This document shows positions 1-64,000 of a stretch of 64,000 nt of DNA, in pieces (position 1 is the first letter of the stretch; every line of letters begins with the position of its first letter). This DNA is from Cymbomonas tetramitiformis. Lineage: Eukaryota; Chlorophyta; Pyramimonadophyceae; Pyramimonadales; Pyramimonadaceae. The stretch covers positions 1 to 64,000 of the forward strand of contig LGRX02003681.1 of NCBI GenBank assembly GCA_001247695.2. Reading direction: 5' to 3'. The translations under genes were made by a program, and so were the position numbers. Below the pieces are notes generated by a model. The model saw only the letters and a list, made by a program, of their open reading frames with translations. It made no database searches and was not told the DNA's origin.

Positions 1-797
1 GAGATGTAATAATGCAGTGAGATGTGATCATGCGGCGAGGTGAAATAATGCGGCGAGATGTGATCATCGGGTTGGGAGCGTCGGTCTCGTTCACCTTGAG
101 CTTGGCTTTCCTTCACCCCGGGTTGGGAGCGTCGGTCTCGTTCACCTTGAGCTCGGCTTTCTTTCACCCCGGGCTGGGAGCGTCGGGCTCGTTGGCGACG
201 AGCGTTGGAGCTCCGCCGCACGGTTCTCGGGGTATAAATCGATGGTGAGGATGAAGTAAGGGAGCTACGACGCTTTCCAGCCAGCCCTCGGCCTTTCATA
301 CGCAAGTGTCGCTCAGTCGACAACTGTTCACCGTGCCTCAAGATGCGCTCGGAGATGGTGAGTCTGGCGGCGGCGATGTTAACGAAGGTATAGCTGAGAG
401 GTTCGTCTTTAGAAATAAATGTGGCGTTGAGCAGCACGTAGACCCCGCAATCGATGGTGTTATGTTGCTGAGGGGCGTCAACAGTGGTCTGCCTACACCA
501 AGTGACACCCGAGAGGCGTGCGGAATTGTGTGCGGCGAATTCCTCACGCATAAATGTTTCTAGATTGATGAAGCAAATATCCTCGGGATGGTGCACGTTG
601 CACATGGAATCGTACTTGGTGATGCAGCTCCGTGGAACGTCAACCACGAATAATGACCAATGCCCCGGGTCCCCAGGATGGTGGATAGGCACCATGAAGA
701 TATCGCAACACGTTATGTCATACCCCAATGCGCGCTCGGTATTCCAACTGCGCACATTGCGGCTGTACACGGGGGCGGCTTGTGGGTCTATGGCCAT
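1..797 (-). CDS. Ulp1/C48-like cysteine protease, partial (runs off left edge)
   Basis: An open frame runs from an ATG at 797 to base 1 with no stop, about 265 codons. The sequence shows a C48 (SUMO-protease/adenain-like) core: DIFMVPIH, then GHWSLFVVD with the catalytic His, YDSM with the acidic partner, and QQHNTIDCGVYVL with the oxyanion Gln and nucleophile Cys. The usual N-terminal WLND-type segment is missing, so the gene looks truncated right where the polymerase relic begins (about 798-803). The C-terminal 80 residues are low-complexity and include a 17-residue tandem repeat. Such proteases process SUMO-type conjugates in hosts, and also occur in Polinton-like viruses and large DNA transposons. 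GC content is much higher than in the adjacent viral DNA, so host or transposon origin is more likely than viral. Family confident, owner uncertain. Confidence 0.7.
   Translation of the reverse strand, partial: MAIDPQAAPVYSRNVRSWNTERALGYDITCCDIFMVPIHHPGDPGHWSLFVVDVPRSCITKYDSMCNVHHPEDICFINLETFMREEFAAHNSARLSGVTWCRQTTVDAPQQHNTIDCGVYVLLNATFISKDEPLSYTFVNIAAARLTISERILRHGEQLSTERHLRMKGRGLAGKRRSSLTSSSPSIYTPRTVRRSSNARRQRARRSQPGVKESRAQGERDRRSQPGVKESQAQGERDRRSQPDDHISPHYFTSPHDHISLHYYI
69..194. repeat. 51-bp tandem repeat inside the protease frame
   Basis: About two and a half copies of a unit beginning GGTTGGGAGCGTCGGTCTCG. Because 51 is a multiple of three, the repeat stays in frame and gives a 17-residue repeat (KESxAQGERDRRSQP) in the minus-strand protease. 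Confidence 0.75.
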
Positions 798-1916
798 CCC
801 TTGATATTCATGGATACTTTGGATTGATTAAATGTAAGATACTACCCAATAAACATTTGAAGTTTGGTGTGTTACCGCACGTTACGAACAAATTGATCTT
901 TCCGTTGTATGAAATGGTCGGAACATGGACCACGGTAGAATTGGAAAAGGCTATTGAAAAGGGATATCAGATTCTTGATATATATGAAATCAAACATTGG
1001 AAGGAGACTACAACCGATCTATTTGCAGATTATATCAATAAGTTTTTAAAACTCAAGACCGAGTCGTCAGGGCCACCTGATGGTGACATAGATACATTCA
1101 TCAAAGACTTTGAATTTCATGAAGGTATCAAGTTAGACAAACGAAACATCAAATACAATCCAGGTATGAGACAAGTTGCTAAAGACATGCAAAATATATT
1201 ATATGGAAAGCTTGGAGAACGATCAAACAAAGCCAAAAGTAAAGTCATTCAGAACCCAGGTGAGTTCTACAATACAATCAGTAATAAGAGGTATGATTGT
1301 AAATATGAGTTTATTGGATCTGAAGAGAATGAGATGGTGTTGATGAATTTTACCGAGAATTCTGATGTGTATGCCGACACACGGTTTTCAACGAACGAGG
1401 TGTTGGCCGCGTTCATCACCAGCTATGGACGATTGATTGTACGAGCTGATAGAAGCCACCGGGTTTTTAAATGTATTGTACTTTGATACTGATTCTATTA
1501 TATATGTAGAAACTAAAGAGAATCATCATATATATCACGGTACTGGTTATCGACAACCATGGCTCGGTTATCTCAAGTGTGAGCTTCAAGAATTAGAAAA
1601 GGATCATGGAAGGTGTATTGAATTTCTGAGCACTGGACCAAAGTCATACAGCCTGAAGTTCGCCGATGAATATTGTATGACAAAAATAAAGGGCTTCTCT
1701 TTGAGTACTGAAACCTTAGAACATATCAATCATGATGTTATGAAACATATGATTCCAAATCAAAGGAACGACCCAGTAAAAATGAATAACCTTGTGATAA
1801 GACATGCATCAAACTCGTTAGGGTTGGAAGTCAGATCGGAATCCAAGACATTTAATTTCAGTTATGACAAAGGAAACATTGATTGGACGACATGGGACAT
1901 TTTATCATTGTCGTAA
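798..1916 (+). pseudogene. Protein-primed type B DNA polymerase, 5'-truncated and frameshifted
   Basis: This is the C-terminal half of a family-B (DNA_pol_B_2-like) polymerase of the Polinton/PLV class, which would replicate the viral genome. Visible parts are the DIHGYFGLIKC segment that normally follows the first palm motif, motif B as KDMQNILYGKLGE, and motif C as YFDTDSIIYV with both metal-binding Asp. The exonuclease domain and palm motif A are absent: the frame starts at a breakpoint near 800. The coding sense continues across a one-base frameshift near 1438-1445, where the first frame drifts to a stop at 1486 and the second frame carries DTDS to a stop at 1916. AT-rich composition matches the following viral genes. 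The gene is dead as it stands. Confidence 0.85.
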
Positions 1917-1918
1917 AA

Positions 1919-1983
1919 AGCGTTAATTGTTGCCAGAATTGAATTATATTATACATATTAGTGTTTTGGAAACATTTAACGCT
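1919..1983. terminator. Intergenic hairpin between convergent viral genes
   Basis: Imperfect inverted repeat: AGCGTTAATTGTTGCCA (1919-1935) against TGGAAACATTTAACGCT (1967-1983), 15 of 17 positions complementary, with an AT-rich loop. It lies exactly between the polymerase stop and the stop of the minus-strand gene. Related hairpins close the lipase gene and follow the fibre gene, so a 3'-end processing or termination role is inferred. Confidence 0.6.
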
Positions 1984-2260
1984 ACCATAATAATCGATCT
2001 GCATAGTATCCATTGCTACCGACGACATTCCGGTCTTTCTTGTGTCTGATTTTGTACAGCCGACGTCTTTCATCGGCATACTCTTTACCCTTAGTGGCCA
2101 TGTATGTAGGGTAATCAGAAGCACCTCGCTGTCCGACCTGAGCGATCAATTTACCATCCTTGAAAACATCAATCTTTTTGCTTTGATTATTTGATGGGCT
2201 GATCTTCACACCGAGTTTCCGTGCTTGACTTTTTGTGTAAGCTTTGATTTGATAAGTCAT
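1982..2260 (-). CDS. Small viral protein, DUF5754-like
   Basis: A 92-residue basic protein. Its C-terminal signature YKIRHKKDR..GSNGYYADRLLW, and the N-terminal IKAYTKSQARKLGVKI followed by KKIDVFKDGKLIAQVG, match my memory of the DUF5754 family of unknown function found in giant viruses, virophages and Polinton-like viruses. It appears intact. It is transcribed away from the integrase (30 bp between starts) and converges on the polymerase relic, with its stop inside the hairpin arm. Function unknown. The family name is from memory and unchecked. Confidence 0.7.
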   Translation of the reverse strand: MTYQIKAYTKSQARKLGVKISPSNNQSKKIDVFKDGKLIAQVGQRGASDYPTYMATKGKEYADERRRLYKIRHKKDRNVVGSNGYYADRLLW

Positions 2261-2290
2261 TGTATACTATATGTAACACTATTATATAGT
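2261..2290. promoter_or_regulatory. Short divergent promoter region
   Basis: Thirty AT-rich bases separate the divergent DUF5754-like and integrase starts and contain TATACTATATG plus a near-palindromic CTATTATATAG. A very similar TATACTATATATAA sits just before the capsid gene (about 7427). A bidirectional viral promoter is inferred from position and recurrence only. Confidence 0.4.
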
Positions 2291-3574
2291 ATGACAAGTA
2301 AACCAATATCAGAGAGTAAACTACAAGAGCTATATTTGGATCCCAAGGTGGGTATGAGCGGTGCCAATGCATTCACCAAAATGCTTAAGGCACGAGGCTA
2401 CAAGGTTACGGAGTCTCAGGTCAAGGCTGCTATTTCCAAGACTGAGACATCACAAGTTTTATCACAACCTAAAAGAATATCTCGTAAGGATTATTATCCA
2501 ACGTACGGGCCAGTCGATAAGGTCTCTATGCAAGCCGATCTGGCCTTCATACCCAAAGACAAGTCGGTGAACAAAGGATATGCCGTGATTCTGACTGCGG
2601 TTAACGTAAATACTAACAAAGCGTATGCAATTGCTTTGAAATCTAAAACCGTCAGAGACAAGAACAATAAACGATCGGAGGATGTCGAGGGCATCGTTCC
2701 TGCCATGAGACGATTGATAAAGGAAACCAAAATGGATACACCAAGTACCGATTTAGGGAGCGAGTTCACGAACAAACCCGTGCAAGCATTGTTGAAAGAG
2801 AAGGGAATCAAACATTACACGTCTCAAAAAGAGGACCACACTCGGCAAGGTAAAATTGAAAGATTCAACGAGGCGAGCACAGGTAGAAACAATTGGGTCG
2901 ACTATTTGGATTCTATAGTTGAGAATTACAATGAAACGGTTAACCAAGGGAATATCAATGATACCCCTCCTGATGACATGAATAAGAATCGTGTTATTAG
3001 AAGTGTCTTGTTGAAACGCAATCAAACTGCCAAACTCTTACAAAAGTTAGACATTAAACCAGGCGATCGGGTGCGATTACGTGTAACTAAAAAGACGTTT
3101 GACAAAGAGAGTCAAACATGGTCTACGCAGATATACAAGGTGCGAAGTAGAAAGGGATTGTCTTTCGTGATAGAGGACGGTGACGGGGATACCTTAAGCC
3201 GACAATACAAGCCCCGGGAGCTTCTTGAGGTACAAGGACCCGTTTCTAAACCATCCAAAGAGACCCGTAGTACGAAAACCGACAGTGAAAACAAACAGGC
3301 TGCAAAATCTGAGCGTGCGTTGAAGAAAGAGGGTATAGAAGGTAATACCGCTTCCAAGACATCCAGGAACTATGATGATTATGAAGTTAATGTGTTCATT
3401 AGCGATAAGAAATCGCCAAATTATCAAAAGACTTTGAAAGGATATCTTAAGCTCAATCGATCAAGGAAAAGTAAACGTAAGTATCAGTTGATATTCTATG
3501 ACAAATCGGAAGAGGATGAGTTCGTTGATATTCCTGACCCTGAAATTAAGTTGTTGAAAAAAAGAAAATCATAG
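2291..3574 (+). CDS. Retroviral-type (rve) integrase of a Polinton-like virus
   Basis: A 427-residue protein that would insert the viral genome into the host chromosome. The RNase-H-fold core shows the DD35E triad: Asp83 (QADLAF), Asp154 (PSTDLGSEF) and Glu190 (QGKIERFN). A C-terminal SH3-like region (about 265-320, KPGDRVRLR) is followed by a Lys-rich linker and a chromodomain-like tail (about 365-427). The ATG at 2291 is preferred over an upstream in-frame ATG at 2225, because 2225 would read through the opposite gene and the promoter. The frame is intact, unlike the flanking polymerase. Family call firm; activity is inference. Confidence 0.9.
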   Translation: MTSKPISESKLQELYLDPKVGMSGANAFTKMLKARGYKVTESQVKAAISKTETSQVLSQPKRISRKDYYPTYGPVDKVSMQADLAFIPKDKSVNKGYAVILTAVNVNTNKAYAIALKSKTVRDKNNKRSEDVEGIVPAMRRLIKETKMDTPSTDLGSEFTNKPVQALLKEKGIKHYTSQKEDHTRQGKIERFNEASTGRNNWVDYLDSIVENYNETVNQGNINDTPPDDMNKNRVIRSVLLKRNQTAKLLQKLDIKPGDRVRLRVTKKTFDKESQTWSTQIYKVRSRKGLSFVIEDGDGDTLSRQYKPRELLEVQGPVSKPSKETRSTKTDSENKQAAKSERALKKEGIEGNTASKTSRNYDDYEVNVFISDKKSPNYQKTLKGYLKLNRSRKSKRKYQLIFYDKSEEDEFVDIPDPEIKLLKKRKS

Positions 3575-3583
3575 GTAATATAT

Positions 3584-3754
3584 ATGAAACCATACTGCGG
3601 GTTTAAAGACAAACCCCCGAAAGGACGAACTCTCGGTGCCCGAAGATATTGCAAATCAAGAAATCAATTACGCCGTTTTGGTCGTATAGCAGTCGTGGCT
3701 CCAAATAATCATGCACCAGGCAATCACAATCCCGGACCGAGCAATAGTAAATAA
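3584..3754 (+). CDS. Small Cys-containing viral protein (56 aa)
   Basis: Starts ten bases after the integrase stop. The protein has a compact YCGFKDKPPKGRTLGARRYC pattern followed by QLRRFGR and a Pro/Asn/Gly-rich tail. Short proteins with a similar CG..K.P.G...G....C....Q.R.FG layout recur in Polinton-like viruses, virophages and giant viruses, to my recollection. Function unknown. Tight packing between two viral genes and preserved frame support it being real. Confidence 0.55.
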   Translation: MKPYCGFKDKPPKGRTLGARRYCKSRNQLRRFGRIAVVAPNNHAPGNHNPGPSNSK

Positions 3755-3802
3755 CGGGCAATATTCCTTGAATATTGCTGTTTTTTTTTCTATATTACTT
3801 TA

Positions 3803-4414
3803 ATGAGAACAATATTGACCGATGAGGTCGGACGACGTAATTGTATGAAAATGATGGGAGTTGCCAATGGCTCAAGTTCCGACACTCTGTTCCGAGGATA
3901 TGGTAAACTTGCTAAAAACAACTACGTGATAACGATGCCGAGTCAAAACAGTGCGGTATTCTACAATAGTTTGAGAGATTCAATCATAAGAACGGAGCCA
4001 TTAGTGAGAGACATTCAGGACTATAGCAATGGTATTGATACAACCAGGCCTAATCCTATGATGACATTGAACCCGATGATTGATCCTATACAAGAGAATA
4101 TCGATAATCAAGCGTTGCAGCGTATTGAGGAAGCCGCTCAAGATCGAGACGCCATGGTCGCAGAAGCATCCAAAGACCTATTACCAGACACTCCTGAAGC
4201 TGGACTGTCAAGGAACGTTGGTCCTCTTCGAAATCTTCGTGCCGAACTTCGAGACACGATGCAGGTAAGAGAAATATCATCGCCGAGAATATTTGGTACA
4301 CAAGCATCCACAAGGGTAACAACTCGAAGTCAAGTGCCACCTTCATCACCTCTACAAAGAGTTACAAGTTTCATAACTGGAGCCGATCTTACTCCTAAAT
4401 CAAAAGCTCCTTAA
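3803..4414 (+). CDS. Hypothetical viral protein
   Basis: A 203-residue protein I do not recognise. The N-terminal 80 residues look folded; the rest is low-complexity, rich in Pro, Asn, Ser and Arg. It shares composition and strand with the integrase and lipase genes. A run of T followed by TCTATATTAC lies 14-25 bases before the ATG, a possible AT-rich viral promoter. In related viruses this interval often holds virion or packaging proteins, but nothing here identifies one. Confidence 0.6.
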   Translation: MRTILTDEVGRRNCMKMMGVANGSSSDTLFRGYGKLAKNNYVITMPSQNSAVFYNSLRDSIIRTEPLVRDIQDYSNGIDTTRPNPMMTLNPMIDPIQENIDNQALQRIEEAAQDRDAMVAEASKDLLPDTPEAGLSRNVGPLRNLRAELRDTMQVREISSPRIFGTQASTRVTTRSQVPPSSPLQRVTSFITGADLTPKSKAP

Positions 4415-4453
4415 TAGTAATGCAAGTACCTTGTAATCAAAGCTATCAATCCA

Positions 4454-4546
4454 ATGCTTACTGTCGTCCATCTACCAGTTCTTTTAGTAATTTTGTTGAT
4501 CATCAAAATGATAAACAAATACATAGTTCGGTTTCGCGTACAGTAA
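4454..4546 (+). CDS. Possible tiny single-pass membrane protein (30 aa)
   Basis: The frame encodes one hydrophobic stretch (LPVLLVILLIIKMI) followed by basic residues, as in small viral membrane proteins. A competing 46-residue frame (4420-4560) overlaps it. Either or neither may be translated. Confidence 0.3.
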   Translation: MLTVVHLPVLLVILLIIKMINKYIVRFRVQ

Positions 4547-4556
4547 TACCTCACTT

Positions 4557-4872
4557 TTAAGAGAATCGACGATAAGAGACCAGCCAGCGTTTTGGGGGGG
4601 TCGCGTTTTTTACGATGACCCTGAGCCTTTTCAAATCGTTAAGAGAATGGGTCCAAATAAGAGAACGGGAGCTGGCTAGATGAGGAAATATGGTTGGGAA
4701 ACCATGTTAAACCATGTATTAAATATGGTATGGTCGCAAATAAGGAACAAACCTGGCTATCGCTGACCTTATTGGATCGCGCTTCGTTAAGCGCCGCTGG
4801 CGTGTTGGGGGGCGGGGGGGGGTTCACTTTTTTCCGATGAGGCTGGCTGACCGCATATCCCTGTTCTCTTAA
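4557..4872. mobile_element. MITE-like insertion flanked by TTAA
   Basis: A 316-bp intergenic segment starts TTAAGAGAA and ends TTCTCTTAA: five-base inverted ends next to TTAA, the duplication left by piggyBac-type elements. G-rich runs and internal copies of TAAGAGAA distinguish it from the AT-rich viral DNA on both sides. It has no coding capacity. The termini are short, so chance is not excluded. Confidence 0.4.
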
Positions 4873-4874
4873 AT

Positions 4875-6134
4875 ATGCAGTATTACTGTAATGGGCCTGG
4901 CAATAGTAGTGCACCTTTCAAATATATGGTCACAGTCAAGAGTAAACCAATCATGAAACCTGACGATGTTGACAAGTATACACAAAGAGACACCTCAAAA
5001 TTGCTAAATGCTCTCAGTCAAGACGCAGTGAAATTTCCGAGTACCGCTTTAAACAAAGTATTTGGTCCTAACATTACATCTAAGGACGATTCTACACAAA
5101 CGAAATATGCACGAGCATCAGATGTTTCGTATGCATATAGCTATGGTGATAAAGCACGTTTAAAGGGTATCATGAGAGGACTTCCGGGTTATTACGTAGA
5201 TCAAAGTTTGTCGGGCCGAAATTCTACAACGTTGGTCAATCCTAAAAGTCAAGACGTCATTATTGCATATCGAGGCTCTGATGCAGAATTTGGAAGTCTG
5301 AACACTCTTGCCCAGGACATCTCACGTGGACAAAACGTAGAAGATTGGTATGTAAATCTTTTGACATTGATGAAACAACAACGTAGTACATCAAGATATC
5401 AAGAAGCACAACAACGATTTGACGATGTCAAAATGAAATACGGTGGGTATAAGTTATCGGTTACCGGGCATAGTAACGGCGGTGGTCAAAGCAATTACAT
5501 ATCGGAAATAAACAATGTGGAAGGGCATCATTTTAACCCAGCAATAAATCCTTTGCAAGAACCGATTAACACTCCGACCGAAAAGCAAGTATTATACTCA
5601 ACTGAAGGTGATCTGATATCCTTGCCGGCACGATTGAAGCCACATCCCAAGAGCAATTATGATATCGTACATGTCAATCCAAAGGTAGGTACGGAAAACA
5701 ATTTGACAAAATTACATAGCGTGGAACAAATGTACTCAGATACACCGGAGTCTACGCGAGTCGGTACAGCAAGGTCTCGTTACGGCTTCGCCAACGCCAT
5801 GACAGGCTCGGCTGTGGGAGGGTACCTTGGATATTACACACCGACTGACACCAACGACGAACGTATCTTTAGGACCACTCAAGGTTTATTAGAACCGATC
5901 TTATTATCAGAAACTCGAAATGTAAACTTCACAGATTTAATGAATGTAATGGGTGTTAAAGAAAGCTTGGGCGAGAAAAATTACATACGTGAAAAATTAG
6001 GATTGAGTCCTATAGAACAAAAACCATTAAGTGAAGTGCCGATCTATGATCCAATCACAAAGATGATACGTCAAGTCACGGGTCGTGCTGATCAAGATAG
6101 GGAATTGTTTGAACGACAATCGGAAAGACGCTAA
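4875..6134 (+). CDS. Lipase (class-3-like alpha/beta hydrolase) of the viral element
   Basis: A 419-residue protein. VIIAYRGSD (about 128-136) resembles the oxyanion strand of class 3 lipases, and VTGHSNGGG places the nucleophile Ser200 in a GxSxG elbow. GDLISL and LHS further on are good candidates for the catalytic Asp and His. Lipases or phospholipases of this type recur in Polinton-like viruses, where a role in membrane passage is assumed. An alternative start at 4926 would remove a short Cys/Asn-rich leader. The stop lies inside the left arm of a hairpin. The frame is intact. Confidence 0.8.
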   Translation: MQYYCNGPGNSSAPFKYMVTVKSKPIMKPDDVDKYTQRDTSKLLNALSQDAVKFPSTALNKVFGPNITSKDDSTQTKYARASDVSYAYSYGDKARLKGIMRGLPGYYVDQSLSGRNSTTLVNPKSQDVIIAYRGSDAEFGSLNTLAQDISRGQNVEDWYVNLLTLMKQQRSTSRYQEAQQRFDDVKMKYGGYKLSVTGHSNGGGQSNYISEINNVEGHHFNPAINPLQEPINTPTEKQVLYSTEGDLISLPARLKPHPKSNYDIVHVNPKVGTENNLTKLHSVEQMYSDTPESTRVGTARSRYGFANAMTGSAVGGYLGYYTPTDTNDERIFRTTQGLLEPILLSETRNVNFTDLMNVMGVKESLGEKNYIREKLGLSPIEQKPLSEVPIYDPITKMIRQVTGRADQDRELFERQSERR

Positions 6135-6190
6135 ATGTTGCCAGAATGATTATATAATATATATATTTGTGTTTGGGAAACAATTAACGC
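6128..6190. terminator. Hairpin at the end of the lipase gene
   Basis: ACGCTAAATGTTGCCA (6128-6143) is imperfectly complementary to GGGAAACAATTAACGC (6175-6190) across an AT-rich loop. The motif matches the hairpin at 1919-1983. The lipase stop codon is within the left arm, and a T-run follows. Confidence 0.55.
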
Positions 6191-6214
6191 TTTTTATTAT
6201 CTACGTATAATAAA

Positions 6215-6427
6215 ATGGACCGTGAAGAATTGATACGATTGGCCAAACTTCAATACCCCGATATTAAAGAAGCTCATGTAGAATTGCTTGTAGATGATTA
6301 TATCAAACGTCCAGAATTTTACGATGACCTTTGTACTGGAAACATTGAAGAACCAATTCCTTTAGATCGGGATACTATTGATTCCATAAAAGATAATTGT
6401 TATATTAATATAGATGAGCGTAATTAG
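6215..6427 (+). CDS. Small acidic protein of the viral element
   Basis: A 70-residue, strongly acidic protein I do not recognise. The start follows TTATCTACGTATAATAAA, an AT-rich promoter-like stretch. Its 3' end overlaps the next gene by 14 bases in another frame, which suggests coupled expression. Confidence 0.5.
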   Translation: MDREELIRLAKLQYPDIKEAHVELLVDDYIKRPEFYDDLCTGNIEEPIPLDRDTIDSIKDNCYINIDERN

Positions 6428-7421
6428 CACAAGAACACTATTCTTGTCTTCCGAAGACAATAGCAATGGAGACGCACGTGTTTTGCAAATGAACATACCC
6501 ACTCAGCTGATAAGTTATCGAGCACAAACCAAACTGAGATTGACTTTGAATACTTTCTCATGTGCAAAGACATGGTATAGTATTAACGAGACCAATGGCA
6601 TCTTCTATGTGGGTGATACGGTGAATAATACTTTAACGGAAGTGAAAATGCCTTATGCAAATTATACGCAGTTGGATCAATTCACATCTGAATTGGCCAC
6701 CTCAATAAGAACTGCTATCGGTGGCACGATACAAACAGTTACTATCACTTATAATGAAAATCAAAATGGGGTTATTGATTACCAGAACAAATTTCGTATA
6801 ATATTAGCACCAGTTCAGCCCAATATCAAACTTGTATCGTTTAGCGTTAGCGGTGATTTTCAAGCTTTACCTGGAAGTAACCTACAAAATGCCTTAGATT
6901 CAGTTTCTATTGCTGGAAAATACAACGACGTCGATCAAATTTTAGGCGGGCGTGTCAATAGAAGCACAGCTGGTTTGGGTGAGATATCTGATCTTATAGA
7001 CTTGTTTGAATGTAAATATATAGTACCTAACACAGTATGCACGTCAATATACCCTTGCAACATTCAAACCAACGATGCATTGTATCTTAGGATAACATCG
7101 CTCCCTACACACAATATAGAATCAACCAATCTTTCTACTTTTACAAATATTAACGAAATGATCAGTTCTGATATCTGGGCGAAAATATTATTGCCAAGTG
7201 ACACAACGACAGATTTCATAAGATACATAGATCCAAACGACAACTTTGTTATTGAAGTGTCTGGGTCTCAATTTACTTCATTTAGAATCACACTTACAGA
7301 TTCTAAAGCGAGGCTGATCACATTAGCATCTCCGACCCAAGCATCAGACGGTTCTATCAATTATTCATTGAGCATCAAAGTTGAAGAATTGGCACCAATA
7401 GGCCTCTCTGATATTTTATAA
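6414..7421 (+). CDS. Putative penton (minor capsid) protein
   Basis: A 335-residue beta-rich protein starting TRTLFLSSEDNSNGDARVLQ, then repeated hydrophobic strands with polar turns and no membrane segment. Size, opening and position directly upstream of the major capsid gene fit the single-jelly-roll penton protein of Polinton-like viruses. There is no diagnostic motif, so the call rests on gene order and general character. The frame is complete. Confidence 0.6.
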   Translation: MSVISTRTLFLSSEDNSNGDARVLQMNIPTQLISYRAQTKLRLTLNTFSCAKTWYSINETNGIFYVGDTVNNTLTEVKMPYANYTQLDQFTSELATSIRTAIGGTIQTVTITYNENQNGVIDYQNKFRIILAPVQPNIKLVSFSVSGDFQALPGSNLQNALDSVSIAGKYNDVDQILGGRVNRSTAGLGEISDLIDLFECKYIVPNTVCTSIYPCNIQTNDALYLRITSLPTHNIESTNLSTFTNINEMISSDIWAKILLPSDTTTDFIRYIDPNDNFVIEVSGSQFTSFRITLTDSKARLITLASPTQASDGSINYSLSIKVEELAPIGLSDIL

Positions 7422-7440
7422 TTTATACTATATATAAAAA

Positions 7441-8491
7441 TGAGTCTGCCCATGAGCCTCGCGTACGGCTTGTCAAAAATGAACTCGTATTCAACTAATT
7501 ACTTTAGATTAGAGACTACTAATCTTACCGAAGCATCAAGGTATAGTACTATTACACTAAATCTGCCTGTAAATTCAATTGTAAATATGAAGTTTTAGCC
7601 ATGCATTGTTTAGGTTCCTGTACAACGCCTTTAGCATTTAAAAATGACGCAGATGGGGATGATGAATTACATATAACGCTCCCCAATGGCATCGAGAAAC
7701 TGATTCAAAGAATGGAAATTTTCGCCGGAGGGCAGCAGTTAACCACTGGTTTTCAAAATTACAACACCGTCAGTTGCGTACTTGATACTATCAAAACCAC
7801 TCTTAGCAAAGAAATGACTTATCAAAGGGTTCTTAAGAATCAAGAAATCTCTGTAGCCGAGAACTTTTACAGCACACCTCGTCCATACATTTTGAATCAA
7901 TGGCTAACGTTTTTGGGCGAAGCTGAACCATCCTACATTGATACTTCACTTTTGCCACCGATTCAGATAAGACTGTATCTTGCAGGTCCAGAAGTCCTAG
8001 GGTGTTGGCAAAAAACAAAAACACCTGGTGTAGCAATTGACACGAAAGCTCAAGAAAAATTAGTATCAGAGGGTAATTTTAAATTGGACAAACTTTACTT
8101 TACGGTAGAGACGATCACATTTAGTTCTGGAGTATACGACGCGGCCGTCGAGTCTAAATTGCGTGAAGGATTCCTAGAAATACCATATTACAATTACTTT
8201 ACCTTATTCGAAGGTGCTGGTAGTATGGACAAATCGACAAGGTTCTCTTTGAGTTCACAATGCATTAATAACATATATGCTGTGCAAAGGCCTTCTGATT
8301 ATAGAGAAAAAAACAGAGGACTTATCAAATTGGAAAATACATGTGGAACGACCTATCTACCATCATACTTTCAGTTTTCAACAGGTGGTCTGGGTGCTCT
8401 ACAGTTCAATATCAACAACTTGTTTGTGCCCAACTATCGAGTCGACCCTCTTGCAGCATTCAATCTGCTTACTATTGGTACACTCACGTAA
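7441..8491 (+). pseudogene. Major capsid protein, frameshifted and 3'-truncated
   Basis: The N-terminal 50 codons (7441-7599, containing YFRLETTNLTEASRY and INLPVNS-like strands) end at a stop. The next frame (7601-8491, 296 codons) continues the same protein after a one-base loss in the T-run at 7594-7598. Strand-rich sequence with LPNGIEKLIQRMEIFAGGQQL, a Tyr/Phe-rich middle and FQFSTGGLGALQFNINNLFVP fits a double-jelly-roll capsid protein. At about 350 residues it is shorter than the usual 500-600. The C-terminal part is lost at the minisatellite junction. It would form the capsid shell if intact. Confidence 0.7.
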
Positions 8492-8499
8492 GGATTTTC

Positions 8500-8605
8500 C
8501 TGCATAATCCTGTAATATCCTATATTTTGCAGGATCATACAGGATCATACAGGATCATACAGGATCCCCCAGGATCCCCCAGGATCCTATAGGATCCTAT
8601 AATTA
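8500..8605. repeat. 10-bp AGGATC-type short repeats
   Basis: Decamers of the form AGGATCATAC, AGGATCCCCC and AGGATCCTAT recur head to tail directly after the truncated capsid gene, at the junction with the minisatellite. Confidence 0.8.
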
Positions 8606-8611
8606 TCACTC

Positions 8612-9190
8612 ATAAGTTCCCGTAGGATATTAAAGGTGGAAGATAAGTTCCCGTAGGACATTAAAGGTGGAAGATAAGTTCCTGTAGGATATTAGAGGTG
8701 GGAGATAAGTTCCTGCACGACATTAAAGGTGTATGATAAGTTCCCGTAGGATATTAAAGGTGGAAGATAAGTTCCCGTAGGATAATAAAGGTGGGAGATA
8801 AGTTCCCGTAGGACATTAAAGGTGGAAGATAATTTCCTGCAGGATATTAGAGGTCGGAGATAAGTTCCCGTAGGATATTAAAGGTGGAAGATAAGTTCCC
8901 GTAGGATATTAAAGGTGGAAGATAAGTTCCCGTAGGATATTAAAAGTGGCAGATAAGTTGCTGCAGGACATTAAAGGTGGAAGATAAGTTCCCTGGGATA
9001 TAAAAGTGACAGATAAGTTCCCTCAGGATATTAAAAGTGGCAGATAAGTTCCTGCAGGACATTAAAGGTGGAAGATAAGTTCCCATGGGATATTAAAAGT
9101 GACAGATAAGTTCACTCAGGCTATTAATCATGGCATACGTTTCTCTAGGGTATTACAACGCACGGATAAGTTCCTCTAGGATGTTAAGAG
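8612..9190. repeat. 31-bp minisatellite, about 18 copies
   Basis: The unit contains ATAAGTTCCCGTAGGATAT and AAAGGTGGAAG and recurs every 29-31 bases with scattered substitutions; the last copies are most diverged. No ORF spans it. Units are contiguous, without spacers. Confidence 0.9.
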
Positions 9191-9251
9191 CAAAACAAAA
9201 CATGCTATACATATATTCCCATACGTAAAAAGTGTGCTATTGCAATACAGG

Positions 9252-10346
9252 TTAGACGAGTTGATTTTGAATGTGCCTGGAAACCAGTATCGCACGAATC
9301 TGCTTCTCTTCTGGCATAACTAGTAGGCACACTCTACCAAGAATGTTCTTCACGAGCACACATGTATATGCTGAAGCTGTCTGTGCTTTCAACGTGGCCA
9401 CGCTATATCGATCGGCTTTTTCAACAACAGGCCATGTACGTAAGATTGCAACAAACTGCTGCTCGTCCTCGTGCGATTTCGTTACTGCCAGAAGGTAAAG
9501 TACTTCGCCGTAGGTGTCCATATCTCGGCATACAACGTTGCAGTCCCTTTTGATGTTCACGGCGAAGGAATCCAGCACACGGATCTCCGGACCAAACAAG
9601 ACTGCACGTTCATACCGCTGAACCGTTGCAATCTCCTCGTTGAAAAACTGAGATACAGCCGTTTCCGCTAGCTCGGACATGGCAAATGACGCTTCGCTCC
9701 AAGCCACAGGAGAGTCGCCAATCGGTCGTCGGAGACCAATAGTGTGCTTCTCAAAGAGAATGCCGTCGTCAAGCACAGGATAGAGTTCATCAGGCGGTGT
9801 GATGTTGTGTTCTCGAAGTCGTGAAATCGCTCGCAAAAGTGCTTCTCGTACGCAGTTCAATCGTGCCTGTAAACGTTCAGGTTCACACGTCACTTTATGT
9901 ACCAAAGCTGAGCCAAGACAGCCAAGAGTTGTTTCAACATATAGCTCTTTCCGATCCTTTAACGGGCCACCCTGGCGCTCGGATTGAATCAGGTGGCAAG
10001 CAGCCGAGTGTAGGTTCGACCTAAGCTCCTGAAAAACACCATTGCTCTCGTACAGAGTGGCGAGTTGTAAAACCGCCCCTTGTGCCCGGTCTTGACTCTC
10101 TGAGTATGTCAATCCAGGGTGGCAATCATACCACACGTGAAGCATAACGACATGTAAACAGTAAAAGACGTCAGCGAGAAAAGTTTGTGGCATGAATGAG
10201 TCGAGTTGCAGCAGTGGAAGGTAAACGGCAAACTGCCACGCAGTATCGTCATACGTCCATTGCGACCGTGCAGCCGTCAGCCGTTTCGGAGGTCGGGATA
10301 TATCTGACACGACGACCAGACTCAAGGGTATACAAACGCCGACCAC
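9252..10346 (-). pseudogene. Transposase-like C-terminal fragment
   Basis: A 364-codon open frame; its first 10 residues overlap viral fibre sequence, so genuine coding probably starts near 10310. The segment NLHSAACHLIQSERQGGPLKD..YVET, a following Arg-rich helix and a C-terminal beta-rich part (YGEVLYLLAVTK...FVAILRTWP) resemble the C-terminal halves of CACTA/EnSpm- or KDZ-type transposases with a DUF4218-like layout. No catalytic motif or inverted repeats were found. It interrupts the virus between capsid and fibre genes. It could instead be an unrelated host or viral gene. Confidence 0.35.
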
Positions 10347-10766
10347 ATTGGAGACCGTTCTATTGCGATCGGCCGCAATGCATTATCTATTAACAATACA
10401 ACAAGTAATGATACGATTGCAATTGGATCTGGGGCAGCCAACAATAATTGCGGTTCATTTGTTATAGCGATCGGTGACGATAGTGCTCAGGTAAACTGCA
10501 AAGACCAAGCAGTTAATATTGGCTATTTCTCCGGCGAATTTGCGTGCGGCGAGAATTCTGTAAACATTGGTGCTCTCGCAGGACAAAACTCTGCTCAGAG
10601 TGCGGTAAACACAGATAATGCAATTGTTTTGAATGCAAGTGGGGTAGAATTAAATGCCGGTGTCGCAAGTAGTTGTTATATCAGACCTATCAGGGTCAGT
10701 CCTGATCCAGCAAGCGAGTCACAAATGTTGCATTATGACACAGCATCCAATGAGGCAGCAGCCTTC
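10316..10766 (+). pseudogene. Viral fibre protein fragment with AIGxxA head repeats
   Basis: The frame encodes YadA/trimeric-autotransporter-like repeats: SIAIGRNA, TIAIGSGAA, FVIAIGDDSA, AVNIGYFSG and SVNIGALAG. These are followed by CYIRPIR and MLHYDTASNE, a pattern seen in fibres of large algal viruses. It would form a virion spike. The frame is cut at about 10766, where it runs without a stop into an unrelated Ty3 pol. A later piece of the same or a neighbouring fibre gene appears after 14110. Confidence 0.7.
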
Positions 10767-13247
10767 AGGGACACAATCTCCCAGCAGTCGGACTCGAAGT
10801 TCCTGCGTGCGTTGAAAGCGGAGTACACCCGAGAGGGATCACTCCGTTCGCTGCGAGAGAAGGTGAAGGCGGCGCCACACCAATGCCTACAGGACTTCAG
10901 GCTGGTGGGTGAGGTAGTTTGGAGAACCGCAGCAGGGAGATATCAGTTGGTGCTGGGGGAGGATTCTCCACTTCGGGAGGTAGTGATTCGTCATGCTCAC
11001 GAGCCATTGTCCTCAGGTCACACTGGGCGAGACAAGACTCTGGAAAGAGTGCTGCGACGCTTTTATTGGCGTGGTGCTGCAGAGGATGTGGGCACCTGGG
11101 TTGCATCCTGCGCGGTGTGCCAATCAGTGAGACCGCGGGGAACTTACCCGGATGGGTTGCTAAACCCTCACAGCATCCCGAACAGACCATGGCAAGATGT
11201 TGCGGTGGACTTCGTCACCGGCCTGCCAATATCAGAGAGGGGTAATGACGCTTTCGTGGCCTTCACGTGCAAGCTGACGAAGATGGTCCACGTTGTACCG
11301 ATGAACTTCGGCGACAGCTCCGCAGCTGTGGTGGCCAGAATCTACTTTGACTCGGTGTGGCGCTTGCATGGTGCACCTATGAAAATTGTCTCTGACCGTG
11401 ACCCGCGGTTTCAAGATGCCTTCTGGCAGGAGCTCATGAGACTGATGGGTGTGAAAGTGGCTCGCACCACGCCGTACAACCCTCGGTCTAACCGCCAAGC
11501 GGAACACAGCAACAGAGTTATTGAAGACATGCTCAGGTCCTTCGTAGACGCCAATGTGGAAGACTGGGACCTGTTCACCACTAACGTGGAGTTCGCGATC
11601 AATGACTCCAGAAGTGAATCTACTGGCTTCACGCCATTTGAGCTAGTGGTTGGATTCTCGCCGCTGTCGCAGTTGGACCTTTTCCTGGAGGCCGCGCAGT
11701 CCACCGCTGGACGACGAACAGGGGGAGTAGGTACCGCACACGAGGTGGCCGCGAAATTTTCGTCGCAGCTGCGGGACGCCAGGCAGCGGTTGGAGCTGGC
11801 TCAACAGCGCCAGCGCGAGCAGTTTGATCGCAGGCACGGACAGCGGGAGTATGCTGTTGGAGATCTGGTCTGGATAGAAGCGAAACATCTTACAGAGAAG
11901 GTGATGGATCGCTCCATCTGTAGGAAGTTGACCAAGCGCTGGCATGGTCCGGTCCCTGTGACCGAACGCTTCTTCAGTGATGTGCAGATGACCATGCCAG
12001 AGGCTGACAGGGGAGCTCCAGTAGCCTACCGCCTACGCCTCCCTCCACACTGGCGGATACACGACGTGTTCGCTCAACACCGCCTCAAACCGTACACCAG
12101 CGGTCAAGATGCTTTCGCCGCGCGAGATCACCTAGCAGTACCTGAAGAGGTGGTAGTGGACGGTCAGAAGGAAGCACACGTTGAGCGTATTCTTGCACGC
12201 CGGGTGCGGTCTGTTCGAGGAAAAGAGGTGGAAGAGTGGAAGGTTCGCTGGACCGGCTACTCCAAAGCTCACGACCAATGGAGGACGCGTGACAAACTCG
12301 AACGCGGAGGTCCACTTCAACAGCTTCGTGAATTCGAGCAAGCGAGACTGCACATGGAAGCACAAGTTCGCGACGAAGCCACTCGGCGACGCGAGCAACG
12401 TGGCCGTCACTCTGCTCAAGCTGGAATGACACTGGCTCACCTCATCACTAACCCCTGCGATGAACTGGACCAGCTCGAACAGATGGAACATGATATCCCT
12501 CTGCCGTGGGAACGTCAAGAGCGTACGGAAGATGGGTCGTTGGCACTGGTGACAGAGCTGCTGGCAATACAGACGGAAGTAACTCGCATGCCCAGAATTC
12601 TTGTACTTTTCAGCGGCACTGGCTCAGTAGAGAGAGAATTCCTGAATTGCTTCCCCTCCGCTTCAGTGGTGACCCTCGACTCCGAACACATCTGGCATCC
12701 CACTCATGTGCATGACATCCTACAGTGGGACTACAAACAATACCCGCCTGGATTCTTCGATGTCGTTTGGGCAGGTCCCCCCTGTAGGCAGTACAGTCAA
12801 GCGCGCACCACTGGAGGACCCCCTGATCTTCCCCAGGCTGACAAAATCGTACGGCGAGCATTGCAGATCATTGACTACTTGGAGCCAAAACATTGGTTCA
12901 TGGAGAACCCCAGAGGTCGCTTCCCCAACGCGCTGCGGCTTCGCCCCATGATGCGTCAACTTCCTCCCCCGCTGGTGTGTACCTACTGCATGTACGGCAC
13001 GCAATACATGAAGCCCAGCTGCATATGGACGAACTCAGCACCACCCACGCCCCTGCTACGCTGTACTGCTTCGACACCGTGTGCGTGCAGATGGGCAACC
13101 GGTGCTCATCCAGAGACTGCTCAGCTGGGACCTCATCCGCAGCAGACTGGAGCGGGCCAATCCGCGAGCGTATATCCCGTGCCAGCGCCCCTGCTGCGAC
13201 AACTTTTTCGACATTTACGCCTCCGCAAGACTGAAGACCCGCTTTAG
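10767..13247 (+). CDS. Ty3-type integrase-chromodomain-C5-methyltransferase polyprotein, 5'-truncated
   Basis: Numbering is from 10629, where the open frame begins in fibre sequence. The H2C2 zinc finger (HAHE...CAVC, about 122-164) precedes the integrase triad Asp194 (AVDFVTGLP), Asp256 (VSDRDPRF) and Glu292 (QAEHSNR). A GPY/F-like SH3 region follows, then a chromodomain (about 515-560, WKVRWTGYSKAHDQW). From 654 comes a cytosine-C5 methyltransferase: motif I VLFSGTGS, motif IV AGPPCRQYS with catalytic Cys, motif VI MENPRG, and a YGTQYMKPSCIWTN segment. Protease, RT and RNase H are absent. Cytosine methyltransferases captured by Ty3 retroelements are known from some algae and dinoflagellates (de Mendoza et al. 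2018). The last 60 residues may include a frameshift. Confidence 0.85.
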   Translation, partial: RDTISQQSDSKFLRALKAEYTREGSLRSLREKVKAAPHQCLQDFRLVGEVVWRTAAGRYQLVLGEDSPLREVVIRHAHEPLSSGHTGRDKTLERVLRRFYWRGAAEDVGTWVASCAVCQSVRPRGTYPDGLLNPHSIPNRPWQDVAVDFVTGLPISERGNDAFVAFTCKLTKMVHVVPMNFGDSSAAVVARIYFDSVWRLHGAPMKIVSDRDPRFQDAFWQELMRLMGVKVARTTPYNPRSNRQAEHSNRVIEDMLRSFVDANVEDWDLFTTNVEFAINDSRSESTGFTPFELVVGFSPLSQLDLFLEAAQSTAGRRTGGVGTAHEVAAKFSSQLRDARQRLELAQQRQREQFDRRHGQREYAVGDLVWIEAKHLTEKVMDRSICRKLTKRWHGPVPVTERFFSDVQMTMPEADRGAPVAYRLRLPPHWRIHDVFAQHRLKPYTSGQDAFAARDHLAVPEEVVVDGQKEAHVERILARRVRSVRGKEVEEWKVRWTGYSKAHDQWRTRDKLERGGPLQQLREFEQARLHMEAQVRDEATRRREQRGRHSAQAGMTLAHLITNPCDELDQLEQMEHDIPLPWERQERTEDGSLALVTELLAIQTEVTRMPRILVLFSGTGSVEREFLNCFPSASVVTLDSEHIWHPTHVHDILQWDYKQYPPGFFDVVWAGPPCRQYSQARTTGGPPDLPQADKIVRRALQIIDYLEPKHWFMENPRGRFPNALRLRPMMRQLPPPLVCTYCMYGTQYMKPSCIWTNSAPPTPLLRCTASTPCACRWATGAHPETAQLGPHPQQTGAGQSASVYPVPAPLLRQLFRHLRLRKTEDPL

Positions 13248-13965
13248 ATTCCAAGCGGCACCCTCCTTCGTGAAAGTGGTGCCCTGGTAGCGGCAGGCAA
13301 GTTGTGCTCGAAGAGGAACCAGAGAACCTAAGAACTGGAAACAAAAGGAACCAGAAAACCTAAGAACTGGAACTTAGATAGGTACCTTAGCGGAGTGATC
13401 CCAGGAGGTAGACCACTCCTAAGGGGGGGAGAGTTGTGCCCGGAGGCACAGCGTGAGCCGATATGCCTATGCGTCTATATGTGTGTCATCGGGGGTAATC
13501 TGGGATTGGCACGATGACAGTGAAATTGGGCTTGAAATCACGATGAGAATGAATACCAGATGTCCGGGGTATGACAGTATGTCACTATGACACTATGGCA
13601 GTATGACACTATAGTAGTATGACAGTACTGTGGGGGGGTGTCATCGTGGCACTCAGTCAGACCCTCGAAGAATGGTCAGATTCGTATCGGGGTTGAAAAG
13701 ACAATGAAATCGAATATCATATGTCGGGGCTATGACAGTATGACACTATGACACTATGACAGTATGACAGTACAGTAGTATGACAGTACTGTGGGGCAGT
13801 CATCGTGTCAGTCTGTCGTTATAGCATCTGAATCGAGAATGACGAATCGGAATTAGAAATGAGATCGGATTGGGAATTGAACGTTGAGCCGAAGTGTGAC
13901 ATCGGCTCTCGAGTGGTTGACCCTGCAACCTGAGTGACGAGTGAATAAGTGGAGCACTTGAGAAG
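13248..13965 (+). repeat. Polypurine tract and probable 3' LTR of the Ty3 element
   Basis: A purine run AAGGGGGGGAGAG (13421-13433) precedes TGTGCCCGGAGGC (from about 13435), the expected start of a 3' LTR. The right limit is unclear; viral sequence resumes by about 13,970-14,110. The segment holds clusters of an 8-10-base motif (TATGACAGTA, TATGACACTA) at 13560-13640 and 13728-13795. No second LTR copy exists in the window, so the LTR call is inferential. Confidence 0.45.
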
Positions 13966-14109
13966 TGTTTAGCCTTCAGAGCTCGGAACCGAATTATCGT
14001 TTGTACCTCAATCTGGCCCTGATCCAGTATATTATAAAATCCGAATGTTGTACCTTTGCACGTTCAATCAAAAACATATTTCCGAGCATCTGTCGTAGTG
14101 CCCCTGGCA

Positions 14110-14818
14110 CAAAACTAACATTGATTTATTTGGAACAAAAGTATCAGGTAATTCATTTATTGGTTTGAATACCGCTGATGTAGACATACCAAGTGCTGAA
14201 ACTATACATTTTATAAATTTTCAAAGGAAACCTGATGCAGCTACAAATAGATTTTTCAGAATTAACATGTCGGGTGATATCAATGGAGCTCGTAACGTAG
14301 CAGCAACTACTATTCAAGCTGAAACGGCATTGGAAGTAATGACCAAACCGACAACAATACCATCTGTTCCAAATCAAGAAATCTTGGTATGGGACAACAA
14401 TGTTATCAAAGCGATTGATCTTGGCACATCAGTACAAACGCCAAATTTACAATCGGTTACATCTGTCAATAATAAATCAACAAATGATATTATATTATAT
14501 AAAACCGACGGAGAACCATCGGTGATCGGTGCCAACTCGATGAATAACACATTACCAAACGGAGATTTGGGTTTTAGTTTTTTCTTTTTACAGGCTGACA
14601 CAGACCAAGCGAGAAATAAAACTATATTTCGGTTTCAAGTTGACAAATTTCCAGTTGCGACTGATGCTTCAACATTACCGTTAGGTTGTTTATACGTTGA
14701 CGAGAATAATTTTATAAAAATGAATACGAAGTACATGAATAAAAATGAATATTTGGGTTTCCATAAGATATCGGAAGAGAAAAACGGTAAATGTATACGA
14801 AAAACGGTAAAACACTAG
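14110..14818 (+). pseudogene. Viral fibre or tail-like gene, 3' portion
   Basis: The frame opens after a stop near 14090 and encodes NIDLFGTKVSGNSFIGLNTADV, then about 200 residues of strand-rich Asn/Thr/Ser sequence. It shares AT-rich composition with the viral genes and ends just before a hairpin cluster. Its opening looks like the interior of a fibre shaft, so it is probably the downstream part of the fibre gene split by the Ty3 element. I see no enzymatic motif. Confidence 0.5.
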
Positions 14819-14820
14819 TA

Positions 14821-15025
14821 TATATAATATAATTCAATATTGGCAACAATTGCCGTATAGACTTATAAATCACGCGGAATGTATCCAAAACAGTAATATG
14901 TTATATAATATATGATATTGGCAACATTTAACGTTCTACTGATCCAATCTGGCGATCACGCTAAATGTTGCCCAAACAGTAATATATATAATATAATTCA
15001 ATATTGGAAACAATTAGCGTTCTGT
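14821..15025. terminator. Hairpin cluster after the fibre gene
   Basis: ACGCTAAATGTTGCC (14958-14972) pairs with GGAAACAATTAGCGT (15006-15020) at 13 of 15 positions. Half-arms of the same motif lie at about 14841 (TTGGCAACAATTGCCG) and 14929 (TTGGCAACATTTAACG). This is the same family as the hairpins at 1919 and 6128. Confidence 0.55.
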
Positions 15026-15082
15026 TGATCGATCACGGTGTCGGCTTATGAAGATCTGCCATAGATAACCGTAGGTGCTCAT

Positions 15083-15193
15083 TACATGGGAAGCGTTCCG
15101 AAATACTGGGAAATCCTGGCAAAATACAGAAGGTACTTAAGGAATACAGTTGTATTTAATAAGGATACTCCCCCTCTACACGCTTCCCATGTA
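15083..15193. repeat. Short foldback element
   Basis: TACATGGGAAGCG (15083-15095) and its exact reverse complement (15181-15193) enclose about 85 bases without coding potential. It is followed by a 90-base G/A-only-like run. It could be a miniature inverted-repeat element. Confidence 0.5.
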
Positions 15194-15371
15194 GTGGGGA
15201 GGGGAGGGAGGGGAAAGGGGGGAAAGGGGGGAGGGGGAAAGGGGGGGAGGGGGGGGAGAGGGAGGAAGGGCTATGTTGCATGATCGCCCCCGGGCGTAAA
15301 TTACGCGTAAATTGCGTATTTCGGGCCTTGTGAGTTTTACGCGTAACACGTAACACGCCATAGGAATCTCA

Positions 15372-15645
15372 CCCAAATATAGGCTGAAATTCAACCTATA
15401 TATGAGCTGAAATTCAACCTATATATGAGGCTATATATGAGCTGAAATTCAGCCTATATATGAGGCTATATATGAGCTGAAATTCAGCCTATATATCACC
15501 TGAATTTCAGCCTATATATCACCTGAATTTCAGCCTATATATGAGCTAAAATTCAGATATAGGCTGAAATTCAGCCTATATGTGAGGCGATGTACAAGCT
15601 GAAATTCAGCTTATATATGAGCTGAAATTCAGCCTATATATGAGC
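15372..15645. repeat. 22-23-bp palindrome-rich tandem repeats
   Basis: Units of the type GCTGAAATTCAGCCTATATA alternate in both orientations; GCTGAAATTCAGC is itself a palindrome. The array ends abruptly at the left end of the retroelement. Confidence 0.85.
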
Positions 15646-15862
15646 TGTCGCAAACGCGTGCATATGATGGTACAAACATTCTCGGAATCGGACGAACTTA
15701 ACACTCGCGACTGGTCATAAGCGTCATTAACATTCACTGGTGTCGGTAACTGTTCGAGCAATTCTCAACACAGCATAAGATCGTAAAGCTACAAAATTTT
15801 TAAAATTCTGATATCCTGAGATCGAACGCTGAACTCTTACATGCAAGCCCAGATTTCTAACA
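15642..15862 (-). repeat. Partial LTR (B half), outer left
   Basis: About 220 bases nearly identical to 16387-16605, ending in AGCT against the tandem-repeat array. It begins TGTTAGAAAT on the minus strand, immediately after the CATACTTTTTCA end of the full LTR. Confidence 0.85.
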
Positions 15863-16605
15863 TGAAAAAGTATGAAAACAGCAGTAAAATGTATCCGTCA
15901 AAATTGACATTATATCACAAAATACGAATTATTGTGTACAAAAGCTGTGAGCAGAACTGTCTTAGCAATCTAGCACTGGCACGCGAACAGCCACCTAGCA
16001 CTTGCGAAGGCAAAACAATAATGAGTCCACTGCTCTGACCTTCGGTCAGAGGTCACTTATCTCTCAATGCTCTGTCACATTTCCCAAAACTGTAACGGGT
16101 TCTAGCCCTCGAATCTTCATCTGGCCAATGGAAAGTCATTATTCCATGCCAGCTTTAATACTGTTACCGCTTAACACATTCTGACTGACACGTCAGTGGC
16201 AAAGGAGTCACTGCCGTCGTCATCGTATCATTCCTCAGTAACCTGATATTGACAATATCTTCTCTGACAAGTCTGCATCTCACAGATGGTCATCTTCGCA
16301 AAGCCTGTCATACTGTCACCACTGTCATGCGTGTCACCAGCTGAACAAACCCGGCGCGGTACCATGAGAAGCCGGCGTTTGTTACAGCTGTCGCAAACGC
16401 GTGCATATGATGGTACAAACATTCTCGGAATCGGACGAACTTAACACTCGCGACTGGTCATAAGCGTCATTAACATTCACTGGTGTCGGTAACTGTTCGA
16501 GCAATTCTCAACACAGCATAAGATCGTAAAGCTACAAAATTTTTAAAATTCTGATATCCTGAGATCGAACGCTGAACTCTTACATGCAAGCCCAGATTTC
16601 CAACA
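15863..16605 (-). repeat. Full-length 3' LTR (743 bp)
   Basis: On the minus strand it starts TGTTGGAAAT right after the purine tract and ends CATACTTTTTCA, the canonical TG...CA form. The A half matches 27306-27834. Confidence 0.85.
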
Positions 16606-16613
16606 TCCCCCAT
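16606..16613 (-). other. Polypurine tract
   Basis: ATGGGGGA on the minus strand lies directly against the TG of the 3' LTR. This is the expected plus-strand primer site, and it fixes the LTR boundary. Confidence 0.7.
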
Positions 16614-16642
16614 CTGTAGCTGCTGCGTGCAGTAGCACAGAC

Positions 16643-17851
16643 TCAAATATGGGCTTGTTCAGCATACTGGGTCGTATCATCATCTGCCATGAACTTGCCC
16701 AAGCTGAAAGTGAACATACCAATGCCTTCACCTTCTCCGCCCTGTAACATTCTGGCTCTGACCAGCGGATTCTTGAACACCAAGACCCACATACACCTGC
16801 GGCCAATAGGTCCATGTTCCAGATGCCCAATCACATGCAAGCGTCCTGTCTGACTCAATCGTCTGAAGTACGCAGCCCTGCTCTCGGTCATGTCTGTCAA
16901 GTAATAAGATGGAACGTGGACACATGCCACCACACGACTGGCCATTACTGCCAACGGAAACGCGATATCCAGCGCTGCGAACCAAGGTGAAGTCACCACT
17001 GCGTCACAAACGCCATACTTCTCCTTCCATATGCGATAGTTACCTGGCTGAAGTGCGTCATGCGCCTCAGACCAACCCAACTGAGAGTTCCAGTCATTGT
17101 TCATGAATCTCAACTGCGGCCATTGCTCCACCATCACCTCACTGATGACCCCAGTGCCTGCCCATGGGTCCCACACGCCATCGACGGACTTCCAGTCCAC
17201 CTCTGTCGCCAAACGCCTCACCTCAGAGGGCACTGTGATGACCAGTTCAAGCCCCCACTGCAGCGCGCTAGCTTCTCTCACCTGAGCCTTAGTCATGTGT
17301 CTCAGCTCTCCTCGTCTTTCAACTTCTTCTTCAGCCAACGCAGGCACAAGAGGTGCATCCCTCAGATGCCTTGCCATGGCCTTCTGTTCCCGATATTTCT
17401 TGCTCAGCACCGTGCGATGCCCCTCATTCCAATGCCCTGGCATGAAGATCTGCACAGCCTCAGAGAGCTTGTCCTGTCTTCCCCAATCAATCTGATCTGG
17501 CATGCCCAAGAACATGTCCTCCTCTTTCAACAGCATCTCCCTTGATGAGATGGCATGCCAAGGCTGAAACTTGTCTCCCTTCACCACCCGACGGGGACCC
17601 ACGTCTGCTGGCAACAGGCGCATCTCCGCGGACAGCTTCTCATTCAATTGCTGCTCCTTCATGCCCAGTCTATCCTCTAGGGCACCAGGACTCTCATCTT
17701 TCTGGGTCTGCACCTCAGCGTTGGCGGCTTGCATCCCCGTGCCTGAGCACCTGGGACATAGCCACTCGCCTTCTGGTACTCCATCCAGTGCTGGGGTCAG
17801 ACACCACAAGTGGTACCCCCTGTTGCATGCATCGCACAACAACATCTCTGC
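16643..17851 (-). CDS. PHD-finger C half plus Rossmann methyltransferase-like domain
   Basis: The 400-residue frame opens with MLLCDACNRGYHLWCL then EGEWLCPRC, the second half of a PHD zinc finger. The first half ends the frame at 18455. A charged linker (about 40-220) leads to a methyltransferase-like fold: motif I VWDPWAGTG (224-232, SAM-binding), acidic NDWN (250-253), and SPWF at 286-289 in the place of the NPPY/F catalytic motif of N6-adenine methyltransferases. C-terminal strands contain CMWVLVFK. The replaced motif leaves catalysis uncertain. PHD fingers read histone H3 tails, which here would fit targeted integration. In the uninterrupted element this is the C-terminus of pol. Confidence 0.7.
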   Translation of the reverse strand, partial: AEMLLCDACNRGYHLWCLTPALDGVPEGEWLCPRCSGTGMQAANAEVQTQKDESPGALEDRLGMKEQQLNEKLSAEMRLLPADVGPRRVVKGDKFQPWHAISSREMLLKEEDMFLGMPDQIDWGRQDKLSEAVQIFMPGHWNEGHRTVLSKKYREQKAMARHLRDAPLVPALAEEEVERRGELRHMTKAQVREASALQWGLELVITVPSEVRRLATEVDWKSVDGVWDPWAGTGVISEVMVEQWPQLRFMNNDWNSQLGWSEAHDALQPGNYRIWKEKYGVCDAVVTSPWFAALDIAFPLAVMASRVVACVHVPSYYLTDMTESRAAYFRRLSQTGRLHVIGHLEHGPIGRRCMWVLVFKNPLVRARMLQGGEGEGIGMFTFSLGKFMADDDTTQYAEQAHI

Positions 17852-18457
17852 ATTTTACCGGGTAAAGGATTTTCGGCCTTGGTAATACCGGTAAAATTAC
17901 CGGTAATACTTTACTGGGTAATACCGTGGTAATACCGACGTGCGAGGGACTCTCAAAACCTTGCCCACGAGGCCATTCTCTCTACACACACTTTTGCGCA
18001 CTGCCCCCACGAGGCCATTCTCTCTACACACACTTTTGCGCACTGCCCCCACGAGGACATTATCTATACACACACTTTTGCGCACTGCCCCAAATGTCCG
18101 ATTCCGACATTTTTAAATGGGTATGGCACCGCCACGCAGGCCCGTCAACGAAAATGTTGAGTAAAGTTTCGATGAGACGAATTCACGGAACCACTACCCA
18201 TGGATGGCGGCTGGTAACCTGGTATGGTAGTCACGGATTCATGGTAACACAGGGGTAAAATGGGGTAAAATCGCGATTCCAGGTGGTAATACCGATGGTA
18301 ATACCAAAATGGTATTACCAATGGTAAAGGATTTTGGGAATTTGGCACTTTACCACACTAGAGCATGGTAAAGGATTATGGGCCTTGGTATTACCGGTAA
18401 AATTACCGGGTAATACCGGTAAAGGTATTACCAGTGGTAAAACCAGTGCCAGCCTTA
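17852..18457. mobile_element. 606-bp insertion with 18-bp target duplication in the PHD finger
   Basis: The 18-mer GCACAACAACATCTCTGC occurs at 17834-17851 and again at 18458-18475, flanking the insert exactly. Removing the insert and one copy joins the two PHD halves in frame (CEVCRKTDGEAEMLLC to DACNRGYHLWC). The insert is rich in GGTAATACC/GGTAAA words at both ends and carries a three-copy ~55-bp repeat (CCCCACGAGG.CATT..CTACACACACT) at 17960-18085. It has no ORF. A long duplication points to target-primed (LINE/SINE-type) insertion rather than a cut-and-paste element. Confidence 0.85.
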
Positions 18458-21400
18458 GCACAACAACATCTCTGCTTCCCCATCAGTCTTCCTGCACACT
18501 TCACATGCTAGGTGCTTGCTGGGAACGGCTGCACTGCAGTCATACTGGTCCTTCACCTGTAGGTGACATGGCGCGATGCTCTGTACGGTGCTCTTCTCTC
18601 TTAACTTGGTGGCGTCCTCAAGCACCACCACACCATCTCGCTGTATCTTGACCAGCTTCAGAATGGCAGATTTGGTCGCGACTTCCATGCCGCTGCGTGG
18701 CTTCTGCCTGATGTAGACGAAATCGCCCACCTTAAACTGGTGTGGACTAGGCTCATAGCCCCCACCTCTTCTCCCTTCATAATGTAGTGTATCACGATGC
18801 TGTGCGACCTCTAGGCTGCAACCAGCGTGTACCATCAGTCGCCTCACCATCTGTGCTCTCCGGTGGAGGTCCTTGACTCTGGCATCCTTCTCATCTTCGA
18901 CCTCAGCACCAAAATCTATGCTGGGTGCCTGTTTCAAATCAGGCGGCACTACTGCCTCTTGGGCAAACAACATGGTGAACGGCGCCACCCCCGTGGACTC
19001 CTGGCGTGCTGCATTATAGCTCAGCACTAGTGGCCAGAGCTGCTCATCCCACTCATAATCGAGACCCTTCTCCAAGGCAAGCTTCTTAAAGCAGAACTTC
19101 ATAGTGCGTACCACTCGCTCGGTCAGCCCATTGCCTTCTGGTGAGTCTGGCGAGGTGACTCGCCGGTCGATCAGGCAATCTCTGCACAACTGCTTGAACT
19201 CGCCTTCAAACTCCTTACCTCCATCCACCAAGCATTCTGCCGGCGCACCAAACACAGCCAGGACATGACTGCGAAATGCTGCTGCGATGGTGCTCGCCTC
19301 CTTGTCGGGAATGGGCACGCAGACTATGAACCTGGTGTAGTGCTCGGTCATGATGAGCACTCGGTTGTTGCCAGACTTGGTCTCCCTCCTCGAAGGCCAT
19401 GCCAAATCCAGCGACCAGCGATACATGAACGACACGATCTCAAGGGGGGATAAACATGCCTCCTCTCTCGCATAATGAGTCTTCACACGCTGACAGGTCT
19501 CACACTGAGTGACCACTGCCTCCACGTCTTTCTTCAAATCGGCCCACCAATGGCGCTGCCACAAAAGATGCTGCGTCCGTCTTATGCCCCAATGTCCAGT
19601 TCTGGAGTGGTATTCCTTAACCAACGCGAGACGGTCAGCAGGCTTAGGTATTCTCACCTCCTTGCCCGACATAGTGACCATGTAGATCTCGTCCGTAGCC
19701 TCATCCCATCGATGTCGTGCTGCTCGCCTCCTTACTCGACGAACTTCCTCTTCTGGCAACCTCACTCTACCATTGGACTTCAACCATCTGAGGCACCATG
19801 CATCATCGTGTACATCTCGATGCTTGTCACGGTCAACCTGCTGCTCAGCCACGCTGGCCATCAGGTCCTCGAATCTGGTGGTGCACGCCAACCTGGGGAG
19901 TCTCATCTCTGAATCTTTGGCAGGCGGACTCCAAGCAGGCACATCCAAGCGCGCTGCTGGGGTTGCGCCCTCCTTCACGAAGTGGTTCTCATGCCTCTGA
20001 CGATACTGCGCCACGGTGTAGAGCTGCCACTCTTTCTTCTTCTTCTTCTTCTTGGTTCCAGCCTTCTGTCGCTGGGCTCCAATTCCTTCTGCACCTTTCT
20101 GCCCTTGCGAGCACATTACCCGCAGCTTCTCCTCCCAGTCACGATGGGTCATAGTCTTCGCCACCTGCTGGGTATATGCATTCGAATTCTCAACCCATTC
20201 CGCCAGCAAAGCTTGCCTCTGCTGAAGGTCCGACCTCTCGTGGTCTGCCCAGTTGCTGTCTACAGCGATGGGCTGTCCTGGGGAATTCTCTGCCTCTGGG
20301 GATTCCTCGCTGTGAGGGAGCCCCTTCCTGCTCGCTTCTGCGACCGCCATCAGCAGCTCCATTGCCCTGCGATCCATGGCCAGACCCAGAATGCTTGCCA
20401 ATTCTACGTCGTTCAGGCCATCGGCCATGCGTAGCTCACTTGCGCTGTAGCCCATGGCTCGCGCCTTCTCGTCGAGGTTCACTTCTCGAGATTCTTCCTC
20501 GGCGTCTTCATCGTCCTGGTTGCGCACCACGGTGCCCATTCTCGCTCTCCTGAACGCTCTTGACCCTTGCGTCGCCATGATGGTGGGAAGTGCCCTCAAT
20601 GGTTCTCCCACCACATTCACCACGTAGTGAGGCGCGCGGTCTGTCCTTATCACTGGCCTGGGATGCCAGCCCTTGCATATGATTGACGATACGATTCGTC
20701 CTTCTGGTCTCACCACCTTGCTCATGACGGAGCGAAACTGGTGGCTCTGGAACAAGTTGCTCCAATACGCTCGCAATCGGTGTGCGTAAGCGCCTGCTTG
20801 TGCTGCATCAAAGGACACTGGTCGGCCAATGACGCTGGCAATGTACGGGAACACCTCGTCCCTGATCTTGGTTCCAGGTCTGTGTGACAACGGAGAAACG
20901 TTTTCCAGGATATAGCCTGGAGGCCTCTGCTGCTGCAGCTGCTGGAGTGTGGACAGAAGCCTGACCACTTCATAAAATAATTTGCTGTGCCTGCCATCCA
21001 GGCCTGTGAGTGTTCCAGCAGGGGAGAGATCCTGGCATGGGAACCCACATACCATGACCCACTGGCGTCCTTGAAGAGCTCCTGCTCGTATAAAGTCGGC
21101 ACTGGTGGTGTCGCGCAGATCTTGGGGTAGAGCCCCAAACTCTATTGCACGGGGCGAAATGAGGTCAGGATATCGTCTTAGCAATGCCGTGCACCTGGCC
21201 CTGGCAACTGTTCGACTGCTCGGGGATATGGCCTGATACAGGTAGCGATCCACCTTCATCCCACTGCGGAGCAACATCTCTAGCCCAGCACAGAGGCCTC
21301 CACATGGCTCGTAGCACACCACGCCTTCCTCCCGAGCTTGCGAGAAGAACCGCCTGCCCAGCACCCTGGTGTCCACTTTCTCAGGCTTCAAGATGCGCTC

Positions 21401-22033
21401 ACCTTCAAAGTACTCATTGCTGTACACAGCAGGGCTTCCCTCGCCGTGCGTGCCTCGCGTAGGCCTGACCGGGCTCAACGCCTTCCAAGCTGCTCTGGCT
21501 AGCCTTCCAGAGTCGGTCACCAACTCAGGTAAGTCAGTGTCGAACATGTCCCCATGATTGCATTCTAATTCCTCACGGTAGTGCAAGTCGAACAAACGAT
21601 GCACTGGTCCCGTGCCCAGCTGCTCCATGGCAGCCATCCTGCAGTAGTTGGCAACCTGCACCTCTGGCGTGGCCTCTTCCCCTGGGAAAGCATCCCCAGC
21701 CAACGTAAAGCACAAGTGGTCACAGAAGTCCTTCGTGTGAACTTCCCCCACGCCTGCGTGTAACGCAGTCACCTTCTCCCTCTCATGCCTCGCTCCAGTC
21801 TCATCTGTCGTGGACGGCAGTGGGTAGCGAGACGGCACGTCAGCGTTGCTGTTCTTGGCACCTGGACGATACTTCACAGTGAAGTCGAACTCCTGCAAAC
21901 TGATTGCCCAGCGTACAGTAGGTGTTGCCCTTGGAGATCGGCCTTCTCCATCAGGGTGGTGAGCGGTGAGTGGTCGGTCACCAAAGTGAAGTGAACTCCA
22001 TGCAAGTACTGCCTCAGTGTGCGCACTGCCCAT
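18455..22033 (-). CDS. Pol segment: RNase H end, C5-cytosine methyltransferase, integrase, PHD start
   Basis: A 1,192-residue frame. Residues 40-72 finish the Ty3 RNase H/connection (RWAISLQEFDFTVKYRPG). Residues 238-590 form a cytosine-C5 methyltransferase: motif I YEPCGGLCAG, motif IV GFPCQDLSPAG with catalytic Cys333, motif VI ENVSP at 377-381, an arginine-rich motif VIII-like HRLRAYW, and a C-terminal motif near 528. Residues 800-1050 are the integrase: H2C2 finger (H809...C844,C847), Asp876, Asp937 (LVDGGKEF), Glu972 (TERVVR). An SH3-like segment and CEVC begin the PHD finger. The fusion places a DNA-methylating enzyme between RNase H and integrase. This is not the same lineage as the enzyme at 12,588. 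Confidence 0.9.
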   Translation of the reverse strand: MGSAHTEAVLAWSSLHFGDRPLTAHHPDGEGRSPRATPTVRWAISLQEFDFTVKYRPGAKNSNADVPSRYPLPSTTDETGARHEREKVTALHAGVGEVHTKDFCDHLCFTLAGDAFPGEEATPEVQVANYCRMAAMEQLGTGPVHRLFDLHYREELECNHGDMFDTDLPELVTDSGRLARAAWKALSPVRPTRGTHGEGSPAVYSNEYFEGERILKPEKVDTRVLGRRFFSQAREEGVVCYEPCGGLCAGLEMLLRSGMKVDRYLYQAISPSSRTVARARCTALLRRYPDLISPRAIEFGALPQDLRDTTSADFIRAGALQGRQWVMVCGFPCQDLSPAGTLTGLDGRHSKLFYEVVRLLSTLQQLQQQRPPGYILENVSPLSHRPGTKIRDEVFPYIASVIGRPVSFDAAQAGAYAHRLRAYWSNLFQSHQFRSVMSKVVRPEGRIVSSIICKGWHPRPVIRTDRAPHYVVNVVGEPLRALPTIMATQGSRAFRRARMGTVVRNQDDEDAEEESREVNLDEKARAMGYSASELRMADGLNDVELASILGLAMDRRAMELLMAVAEASRKGLPHSEESPEAENSPGQPIAVDSNWADHERSDLQQRQALLAEWVENSNAYTQQVAKTMTHRDWEEKLRVMCSQGQKGAEGIGAQRQKAGTKKKKKKKEWQLYTVAQYRQRHENHFVKEGATPAARLDVPAWSPPAKDSEMRLPRLACTTRFEDLMASVAEQQVDRDKHRDVHDDAWCLRWLKSNGRVRLPEEEVRRVRRRAARHRWDEATDEIYMVTMSGKEVRIPKPADRLALVKEYHSRTGHWGIRRTQHLLWQRHWWADLKKDVEAVVTQCETCQRVKTHYAREEACLSPLEIVSFMYRWSLDLAWPSRRETKSGNNRVLIMTEHYTRFIVCVPIPDKEASTIAAAFRSHVLAVFGAPAECLVDGGKEFEGEFKQLCRDCLIDRRVTSPDSPEGNGLTERVVRTMKFCFKKLALEKGLDYEWDEQLWPLVLSYNAARQESTGVAPFTMLFAQEAVVPPDLKQAPSIDFGAEVEDEKDARVKDLHRRAQMVRRLMVHAGCSLEVAQHRDTLHYEGRRGGGYEPSPHQFKVGDFVYIRQKPRSGMEVATKSAILKLVKIQRDGVVVLEDATKLREKSTVQSIAPCHLQVKDQYDCSAAVPSKHLACEVCRKTDGEAEMLLC

Positions 22034-22551
22034 ACCACTGCGAGCATCTCCCCTTTGAAGCTGGCGTACTGTCTCTCCGTTTTACTCAGGGATCGGCTGA
22101 TTGCCATGCAAATGTACTCCTTCCCATCATCGTCCTTCTGGCCCAGCACTGCGCCGATGCCATAGGTGCTCCAATCGGTGTACAATATGAGGGGTCTGTC
22201 ATAATCGATAGGCCTCAGGCACCTCCCAGAACAGAGGGCATCCTTCAGTTCTTGAAGTGCTCGATCTTGCTCCTTCCCCCAGGCTCCCTTGATGTCAGTG
22301 ACCTCCTTTTTGAGCAGGTCATTGAGAGGGCGGGCCATCTCAGAGTAGTTTGGCCCCCCTGGCTCACCCACCAAGCCCTTGTAGTAGTTCATCATGACCA
22401 AGATCGAGCGGAGCCCAGTCTTGTCCTGGGGGCTTGGAAGCTCCTGGATGGCCTTGCATTTAGCTTCTTGCGCGCCAATGGAGTTGTGACCAATGCGATA
22501 GCCCAGAAATTCCACCGTGGCTGCACCAAAGGTACTCTTGCCTGCATGCAA
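21874..22551 (-). pseudogene. RT thumb and RNase H segment in a shifted frame
   Basis: Continues the RT coding sense after a frame break near 22540: ATVEFLGYRIG (thumb), then RNase H ILYTDWSTYGIGAVLG with the first catalytic Asp, KGEMLAVVWAVRTLRQYL with Glu, and LVTDHSPLTTL with Asp. Near 21930 the frame breaks again, and the remaining RNase H continues in the 18455-22033 frame. The two one-base breaks separate otherwise collinear domains, so the polyprotein is disrupted. Confidence 0.85.
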
Positions 22552-24464
22552 CGGATGCCAGCGTCCCCCAAGGTGCGAAGTACGTCCTCAACGTCCTTCA
22601 AATGTTGCTCAGGCGTGGAATCCGTGTAGACCACTACGTCGTCGACGTATGCCACCGTGCAATGCTGCAAGTGACGTAACTCGTAGTCCATGATTCTTAC
22701 GAACGCAGAAGTAGCTCCAGCTGCACCAAAAGGCATCGAGGTGTACTGGTACAGCTGATTCTTCCACCAAAACGCCGTCTTGCTCCTGTCCTCTTCCGTG
22801 GCCATGGGAATCTGGTGGAAGGCTTTGGTGGCATCCAGCGTGGTCTTGAACTTAGCCTTCGCCACCTTCTGGTAGAGCTCCTCTGGTCGGTGCGGCAGCG
22901 TATTGTCTTTGAGGGAGTGCCGGTTGACACCCCTGAGGTCCACGCAGAACCTCGTCTGGGTCCACAGGCCAGTCTCGTGGTCTTTCTTGCCAGCTACGAC
23001 CACGTTGCTCGCATGCCTGCAATGCTTGGCTGCTGGCTCTATGAAGCCATACTCCAAAAGTTCCTTGCAATGAATATCGATGATTTCCTGCTCGCCCGGA
23101 CTGTACTTCCTGGGTCTCTGATAGGCGGCCTTGGATTCGTCTACGAAAGGAATGGAGAAGGTGTTGTGCTCCGCCTTGCCCTTGTAGCCTGTCAGATCGT
23201 GAGGACTGTTGGCAAAGGTGGTCTTGCACCTGCGAAGAACATTCCGCATTTCCTCCCAGTGCTCCTCCTTGAAGTCAGGATGTCCTCCAAACGTGACATT
23301 GAGCTCAGTGTCAAGCCACGCTGCCTCGTCCTTGGTCACTGTCGTGTCACCTAGAGGTTGAAGCTCGTCCAACACGGTGTACGGCAAGACCTCATCCTGC
23401 TCCGCGACGTTGGCCACCCAGCCCGGCTCCCATTGCCTTGAGGATTGCTGAGCCTCCCAAGAAGTGCAGGGGGACGAACCCCAGGCGCTGCGTGTGGGTG
23501 ACGTGACATCATACGTAGGCACACACTCGGTCACCTTGCCAGCGACCCACAAGATTCCGCACAAAAGCAGAAAAAATCGCAAAATTCGATCGAAATGCAC
23601 TGCGGCTGCCGGCGAGTTCGAAGCGAAGAAGCACGCCATTACTCTCCACCCCCCGTGCGCCAAGCGAGCACTCCCACCAGCGGCGGTGAAGACCACGACT
23701 GCAAGGACAAGCGCCACGTAGGCGGCTTGCGCGATGCGGTGAAGGCGGAGATTGCGTCGAAGCTGTGTCCAGCGCGCCGCGAAGCGAGGTTTGTCCAATC
23801 TGGTCGGCAGAGCGGGCAGGCGTACGCGGCCCAACAAGAAGACCTGAGACAAGCGCAGGGTCGGAACAGTCCATCCACGGCCATGTCGAATGTGACCTGC
23901 GTCCAGCGGGCAGTGCACGTGACAGGAGGCGTGGCACGCCACGTCCTCAGCGTAAATGCGGGCACAAACCCAAAGCCAGGCGAGGACCACGAGGAGGAGG
24001 GCGGCCGCACACCGTGACCAGCACGCCAAGGAAACGACCACCCCCCGAAGGGGCACCACCATCCAATCCCCTGCACGCACACGGTGCACGCCAGCATAGA
24101 TGCCTGCGGCGCGCACGATAAGCAGCCCAACGTACCAAACGTAGGCGAGAGCCCATAAGACCCAGATGTCGTAAGATGCACGAAGGGGATAACGTCGAGC
24201 AGCCGACCACCATACGGGCAGTCGGCTCAAAAACGAGGCCACGAAGCGCCTCCACCAAACTCGAAAAGGGCACCACGACAAGTGCCAAGCTATTGCCTCC
24301 CACATCGCCCACACGGCGACCACGGGAATGGGACCGCGTCCCAGCCACCACCAAACCACTGCACTGCCCGCAAACGAGATACACGCCCGCAGGACACCTG
24401 GCCTCAAGTGGACCGCCTGTGCAGGCAGCCCACGGCCACAGCGTTGGTCGCTCACCAGGGCCAC
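22392..24464 (-). CDS. Multipass membrane region fused to Ty3 reverse transcriptase
   Basis: The 690-residue frame overlaps the end of gag by 13 bases. Residues 1-330 are strikingly hydrophobic and Trp-rich with about six to seven candidate membrane spans (for example SAVVWWWLG, AYVWYVGLLIV, LLLVVLAWLWV, AYVALVLAVVV, FFLLLCGILWV). No aspartic-protease D(T/S)G motif is visible where Ty3 elements normally have one. Residues about 400-650 are a Ty3 RT: RFCVDLRGVN, TTLDATKAFHQIPM with the first Asp, and YVDDVVVYTD with the catalytic pair. The frame breaks near 22540. Whether the membrane region is translated as part of pol is unproven. GC-rich DNA can keep shadow frames open, but spaced spans make a real protein plausible. 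Confidence 0.7.
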   Translation of the reverse strand: MALVSDQRCGRGLPAQAVHLRPGVLRACISFAGSAVVWWWLGRGPIPVVAVWAMWEAIAWHLSWCPFRVWWRRFVASFLSRLPVWWSAARRYPLRASYDIWVLWALAYVWYVGLLIVRAAGIYAGVHRVRAGDWMVVPLRGVVVSLACWSRCAAALLLVVLAWLWVCARIYAEDVACHASCHVHCPLDAGHIRHGRGWTVPTLRLSQVFLLGRVRLPALPTRLDKPRFAARWTQLRRNLRLHRIAQAAYVALVLAVVVFTAAGGSARLAHGGWRVMACFFASNSPAAAVHFDRILRFFLLLCGILWVAGKVTECVPTYDVTSPTRSAWGSSPCTSWEAQQSSRQWEPGWVANVAEQDEVLPYTVLDELQPLGDTTVTKDEAAWLDTELNVTFGGHPDFKEEHWEEMRNVLRRCKTTFANSPHDLTGYKGKAEHNTFSIPFVDESKAAYQRPRKYSPGEQEIIDIHCKELLEYGFIEPAAKHCRHASNVVVAGKKDHETGLWTQTRFCVDLRGVNRHSLKDNTLPHRPEELYQKVAKAKFKTTLDATKAFHQIPMATEEDRSKTAFWWKNQLYQYTSMPFGAAGATSAFVRIMDYELRHLQHCTVAYVDDVVVYTDSTPEQHLKDVEDVLRTLGDAGIRCMQARVPLVQPRWNFWAIALVTTPLARKKLNARPSRSFQAPRTRLGSARSWS

Positions 24465-27193
24465 CCGCCCGCTGTGCCCGGGGAGCCCTGATGAAAATGC
24501 GTCTGTCTCTGCGCCTCACGTTGTTCGTCCGTATGGCGCTCGAACGCCTGCGTCACTTCGCTGCATATCGAAGCAGCTGGAGAAGGAGGACACCGCGAGG
24601 TAAGACCGACCGGCATCCTAGACGCCCTCGGTGCATGGACGACATGGGTAGCAGTCCCATGGCGATCGACAGAAGGGGCAGACGAGCGCACAGCACCGCC
24701 CGCGCCCGGCTGATGCTCATACGTTCGGCTGGAAGGCTGGCCCTGACGACGTGCAGGGGGGTCGCGAACCTCGTGCACATTCCTTCGCCAGACCGTATCC
24801 ATGTGCTCGGGTCTCTCAGCCACGAGAGCCTGATGGGCGAGCGGCGGCGGCGGCGGCGGCGGCGGGAGACGAAGCGCCTCCAAGGCCCCCAGGGCGGGGA
24901 GCAACCACGGCGCGGCCGTTTCCCTGGTCCCCCACTGCAAGCCTGTGAACTTCCGGTCGTCCTGCTCGAAATACTCATTCGTGAACTCAGCGTGCCAAGT
25001 AAGACACCGCGCGTCCTCCAGGAAGATGTAGTACACGGGTGTGGCATTTGGGTGCGCCATGCAGCGCAGCACGTGTGCCGCCCCAATCTCCACGTAGCTA
25101 CACAGCGAGTACGCGATGTTCCTCGCATGACCCCCTGGCAACCTGTGCCCTGAGTCACGGTGCGACAGATCAGCCCAGGCTGAAATCATGGCCTCCAGGA
25201 GGTTGGAAGACGTAGTCTGTCCCCCAAGAGGGAGACGCCAGCCATTGTTCCCGCACGCGATGGTCTTGTTATGCTTCTTTTCAACTTTGCTGGTGATGCC
25301 CGGATGTCTCCGCAGCCTGAGACCCCGCTCCTTGTTGCACACGCCAAGCTGGTACATGACGCGCTGGCCTCTGCACCGATCATAAAACGTTATGCCAAAC
25401 CGTATCATAAAGACAGTGAGGTTGCGGCGGTCCTTCAAGGCGCTAACCTCCGCCACGGACAGAAATCTGCACACTGAACTGGCGGATGTGGTGGCCATTC
25501 GTGCGGCATCCCAATCTGACCCTGCTGGAGATGTAGGCGCCCTCACAGGGGACCGAGGCAGGCGACCTGCCCGCGGTGGACTCGGAGGCGTAGGAGGCGG
25601 CCCCCCCGAAGAAGGTGATCGGGAATCACGCGCGACACGGAACGAGTTTGCCCACGAGCCAGCGTTGGTCAAGGCGGGCGATGCAGGGGGCGACCTCCCG
25701 CGAGGAGGGCTGTTGTCAGGATCTGACGGACAAGCCGCGGCGGCGCAAACGAATCGAGGCGACACCAAGTCCTCGGGCCCATGGCTGCCGGATGAAGGCG
25801 ACGGTGTACGGCAGTGCGCGATGTGCGCCAAGTGCGGTGGCGAGCGGTCACTGGACCTGGCTCGAGACGGCCCCGCGACAGCTTGAGATGGTCGTGCAAT
25901 GTGCGACGAGCGAGGTGGCGAGTGGCTGCTGGACCTGGCTCGAGATGGCCCTGCGACAGCCCGGGATGGTCCTGCGCCTGCGGCAGGAGCAGGTGGCTGC
26001 GCAGGGGCTCGCTTCGGGAGCCTAACGTTGACCATGTTGTTGGGCGGTGGCGGCCTACGCTCCGCATCTGCCTCGAGTGCATCACGGCCCTGCTGCCTGG
26101 TGTTGGCCGCCTTGAGCATTTTCCTCATTTCCCCCAGGCGCACGTACTCCTGAGCAGCGGCATTCTCGGAGAACACCCTGCCAGTTCCCCCAAGACCATC
26201 CCCCACCGGGTAGTACTTGGTGCTCGAACCCAGGGAGACGAGCTCCAGAGGTGGCGCTTCGCTGCCATGTCGATTGTACTGTCGGAGGATGCCAACCGAG
26301 AGGGACTCCATGTCCACCGGGCAAAGGTACCTGAGCAGCTGGTACGTCCAGACACCAGTGCTCTCGTACCAATGAGGGAGCTGAAGCTCGTTCAGCAACT
26401 CCTCACTGTTGTACACGAGTGCATGATCCAGCGTGCAGCGCATCAGCTCGAGGTACTGCGTGGCTGCGCTCGGTTGTACACAGAGGACACGCTCCTTCAG
26501 ATCCCACATGAGGGTGCCAGCGACCTCACCACTGGGGTACTTGAACAACTCCTGGAGTGTGTGCTGCAGTCGCTGGATTGGGTTGAGGCTGTCGAGCGCT
26601 CTGCCTTGCTCCCTGGGCTTGACGACGTCCTGCTTGTTGGCAGGGGATGGCACGTGTGTCATATAGCTCCCCTTGAGCACCCAGCGGTCCTTCTCCTCAT
26701 CGTGATCCAACTTCTGGTCCACATACAACCAGTTAGGGGGCATCAGCTGGTCCACCGTCACCCACTTCTGCTCGAGACAACGGACGAACTCCACGCAGAC
26801 ATGTTCCTGGGAAGGTTTGGCTGGCATGTCCTCGGGAAGGTCTTGAAGGATGCGGCAAAGACGCGCAACATGGTGCCGGTCCAGGTACAGTCTCTGATCC
26901 GCCCAGTTGTGGTCAAGACGAACGTCCAGAGACGGACGACCCCCAGTCACCTGGCCATCAGTGACCCACCTCGCGCGTCCACCCACCCAGGGGTTCGGTT
27001 CTGCGTAAAGTTGTGCAAGCATGCGTTCCGACACTGCCCGTGCGGCGGGCGCCAGTAACGCCAGGTGGCTCCTTCGACCTCCTTCAAGAGAACATGTGTG
27101 ACTGCGACACCTCTCCTCGATCTCCGCGCGTGTGGCGACTCGGGGTCTAGGGAGCGCAGCAGGTGGCCCTGACGAAGGCGCTGGTGACCCCAC
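24452..27193 (-). CDS. Gag-like polyprotein of the LTR element
   Basis: A 913-residue frame starting about 110 bases inside the partial LTR. Residues 60-400 look folded and alpha-helical. Residues about 400-570 are Pro/Ser/Arg-rich repeats (AVAGPSRARSS twice). Residues 570-760 are a second folded region with Cys/His (CNKERGLRLRRHPG; HVLRCMAH). A Pro-rich tail follows. No CCHC knuckle is visible. Position between the LTR and the RT frame, and the 13-base overlap with pol, support gag; no sequence family was recognised. Confidence 0.6.
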   Translation of the reverse strand: MGSPAPSSGPPAALPRPRVATRAEIEERCRSHTCSLEGGRRSHLALLAPAARAVSERMLAQLYAEPNPWVGGRARWVTDGQVTGGRPSLDVRLDHNWADQRLYLDRHHVARLCRILQDLPEDMPAKPSQEHVCVEFVRCLEQKWVTVDQLMPPNWLYVDQKLDHDEEKDRWVLKGSYMTHVPSPANKQDVVKPREQGRALDSLNPIQRLQHTLQELFKYPSGEVAGTLMWDLKERVLCVQPSAATQYLELMRCTLDHALVYNSEELLNELQLPHWYESTGVWTYQLLRYLCPVDMESLSVGILRQYNRHGSEAPPLELVSLGSSTKYYPVGDGLGGTGRVFSENAAAQEYVRLGEMRKMLKAANTRQQGRDALEADAERRPPPPNNMVNVRLPKRAPAQPPAPAAGAGPSRAVAGPSRARSSSHSPPRSSHIARPSQAVAGPSRARSSDRSPPHLAHIAHCRTPSPSSGSHGPEDLVSPRFVCAAAACPSDPDNSPPRGRSPPASPALTNAGSWANSFRVARDSRSPSSGGPPPTPPSPPRAGRLPRSPVRAPTSPAGSDWDAARMATTSASSVCRFLSVAEVSALKDRRNLTVFMIRFGITFYDRCRGQRVMYQLGVCNKERGLRLRRHPGITSKVEKKHNKTIACGNNGWRLPLGGQTTSSNLLEAMISAWADLSHRDSGHRLPGGHARNIAYSLCSYVEIGAAHVLRCMAHPNATPVYYIFLEDARCLTWHAEFTNEYFEQDDRKFTGLQWGTRETAAPWLLPALGALEALRLPPPPPPPPLAHQALVAERPEHMDTVWRRNVHEVRDPPARRQGQPSSRTYEHQPGAGGAVRSSAPSVDRHGTATHVVHAPRASRMPVGLTSRCPPSPAASICSEVTQAFERHTDEQREAQRQTHFHQGSPGTAGGWPW

Positions 27194-27305
27194 CGGTGAA
27201 TCATAGCCGTCATGGATGTGCTCAGACTGAATCCCAGAGGCAGCAAACCTCTCCTCCCTCGTGCTCAGGGGTGGGTGCCCTAGCCATTCGCACTCCGTCC
27301 CGTTT

Positions 27306-27834
27306 TGAAAAAGTATGAAAACAGCAGTAAAATATATCCGTCAAAATTGATATTATAACCACAAAATACGAATTATTGTGTACAAAAGCTGTGAGCAGAA
27401 CTGTCTTAGCACTCTAGCACTGGCACGCGAACAGCCACCTAGTACTTGCGAAGCAAAACAATAATGAGTCCACTAACTTGACCTCCGGTCAGAGTCTACT
27501 TATATCTCAATGCTCTGTCACATTTCCCAAAACTGTAACGGGTTCTAGCCCTTAAATCTTCATCTATCTGGCCAATGGAAAGTCATTATTCCATGCCAGC
27601 TCTAACAATGTTACCGTTTACCGCATTCTGACTGACACGTCAGCGGCAAAGGAGTCACTGCCATCTTCATCTTATCATTCCCTGGTCATTCGATAGTGAC
27701 CATATCTTCTCTAGCAAGTCTGCATCTCACAGATGGTCATCTTCGCAAAGCCTGTCATGCTGTCACCACTGTCATGCGTGTCACCAGCTGAACAAACCCG
27801 GCGCGGTACCATGAGAAGCCGGCGTTTGTTACAG
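27306..27834 (-). repeat. Partial 5' LTR (A half)
   Basis: 529 bases matching the A half of the full LTR, from TGTAACAAACG to CATACTTTTTCA. The B half expected to its right is absent; TCGATA-rich flanking DNA starts at once. Confidence 0.85.
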
Positions 27835-28014
27835 ATACAATCCGATATCCGAAAAACGGTATCGATAATCGGCACAATCGATAAATAATCGATTACTTGG
27901 ACATTTATATGTAATTTGTTATAAATTAAATATGGAACACCAAAACCTGCACAATCGATAGTTAGACATTGCAATCCGATAATCGGCGATAAATACGATA
28001 TATCGATAGTATCG
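27835..28014. other. TCGATA-rich flanking DNA hosting the DIRS element
   Basis: About 180 bases without a gene, rich in ATCGATA/ATCGG words. The same composition resumes at 42337 (ATCGGAAATATCGATATAG), showing that both sides belong to one pre-insertion locus. Confidence 0.7.
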
Positions 28015-28094
28015 GTTTTCTAATCAGCTGCGGCTACATAGCCCAGCTTGCATGACACATATGACACATATGTGAATGGAACCCGGCCGGTGCA
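28015..28094. repeat. DIRS terminal repeat B2 (80 bp)
   Basis: Identical or nearly identical to 28831-28910, from GTTTTCTAATCAGCTGCGG to GGCCGGTGCA. It ends the element at its left border. Confidence 0.9.
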
Positions 28095-28676
28095 CTGCGT
28101 GTGGAATTACAAAATAATAATACGACATATCCAGAAGTGCCAAAAATCAAGGACTCCCGTCAGACAGGAATCAGGGTCCCACGACCCGACTGCCGACCCC
28201 AGCCTTCTGCATGCGGGCACACGCCCCTCGTGCCAAAGGACTGAGGCCTGCATACACTATCATTACCCTAATAAAGAGTACAGACTATGGACCTAAAATG
28301 CTATGCTAGGGCTGAAACCCTCAAAAAGCATAATTACCCGCTCCAGCTCAGAGTCAGGCATGACAGCAATAGCAAAGCCATCACCTAGCAAAGCCTACTG
28401 AACAGTGCCTAGATGAGAAGCAGCATGAGGTAGCTTCGCAGCCCCCCACCGAAGGATCACTATAGCTACCTCTCATCACAGCGGTCGGCACTGAACAGGC
28501 ACAGGTCCTAGTCTCCTCTACCTACACTCTAATGAGCCGACTGCCCCTCTGCGGGCCGGATCTGCACGGCCTCCAGCTCAGAGCCCAGCTGCTCCAGGTC
28601 CTCCAAGTCCTGCAGCTCCTGCACTGAAAGCGGCCTCTCCTCATCCGTACCTGAATCACAAGGGAGGGCGGGTGGG

Positions 28677-28910
28677 AAAGTCCACACAATCACAGTAACA
28701 CGGCAAGAGGCCCTCTCAGTCCGTAGCTGGCCTCTTAAGGCCTCCGACTGATCAGAAAACCTCAGTTTTCAGATCTGCTCCGGATGACAGTCATACTGCC
28801 TGTCATCCTACACTGATCAGAAAACCATCAGTTTTCTAATCAGCTGCGGCTACATAGCCCAGCTTGCATGACACATATGACACATATGTGAATGGAACCC
28901 GGCCGGTGCA
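28677..28910. repeat. DIRS internal repeat junction A2/B1
   Basis: A2 (28677-28833) matches A1 at 42181-42336. B1 (28831-28910) matches B2. The join at GTT reproduces the circle junction from which the element would integrate. Confidence 0.9.
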
Positions 28911-30082
28911 AGCACACAAAGATCACCACAAAGCAGTGCACGTGTAATGCATGACAACAACAAGCAATCAGACAAGAAAGGCCGCCTACTCTGCTGAGCA
29001 TGGGGCATGCTTCTGGACACCGCCAGCCTGCGGTTGAGGTTGGTAGCTTTGTAGGTGGCCGCAGCCGCCGACGAGCTCCAGCCACCGTACTGATTGAACT
29101 CGAAATCAGTAACCTGGTCAGCCGCAGCCACCGCCGTAGCCCCACCAGACCGCAGGGACTGGGTCCCATACAGCTGCCTCAGAGCATCGGGGTCCAAGTC
29201 AGAAGCCTCACCCAGCATCCTGAACAGGTACCTCCTCAGCTGAGGATAGTCCAGCCTCTTCCCCGTCAGGCAGTCAGCCGACGGGTCCCGCTGAAACCGC
29301 CTGCCATCAATCTGCTGAAACAGGGGCTCGTCGGGCTGCACTCCCCGTGCAATCTGAGTGTCAACCCACCTCTGACTGACCTCCACTGGGCACAAAGGCT
29401 GCCCCTCCGCCGCCCGGGCAACCTCCACCAGCTGACCATACCTGTACTTGTCCGTCTTCCGCTTCTCGAGGAAGGTGGTCATGTGGGTCTCACAGAACTT
29501 CATATCCCGCAGTCTCACCTTCTCCGCACAGTCATACCGCCAGAAGCCTGTCCACATGTCCAAACCCAGTGTAGCAAACATCTGCCGAGTGACACCTCCC
29601 AGCATCAACCAGCAACGAGCACCACTCTGCACAAATGCAAACTCCAGCGGCTCCTTCCTGTTGAGCCGCCTGTCCCCCAGCCTCCTGTGAGCTGCCTCCC
29701 GCACCGCGGCCACCAGCCGATGAGAGGTGGGGTTCCGGTCCGCCGGGACCAGAGCCAAATCATGAGCAGTGAAAACCATAGCCGAAGCGGTCTTCACCAC
29801 AGAGAAGGTCCTGGCCGCATTGGCTATGTACTGCAAGTACATAGCCACCGTGACCGGGTCGGCAGGAACAGGCACCCTAGGTGGGTCACGGTCCTGACAG
29901 AAAGCCTGGTACCGTACGAACACCCGAGAGTAGCCCCGCATGGTGCTAGCCTCACGGGTGCCAGACACCGCCAACAGCATGTCTGCCCGCAGCTGCATCT
30001 CCAGCGGGTCCGTCACGGAGAACTGCAGCCCAGCCCACTGCTCCCCAGTGCCTATGATGCCTGCATGAAAGGCAGCCCCCAT
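28850..30082 (-). CDS. DIRS tyrosine recombinase
   Basis: A 410-residue protein that would integrate the circular cDNA. An alpha-helical N-terminal SAM-like domain (about 30-115) is followed by the catalytic domain. The conserved SLRSGGATAVAA carries the active-site Arg311, GGWSS replaces the second His with Trp335 as in many DIRS enzymes, and the nucleophile is Tyr344 in AAATY. The residue three before Arg, usually His, is Thr here (TQSLR), a possible activity loss. The start overlaps the upstream frame by 31 bases. The final 40 residues read into repeat B1. Confidence 0.9.
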   Translation of the reverse strand: MGAAFHAGIIGTGEQWAGLQFSVTDPLEMQLRADMLLAVSGTREASTMRGYSRVFVRYQAFCQDRDPPRVPVPADPVTVAMYLQYIANAARTFSVVKTASAMVFTAHDLALVPADRNPTSHRLVAAVREAAHRRLGDRRLNRKEPLEFAFVQSGARCWLMLGGVTRQMFATLGLDMWTGFWRYDCAEKVRLRDMKFCETHMTTFLEKRKTDKYRYGQLVEVARAAEGQPLCPVEVSQRWVDTQIARGVQPDEPLFQQIDGRRFQRDPSADCLTGKRLDYPQLRRYLFRMLGEASDLDPDALRQLYGTQSLRSGGATAVAAADQVTDFEFNQYGGWSSSAAAATYKATNLNRRLAVSRSMPHAQQSRRPFLSDCLLLSCITRALLCGDLCVLAPAGFHSHMCHMCHASWAM

Positions 30083-31002
30083 CTCATACCCCTACCCCAG
30101 TCACAAGCCATGCAACCTCCCAAGGTACAGCGGGGACCGGGGCCTGCAGGCTCCCTCTCATCGAAGGAGACCCGCAAGAGGAGGACCCGAAAGTCCGGCA
30201 GGCCCACCCCCCCCTCATTGGCCCTTCCGAGGCCAGGGAGGAAGGTGTCCGCAGAGGGCTGGAGCTCCGTCCACTGTACCACACAGTCTGCTAAGTGAAC
30301 CCCGTCGGGACACAGCAAGACCCACCACGGCTGGAAAGTCCAGACCGGGGCCACAATGGAGGCTGCAGCCCTCTCAGCCTGCAGAAACAGCAGGAGCCTC
30401 CCGATCATCCGAAAAGGCGGGTTGCACCAGTTGACGTGCTCCCGCCAGTCCGTCTGACCGAAAGTGTCAACCCCCGACGTACCTGGACAGTGCCAAGCAC
30501 TGTTGAAGGAGGGGGCACCTGCACTGTCAAAAACAAGACAATTCTTGTCAGTTGCAAACCTGTCCCGGGTGTGCCTCCACCCCCCGGCAATCCATGGGTC
30601 AGCCCACCGAAAGATTGCCGGGTTGACCATCCAGTCATCATGGTCTCTGATCTTGGACAGGGCATCAGCCCGGGCCTCAAACTCCCTGGGCATCCAAAGG
30701 GAGGACAAAACCACCCCGTGGTCAGCACAGAAATCATGCACCGCTAAAGCCAGCTCCTGAAGCTCCTGATGCCTGCTGCCAGACTCAATGACAAAATGCA
30801 CAGCCTGGTTGTCACAAATGACAAGCACCCTCTTCCCTCTCAGCCTGCCGGCCACATCAAATGCTCGGAGAGAGTCAAAAATGCCCCTGAGCTCCCTGAG
30901 AGTGGATGACTTCAGTCTGTCTGACATGGTCAGATAACTGTGGCCAAGCAGCTCAGGTCCCCCAAGGGACTGCTCCAGCCAGGAACCCCATGCCACATCC
31001 GG
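30052..31002 (-). CDS. DIRS RNase H and adenine-methyltransferase-like domain (5' part split off)
   Basis: The frame enters at the right-hand insertion border with DVAWGSW and continues the RNase H whose first strand (HADTSE) lies at about 36345. Visible catalytic residues are Glu35 (LRELRGIF), Asp62 (VICDNQAV) and Asp111 (RADALSK). From about 125 follows a Dam-like domain with DPW at 133, WCNPPF (NPPF at 192-195, motif IV of N6-adenine methyltransferases) and a C-terminal WVLL strand. RNase H followed by a Dam-like domain is the normal DIRS order. The 5.3-kb insertion removes the first catalytic Asp from this frame. Confidence 0.85.
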   Translation of the reverse strand, partial: PDVAWGSWLEQSLGGPELLGHSYLTMSDRLKSSTLRELRGIFDSLRAFDVAGRLRGKRVLVICDNQAVHFVIESGSRHQELQELALAVHDFCADHGVVLSSLWMPREFEARADALSKIRDHDDWMVNPAIFRWADPWIAGGWRHTRDRFATDKNCLVFDSAGAPSFNSAWHCPGTSGVDTFGQTDWREHVNWCNPPFRMIGRLLLFLQAERAAASIVAPVWTFQPWWVLLCPDGVHLADCVVQWTELQPSADTFLPGLGRANEGGVGLPDFRVLLLRVSFDEREPAGPGPRCTLGGCMACDWGRGMRWGLPFMQAS

Positions 31003-32309
31003 GTTTTTTTGGTGCGCATAAATTCCATATAATTACATAAGTCGGTCCACTGCAGCATATTGGACACAGACCAAAAGGGCGTCTAAATAGAATATAAATG
31101 GTACAGCGCGTATTTTCTGAATCAGATGACAAGATTCGCCATCAGTCGTATAATTAATGCAGGCCGTCTTTTTTGAACCACAATACAGCGACCGTGTCAT
31201 GCACCACGTTAACGTTATCCGTGATATATCCAAACGGATGACGGAAGACGCATGGATACGCGGACCGGCAGGAGGTGTCACATTTACGGTAAAATTATTA
31301 AAAACGGGAGTGATTTCCAATCGGCGGACATCGTGTATAATTCGGAAAATGGTGCTGCTCGTTGGACGTCACATATTCACTGTTCACGACGTCGTACTGA
31401 ATACTCGCAGGTTATGGATTGCGATATCAACATACGGCACATGCATGACACGCTGGGAAATCTACCAAACATGAAATCTGAGGAATTTATACTCGTATCA
31501 TATAAAGCATGAAGACTTGATGGAATTCGGACTCCGTGGACGAACTGTCGCAGGCGTATGCTAGTCACGATGAATACAGGTGTCACATGATGCGGGGTCG
31601 CGACACGGAGCCGTATTCCATCGGAGAATGATGTGACATGACACTGACGAGAGACAAACACAAGTCATCCTCGATGCCAGAATTCGATGGAAGATGAAAC
31701 CGATGAAAGTTGGACGCGTGGAGGTTTCATGCGGCATTTTTACGAGAGAGGGGTTATGCACATATTACATCCAGAAACATTTAAAATCCCATGCAGTGAC
31801 CCTTTTGTGTTTTGAACATACCCGATACCGCACGTTTGCCCACAGTCAAACTCTCCGTCTACTGCAGAGTTACGTACCCAGCATATTCAGAATTACGTCC
31901 GTTGCGTTTAGGGGTTGCTTGGAAAACAAATGAATTTAGTCGCTTGGAAAACAAATGAAGTAAATTTCTAGGTTTGGAGAGTGTGCGCGACGAGTGAACT
32001 CTAGAGTGAAATAGCGTTTTCAATTCGCCCAACGGTAAGCTTCGATGTCTTTTTGCGCCCAAAGTAAAAAAAAAATTACGATGGATATTGCGAGGTCAAG
32101 AAAATTTAAGGTTGCGGGGCAAGAGATGGTAGGACTTTCAATTTTGTCCAAGCACTGCCCCTGGGCGCTTTTAGGGCCTAAAAGCGCCCGATTTTGAAAA
32201 TCCTGTAAAAGGTAGCAAGGCATACGCACACGCCAATAAAATTGTTCCCCCTTGGTTCAATTTAAGCGTAAACTCTATCGGGTTACGCCCCCAACCGAAT
32301 ATGTGACGA

Positions 32310-32391
32310 GTGGCATTAGCTCAAGAGCTCACAGCTCACAGAGCGCCAGACCTAAAGGTCTGGAGATCTCAGTTCGAATCTGAGATGCCAC
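32310..32391 (+). tRNA. tRNA-like sequence (possible pseudogene)
   Basis: A seven-base acceptor stem GTGGCAT/ATGCCAC, an A-box-like TAGCTCAAGAG, a perfect B box GTTCGAATC within a five-base T stem (CTCAG/CTGAG), and an anticodon-like stem CCAGA/TCTGG with CCTAAAGG between. Departures from a normal tRNA are an 8-base anticodon loop without a clear T33 and an 18-base D loop. Amino-acid identity cannot be assigned; a UAA-type (Leu) anticodon is only a guess. It could be a tRNA-derived short retroelement head inside the TIR element. Confidence 0.5.
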
Positions 32392-32476
32392 ACGCTCAAG
32401 GTGCGTTTTCTCCACCCTTTATGTGCATCGTGCAAGACTAGCATAGCCATATTTTCCATATTAGCCATATTTTCAT

Positions 32477-32840
32477 CAGGTGTTAGGGTGCTGCTTTCAA
32501 GGAGCACTCTCATTCCTGCAGATCGACGCGCCCTCTTGCAAAAGAGTGGAGCTCTCTCGAGGAATGAGGTGGCGCGCCCAGCAGTTTTCGTTTCTTTTTG
32601 GGTAGCCTTTTGCCTTGGAGCCCTGCAAAGCGTGCAGATCGAAGTTTTCACCATTTGTTAGGGTGCTGCTTTCAAGGAGCACTTCGTTCCTGCAGATCGA
32701 CGCGCCCACTTGCAAAAGTGTGGAGCTCTCTCGAGGAATTAGAAGGCGCGCCTAGCAGTTTTCGTTTCTTTTTGGGTAGCCTTTAAGGAGCACTTTTAGC
32801 CTGCAGATCGAGCGCCCCCTTGAAGATTAAGGGCGGAGCT
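32477..32840. repeat. Three diverged repeats containing AGGAGCACT...GAGCTCTCTCGAGGAA
   Basis: Units beginning near 32477, 32657 and 32780 share GGTGCTGCTTTCAAGGAGCA, CCTGCAGATCGACGCGCC, GGAGCTCTCTCGAGGAA and TTTCGTTTCTTTTTGGGTAG; spacing about 180 then about 120 bases. The first begins about 85 bases after the tRNA-like sequence. Confidence 0.8.
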
Positions 32841-33619
32841 CTCTCGAGGAACTAGAAGGAGCGCCCAGCGCATAGGACTCTATTTTTTCTATCTAAGCAT
32901 GACGACTAGATTGTATTTCTTAAGGTAGTAATGCTTGCAATTTATCCTAGAAGGGTCTAAGGGAATGTATGTGTGCTTCCTGTGTAAGGTGTCGAGGTAA
33001 AGATGAGCTTGCAGCGAAGGACATGAAGTGGAAGGTAAGTGTCCGCCGGCATTTAAGTTTCTAATAAGCACATATGGCTTGCATGACCACGCATAAGTTT
33101 CTAATCGAGCATAAGTTAAAATTCCAGTTGAGCTTAAGTTTGAAGCCCCTCGGAAGAAAAGTGCATAGCATATTCGCATAAACCCCCATGACCCTAGTGC
33201 AGAGCATATGGAGGGCCCTTTCAGCCACGCACCAGGCAGAGGGTGCAAAGTTTTTCAGTTATGCTTGTTCGCGCCAAACCCTTGTGTGCATATGCCATCC
33301 TGAGCAATATCTGTGCTACTTAGATAATACAAAGAAGCGGAATCAAAGCCCGCGTTGTGAAAAGAAAACACGTGCATAAATAATGGTTAGGAACACAAGC
33401 GGACTCATACCCCGCTAGGGAAGATACCAATGGGCATAGTGGAAGTAATGTATAGATGGGTCATGCACTTCTCGCGGCGACACCCCATAGGATTTCTGCC
33501 GAAATAGCATCCGAACGCGTGCGAATCATGGAAAATGGATCGGACTATCGTTTTCCTCGACATCGAATTGTGTTTAGGCACATATATATATCATAGTTGT
33601 ATGTTATATATATATATCA

Positions 33620-34550
33620 ATATTGAAATTAATTTCTCACTTGTCGCCAAATCATAGGGTTATTAGTTTGTTCGTAAAAATCGACATGTTCAGTCGATGG
33701 GGCTGCAAATGCGCGCACTATATGAAGTGACATATTAGAACATCTTGACATATCGAACGCGGCATTCCGATCATTTTGGACTTGAAACTGAAATTAATTT
33801 TTCACTTGTCGCCAAAGCCGCATAGGGTTATTTATTTGTTCGTAACGAGTCGACATGCTCTATCGATGGGGCGGCAAATGCGCGCACTATATGAGGTGAT
33901 ATATAAGAACATTTTGACATATCGCGGAACGCAACATCCCGATCATTTTGGACTTGAAACTGAAATTAATTTCATCATAGCGGGTTATTAATTTGTTCGT
34001 AAAAGTCGACATGCTCAGTCGATGGGGCTACAAATGCGCGCACGACTATATGAGATGATACATGGGAATATTTTGACATATCGAACGCAGCATCCCGATC
34101 ATGAAATTGCACCCAACACACAAGCTTATCCATACGAACATATTGGCATATCGAACACATGAATCCGGTCACGTTTCATCCGAAATTGAAAATTATTTTC
34201 TAGCGGCGCCCGCCCGCCATACCGATAGGGTTATTGTTATGGGACTAACTTTTGATGTACTCAGCCTTTGGGGGTGAAATTGCACCCAACACACAAGCTT
34301 ATCCATATGAACATATTGGCATATCGAACACATGAATCCGGTCACGTTTCATCCGAAACTGAAAATTATTTTCTAGTGCGCCCGCCCGCCATACCGATAG
34401 GGTTATTGATATAGGACTAACTTTTGATGTACTCGGCCTTTGGGGGTGAAATTGCACCCAACACACAAGCTTATCCATACGAACATATTGGCATATCGAA
34501 CACATGAATCCGGTCACGTTTCATCCGCGAAACTGAAAATTATTTTCTTC
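33620..34550. repeat. Two families of about 170-bp direct repeats
   Basis: Family one (about 33620, 33785, 33960) shares AATTAATTTTTCACTTGTCG and CAAATGCGCGCAC. Family two (about 34100, 34275, 34450) shares GCACCCAACACACAAGCTTA and GAATCCGGTCACGTTTCATC. Families share the phrase ATAGGGTTATT and grade into each other, suggesting stepwise duplication. Confidence 0.8.
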
Positions 34551-36333
34551 TCGAGACCTCCTAATAAGATTATGGGGGGCGCGATACTAATGGAGGGCCC
34601 ATGACGGTACCGCGATAGACCCCCCCAACTAGCACATAATTTCCTTAATAACACGGTGAAATCAAGGGGGGTAACCCCTCCCCCCCCCCGCCCTTCCCGA
34701 ACATTTTCATACTTAACTCCCCCCCCACCCCCATTTACACCCATATTTACAGATACAAGATACTGCAGTACTCATATTCGATATTGATACGGACTTACTT
34801 AGTATCAGTATGAGTATCATACTCCATACTGTACTCGATACTGAACACATCGCGAGCACGACGCGACGTGACGATCGACGCCTCGAGCGATGCGATGCCC
34901 ATGTGACGGGAGCGGGACATTCTTTCGGGACCGATGATGACGTGAGTTGACTCGCGCACCCGAATTCGAGAACGAAGCAGTAGGAACTATTAAATTTCAC
35001 GAACTCCGTGGTATGCATTAAAGAAGACTGGCGGCTGAACCACTTGCATGCTCAGCAGCGGGTCTTCTCACCCGTCAGTCTTCTTTTTGTTTCCGTGCTG
35101 TTATTTCAAACGTTCGTTTTAAATACTGATCACACACGCCGTGTATTCACAGGTTGGGTTCGCTGGAGTCTGCTAACGGCGAACGGTCCAAACCTCGCAA
35201 GGTATTTTTTTACAATTTAGGCACCCCCTTTTGCCTCCTGGCGATTTCCAAAATCCACTACAAACCATCACATCAGTGGGAGCGGTTGCTAAAACTTGTC
35301 TTCGCAAGTGTAATTGAGACAAAATATATTGTGGGTTGCGCCCCCCACTCTGTATGTGACCATTGGTTGAACGTCCCTGTGCGAAATCACGTAACGTGAT
35401 TTTTTGGAACTTATTTTGGGTTGAGAAATGCTTCACGGATCTGTGGTGAGGGGGAAATATTCCCACTGCACAGACTGTCATATTTCTCTGGTTGGAAAGT
35501 CTTTCACTGACCGAACGTTTGCTTGTGTGTGTTTCAGGTATGGCTGTTATCATATCAATGTGGAAAGGAGTGGGACGCGAAATGCCATGTTTGTTTCATT
35601 AGATGAATTAGCCTAGACCCTGCTTTGAAAAACGTTGACCTCTGCTACAGTTGATAGATGCAGGCGTAAACTAGTATTTTTGTAAACTTTTAATTCTGTT
35701 TGCGCAATGCTTTCAGTATTTTATCGGCGCACTTCGTTTGTCTTGCTGTAGAGTCCGATGCTTGTACACGCGCATTCGTTAAGTTTAGGGCCACGCACGC
35801 AGCGTATCTCGTTCATAACTCGGAGTGCTGCGAAGTAACGCATGCACGCTTGCTGTGGACTAGCACATCGAGGCAGCTACACTCAGCCGTGAAATACATC
35901 TACTGCTGAGTGGTACTGTACTTACGTTCGCACATCGAAAGCACACAGCAGCGCGTCATGTGATACATATATAATGCAAATATATTACATATATATGCGC
36001 GATGCATACTACCTGCAACTATTCCGGATCCACAAATATACAGCATACTTACACGATATGTAGTATGCTGCATACTTATGGATTCACAAATATGCAGCAT
36101 ACTTACGAGATATGCAGTAGACCGCATACTTACGGGTGTCGCAACCATAATGCGAATAAATACGGGGGGTGCATAAATTCCGGAGATTTGCTGTATGTAC
36201 CTTTTATGCAGGAGTTTTACACAAGGTGAATACACCCGTAATTATGCGGGTGCTGCAAGCATAATGCGCATATATGCGGAACCCATCTCAAAGCCGAATT
36301 TCTACGTAAGTTATGCAGGGCAAAAAAACCCGG

Positions 36334-37629
36334 ATGCACCTCAGAGGTGTCCGCATGGACTGTCTCCAGCTGAACTGCTGAAGCCCCGCCCCCCCTGGGC
36401 TCCCAAATGCCTCTCTGATGCCTACGAAAGCCGTCTGTCAGCCAAAACTCTAGCTCTGTCCGAAGAGCATCGGTACCCGGGACATGAGAAGCCCACGAGC
36501 CCCAAGTCAGGGTGTCGGCTATGAGCACTGCAGCCGCCCTAGCATACAGTCTGGTGACACCCCCTAGTACAAACCACTGTGCATTAACTAAGCCTGCAAA
36601 CTTAGCCACAAGTCTCAGAGGCAACCTATGAAATAGCCTCAACAAGTCTAACACACAAGCACGGATCTTGCCCAGAGCCTTCTCAGGCACGAACAAGACC
36701 CCCCCCTCCAAGTCTATGCCTATGCCAATATGCACAAGGACCCGTGTGAAAAACAGCTGAGACTTGGACTCAGACACGAGCCAGCCCGCCTCCCGCACGT
36801 CCCGCATAATACGGGACAACACAGCCAAAGCCGAGGGGTCCGTGAGTGTAGGAGCCCTCACAGCAAAAGCAAAGTCGTCCACGTAGGGGTGCACACGGTA
36901 CCCGAGACCCCGCCACTTACCTACGAGCTCCTTGTTGATCTTCGTAAACACCCAGCAAGCTGGGGCTAGACCAAAAGGCAGCACACAAAACTCAAAGAAT
37001 CTACCCTGCCACTCAACAGCAACATAGGTACGAGACATCTCGTGGAGGTCAACGTGGTAATACCCCGACTTATAGTCAAAGTAAAACAACCCGTCATCCC
37101 TCCTAAGCAGGTCTACAAAAGGCTGAAGGTGTTCATACTTGAACTTAGGAAAGATTAGAAAGGCATTGAGCCACTTACCGTTGAAGATCAGCCGTAATTT
37201 GTCCCGAGAGTCGTCCACCATTAAAGGCAGGACAACCCGCGGCTTGCTGGGCACCTCTCTCAAGGCGCCCATAAGCACACACTCCTGTACCGCGTTAGTA
37301 ACAAAGGCGGTATGCCTAACAGCAGACACGTGGTTAGGCAAGTGCACTCGGGGCGGAGCCCTGCCATCCTTAAACTTCAAGTTAAATCCTCTCTCAATCC
37401 AAGACATAACGTACGAAGAGCGGACAAAGGTCCGCCAAAAGGAGGCTCGCTCCCTAAGTCTTCCCGCAACACGGGGCACAGGAACGTCCTGTTCACACAA
37501 AGGTATGGCCTCGCCAATCTCTTCCTCAGACAATTCAAGACCTGAAACACAAGGAAACAACAGCCCGCGGGCCAAAAGTTCATTACAATTTAGGGTTTCG
37601 TCCCCAAAAGTTACATTTAAGTTGGGCAT
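36334..37629 (-). CDS. DIRS reverse transcriptase
   Basis: About 430 codons up to the insertion border (the open frame itself reads on to 36217 in inserted DNA). The RT fold shows LRLIFNGKWLN, FYFDYKSGYYHVDL with Asp185, FEFCVLPFGLAPACWVFTK, and HPYVDDFAF with Asp251-Asp252. A thumb/connection (about 290-400) leads to the first RNase H strand, VHADTSE. This order and the FDYKSGY phrase are typical of DIRS RTs. It starts 73 bases after the gag stop. Confidence 0.9.
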
Positions 37630-37702
37630 TCCACCTCAACTGCAAAGCATTCCGCTAAGCTCATTGTACTAGCCTTCGTGGCTCTACATCGTCTTTACAA
37701 AT

Positions 37703-38107
37703 TCAACGGTCCGAGCCTCTGCCACGGCCTCTGCCGGCTGGGCGCGGTTGCGAGCATTGGTTTTGGTGGTGCCCCCATTCATTACAATTCCAGCATTGGA
37801 GCTGGCTGCCACGCCCTGCCTGAACAGGCGGCGGTGGCGGAGGCGCTCCAGGGGCAGTCGGACGAGAGACAGCAAAGGCACCCCTGCCTAGGCCCTTCGT
37901 CCGCCCCTTGGCAGCCGCAGCTTGCGCAGCGTGCATTTTTTCTGCCTTAACTTCTTTCTCAGCTTTGCGCATCAACTTTTCGTCTTCTTCATCGTCAACG
38001 TACGACTTACGTTCAAGTTTCTCGCAGATTTTCCAGCCCACTTCAGGGCCTTTGTCCGAAACCAAGGCCAGAATTTTAGCGCGCGCCTTGGCGCGTGCCA
38101 CACCTTT
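37703..38107 (-). pseudogene. DIRS gag, C-terminal part with CCHC zinc knuckle
   Basis: Coding resumes at the left border of the gag-only LTR element and continues GVARAKARAKILALVSDKG, a Lys/Glu-rich helix, a Pro-rich stretch, and the knuckle CWNCNEWGHHQNQC (C-x2-C-x4-H-x4-C), then an RG-rich tail. The knuckle would bind RNA. Its N-terminal half is at 41683-42128. The first residues of the open frame (MYLDIPV) come from the inserted LTR. Confidence 0.8.
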
Positions 38108-38362
38108 TACCGGAATATCCAAGTACACTAGATATCAGAAAGTCCCGTACTCGTGTGGATAAACTGTATAAGATAAATAAACCCTAAGCTAGATATACCC
38201 GGAACGGTCTCGGACGGTCTCGGTGTCTAGCCTACCTGTGACACCGGCGTGTGTCACAGTACGAACCTACAGATCAGTCAGCAGTCCAGTGTTGGTCCTA
38301 GGGATCTGTCATAGGGGCCTGACCGGGACTCCCAGTCAGGGCTGCCTATACAGATTTCAGCA
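38108..38362 (-). repeat. LTR (3' copy, minus orientation)
   Basis: Nearly identical to 41423-41677, for example CACCGGCGTG here against CACAGCGTG there. Confidence 0.85.
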
Positions 38363-38691
38363 CACCACCCCAGCACTGTGGGTGGTGACTGGCTAGGAGA
38401 GTCAGAAAATGTAAGGCTGTTAAGTGTTAGGGCAGAAGCTAGGTGACAAGTCTAACTGCCAATCCAACTGTGCTATTCTGATACACAAATTGGAAACCTC
38501 TAGGTAGCACGTGAACAAAAGCATACGGGCAATTAAGGCACCGCTAAACAAGTGAAAGGAACCGTGCTAGCAAGTCAGTTTGAAGATTGTAAAGTAGTCA
38601 AAGCAAAACATAAACCAGATTGAAGAAGTCTTTGAGGTCACAGGAGTTCTGCACACCACCATGTTGGTGTGCCTCCAGAGTGAGCAAGAAG

Positions 38692-39945
38692 TCAATCGAC
38701 AGTACCAAAGTAGTCAGCGGTGGCCTCACGGAAGTCCATCCCATAATAGGAAGTAAAGTAACCAGCACCGTAGTAGTGCTCCGCATCAAGAGGACCGCTC
38801 TCATGTAAGGCCATGCCGTAGTAGAACGCCACGTCAATACCCAAATCCGCTTGAGCCAAATCCTGAAATGCTAAAAAGCTCAAAGTGTCAGGAGGCTCGG
38901 GCGGCTGAAGCTGTGGCAAACCGCCAGCTAACAAGAGATCCCGAGCCGGCATCACCGAGTCAACAAAATCATTCGTAGAGTAAAATGACGGAGTTTCCCA
39001 ATCGAGATCACCACCAGGCGAAGGCATCTCCGTAGCCGGTGCACACGCCGACACAGCAGGAGCTGTGGACGCCGAAGCAGATACACCTGCAAAAGAAATG
39101 CACAACAGAGAGAGCACCGCGAGAGCGCCGATCGCCGGAGTGCCAAAGCCGAAAGGCGGCACACCGCATCCGACAGCACCGGACGGAGCCCGCGGCTTCA
39201 CCGCGAAAGTACCGTCGGCGTAATCCTCGTAGTCGTCCGTGTCATAGCCTGTCAGGTCAGAGGGGTGGACGGCGGCGTGATTCACTGTCTGCACGAAGCC
39301 TCCGAACTCACCGCACGTCGCCTCTGTGGTGGTCACCCGCGCCGATTGAACCGGCGCGGGCTGTACATCCTTCACCCGCGAAACAGGCATAGCAGGGGCC
39401 GGCACGGCGGACGCCGATGCCGCCGCACCACCTGCCGGAACCTGCCCCTCCGGTGTGATCCCCGCCGCAGCGGCAGGGCCACACACCAAAGCCGATGCAT
39501 GCTCCTCAACCGCACTCCCAGGAACAAAGGATGCGTGGGTGTAATGTACCTGCTCTTGGGCGGCCTGAACCTCAGAGGTGAGGGCATCAAGCCGCCGCAA
39601 GATGTCCTCGTCGTCGGTCCCGCCAGCAGGCGGAGGCGGTACGCTGAATCCGTAGGCCGCCACGTCGATCCCACCGACGCCGTCCGCGGAGAGCACCGCG
39701 GGCGGACCATACGCCAACGCTGCATGCGAGAAGGCCTCCGGTCCACTGTCCGCCGCGTCCTGGAAGACCTGCACGAGTGCCAATGCGTGCAGGCCCTCCG
39801 CGTCCTCCTGCTCAATGGGAATGCAGAAAGCCGCGGCCGTGGCTGGTGAGTGTTGGCGACCGCCAAGCGGGCAGTCGCGATACGGGTGATACACCTCTCC
39901 CTTACCGGCCTTGCGGCAGCGGTGGCACAACGGCTTGGCCTTCAT
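38692..39945 (-). CDS. Second frame of the gag-only element, CCHC-bearing
   Basis: A 417-residue protein whose start overlaps the preceding stop as ATGA (39942-39945), a classic stop-restart junction. Residues 7-25 form a Cys/His cluster, CHRCRKAGKGEVYHPYRDC, resembling a nucleocapsid knuckle. The rest is Ala/Pro-rich with one hydrophobic segment (LAVLSLLCISFAGV, about 280-295) and an acidic Tyr-rich C-terminus. No protease or RT motif was seen. Confidence 0.6.
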   Translation of the reverse strand: MKAKPLCHRCRKAGKGEVYHPYRDCPLGGRQHSPATAAAFCIPIEQEDAEGLHALALVQVFQDAADSGPEAFSHAALAYGPPAVLSADGVGGIDVAAYGFSVPPPPAGGTDDEDILRRLDALTSEVQAAQEQVHYTHASFVPGSAVEEHASALVCGPAAAAGITPEGQVPAGGAAASASAVPAPAMPVSRVKDVQPAPVQSARVTTTEATCGEFGGFVQTVNHAAVHPSDLTGYDTDDYEDYADGTFAVKPRAPSGAVGCGVPPFGFGTPAIGALAVLSLLCISFAGVSASASTAPAVSACAPATEMPSPGGDLDWETPSFYSTNDFVDSVMPARDLLLAGGLPQLQPPEPPDTLSFLAFQDLAQADLGIDVAFYYGMALHESGPLDAEHYYGAGYFTSYYGMDFREATADYFGTVD

Positions 39946-41024
39946 GCCATGCTGTCGCGGTCGAAGCCGACCGCGGGGGGGTTGCCTGCACCCACGCGAA
40001 ACCCCCTCGGATGCTGCTTCCCCCGATGCTGCGGCTGCGGCTGCTGTCCACCGCCCGCACGGCCACCTCGCACCAAGGCCTTCAAGGCCGCAATCTCCTC
40101 GAGCAGAACGGCGTACTCAGACGACGTGATAAGCGCAGAGGGCTTACCGCCCGTCCCCAGTGTCTGCTTCTCACGCGCCGACGCCCCCTCGTCCGACTGC
40201 GCCCATGCCTGGAAGATGGCCACGACGAGAGCCTGCAGCGAGCGGAGAGTGACTCCGCCGAGGTCACCCGCAAGCGGATAACGCACCTTCACCGCCGCGT
40301 AGAAGATCGGGTCGAGGCGGTTGTAGAGTGACAGCTTACGGGTCTCGTCGGTGGGCTGCCAGTCAGGAGCGCGGTTATCCCGCACCAGACGTTGCTCACG
40401 AGCCAAGATCGGCTGCGGGTCAACGCCTGCGGGATAACGAAGCGCCGCATGCTCCTGCTGGTGGCTCTCGCGAAGGACTGTCGGCACGCTCCCCTTGATG
40501 ATGTCGATGAGGGCACGACGTCCATCTCGGTCAGCCGAAGAGTCCGTACCCCGAAGCCAGGTGTCGGCCACAGAGTTCCGCTCCACGACGAGGGCCAAGA
40601 CGTCATAGAGGAGCCCATTCACCTTCTCGATAACCAGAGAGGCGGGGTCGTCGAGGTCAAAGGGGGTCAAGTCCAGCCCAGCGGACTCAAACTCGGTCCG
40701 AAGCTGCACCACCAACTCGGAGAGACGGTCGGTGTCGTCAGTGCCACGATAATGATGCTTCTTGGAACCAAGGATATCCTCGCGGATACCCTTGGCCCAA
40801 GCCCGATGCAACCTTCCCTTGTAGACCACGTCAACAGCGGCGTGCTGGTCAACAAGATGTTTCCGCAACGCGACAGCGGCGTCGGAGTTGCTGGAAACAG
40901 CAGGGGGCACCACAGGTGGAGTGCTAGCGGTCGGAGTGTCCCGAACCGCATCCAAAAGCCGTATAGAGGCGTCCAAGTCGGAATCCTTCAATAGGCGTTT
41001 ACGAGCTCGTGTAGATGTAGCCAT
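39942..41024 (-). CDS. Gag-like protein of the nested LTR element
   Basis: About 360 residues from the ATG at 41024 (MATSTRARKRLLKDSDLD). The open frame extends upstream to 41285 but that part looks like leader read-through. A basic start, helix-rich middle (LVDQHAAVDVVYKGRLHRAW; SLYNRLDPIFYAAVKVRYPL) and a Gly/Gln/His-rich C-terminus fit a capsid-type Gag. I do not recognise the family. Confidence 0.6.
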   Translation of the reverse strand: MATSTRARKRLLKDSDLDASIRLLDAVRDTPTASTPPVVPPAVSSNSDAAVALRKHLVDQHAAVDVVYKGRLHRAWAKGIREDILGSKKHHYRGTDDTDRLSELVVQLRTEFESAGLDLTPFDLDDPASLVIEKVNGLLYDVLALVVERNSVADTWLRGTDSSADRDGRRALIDIIKGSVPTVLRESHQQEHAALRYPAGVDPQPILAREQRLVRDNRAPDWQPTDETRKLSLYNRLDPIFYAAVKVRYPLAGDLGGVTLRSLQALVVAIFQAWAQSDEGASAREKQTLGTGGKPSALITSSEYAVLLEEIAALKALVRGGRAGGGQQPQPQHRGKQHPRGFRVGAGNPPAVGFDRDSMA

Positions 41025-41422
41025 ACTTCTGAAAGCCAGAGAAAAGATGATGCGCGGGAGCACGTTTGGGTGTTGTGGCGGAAGTGGAGGGAAGACGCAA
41101 CGGCAGAACGTGCGGAGCGGCGAAAAGAGCGTGGGGCACTTGCAAATGTCGATGTGGTCGAAGGCGTCCGGAGCACCAGCCCAAAATACGTAAACCAGCG
41201 GGATCAGTGCAGGCAGAACAACGCAAATGAACATTGCCACAACCGAGCAATAGCAACGCGCGGTGCCCATGACTCGCAGCCGCAAAAGACGTCTACCGTA
41301 AAATCATGTCCAAATCCTAGTCGCACCCAAACGCGCAAGTGCGCACCACCTCTTCAAGCGGCTGCTTAGCCAATCATGGCCAAGATAGCAAGTGGAATGA
41401 AAACGTGGATGGGGCCACGACC

Positions 41423-41677
41423 TACCGGAATATCCAAGTACACTAGATATCAGAAAGTCCCGTACTCGTGTGGATAAACTGTATAAGATAAATAAACCCT
41501 AAGCTAGATATACCCGGAACGGTCTCGGACGGTCTCGGTGTCTAGCCTACCTGTGACACAGCGTGTGTCACAGTACGAACCTACAGATCAGTCAGTAGTC
41601 CAGTGTTGGTCCTAGGAATCTGTCATAGGGGCCTGCACCGGGACTCCCGGTCAGGGCTGCCTATACAGATTTCAGCA
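41423..41677 (-). repeat. LTR (5' copy, minus orientation)
   Basis: Upstream LTR for the gag-only element; the gag start lies about 400 bases downstream at 41024. Confidence 0.85.
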
Positions 41678-42128
41678 CCTTTTTCCGCTGTCTCAGACAA
41701 GAATTCAAGAGCAAGAGTGACGGTCTCAGGCAGCTCCACACCTTCCAATTCCTTCTTGGCGTCATTAAGCGCCAACTGTGACGCTGAGTGTGCCACGAAG
41801 TGGTGCTGGGTCTCTAAAAACTGTTTGCGGAGTCCCTTGTCCTTGCCATCATCGTTGCGCGTCAATTCAAGGCATCGGACCCTGGAAGCTGAGTGAGATC
41901 TACTGCTGCCTCCCACGGACGCTTACGGTCTCCTGAGGCTACTTGCGACAGTCCCTTAAGCTCAGCAAGTCGGGCAGTCGCTCTCTCCATTTGTCGAATC
42001 AACTTCATTTGCGGTTGCGAGAGGTCCTCTCCATCTTGGAAAGCGGCAAAAGCGGTCGCGTACGCTGGCTGCGCGTGCAAATCATCAATCCGTCTCTGAC
42101 ACAAAATCGGGTCGGTAAACCACTCCAT
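41678..42128 (-). pseudogene. DIRS gag, N-terminal part (one frameshift)
   Basis: The ATG at 42128 follows terminal repeat A1 by about 50 bases. The first 85 residues (EWFTDPILCQRRIDDLHAQ...) run to a stop at 41862. Near 41880 the sense moves to another frame (VRCLELTRNDDGKDKGLRKQ ... LALEFLSETAEK) and reaches the insertion border. The rest continues at 38107. Confidence 0.75.
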
Positions 42129-42180
42129 AATGATATACGATATACACTGAAAATATACACTGAAAACTTACGGTGTTACA

Positions 42181-42336
42181 AAAGTCCACACAATCACAGT
42201 AACACGGCAAGAGGCCCTCTCAGTCCGTTGCTGGCCTCTTAGGCCTCCGACTGATCAGAAAACCTCAGTTTTCAGATCTGCTCCGGATGACAGTCATACT
42301 GCCTGTCATCCTACACTGATCAGAAAACCATCAGTT
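42181..42336. repeat. DIRS terminal repeat A1
   Basis: Matches 28677-28833 except for a one-base deletion (CTTAGGCC against CTTAAGGCC) and one substitution. It defines the right border of the element. Confidence 0.9.
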
Positions 42337-43546
42337 ATCGGAAATATCGATATAGAGCCTTGGTAGCGATTGCTGCGAAACTCATGATTGTAAGAAGAAA
42401 ACTTGCGTTAGGAAACGGAGAAGAAAGACGCAGCAATCGTCAGCAGGTAGGAAAAGTGAAGTATTTTCACCAATTTCCGACTTAAGAGCGACACTCTGCG
42501 ACACTTGGACTTCGAAGCTGGAGGTGAACAGCCACTTCGTGATTCTTCATTTCCGCGATCCGGGGAGTGAGATCGGACGATCCGTCTCCTGAATGACGGT
42601 CATCACTGATGACGGAAGGAAAGTCGGCGATCAACAATGCGTCCGATAGAAACTGTACAGTGACACGTGTTTCGTGTCACTTTCGTGCCCATGTGGTGTC
42701 ATGTCACGTGCCCCCTTTCTCAATTTTGCTCCGATGGTTGCGTGCCAACTTTTTTTGGGGAGGAGAACAATGAGGGAGCGTAGTAACGAATAGCGAAGGT
42801 GGCATATCAAGGATCCACGAACGAGTATGGTTTGCTCATTCAGCATTCCGATATCAATACGAGGTAGCCTACGCAGCTAGCACACTTTGCTGAACACAGT
42901 CTTTGAGGACCTAAAAAACTAAGTTCCTTTCATGTTTTGCTGAGTTTTTTTGCGTGCTGCTGAACGCGATATTTGGACGGTGGCCCAGGGTGCGAGCCTT
43001 CAACAAAGTCTGCATGCGTCTTTAAGGTTAATTCTTTGTCTAGGAAAGCAACACTCCGACCATGCCCTCGACAGCGACGCCTGCAATGTGCTGCCTCGCA
43101 AAGTAAGCCTACCCAAGCGGATATATTTCACATTCTTAAGATCTACGAGTGCAGTTCAACCTACTTGCCACGCTGGGTGTTTTAGAGTGCCACGTTTCTA
43201 GTTCAACGGTCCAAATTTCATGACAGTATCACCGCGTCCTCTTCCGTTAACGCTATGATGTGCACGCGTTCGTCGCTAGGCTGCGACCTTTCCTCGGCAG
43301 GTTCGGACTGGAACAAAGGCAGGGGAGGGTTAGTGGTTGATATGGATATCTCAGCGACCTGTAGCTAAAAATGCAGACTCGTGTGGGTATGTCAAATATT
43401 AGGCGACTTAAAAGCTAAAGTTCAGGTTAGCTGTAGGTGGCGTTAGGCCAAGGTTCGTACATGTCGCGCTACGATGAGCGTCTAAAATCGATCTGCGTTA
43501 CGTATTCAGGAGGCGTGATAGTGCGAAATAGCGTTTGCGCCTGCAG
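42337..43546. other. No gene seen; possible upstream region of the protease gene
   Basis: No convincing frame. A candidate first exon starts at 43254 (ATGATGTGCACGCG) and could end at CGGCAG/GTTCGG near 43304, but nothing confirms it. Confidence 0.4.
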
Positions 43547-46500
43547 ATAGTCTCGAAGAACTGCAGCAGGAGTTGCGGCCTCTTCGGGCACGAGAACTGA
43601 AGCAGCGACTGAATGACCTCGGAGTGGATTCCTCCGAGTGCTTCGACAAGGAGGCTCTTCTCGCGAAATTATCATCCGCCTTACTCGATTCCGCGAAAAG
43701 TTCTTCAGCAGTAAGGCCGCTTTCCTGTCCGTCACACCTGTCGGGCCAATCCGCGTGCCGTCAAGGTCTCAGCGTTGTCGCTGATGTCGCCATGTCCCCA
43801 GAGCATCCAGGTGGCGACACTCACAAGTTTGACCCGACTTTCAAGTGTCAGAGCAAACCAAGATTCCGCGCCCGTGTTTTGTTTTCAGGTGTCCTTGCTC
43901 CATTCCACGTTTAACCAAAATGTCAGCTACTGTATCCTCAAAGCAGATGTCCTCGCCTCCGCGCGTCACCTGGGTATCGGCGCTTCCTTGTTCGAACCGT
44001 TGCCGGCATCTCCCGCGTGTTATCTAGGTATCGCGTACACCTGCAAGGGATGAGCACCTCTGCAAATTGATTAGGTGTCGGCTCTTTTGTGCGTAACAGA
44101 CCTATTCGCGTCAATCGAAGTCCTGACTACGTTTCGGACTGCCGACCCGGTCTGCTAGGTTTTTGACCCCTCCTCGGAGTTCGGAGTACTGTCAAGCAAA
44201 TCGCTGCACTGATACGCGAAAGGCGTGCACCGCGCGGGGCACCGCAGGGAACGACAGCTGGCGCGGTGCCACTTTGTGCCCCACTGTTTTGGACTCAGGT
44301 CACCTCCTTAACCTACGGCCTCTTTAGTACGTTCGTTTCTGTGTTCACTTTATTGCACTTCGCCTCTGAGCAATGCACACACTGCGCGGACCGTAGACCG
44401 ACATATGACCTCCCGGAAGCTGACGGGTACCGCCTAAACCCTCCGCCCCACAGGCGGCGTCAATGTTTTCGGGGGTCAGGACCCAGCAAGGCGACTACTG
44501 TGGGCTTACCGTGCGCCTCCCTGGATTGAATTCGGGCGACCTGAATCTGATTATCGACACTGCGAGCTCGGTCACTATTCTCACCCCGCAGGTAGCCGCA
44601 AGACGGCCCGCTGCTCAGTGGAACATGGAAGCCTCCCGGTTTGGTGCCCGTCGTGGGTGTTGCAAACCTGTACGCAGAAGTGAACCGAAAACGCTTCGCT
44701 CCCACTGAAGCCACGGCCGCAGATCCTCGTCATCAACTCAAGAAACACTTGGCTGGGCGCTTAAAGAAAAAGAAGAGCATACTCTACAGCGCATTTTTAT
44801 TAGTAATCCCGATGTAGGACAGCATACGAGAGACGCAACGTGTCTTTGTTTGGGGAAGAACGAAGGTTCGGGGAAGAACGATGCTTTATCATTTTGCCGA
44901 CGTTCGGCAATGTTTGGGCTAGGTCATAGGCCGGGGTGGAGAAAGTGAGCTACCGAGTGATTTCAGAAGCAAGTACTTCTGATATCAGGAGTTACTTGGT
45001 TTGCGGGGTTCGCATAAACAGGTGGCGAAGGCATTGAATGCTCCGAGAACAAATGTAGTCGGTTCTGGCATTGCAGGCACTGGGCAACTAGGAGGCACAT
45101 TCCAGGTCTCTTTGGGACAAGTGCAACTGCATCCAAGGTGTGGTAGGCTCACCTTGAATCCTAAACCCTAACCCTCATCTCTGTTGGCTTGCACCTCCAC
45201 TGCGAAAGTGGTCACGATGCGCTGGCATGCCGCTTGGTTCATGACGTTGAAGTGCCGTCTCTCTCATGTTCAAGTCGTTGTGTTGGGCCGATGAGAATGG
45301 ACTGTTTATGGTGACCGCCTGTGCTCCTCAATGCTTGCGAGTCTCCGCTCTTAAGTAATTATTCATGGTGACCGTCGGCGTGTCCCGGTACGCCTCAATG
45401 CTTTCGAGTCTCCAGTTCTATTGAACTGTCCATACGTGTGACTGTGGTTTTCAATGCGTTGTACTCTCCGCCCTTAAACGCCTGTTCATGGTGACCGCCG
45501 CTGTGTGCCTGCGCTCCTCCATGCTTGCGAGTGGCCGCTTTTATATGCGTTTCGACTTGGGGGAGCTTTCTAGAGCCAGCGCCCTGCTACAATGTGTATT
45601 GTCGCTACCATGTGTATTGTAGACGATATTAACCGATGCTGCTTTTCTTAGAGCTCGGCCGTTGCTTGTCGCTTTGTTTCCCAGCTCGATGTTGCTTGTG
45701 GCACGTGGTAAACACTACCATCACGTCCGCACACTGTCCATTTTTTCGTACTGTTCACTTCATCTCCTCAAAAGATGGGCCCTTGAAGCCTCACAGCGTG
45801 TGAGGTGGCTGCAACAGTGGAGAGAGTGCACCCAACCGCCTTGGGCGTGAGACCCCTGATTTTCCAACAACATTCGCGATCATCCAACTAGGAATCTAGC
45901 ATTTTACGTCTTGTATGTGACCCCTCGGTGCTGGATCTCGAGTGCAGCAGCTGTAACAAGCCAAGCTATGTGGCCCGAGCGCCGAAGAACAGCATCTCCC
46001 CACCTTTGACAATAAGATTGCACAGTACACCAAGCTAAAACACCACGTGTCACGACAAGACTCAGACTTGCTCTCACTTGCTTCCTGAAACGATGATGTT
46101 GATCGGCCCGGGTTTCCACAGCTGACAAAGCATCTGCAGTGTGAAGTTCATGGGGGGCTGGGGGAGGAGAGGGCGCCATCTTAGTGGCGCGACCGTCGTT
46201 CCGGAAGAGACGGCCGTGGTGATGGAGCTGCCCACTGCCCCTGGCACCAGTGGTATCCTCGGTCTTACGTTCCTCAATCAGATGGGTGCTTTGGTGTTCA
46301 CATGGGGTCAGCGCCCTGGGCGGGTGGACTTCTATGCCAGAGCCATGCTGGACGATGCGGCTTGGCGCAGCATTACCGCCGGGCTCCATGTCCGATCCCC
46401 CCCCCAGTCCCCCCCTTGAAGTACCCTCAATAGCCATGTCTCTTCCCTTCAACAAAGGCGACTGGCAGCGCTTGAGAACTATCCTCCCCCATTGCCGATG

Positions 46501-48454
46501 CGATACCAGGCCCCTTTGCCTCCGATGTTGAGTTAGGTGACCCTCCATATTGTTTGGTAAGGGTAAGCGGTCACATTTTTTATTTCGATAAGATCCATTG
46601 AAAGTGTAGCAGAACAACGTCAAATTTCAGATGCGAATGCACTTCAGTAGTCAAAAACATTTGAGCAGAGATCTTGACGAAGCCCTCTCAGCCATGTTTC
46701 ATCCATGGGTCGTATGCCATGGCGAGGTTATGTCCCTTGCGCGGCCAGGTGATGCGAGTCAAATCAACAGATTCCGACAATTTAGAATTTCGAGCATGCC
46801 AATTGGGACTTTTTCGCTCCATTCTCGGTTGTGTTTTTTTCCTGCCCCTCGCAACCCCGTGAGTACGGAGAAACACATTTCCGTCTTTTTTTTGTAAGCA
46901 TCGTCAATTGTGAATGCGTGTCAACCTTGAAACCTCCACATTGTTCGTATCTCCTTCCCTGAGGTCAATGCATGTCCCCCTTTTCCCTCTTACCAGTTGA
47001 GTCCTAACCAGGTGCCCTCCCCACTTTCATCGTCTCCCTCCATCGCATTGACTCTCACATGAAGTACACCTTGGACTTTAATTGGAACCTTCCCGCCTCG
47101 CTCGCAGTAATGTGGAGGACATCTTGTGGTAGAGGCGCACCATGCGAACGGTTGTGTTGCAGCGCCCTGCATGGAATGCATGGGTAGTGTATGGGCACTG
47201 GCACAAGCCCATCCATTACCCTCTCATCTCACGGTGCACCACTTGAGACAGATTTGCACAGTCACACAGACGCGCGCCCCACAGGTCCGATTCAGTCGCA
47301 CAGACGCTCGCCTCACAGGTCCGATTCGGTCGCACAGACGCGCGCCTCACAGGTCCGATTCAGTCACACAAAGGTCAAATTATTTTGAGGAGCGCTTTTA
47401 TGGATACACAACACATCAAGCTCTCATTTGTTGCAGCATGCTTGATGTGACGATCGGGCATTAGGGTGTTGCTCATTTTTATCAGTGCTGTGCCTGCAAT
47501 ACCTGTCAATTAGGTACATGCAACGTAATAATTGTAATGATAATAAACTATTTACGTTGACGTGAAAGGCAAAGCCCTCGAAGCACCTTTTCAAGATCTG
47601 CAAGAACATGCGACGTCTGTTAGTATGGTACATATATGTTGAGTGGGTCGGTTAGTGCATTGTGTTTTCTTACATGTTAGAAGACCCTTGGCTTACCAAC
47701 GTGTGCAGGCAACTCCAATCTGCAAAATGGTGTAGTGACGGGGTGCGGGCATGGGAGACCGGGAGGGTGGGGAGTGGAGACTTGTGTCTATGGCAGGAAG
47801 TTCCATTGATGGGTATTGTCAACGGGCTGCTATGCGTAGAAGTGATGGTTGACACTGCAAGTGGCAACCCCACTTCCATGATGGCGCTGCTGGACACAGG
47901 TGTGCACGCGCTGGTCCAACGAGAGTTAGTGCGCGTCACATGCCCTCGCAAAAGAAATTGCACGTGTGCCCAACCAATGAGAGCTATTAACTGTCACATG
48001 CTGCAACTTGCACATATGCACTTGTGACCAACCACTTATCCAAATAACCAATTATCATATCCTTATTTGCCGCTTGATAGACAAGTGCATGCCGGTTGGT
48101 TGATGCAAGAAATGGTGCATCATGCCAGGTGCTGCGTTTTCCGTCATGAATCAGGCCGGGGCGAATGCCTGCAAGGTCCCAACTGCAGTGGCAGGATCTG
48201 GGGTAGAGCCCATGTGGGTGGTGGGGGCGGATGGAAATCCCATGCAAATGGCGGTGTCAGACGGCGCTGTGACCATTGGGCTGCAGAAGGCTCCCAATGT
48301 CGCTTTCGAGGTGGACATGCTCGTAGGCGATCTTCCCGCGTTTGCATCCCTTGGATTAGGCGGCTCGCAGCCAAGTATAATTCTTGGCCTTGACGCCCTA
48401 CTGCAAAGAGAGCGTTTAGTGCTCTCAACCCTGTACCGCCGTATGTGGTTGTGA
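43547..48454 (+). CDS. Two-lobed retropepsin-like aspartic protease, multi-exon host gene
   Basis: Visible exons: 43547-43710 (SAP-like helix pair, LKQRLNDLGVDSSECFDKEALLAKL; donor GCA/GTAAGG), 44454-44591 (LNLIIDTASSVTILTPQ; CCCACAG acceptor, GCAG/GTAGCC donor), about 46140-46416 (SGILGLTFLNQMGALVFTW), about 47709-47899 (LLCVEVMVDTASG...MMALLDT), and 48129-48454 (AAFSVMNQAGA...SIILGLDALLQRERLVL, stop). Joining ACA-G/GT-GCT gives the flap-side motif LLDTGAAFSVM. Each lobe thus has an Asp loop (DTAS, DTGA) and an ILGL motif, as in single-chain pepsin-like pairs built from retropepsin folds. Exons in 44592-46139 may be missing. A C-run near 46396-46417 appears to hold a frameshift. Confidence 0.7.
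45290..45550. repeat. Diverged repeats within a protease-gene intron
   Basis: About four units share ATGGTGACCG, CTCAATGCTTGCGAGT and CCGCCCTTAA-like phrases, 55-100 bases apart. The nearby CTAAACCCTAACCCT (about 45163) is too short to be a telomere tract. Confidence 0.6.
47258..47380. repeat. About 31-bp tandem repeat (CACAGACGCGCGCC type)
   Basis: Four contiguous units share CACAGACGC, CTCACAGGTCCGATTC and GTC-CACA; within a probable intron of the protease gene. Confidence 0.8.
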
Positions 48455-51292
48455 CGGGGACGTGCAGCATAGCATACAAAACAATTTTCGTAGTGACAAT
48501 CCTCGAAGCTTGCTGCAGCTGTAATGTGAATGGAAGAGTCAAGAAAAGTTTTCTTTTCACAATATAACTTAGATCCGACATTATTCTGGTCCATATCGGC
48601 GGTGCTTAGACCCGTTACTTGACTTTGACGTGTTTAGTCGATTATAGGTAGACCCGGCAAGGCCTATTACTTTCGTAATCAGATCCAGGATTATAAAGCA
48701 AGTCCTTTGATATTTATATCATCATTTTCACAATGCTTCCACGAGCTCAGTGTTCTGGTGCGATAACTATGCATACGAGTATTTCTTGGTCCGATGGCGT
48801 TTCTTCATTAATTTTGGCCACTATGAGCAACCGGATGACTAGACGCTAAGTCAGTGGCGAGGCTGGTAGATATATTATTAGTTCTACGTATATTTTTAGT
48901 CGTAATCGAACCTTGCGGACGAGTTCGATACGTGTACATGTGTAAGCCTTAGGTCAAGAAAACCACGTTTGCAAACCTCTTGTACATGTCGTCGTCATGA
49001 CAAAAATGTACAGGGACGGAAGATTTGTATATATCGGACATGCTGAACATTGCGCGAGGTTGGACAAATACCAACCCTTATGTGGTCGTATTACGAGTGC
49101 AAAGCCTCCCTCCCCCCTAACCATTTCCGCAACGACATTTGTTGGAACTATATAATTCTAACGGGCACAGTAGTGGACACCAAGCTGGAATTGGACAGGG
49201 ATCGTGATGCCGTGGACTCCGGCGTCGCGTGGTGCCCAAGCAAGGGGAGGAAGTTGTGCGTGAGGCTGATTCCTTCGACCTGAAACTACCCGATCAGGGA
49301 GAGCTACATCATTTGAAAAGAAGGTTTGATTACGAATTCTTGTTTACTCTAGAACGAATTAAGCAGTATGTAGTATTTTATGGAAATCACGATATGGTCG
49401 TCCATTATCATTGATGGGCAATGCATATATTAGATTTGACCCGCTATTGTCATGAGAAAACATATGCTAAGAAGTGGTGGCTGCAAAACTAGGTCAAGGG
49501 GAAACGCTCGGTATTCATTTATTCAATTTATTTGCAGGCACCTGCTATCCGATATCATGCAAAACTTGGTAATACATCGAAAATCACATAGCGTTTTCCA
49601 ACCAGCATATAACGATTATATCGAGTGCATTACTCAAAAGCTTCGTTATTCACGGCACTCCATTCCTACGAGAGTCGAAGTTTTTTGGTATATATCGTGG
49701 ACCCACAGCGATGCCATTTGCTTGGTCGAGTTGAATCTTCAGACCCCACCGTAAAATGAAGAAGCGATCGCTTGTGACTCGCCGTGCATATCAGTCAGAT
49801 CACTCGTTCGTCGAGAATCGCATCTTATTCTCCGAGTAGCGGCATTCAACATCGAAAGGTCGCTCTTTTTGTTTATTGAAGACGACCTATCATTCGTCAT
49901 GTGTGGGGCCCGCTTACCGTAAAAAAGTGCTTATCAAAGATACATCACTTCGTTTAAGAAACCCCCGGCCTACATCACCACATCATAATGGACCCGTTCT
50001 ATGGAAGTTCAACGCTATATAACGTCACATAAGCAGCAGTGTAACCTTCGCCAAATAAATATGACCAATATCTAGTGGTCGATGCTGAAAATACCGATCA
50101 TTGCTAAAATTGCCGAGAGAAGGCAGCCACAAGCAAGCTGGATGTTCAATCGGATGCACACATATATAAAAAGCTCACACGCAGAGGAATAATAGTACAA
50201 GCTATATTATATGGCATGCATTCTCATAGAGCCACATCACACATAACTATATACGTGTGTCATCAATGCGTGCACAGAGCACTAAGATTCCAATATACTA
50301 TGTTTACATGTTACTGATTTCCAAAGAAAGAGTTCATACTTCCATTATATTTAATCACAACTTTGGTTTGCTTGCAAACGATGGTGCTTAGTATACCACA
50401 TATACACGATCAGATTGGATATTGAGAACGTATGTAAAATTGGTTTCCAAACGAACTGCTGCATCCAACATCAAGATGGAATTGCTAGCCTTTATTTGAA
50501 TTGATCGTTCATAACAGGAATTATATGCGCCGTCTATGTGCTATTCTACCCGGAAATGCACCACACCACGCGCTGTTTCAAATCATCCCATACGTATATT
50601 CCGAAAATTTGCACTGGGCACGCCCCTTGGGACACTATCGATATTGTTGACCGCAGATTCGATGTGTGGCATTGATGTATCCCATTAGCAAACAATCACC
50701 TGCCTTCTGACTTGACCAAACTTATCTTTATTGATCGAGAACACACACGCGCGCACGCACATGCACTGAATCCTTTGGGCCACGGTGTGGGTGCATAGTG
50801 CAGCCGATCTTATCTCATGTCGAACATGGTGCCAAAAAAATCAGTCCAAGAGTAAGTCGCACCCATCTACAGAGTGTCCTACACTACTCTGTAGCATCCC
50901 ACGGCTCTTCCTGGGATCAATTACCCCCCCACACACTGAACGGCATGAGATCGGCCAACAAAAGCCAGCCCAACATCATCCCAGTGGATGTGAGAAGCAA
51001 ATCAAGAGCAGGGCGGGGCCTTGATAAGATACCACAAACTCATACATATTCCCAACCCAGATGCAAAGCAGCATGGAAAGATGATACGATGTGACCGATC
51101 ATCGCGCAACAATTGTTGGTCTCTGGGTAACGGAGTGAGCGGACCCTGCTGGCATGCCCGCCAGTGGCTCACGGTCGATGGATGGGACCCGTTGGTCCAT
51201 GGTTATGCCATGAATGCAGTCACACCTCACAGCATGGACACCCCATGTTAAAAAATGAAAACATGCGGGCACCTACGTGCTCCCCACAAAAA
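48455..51292. other. Gene-poor interval
   Basis: About 2.8 kb with no frame longer than about 100 codons that resembles a protein and no clear repeat. An (AC)-like stretch lies at about 50743-50765. Confidence 0.5.
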
Positions 51293-51832
51293 TCAAGGGA
51301 AAACACAAAAGGCAGATGAATCCACCGAGCTCTCCAAGATGCAGTGCCCGCCAGAATGGCACCACAGGGATAACCGCCTCCCAAAACCCACTTCCACCCG
51401 GCGGCCGTCCCCGTTCACAGCGATGCGCCAATACCTCATATCAGGGTCAAAGAACACAAGTCCCCCGGCATGTGGAATAACCATGAGCAATGTACACGGA
51501 GAGGGAGCAAGCGTCACACGAATCCAAGACACTCCCAAATAGCGAGCCGCAGACGAATCCCCGACGCCCTCAAAGAGGCAGTACCTATCAGAAGGGTCCC
51601 ACAGGGACAACCACAATCCATCATCCAAATCACTCCAGTGGCCGTCCCCGTTAACAGCGAGATGCCAGTACCCCATAACGTGGCTGCCGATCACCAGTCC
51701 CCCGGCAGGTGAAAAAGCCCCAAGGCACTGGACATAGATAGAGCCAGCCGCAGACGAATCCGACGCCCTCAAAGAAGCAGTACCCGTCAGAAGGGTACCA
51801 CAGGGACAACCACATCCACCCCCCCCACACAC
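51293..51832 (-). CDS. Hypothetical repeat protein (two about 110-residue repeats)
   Basis: The frame holds two related units: GGLVIGSHVMGYWHLAVNGDG...WLSLWDPSDRYCLFEG and GGLVFFDPDMRYWRIAVNGDG...RLSLWCHSGGHCILES, each followed by DSSA. Repetition is seen at DNA level too (GACGAATCC.GACGCCCTCAAAGA). Conserved Tyr-Trp, NGDG and SLW positions suggest a beta-type repeat domain. I do not recognise the family. It may be one exon of a larger gene, or a coding-like repeat. Confidence 0.4.
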   Translation of the reverse strand: MCGGGGCGCPCGTLLTGTASLRASDSSAAGSIYVQCLGAFSPAGGLVIGSHVMGYWHLAVNGDGHWSDLDDGLWLSLWDPSDRYCLFEGVGDSSAARYLGVSWIRVTLAPSPCTLLMVIPHAGGLVFFDPDMRYWRIAVNGDGRRVEVGFGRRLSLWCHSGGHCILESSVDSSAFCVFP

Positions 51833-51987
51833 ATGTCTAGGCTATCAACACACCCCTATATGCACATCAACCCGATCAGTAGCAATACAACATAAAGTCG
51901 CGTTGCTTCCCCCTGACACATCTCAGACCCACAATGCATGAATGGGGCCTGGCCGTTATCACAACCCATGATAACGTGGTCGGTGGA

Positions 51988-54900
51988 TCAGGATCTTAAG
52001 ATTGCTAGTTTTATCTGACGACGCCAGGGAAGGGCAGATCTGTTCACCTTGAATCCGGGATACTCAGAGCTGCTGGGGGGGCACCAACCATGACCCTGGA
52101 ATCCTTCTCGGCCTGGTGGGTATTTTTTATAGATCCCATAGTCCCGGTCATGCGTGTACGATAAACATTGCAGGCTAGGAGCACTAGCCTCTTGCTCGAA
52201 TGCCACTTCTCGGTAGGCCTGCTCCAATATCCCTCCTCCTCACCATTTAGCCCTCCCAGTCAGCATCATAGAGCTTCCTGCAATTCTCTGGTGCCCAGGT
52301 GCCAACGACCGAAACGCGTTGACTACTGCCAGAGAGGGGGCAGTGGCAGGGGTCAGAACATGTCAATGGGCAAGGGGCAAGCTTTGTGACTGCTGTCGGA
52401 GTATCTAGGCAAGGAAATTAGAAGAGAAACGAAGCTTAAAGTGGCCTGAATAGGGAGTATACTGAAGACAAACGTCAACAGTCAAGCATGCGACAGGGGG
52501 CAATTTCCAGGTCCCAATCCCCCGAAGGTGGTTAGCGACTCACGCCCACCGGCTGCTGACTCAAGCCAAATGATTGAGAAAGGGGGCAGGGATGGAGCAG
52601 GGAGGGGGCGCGAAGGGATTGGCAGGAGTAGTCAGAAGCAGCTTGACCTTGCTGCGCCGCCAGTTGAGCGATGTGTTCCAAATAATTAGATTTCGCCTCT
52701 CTCCTGCCCATCCCCCTCCGTAGCGCCTCCCTCGGCACGTTTGCGCGCCCCCCTCGGAACAGGGGGAACTCTAGCGATACCCGCGCCAATAAAGGAGGCC
52801 GCCATGCATTAATGGGGGGAATGGCCTGCATATGCGAGCGCGGCATTCGGGTCCCCAGCACAACTCGGCACAAAGGGGACATCGGCAATTCACAACTGGC
52901 CGGGAGATGTGACACCCTTCTACAATCACTGCCGCCGCCACCTCCACCGGATTCATGCTCATCAGGGAGATGCACACCTGAGGTGATGTCATCTGCGCCA
53001 TGACGCTTACGTCCGAGATGCACCACACATCGCCCCTGCGCGGTCCACCCTCCAGGCCCTGATTCAAGCCAGTGCAGTGCAGCCAGCTGGCGCCGGGACT
53101 CCCGGGTGCGCCATGTGCAAATGCGAGGGGGGAGGAGGGATGCGCCATGTGCAAATGCGAGGGGGGAGGAGGGATGCGCCATGTGCAAATGCGAGGGGGG
53201 AGGAGGGATGCGCCACGCTCTCCAGAGGAAGGTGCCACAAACACCTGCCAGGGTTACAGGTAATGGCGTGCGCATCCGAGGGTTGAGAATTCACATAGAG
53301 GAGGCTTGAAAAGATGGTGCCAGTAGGTTGCGATTAAACCTTCACATGCTGATACACATGGCTGACTTGGCGATGATCCGCGGCCCCCATCATTCCTGCA
53401 GGGACTTCCTATAAACTTCAGCCCCCCTCTGAATCGGGACAACTTGTGGGGTCTTGAATGCCCGTGACGGGTCGAGGCCATTCTGCTGTCACGCAGTGAC
53501 TCGAGTCGCCACGTGGCAATCTGTTCAAAGCAGGAGTCACACATTCATGTCGGCAGCCACTGAATTTCCGCGTTGCGCGTTTGCGGAGTTCCCAACCCAA
53601 GCAGCATACTCTGACACCGTCCCTCACCGCCAAAGGGCACACTCCTTCTGTTGAACATCCCACTTACAATTCCTTCGCCTCGAGCCCCGGCTGCACGATG
53701 CGCTGCGGCGAGGTTCAACTGAAACCTCTGCCGTGGCCGTGCACAACACAGGAAACGGAGCGCACCGCAGAAGGTGAGGCCGGCGCCCTCAAACTCTTTC
53801 CCGAGGCAGACGTTGTACGTGACGTCGCTGTCATCCGTGTGCATGTCCAAGCCCAGGTCCTCCCCCGGCTGCCGAAGACAATTTACACCCCGTATCACAA
53901 TTGCATCCTCACTGCAACAGATTGACTGCGGGCTTGACGCAGGGCGGGGGCAATGCCTCCCCACACACCCAGCTCATTGATAACACGCCAATGGCGAGCA
54001 CAGGCAATTGCAATCATCCGCGCATAGACGGGCGCCCTGAGCAGTACTGCAGGGAGCCAACAGAGTTCATCGCATCCACAGCCACGCCACACGTCATGTG
54101 AGCAGCCAGGCTCCGATTCGTGCACTCCAGATAATGGGCCATCCAAGATCATCCGCAATGACATCAACGCGTGCGCTAGGATCGCCCGGTCAAGTAATGA
54201 AACCTAGATGGCGCGTGCTTGTGGTGCATGGCGGTTAACTGTATGCCTCAGTTCCAGTGAACGTCCACCGTAGATCCAGTCATCGTCTCCTTCAGATCCG
54301 GTCAACGGTCCACCTCATATCAGAGACATGTCTCCATGGCCTCACCACTGCAGCAGTACACACTGCCACAGGCGCGGCGTGCCACAGGGGGGGGGGCATG
54401 CCACAGGGGGCCGCATGCCTGGGCCGCATGCCTCATGAGGCCGCATGCCGGGGGCCGCATGCCTCATGGGGCCGCATGCCTGGGCCGCATGCCGGGGGCC
54501 GCATGCCTCATGGGGCCGCATGCCTGGGCCGCATGCCACAGGGGGCCGCATGCCTCATGGGGCCGCATGCCTGGGCCGCATGCCACAGGGGGCCGCATGC
54601 CATAGGGGGGCGCATGCCACAGGGGGCCGCATGCCTGGGCCGCATGCCACAGGGGCCGCATACCTTGTACTGCACCATAAAGCAGTGATGGCGGTCCAGC
54701 TGGGCGCCCTCCTCGCCGAATAACAGCGCGCTGATTGGCTGAAGAACCTGCTGCTGAAGCACATCAATCATGCGCTCCATCCCTGCCCGCCCGCCAACAA
54801 CTTCAGCAACCCACGAGCAACAATGGGCAACCGCTGCCGACTCCAACACCTTCAACAGACCAGACACAGAGTTCCTAACCCGGAGATTTTTGTCGACTGA

Positions 54901-56350
54901 ATGCACTGTATCATGTGCAGGTCCGGAGGGGCACAGATGGCGATGACGGGGGGTAAAGAAGGGGTACAGGAGCCAGGGACAGTCACCAATCTCGTTTACG
55001 ATGATCCCATAGTTGTTCATTGAGTTGGGTCGACGCACGGGAAGTCCGCTGGCGTAAAAGTTGTCCATCTCCTGCATCCCAACTCACCGCGCCTCAATTC
55101 CTGGACTGCCGTGCCTCGACCCTGCTTCATTTGGTGCCGTCAGCCGCCGCCTTTCATATGCCCGCAGCCTCCTCGGGATCCTAGGCCCACACACACATTG
55201 CACCTTTGCCCTCTGCAAACTACAGCTGCCAGTGGCATACCAACGAGGCCATCCAGCGAGCACTGCACCAGGTATGTTCACATCACCCAGGCTTCCCGGA
55301 GCGAGAGACATGCAAACTTCACATGGCTGACCCAGCATGAGGAAATCTCAGAAATGCGCTGCCGCCATCGCGACATCCATTCCCACCTCAGCAAAGCTTG
55401 ATGAGATGTCGTCTACATAACCTATTACCGCTCAATCCCAACAAACGCCTAGCTGTGGCACCGCCCTCCTGCACGCCATCGCCAACAAAGCCCGGGCCGT
55501 GGCGCCGCCCTCCTGCACACCATCGCCAACAAAGCCCTGGCTGTGGCGCCGCCCTCCTGCCGTGGCGCCGCCTCATGCACGCCATCGCCAGCAAGCCCTC
55601 ACTGTGGCTTCGCCCTCCTGCATGACAACGCCAACAAAGCTGGCCGTGGCGCCATCTCCTGCACGCCATCGCCAACAAAGCCCTGGCTGTGCCGCCGCCC
55701 TCCTGCATCACATAGCCAACAAGAAGCCCTCACTATGGCGCCGCCCTCCTGCACGCCATCGCCAGCAAAGCCTCGCTGTGCCGCCGCCCTCCTGCTGCGC
55801 CATCCGCCAGCAAAGCCTCGCTATGGCGCCACCTCCTGCTGCCCCATCACTCCCAGCCAACAAAGCCCTGGCTGTGCCATGCACTCCTCCCACTGCACGC
55901 CATCGTAACAAAGCTCACTTTATGTGCTTCCTCCTGCCATATGCATGTAAAGCCCTCACTATGGCGCCGCCCTCCTGCATGCCACATACGCCAGCAAAGC
56001 CCTGGCTGCATGCCCTCCTGCACGCCATACGCCAACAAAGCCCTCACTATGAAGCCACTTCTCTTTTTCCATCATCAACAAAGCCCTGGCCGTGGCGCCC
56101 TCCCCTGCACGCTGTATCATCCAACAAAGCCCCTCGCTGTGGCGCCGCCCTCCTGCACGCCATCGCCAACAAAGCCCTGGCCGTGGCGCCGCCCTCCTGC
56201 ACGCCATCGCCAACAAAGCCCTGGCCGTGGCGCTGCCCTGGTGGACTATGCGAGCGGGCGGAAGGGATATGGTAGCGACCTCGAGGAACATCGCGCAGAA
56301 GTCCTCGCGGAACAGCGGGAAGGAGTACACTCCGGGGGCCTCCTGGCTCG
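51988..56350 (-). CDS. 2-oxoglutarate/Fe(II) dioxygenase, ICU11-like, multi-exon host gene
   Basis: Exons inferred from splice sites and reading phase, in gene order: about 56350-56281 (EAPGVYSFPLFREDFCAMFLE), 55066-54986 (MDNFYASGLPVRRPNSMNNYG), about 54780-54667 (GMERMIDVL...LDRHHCFMVQYK; donor AAG/GTATGC), about 53880-53770 (PGEDLGLDMHTDDSDVTYNV), about 53057-52978 (GRCVVHLGRKRHGADDITS), 52703-52648 (GERRNLIIWNTS), 52218-51988 (AYREVAF...CLSYTHDRDYGIYKKYPPG...GWCPP, stop). The metal triad is His and Asp of HTD plus His of VVHLGR; the Arg of ERRNLIIW would bind 2-oxoglutarate. Junction phases agree at each checked splice. Plant ICU11-type enzymes act in chromatin silencing; that role here is inference. 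At least one exon between 53770 and 53057, and the 5' exons, are not resolved. Confidence 0.8.
53106..53213. repeat. About 34-bp minisatellite in a dioxygenase intron
   Basis: Three full copies plus a partial copy of a unit with TGCGCCATGTGCAAATGCGA followed by a G-rich part. All frames stay open through it, creating spurious ORFs. Confidence 0.9.
54379..54664. repeat. GGGGCCGCATGCC-type satellite in a dioxygenase intron
   Basis: About twenty short units built from GCCGCATGCC with GGG, CACAGG or TCATGG linkers. It begins directly after the donor site of the upstream exon (exon ends at about 54667), so it fills the intron. Confidence 0.9.
55440..56240. repeat. About 43-bp minisatellite filling a dioxygenase intron
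   Basis: Some 17 degenerate copies of a unit containing GGCGCCGCCCTCCTGCACGC and CATCGCCAACAAAGCC. It spans most of the intron between the PLFREDF and MDNFYAS exons. Confidence 0.9.
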
Positions 56351-58223
56351 CCACAGCCTCGCCTCCTTTAGCTTAAAAACCACGTAGTTGTATATGCCAT
56401 ATAATACATACGTATTCCAAGCACACACTGCTAATACCGATTGTAAACGTGATTTGGTGGTCGGAAAATCTCCCTGAGATCGTGAGATGTTTAAAATTTT
56501 GGGAAATAATAAGATGAGCACTGAATGCAATTTGTGAGAAATTTTCCTTTCTTGGTTGTTGCAAAAAGGGGCATTTTGGGCCTCCAACACGACGTCCGCA
56601 TCACCCAAATTGAGCCCTGTTCATAGTCCACGCTCTTAGTAATGTGATGCCATATGCCGTTGCACCAGGCATAGTCTTCCGCGCTGCTGAGAGACAGCAA
56701 CTGAGCATACGGAAGTACCAGAAAGGCAGGGCTCACCTCTGTCAGGAGGGCGCGGAGGGCTCACCTCTGTCAGGAGGTCGCGTAGGGCGTCTTCGGATTT
56801 GGATGCAAGGGCAGAAAAAAGCTCGGGCTGAAACCACTCTTCCCGCCACCCTGTGCATGCTCCCCGCCGCTACCCCGCTTACCCTTCAAGTACTCGCCGG
56901 CGATGACGCGATGACGCGTGAATAAGTGTCACCACGGTGCCGAGAGAGCTGAAGGCCGCGGGAAGAGAGGAGAGCGGCACCCGTGACAGCATCGAACAGC
57001 GCTGGATATTTTTGCTGCTTCTTGTAGCTCTGTCTCAGGGTATGCACACCACCTCCGCTGGTCAGTGGCTCCAGCCTGCTTGCTGGGATGGCTCCAGAAA
57101 GCGGCGCGGATGGCGCTCGGACGTGACAATAGCAGCGTAAGCAGGCAATATGCTGCCATCAGAGAGACTTCAAAAAGTGCTTCCTCTCAGTCGACGCTGA
57201 CGTGTTATTCGGAGTTGCGGGAGCTGCCACAGCGGCGTTTGCACCTTACATATAATCTGAAGTGCACGTGCATAGTGGGGGTTTCCTTCACACACGAGGA
57301 AGTCTTAGCTAAAGGTAGATCATCCGTCAGTTTCTGAGGCACGCGCGTGTGCCAGTCGGTGTTGAAGCAGAATCTCGCACCTCAATAATTTGCACGCGCT
57401 CCGCATTCATCTCTCCTCCCTGTAGAAACCTGCAAGTTACCGCCGGAAATGGTAGCTGTCAACCTAGGCCGAGGTTATGCTTCGCAACTATCAGAGACCC
57501 GCAAACGCTGCTCGTGATGCGTGCCAGCAGCTGGTCTGACCTATGCACGCCGATATGGCGCTCGTGAGCACGTCATCAGTGAGTGTTTCTCGTCAGAGTA
57601 GCGTGTTCCCTCGTCGGAATAAGCTTGTGCAGAAGCAGCAAATGACAGGGAAACGTGCTCTTTGCCAAGTGGCGTCCTCCCGTACCCCTCCTCCTCAGCA
57701 CCCCGCGGACACCCCGCCTACCTCCGCTCCGCCACCTCGCAAAGTGCGGTGAGGATACGAGCTGATAGAGGCAGCGGAGCGGAGAGGCTCACTTAGCGTC
57801 GCAGGAGGGGCACGGGTGTAGGGGCTTCGTCAGAAAGCCGTATAATGCCTGCGAACGAACAGCGCCACGTGCTACCGCCTCGTCAGGAGCTCAGGCCAAC
57901 CCGGAGACCGCGCGACAACCCCTAACATCACCTCATCAGGAAGCCGCGTAAGTGCTGAAAGTGCGTCAGGCCTTGTGCCACCGCGTTGTCCAGTGGGCCC
58001 CAAGGGGGAAAGAGCGCTCTCGCCAAATGCCATACCCCCAGCTCGTCTAAAAGCCATACGAATCCTGTAACTACGCGACAACGTTTGCTATCACCTTGTT
58101 AGGAAGCCGCGTCAACCTTGTAACTGCGCGGCACGATGCATCATCGTTTCCTCCAGAGGGCCAGAGAGAATCCCTACAACTTCGCGGGACATCGGGAAAA
58201 CGCACTCAGGATCCGCCTTTTCG
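56351..58223. other. Unresolved interval between UBC-like and dioxygenase exons
   Basis: Minus-strand donor-like CTGACAGAG/GTGAGCC occurs twice (about 56726-56776, a duplicated 34-base phrase). No exon was confidently recognised. It may hold missing 5' exons of the dioxygenase gene. Confidence 0.4.
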
Positions 58224-58884
58224 CTAGCAAAGGCAAGCGAACGCCAAGTATGCCTGTGAGTCCTGTTTGAGCCTGCGTGTGACCGCTTCCTCCGCTGATG
58301 TGCGCCTGCTGCTGAGGGTAGGCGAGCTCATTATGGGGAATGCGTGCCTTCGGGAGAACACCTTGAGAATGTTTTTAACGGAATGATCTCCGCGTAAGGA
58401 CTCGTAGAACAGGGGGAAGGGATTGTTATCATCGTTCAAGAAGAAGTGGTGAATGATGCACATAAAGTTCACGCTGGGCGCAGCTGCTGGATAGTCTTTA
58501 TTGAACTCGAGACGAACCGGCAGCTCGTTGACGTAGTTCCCTCCCGGAGGCCCTCTCATTACCAGATTAAGCTCCCACGGCCCATTCTTACCTCCTTCAG
58601 GGCATGGGTACATCACCTAGTCCGGGCGAAATTCCCCGGCGTTAGAAACGTGGCTGCATAGGCTGTTGCCAAAGCCTAAGAACTTTCGACATGCAATGTG
58701 AGCGAGAGTTCAGAGAACGAGCCGCCTGTAAAATTGCACACAAGCGCATATGAATCACCTCTTGCTGTACCAGCGCGGTTCTAGGGACTTGGAGAGGCTT
58801 TAGGGACACGAGATAATCGGGCGGACTCCTCTGTAGCTCAGCCACCTGAGCCTCAATACTCTCGCGCACTGTTGGACCTTGCAT
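58224..58884 (-). CDS. Ubiquitin-conjugating (E2/UBC) domain-like exons
   Basis: A first segment (about 58884-58750) encodes VRESIEAQVAELQRSPPDYLVS, like the first E2 helix, and can end at GCAAGAG/GTGATTC. The second (about 58616-58360) encodes WELNLVMRGPPGGNYVNELP, VRLEFNKDYPAAAPSVNFM and IIHHFFLNDDNNPFPLFYESL, matching the E2 beta-meander and the YP..P.V.F signature. The HPN-x-C active-site segment is not recognisable, so it may be a catalytically dead UEV-type domain, or the Cys may lie in another exon. Same strand and about 2 kb upstream of the dioxygenase; either a separate gene or its N-terminal part. Confidence 0.55.
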
Positions 58885-59403
58885 TTGGGCTTTCTAATGC
58901 CGGATTCCTGCGCTTGACTCAAGATCGCGATTAATTCGATGCCCGACAAAGAGGGCCTCGCTGAAGACTCGAGAGGAACCTTCTGTTTGAGCCTTGCGTT
59001 TCAACACCATAAAAATGTTTATTGTTAATTGTATTTGATAGACCGTGTATCCATCCATGGTCGATGGTATCAAGGGTGCAAGTTGGGATTTTCACATTAC
59101 CGTCGGCGTTTCGGCATTTTTTTTCTGACCGCCAACCGAAAGCGAAATCACGCCGGCGGGGCGGCAGATTTCTGAAGGAGCGCCCAACCGCCGACGGGGC
59201 GGAAAACGTGACGCCACGCCGACAGGCAGAAGTTTCGCCGCGCCACAGCGTTCGTAAAAAGCATTTTTTCGATGTCAAAAAAATCCTCGACCGGTAAATA
59301 GTTGTTAGTTCTTCTTTATACCCGGTAACGAATTGCCAGCTATTGCTATAATAGCATCTGCGGAGTGCACACGTGAGGTTTCATTACAACTCTAAGACGT
59401 TGT
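58885..59403. other. Intergenic, no gene seen
   Basis: About 0.5 kb without a supported coding frame. GC-rich words around 59140-59230 show no repeat pattern. Confidence 0.5.
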
Positions 59404-59488
59404 ATGTCATGTCATGTCATGTCATGTCATGTCATGTCATGTCATTTCATGTCATGTTATGTCATGTCATGTCATGTCATGTCATGTT
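59404..59488. repeat. (ATGTC)n microsatellite, left
   Basis: About 17 units of the pentamer with few substitutions, immediately before the LINE fragment. Confidence 0.95.
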
Positions 59489-60398
59489 CTTGCCGAGTGT
59501 GATGAATGTTTCGGCGGATGGACGGGCCAAGGAAGCTAGAGATTACTCGTGCCTTCTGCGGGAGCCATACCGTTACCTCCCAAAATACTACGTGGTAAGT
59601 GACACTGAAGGAGTGAGCAACATAAAGACCACATACACCCATGCACTTTGGTACTATGACATGGATGAATATTTGCTCCGGTCGGCCTTCCGGAAAGCGG
59701 GCCCGAGCCAACACATTAAGTTTCTAGAGCAGGAAGGTTCGTGGGTGCAGGCATCCAAGCTTAGGAGAGGGAAAGGTTCGCAGCACAAGAATAACATCTT
59801 TGCAGCAAAGTTGGGGGTGGGCAGTTTGCCCACCCCTAGAAACATTCAAGTTACCAACGACAGACACTTCCCGGATCTCTATCCGGGATATGCTTGCCCT
59901 CTGCATGTGCAGGACGAAGAGGTTGCGAACGAACACCACATCTTTTGTAAATGTCCGGCCATGGCGGGAGTGTACGAGGAAGGTGCCAACCGATTAGCAG
60001 ACAAGATTGACGGGCTTCTGCCGCTGAACAGGCCTGCTAGCACGACAAGAACCATGATCAAGGGCATGCTACTGCCGTCGCAAAGGAAGGACTTTTTGTA
60101 CGGTAAAGTTCCAGAGGAATTAAGACGTTGGTTGGTATCTAACATCGGTCAGGCAAGCTCGGACAAGTTGAAGGGAAGGATTAGACCTTTGGTCCGGGAT
60201 TTCTTTTTCGACATTTGGTGCTCATATACTGCTAAGATTGTGGAAGGAGGGCACGACTTCGCTAGCCGGCTTCGGAAGAGGTACGAGATTAAGGTTGCGG
60301 ACCTGAAGAGGTATGGCAGAAATATTCCACGAGGCAACGGGTTTCCAATGGCAGTTGCGGGTTGCCCGGAGGAGACGGAACACAGGGGTGGACAGTGA
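59489..60398 (+). pseudogene. LINE C-terminal domain with zinc-knuckle-like motif
   Basis: About 300 codons, open into the left microsatellite. CPLHVQDEEVANEHHIFCKC (about 59895-59955) matches the zf-RVT-type Cys/His motif near the C-terminus of non-LTR retrotransposon polyproteins (EH.F..CP). A long helical basic region follows (RKDFLYGKVPEELRRWLVSN), then a Lys/Arg-rich end. No RT motifs remain. Confidence 0.65.
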
Positions 60399-60967
60399 GC
60401 ACCGTCGCTCAAGGGGACTCGGCCTTGACTTGCACTCGTTGGATTTCCTCTGCCCACCATTGACGAACTTGGTCATTTTTGCATCTCTAGACATTGGCAT
60501 GCATCTTACTCGTATCACATAGCAATCTCAAACTGAACCGAAAGGTGAGGGGCATTATGGGACGACTTGCGGGTCACTAAATGATAGGGCAACTTTAACT
60601 CAGTTCACCCCCCTTTTCTCCCGGTGCATTCTGTCCCCCCCGATGGTTCGGCGCGCACCCATTGACACTAGTATTGCCATAGGTTAACGCTGGTTTTGGT
60701 GTGCCCGACTTGGGGGGGTGGGGGTGGTGGTGCAGGAGGAGTGCGGGGAGCGGAGGGTGACGGTCATGGAGTGCGCGGAGGCTACTTGTTAGGATTTGTA
60801 GATTGTCTCGATCATTGAGTTAGGAGTGATTGTCCTGGCGATCTTCAAGAACTAGTTCAGGTTGAGTTGATGCGTGTCTGTCTGATAGCGACTTTTGGGA
60901 CATGGACTGCCCTTAATCGTTCGGTAGCCGGGGCCCGCCTTGGGGCTCCCGGGGTAAATTAATTTAA
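59489..60967 (+). mobile_element. 5'-truncated LINE ending in (ATGTC)n
   Basis: About 1.48 kb lies between two (ATGTC)n arrays. It encodes the C-terminal part of a non-LTR reverse transcriptase polyprotein followed by about 570 non-coding bases (the likely 3' UTR), and the right array would be its simple-repeat tail. Insertion into, or templating from, the same pentamer explains the matching left array. RT and endonuclease domains are missing, as in typical 5' truncation. Confidence 0.65.
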
Positions 60968-61042
60968 GTCATGTCATGTCATGTCATGTCATGTCATATC
61001 ATATCATGTCATATCATGTCATATCATGTCATGTCATGTCAT
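60968..61042. repeat. (ATGTC)n microsatellite, right
   Basis: About 15 units with ATATC variants, following AATTAATTTAAG at the end of the LINE fragment. Confidence 0.95.
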
Positions 61043-61437
61043 ACAGCGTTTTAGGTCCATATTTATTTTCACATCAAGTATAAAAGCCCAGAGACGTCAT
61101 ATGGCGTCTTTGACCCAGAATTCGAGTTCTTTGGTTTTCATAGCCTGATTTGTCCGCTTATTCTGAATTAGTGTATTCCGCTAACTTTGACGGCTTCGAA
61201 GTATCCTACGTGGCGAATTGTCAAAATTCGGCGGCGCGCTCTTTCAGTATCCCTCAGAAGGGCATGTTTAGCAAAATTGTCGGGTGGAATCTCCGGTCTT
61301 GCCGCGGTTTGACCGGACAGCGCGCCAACGTCCTCCCGGTAACAAATCTAAATGAGTAAATTCAAATATATTATTTCAGATTTATACTCAATACTGTAAT
61401 CGTCGAGTCGCGACACTATCGACTATGTCTATCTGGC

Positions 61438-62300
61438 ATGGCACGTCATCGTCAAGTCTCACGTCAGAAACCTAACGTTAAACGTCTGCGTTTACAAGGA
61501 AGCAGATGCACCGTCGCGTGCTCAACAGTGAGTGCTTTTGATCATATCATACATCATTTGGACACCCTGCGCTGGTTCAGCTGCGACGCTCCGTCCCTTG
61601 CGAGGACAAGTGAACGTGTTGCTATTGATTGTGGTGCGATGATCTCAGACCTGGGTCATATTTTATGGGCGCATATGAATGGCGAAGATATCGTGATTCG
61701 CGTGGTGTTCCTTCCGTTGGTAATATGTGCAGTCGTTGGGTGTGGCTTCTTACTCGCTCGCGACGGAAGGCTCTGGAAACCTCCGACTCTCAGTGAAGCT
61801 GGAGATGGGACTGTCAGTTTCCCTTACATATTGATATATCGTGTATGCATCTTCATAATATGCTTTGAAGGTCTCGTGGCGACCGTCGTCCGCATGGGAA
61901 CCACTGCCTATCTTTACTATACCATATGGAACTTCTCTTTCTTGACGCTATATTTCTTGGCGAGTTCTCGATCCCAGTGTTTTCTCTAAACGTTTATGAA
62001 TTAAACTTAATTGTGATACTGAGACTGTTGTACGACGCGTACAGATTGCGACTTTCTACAGTTTTCAGTGTTGGAGATTATGCCGAAATTCTGGTGCCAA
62101 CGAGAGCGAGCTTGAGCAGCCAACGGGGGCACTAGGCGGTGTGATGAGCGCGATTTATGCAATTGAGTTAACAAACATATACACAGTCGATTTCATTTTT
62201 TGGGCAGTGCTTTACAAGCCCCCAATGCTGGACTACGACACCTGTCTAATGCACGGGGCCAACTTCTTCTTTTTGACCGGCGATTTCTTGATGAATAATA
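61438..62300 (+). CDS. Rolling-stone/FAR-17a-like multipass membrane protein, host gene
   Basis: The first exon (from the ATG at 61438 to about 61965) has hydrophobic spans IVIRVVFLPLVICAVVGCGFLL, ILIYRVCIFIICFEGLVATVV and TAYLYYTIWNFSFLTLYFLAS. The YYT.WNF..L..YF phrase is characteristic of rolling-stone-type membrane proteins. A second exon (about 62110-62300, VMSAIYAIELTNIYTVDFIFWAVLYKP...MHGANFFFLTGDFLMNN) gives two more spans with the family's conserved His-x-x-Asn and ends at AATATG/GTAACT. Further 3' exons (perhaps after TATTTCAG at 62755) are unconfirmed. Function of the family is poorly known. Confidence 0.55.
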
Positions 62301-63295
62301 TGGTAACTTCCCAGCCTCGACTTCTAAGCACTTATAAGCGAAATTCCGTGACGCGGTGCACTATGAGTTGTCGCACCGCATGCGATATGTGCAAAGCGAT
62401 AGATACCCCAAGCATAGCACACGAATGAAAGCCTGAATAAACTAGCTTCATCTAAGGTCCGAGCGGCGGCTTCATCTGATGGCCATCTTGGAGTACCTTG
62501 GAAGAGCCGCTTTAAGTGCCGCGCATTCGAATTTGCTGCTTTTTGGTTTATGCTCTTCGTTCCACGGAATCCAATTTCGGTTTGCCGCCTAACAACTGAG
62601 TATTAAAAGACCGAGAAAGCTTGTTGGGCGCAGCCACTGCGATATGAAAACTATATATGGCTCGCAACGTTCATATCGGTATACGCCACTATGTTATTGA
62701 TATGCCATGCGAGCGGATATTGGTAATTCCTTTCAATCTCCCCTCCTATTTCAGGCTACTGCACATTTTGCTCTCCTTGGCTTGTACGAAACAAACTTCC
62801 CCAAGTCGAGTGGGCAGTTCTAGTCTTCGCTCTCAGAATGATGCGAGGTACCCCGAAGCAGGTGCCGGGGAGTGATATGCGGTACCCACATTAGGACACT
62901 CGGCATACGAAGCACTTTCAATAAAGCACGGTGCTCGCACTGAAGCAATGGGCACCTGGAAGCACGTTTCGTACAGTAGCACGCGGTGCCCCTCACGCGT
63001 CGATGGCAGCCCGAATTGTGTTATAAAATGTGATATGCAAGGCAGTAATCTCAACGGGGTATCGCCTGATAACCCCAAAGCATGCTCCGTATAGTAAAGT
63101 ACGGCACCTACAGGGCAGCACGTGGCACCCGCGAGCACCTTCCGTAGATGGGAAGGCGGTACTCCGAATGGGAAAGTAGGCGCCCCCTCAGACAGCAACA
63201 ATGCCTATTAGCCTTTGCCTTACATGTACGAATCCATCAGTGACGTGTGCTTCCACTGCATCGCCGTGCCTGTCCCCGATCTCTTCTCGTCACCA
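62301..63295. other. Intron or intergenic, no further gene supported
   Basis: The stretch 62850-63180 has recurring GGTACCCC/GGTGCC words but no clean repeat unit. No reliable exon found. Confidence 0.4.
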
Positions 63296-63298
63296 CAG

Positions 63299-63528
63299 CC
63301 AAAAGCCACGTCGGTGCGGACAAGCAACCCCCTGGGGTCTCCTTGTACACCACGGCCAAAAGCCACGTCGGTGCGGACAAGCAACCCCCTGGGGTCTCCT
63401 TGTACACCACGGCCAAAAGCCACGTCGGTGCAGACAAGCAACCCCCTGGGGTCTCCTTGTACACCACGGCCAAAAGCCACGTCGGTGCAGACAAGCAACC
63501 CCCTGGGGTCTCCTTGTACACGGGTACA
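63299..63528. repeat. 57-bp tandem repeat, four copies
   Basis: Each unit contains AAAAGCCACGTCGGTGC and CAAGCAACCCCCTGGGG. Copies are nearly identical, differing mainly at GTGCGGAC/GTGCAGAC. Length divisible by three keeps five of six frames open, so frames here do not indicate genes. Confidence 0.95.
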
Positions 63529-64000
63529 ATGCCACGCCGTGCACCACCTCCGCTTAGCCCTCTGCACCACCGCCACACCATTTAACGCTCAAGTCACCCT
63601 TGCGCGTTTCACTGGCCCATGAATGCCATGCGCTCATGGTATTTGATCGCCAGTAGGGGTACAGCGAGGACGCCCGCTCCGCGCCTTTTGTGCAGCGCTG
63701 AGGCTACGTACCGGCGCACGAACTCCCCTGTCCCGGCGGTAGCTAGTCACGCGCGCGAAACTGTGGGAAGTCCGATGCCTTCATCCTGCGGTAGTTGGTG
63801 CGTGTAGACTGCCGGAGTTGGTTACATCCTGACCACTAGCTCGGTATACTAGCTCTCACCCAGCTCATGACGCCACCGATCTTGGAGCGCGACGTCCCGC
63901 TCGTGACTGTGACTTTGGCCGTTCTCCGCATCCTGCATATTTGGTTCTGGTTCCCATTTTTCCTTCAAAGCGATCGGGCGATTCCTTCCCTCGGAAGGGG
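63529..64000. other. No gene seen to the right edge
   Basis: About 470 bases of mixed composition without a supported frame or repeat. Confidence 0.5.

Follow-up and report, generated by a model that had tools for sequence, protein, structure and literature searches.

The minus strand of the 64-kb stretch of Cymbomonas tetramitiformis (Chlorophyta) DNA analysed here (the window) carries, at positions 15643-27832, a Ty3/gypsy-type element whose domains read, 5' to 3', four predicted membrane helices, reverse transcriptase (RT), RNase H, C5 DNA methyltransferase (DNMT), integrase, PHD finger and a second methyltransferase-fold domain. It is best explained as a decayed member of an old lineage of Ty3/gypsy type found in green algae. 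Taken as a whole, we consider it fairly probable that this lineage would use chromatin to guide de novo CpG methylation of its new inserts, the functional steps being those we infer below.

A decayed copy with a Ty3-type Pol

A first-pass annotation had placed the element at 15642-27834, which are the ends of the repeated structure, and its minus-strand series of RT, RNase H, DNMT, integrase and PHD finger was recovered as Pfam matches in that order, with the DNMT between RNase H and integrase. The RT (22551..23318, frame -3; RVT_1, 1.4e-17) has a YVDD motif. The end of the RT and the RNase H (21910..22551; RT_RNaseH_2, 1.5e-31) lie in frame -2 according to tblastn, with a frame change at both ends in the window copy. 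The integrase (19139..19642, minus strand) consists of an H2C2 zinc domain and a DDE core with D, D-34-E present (Integrase_H2C2, 2.1e-16; rve, 1.6e-7, just under the curated cut-off). The RT-RNase H-integrase order with a DDE integrase is that of Ty3/gypsy Pol, and the best PDB match was Ty3 Gag-Pol 7q5b, the query being an alignment profile that includes whole polyproteins. Unlike DIRS/PAT-type elements, the element has this DDE integrase and no tyrosine recombinase. A tyrosine-recombinase-like ORF noticed by eye at 28853-30091 belongs to a neighbouring element, outside the one described here; there is much mobile DNA throughout the window, and a viral stretch at 1-9000.

The window copy lacks the Gag-protease part, its RT-RNase H is frameshifted, its PHD finger is split by 606 bp and its DNMT has lost one acidic residue; tblastn placed the RT, the RNase H and the DNMT-integrase each in a frame of its own. 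Scans of viral contigs and of genome contigs for the DNA of other copies returned none. One of the viral-contig scans detected C5 methyltransferase relatives of 23-46% identity (80 of 415 loci retained), which we took for viral enzymes. A homologue search gave 89 matches from the 7987 best candidates sharing most words.

Terminal repeats

The description of the element as an LTR retroelement held for its Ty3-type Pol but not for a simple LTR pair, the ends being arranged A-internal-B-A-B. Repeat A1 (27307..27832, minus strand as are all repeats) forms the 5' end and aligned to A2 (15864..16385) with 487 identical of 529 columns, 32 mismatches (22 transitions) and 10 gap columns, while the 221-bp repeats B1 (16386..16606) and B2 (15643..15863, the element end) are identical at 220/221 positions. 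Directly upstream of B1 we noticed a polypurine-like stretch, GATGGGGG (16607..16614, minus strand, by eye). The B/A junction, which gave a single match within the window (0 expected), holds an imperfect palindrome (16378..16399, by eye) whose half-sites also make up the outer ends of the element. At this one decayed copy, the flanking bases showed no duplication by eye.

Split direct repeats in this order are of DIRS type, seen here in one decayed copy. The chance is close to even that the arrangement is a one-off in a family with ordinary LTRs, produced by a two-LTR circle re-inserted via a break inside the LTR or by an assembly artefact. Opening a two-LTR circle at the B/A boundary would give exactly A-internal-B-A-B, the polypurine stretch suggests that B+A acts as one LTR, B1 and B2 are far more alike than A1 and A2, and the order comes from one inspected copy. 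However, the opening coincides with the palindrome that forms the outer ends, and KnitGypsy-Dnmt3 is published with the same repeat order (PMC5890265, Fig. 4 legend).

The second methyltransferase-fold domain

The DPWAGTG...SPWF part sits after the PHD finger, as had been annotated (core at 16730..17242, minus strand), and in its predicted fold resembles class I N6-adenine methyltransferases, perhaps those of the M.TaqI/METTL5 type. The usual motif IV of N6-adenine methyltransferases is [DNS]PP[FYW]; the window has SPWF, and SPPF occurs only in P0080 and P0048 among 42 rows. Motif I or IV or both are lost in 10 of 15 distant polyproteins, under a lenient rule that counted P0084 and P0089 as recognisable and with 11 rows not counted, among them P0014, a fragment without the motif I region. 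These losses and the departure of the Cymbomonas motif IV from the usual form make a non-catalytic scaffold throughout a serious contender, to which we give slightly less than even weight. Against it, Cymbomonas and several distant members (P0080, P0048, P0081) retain motif I, and their motif IV reads SPWF or SPPF; in P0062 the second domain is about as conserved as the integrase (77% vs 75%). Since catalytic motifs of the second methyltransferase have been lost in many relatives, the suggestion that such elements place two marks was abandoned as a general property. With single sequences on one side, hhalign lent no support to a shared origin with C5-like or NPPF-bearing neighbours, giving the second domain a probability of 0.2 against the frame holding NPPF in a neighbouring element (30055-31032) and of 3.9 against a degenerate C5-like domain at 12600-13247.

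The DNMT and the PHD finger

The C5 enzyme (20282..21469, minus strand; Pfam DNA_methylase, 1.5e-9) is DNMT3-class by sequence and predicted fold, in that its fold and motifs I, IV, VI and VIII agree with the class; PADLOC and NCBIfam gave general C5 methylase matches only. Against the C5-like domain at 12600-13247, hhalign gave it a probability of 0.5 (single sequence on one side). Of the catalytic residues, Cys is conserved in 32 of 33 rows, EN in 33 of 34 and R-x-R in 32 of 34, and judged by sequence the DNMT part looks intact in most relatives examined. The window DNMT retains Cys, EN and R-x-R and has lost the motif II acidic residue, alone among 29 rows; in Pleodorina P0095 the catalytic residues are lost and the other domains are still there. 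Median identity to 17 distant relatives was 39% for the DNMT, 39% for the integrase and 37% for the RT (14/17). These were 17 of the 25 distant DNMT-bearing matches, P0075 to P0107 (left out: P0087, P0090, P0093, P0094, P0096, P0098, P0106 and P0107), and alignments covering <60% of a domain were set aside (RT 3/17, RNase H 1/17, second methyltransferase 5/17). Within Cymbomonas the DNMT diverges faster than the integrase, with 72% and 87% identity, respectively, between the window and P0059, and 66% and 75% between the window and P0062. CpG observed/expected was 0.78 for the element, against 0.99 for the viral stretch 1-9000 and 0.88 for 42000-64000; because this depletion is mild and only 4 of the 32 A1/A2 mismatches are CpG-type transitions, a scar of heavy methylation is not clear in the element sequence.

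The first half of the PHD finger (18458..18505, minus strand) ends ORF 18455-22081, and the second half follows at 17747..17851 (minus strand; PF00628, 1.1e-9). Sequence and repeat listing placed between them a 606-bp insertion (17852..18457) with an 18-bp direct repeat on both sides, which is the only foreign piece in the element. The finger is continuous, with no such insert, in gene products P0052 and P0056, where a spliced gene model is possible; an intron reading of the insert was rejected by eye, as no GT-AG pair consistently splits the flanking repeat. Trp at the cage position is typical of H3K4me3-reading PHD fingers. Among proteins matching the PHD pattern, the cage position before the aromatic-His pair is Gly in 43 of 45, Leu in one, Phe in one and Trp in none. 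PDB matches include CHD4, KDM5, BAZ2, AIRE and PHF21A, which we take to be H3K4me0 readers, and the fingers of KMT2C/D, WSTF and DPF, presumably not of that type, match equally well or better than most. From such resemblances we would guess H3K4me0 as the ligand.

A model for chromatin-guided methylation

As a rule, Ty3 elements transpose without domains of this kind. In the model we favour, the polyprotein would travel with the cDNA into the nucleus, where the PHD finger, without the Trp of H3K4me3 readers, would steer the integrase to H3K4-unmethylated chromatin. The DNMT3 domain would then methylate CpGs de novo in and around the new insert, PHD finger and DNMT3 domain cooperating much as ADD and catalytic domain do in animal DNMT3A, and the methylated new copy would be tolerated and silent. 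The C-terminal domain may have started out in the ancestor as an N6-adenine-type methyltransferase and be partly a scaffold today, and the membrane helices may anchor the assembly of particles to an internal membrane. The earlier proposal of an element that marks its DNA and reads histone tails may hold in this form, but hardly for the window copy, which probably cannot mark or read, its frames being broken and the motif II acid of its DNMT lost. In a published test, retrotransposon DNMTs could methylate CpG de novo (PMC5890265).

We think it rather unlikely that the DNMT acts instead on the cDNA before integration, as self-disguise or protection, with the PHD finger and second methyltransferase as mere integrase accessories and no chromatin-guided methylation. 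For DIRS-type elements, de Mendoza et al. judged methylation of the cDNA likely in view of where in Pol the DNMT sits (PMC5890265), and in the window element the DNMT likewise lies in Pol. Yet a PHD finger is present in nearly all DNMT-carrying relatives that extend far enough, which the cDNA reading leaves unexplained.

ORF1 and the membrane helices

The C-terminal part of ORF1 (24452..27340, minus strand) has no Pfam domain, and upstream of it the window copy lacks the Gag-protease part of its relatives: residue 14 of the window ORF1 aligns to residue 738 of P0149 (1676 aa), which has a retropepsin-like DTGA near residue 593, and no DTGA occurs in the window ORF1. An ORF1 search gave 16 matches, all named Cymbomonas, among 7995 scored candidates sharing most words. 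The Gag-protease region of relatives matched Asp_protease_2 at only 0.029, and a domain search found no Gag family match in the upstream part of relatives such as P0149. Fuller members of the lineage are best explained as a Gag-like part with protease, then a ~950-aa region without known domain, then the polyprotein. The frames of ORF1 and Pol are compatible with a -1 frameshift signal, but a canonical slippery heptamer was not found by eye.

The membrane stretch of the first-pass annotation was borne out as four predicted transmembrane helices (23529..24170, minus strand) upstream of the RT and in its frame, from hydropathy and alignment with P0057, P0152, P0073, P0150, P0059 and P0061. All four recur in Cymbomonas gene products P0057 and P0152, and P0091, a distant relative, shows three in this position; within the first 300 residues scanned, none was predicted in the remaining 14 of 15 distant N-termini, some of which start close to the RT. 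The latter result, and other frames that are partly open there too, would suit an artefact of reading GC-rich DNA that is non-coding or coding in another frame. We consider this improbable, as the helices share the RT frame, the last two are kept with hydrophobic-for-hydrophobic changes in the more diverged P0059/P0061, the alternative frames have 8 and 4 stops within the first 400 codons, and P0091 places its helices alike.

One old element

Distant single-ORF proteins P0077, P0080 and P0081 (31-37% identical) carry the RT-to-second-methyltransferase order in one frame. Most of the series is also present in each of the long Cymbomonas gene products P0056, P0057 and P0059, but in none is it complete: part of the DNMT is missing from P0056 and P0057, and P0059 gave no match to the second methyltransferase. 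At other loci the domain order recurs in Cymbomonas genes with neighbouring numbers on one contig (48648/48649 and 15581/15582). In a tree of 65 RTs, the DNMT-bearing ones group with support 100/96 (29 DNMT rows and one Cymbomonas fragment without the domain). With Cymbomonas removed, RT distances correlate with those of the DNMT (Mantel r 0.40, as high in 2/2000 shuffles) and of the second domain (r 0.55, as high in 0/2000); matches covering <60% of the profile had been dropped, keeping 33/55 DNMT and 41/66 second-domain sequences. Together, these comparisons support the domains as old, co-inherited parts of one element. Separate overlapping insertions, which the first-pass annotation had named as refuting its view and which a window crowded with mobile DNA and the 606-bp insertion might suggest, are ruled out almost entirely, because the distant single-ORF proteins keep the order from RT on and the gene pairs repeat it.

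Known systems and meaning

Among the chromoviruses and other Ty3 elements with chromatin readers, CrREM1 of Chlamydomonas has a PHD finger and a chromodomain, the PHD in a separate antisense ORF. Animal DNMT3A/3B share the catalytic fold and motifs and likewise combine the enzyme with a histone-reading zinc finger in one polypeptide, an ADD in DNMT3A where the element has a PHD. The finger type and order differ, and here the enzyme lies within a retrotransposon polyprotein. KnitGypsy-Dnmt3 of Klebsormidium nitens, compared by description, likewise has a Gypsy-type Pol with a DNMT3-class domain, repeats as in DIRS elements and conserved key DNMT residues, whereas its host is a charophyte and the text and legends mention no PHD, second methyltransferase or membrane helices (PMC5890265); no Klebsormidium name occurs among our 89 homologue matches (7987 best candidates scored). 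SymbioDIRS-Dnmt3 of Symbiodinium shares DNMT3 in Pol and A-coding-B-A-B repeats, but has a tyrosine recombinase and DIRS-type Pol in place of a Ty3-type DDE integrase (PMC5890265, sections cited). Gypsy elements of Ectocarpus carry a chromatin reader, a chromodomain or Tudor domain, at or near the Pol end after the integrase, but DNMT is not mentioned in the cited part of that paper (PMC12477816). The mention in the first-pass annotation of Ty3-type carriers in algae and dinoflagellates (de Mendoza et al. 2018) was right for an algal Gypsy element, that of Klebsormidium nitens, but the dinoflagellate carriers described in the cited sections are LINE and DIRS elements (PMC5890265). Its view that the combination of PHD, second methyltransferase and membrane helices was undescribed agrees with a search of part of the literature, which listed none, but DNMT3 in a Gypsy Pol with DIRS-like repeats was already published (PMC5890265).

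DNMT3 on retrotransposons was described earlier as having been captured separately in dinoflagellates and in one charophyte (PMC5890265); the enzyme seen here belongs to an old lineage whose named members come from several green algae, with the catalytic residues kept in most relatives examined and a histone-reading type of finger beside it. More speculatively, the Ty3 lineage may be chlorophyte-wide, dating from at least the Pyramimonadophyceae/Chlorophyceae split or spread between them, with a built-in module of H3K4me0-type PHD and DNMT3 for de novo methylation guided by chromatin, and may integrate via a circular DIRS-like split-repeat form despite its DDE integrase; KnitGypsy-Dnmt3 would then belong to the same lineage, and DNMT3 capture by green-plant Gypsy would be one old event, not a local one. 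If the module works, the elements write a silencing mark on themselves, and why a parasite carries its own silencer would therefore be testable directly in algae. Should the pairing of DDE integrase and DIRS-type repeats prove general, it would have consequences for the kinship of integrase elements and recombinase elements.

Conserved domain series of the element

Cymbomonas tetramitiformis is a member of the Chlorophyta, class Pyramimonadophyceae. Its Ty3/gypsy-type element at 15643-27832 carries on the minus strand RT, RNase H, a C5 cytosine methyltransferase of the DNMT3 class (DNMT), integrase and a PHD finger, as detected by Pfam, and after the PHD a second methyltransferase-fold domain with the motifs DPWAGTG and SPWF, in agreement with the series described in the first-pass annotation. 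A 403-aa reading frame lies at its left end; in a protein search this frame matches C. tetramitiformis CYMTET_52896 and CYMTET_40991 at 94-95% identity, and all 16 protein matches of the right-end frame carry the name Cymbomonas. Many retroelements and endogenous viruses are described for this genome in passages of PMC10675990.

We obtained 55 and 89 matches in two protein searches, the latter among the best 7987 candidates scored. P0056, P0057 and P0059, long gene products of Cymbomonas, each contain most of the domain series and none contains it completely: the DNMT is partly missing in P0056 and P0057, and the domain profile comparison found no match to the second methyltransferase in P0059. 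Three distant metagenome proteins (P0077, P0080 and P0081; 31-37% identity among the matches listed) encode RT, RNase H, DNMT, integrase, PHD and the second domain in a single frame. The DNMT is also present in P0095 (Pleodorina starrii), P0106 (Haematococcus lacustris) and P0090, whose label Chrzof1 we read as Chromochloris; P0095 and P0090 carry a PHD as well. Because of these names among the DNMT carriers, we infer that the distant metagenome relatives are green-algal. The P0095 polyprotein keeps both methyltransferase domains, the catalytic motifs of both being lost. In the distant relative P0099, a chromodomain follows the PHD (residues about 1426-1540), at a place where other relatives have, by eye, a Tudor-like stretch.

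In an RT tree of 65 domains, 29 DNMT-bearing rows and one Cymbomonas fragment group together (support 100/96). RT and DNMT distances correlate (Mantel r 0.67, 19 rows; 1 of 2000 shuffles as high), also when Cymbomonas is left out (r 0.40, 17 rows; 2 of 2000). With Cymbomonas excluded, RT distances also correlate with those of the second domain (r 0.55, 13 rows; 0 of 2000). Together, the grouping and the correlations argue that the domains have long been inherited jointly. The proposal that they form one element thus holds, given the distant single-frame proteins and the correlated distances.

The element had also been described as having a multipass membrane part. Four hydrophobic helices are predicted before RT, in the RT frame of the minus strand (24170-24114, 24011-23955, 23735-23679 and 23585-23529). 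All four are found again in the Cymbomonas proteins P0057 and P0152, and the last two are kept with conservative changes in P0059 and P0061. The distant relative P0091 has three helices at the same position; no helix is predicted in the remaining 14 distant N-termini of the scan. This distribution indicates that the membrane stretch is real for Cymbomonas and at most a candidate feature of the lineage.

The literature searched yielded no account of a single Ty3 element that combines DNMT, a PHD and a second methyltransferase. Chromatin readers have already been reported in Gypsy elements elsewhere (passages of PMC12477816), and a Ginger1 DNA transposon carries a PHD (passages of PMC2836005). 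Part of a 2019 opinion paper (PMC6338049) refers to Ty3/Gypsy and DIRS elements that encode DAM and DCM, with green algae among the groups and the domains undetailed.

Ends and decay of the window copy

On the minus strand, the terminal repeats of the window copy are ordered A1-internal-B1-A2-B2, with 220 of 221 bases agreeing between B1 and B2 and 487 of 529 columns between A1 and A2. By eye, B and A meet at an imperfect palindrome, the half-sites of which form the outer ends of the element, and a polypurine stretch lies directly before B1. DIRS elements have the same arrangement, and so does KnitGypsy-Dnmt3, a Gypsy element of Klebsormidium nitens with DNMT3, according to the Fig. 4 legend of de Mendoza et al. 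(PMC5890265). A two-LTR circle re-inserted within an LTR would give an identical-looking repeat order. Short tandem and inverted repeats of the ATATATGAGCTGAAATTCAGCCT type (15374-15640) adjoin the left end, GAGCTG being common to both.

With Cymbomonas proteins as tblastn queries, the reading frame shifts near 22551 and 21910. The PHD is split by a 606-bp insertion (17852-18457), which is flanked by an 18-bp direct repeat and contains three tandem units of 42 bp as well as internal repeats of the GGTAAAGGATT type. ORF1, the frame upstream of RT, begins at the position matching about residue 738 of the Cymbomonas protein P0149, and therefore the Gag-like part and the protease are absent from this copy. 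The acidic residue of motif II is gone from its DNMT and kept in the other 28 of 29 rows of the motif comparison. Judged by these lesions, the window copy is a relic.

Other mobile DNA in the window

A fragment of a second Ty3 element (10308-13247, plus strand) encodes integrase and a chromodomain; its degenerate C-terminal stretch resembles a C5 methylase (PF00145, 9.2e-6) and seems to be a C5-type domain captured in an unrelated event. A remnant resembling a polinton-like virus (698-8488, plus strand) carries a viral-type DNA polymerase B (3e-12), an integrase core below cut-off (rve, 9.1e-6) and a lipase-like ORF just below it (2.2e-4). The neighbouring minus-strand element at 28011-42339 is called DIRS/PAT-like because it has its own A-internal-B-A-B repeats (42181-42339, 28827-28910, 28677-28836 and 28011-28094) and, by eye, a tyrosine-recombinase-like ORF (28853-30091, no Pfam match). 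Direct repeats of 137 nt (100%) and 75 nt (97%) within 38108-41635, spaced about 3.3 kb apart, are probably the ends of another nested element.

Proposed role

What is demonstrated for the element family is anatomy and conservation alone, and the CpG statistics of the element gave no clear methylation scar. As the main rival explanation, the cDNA would be methylated before integration. The likeliest role would be de novo methylation of newly inserted copies, guided by chromatin.
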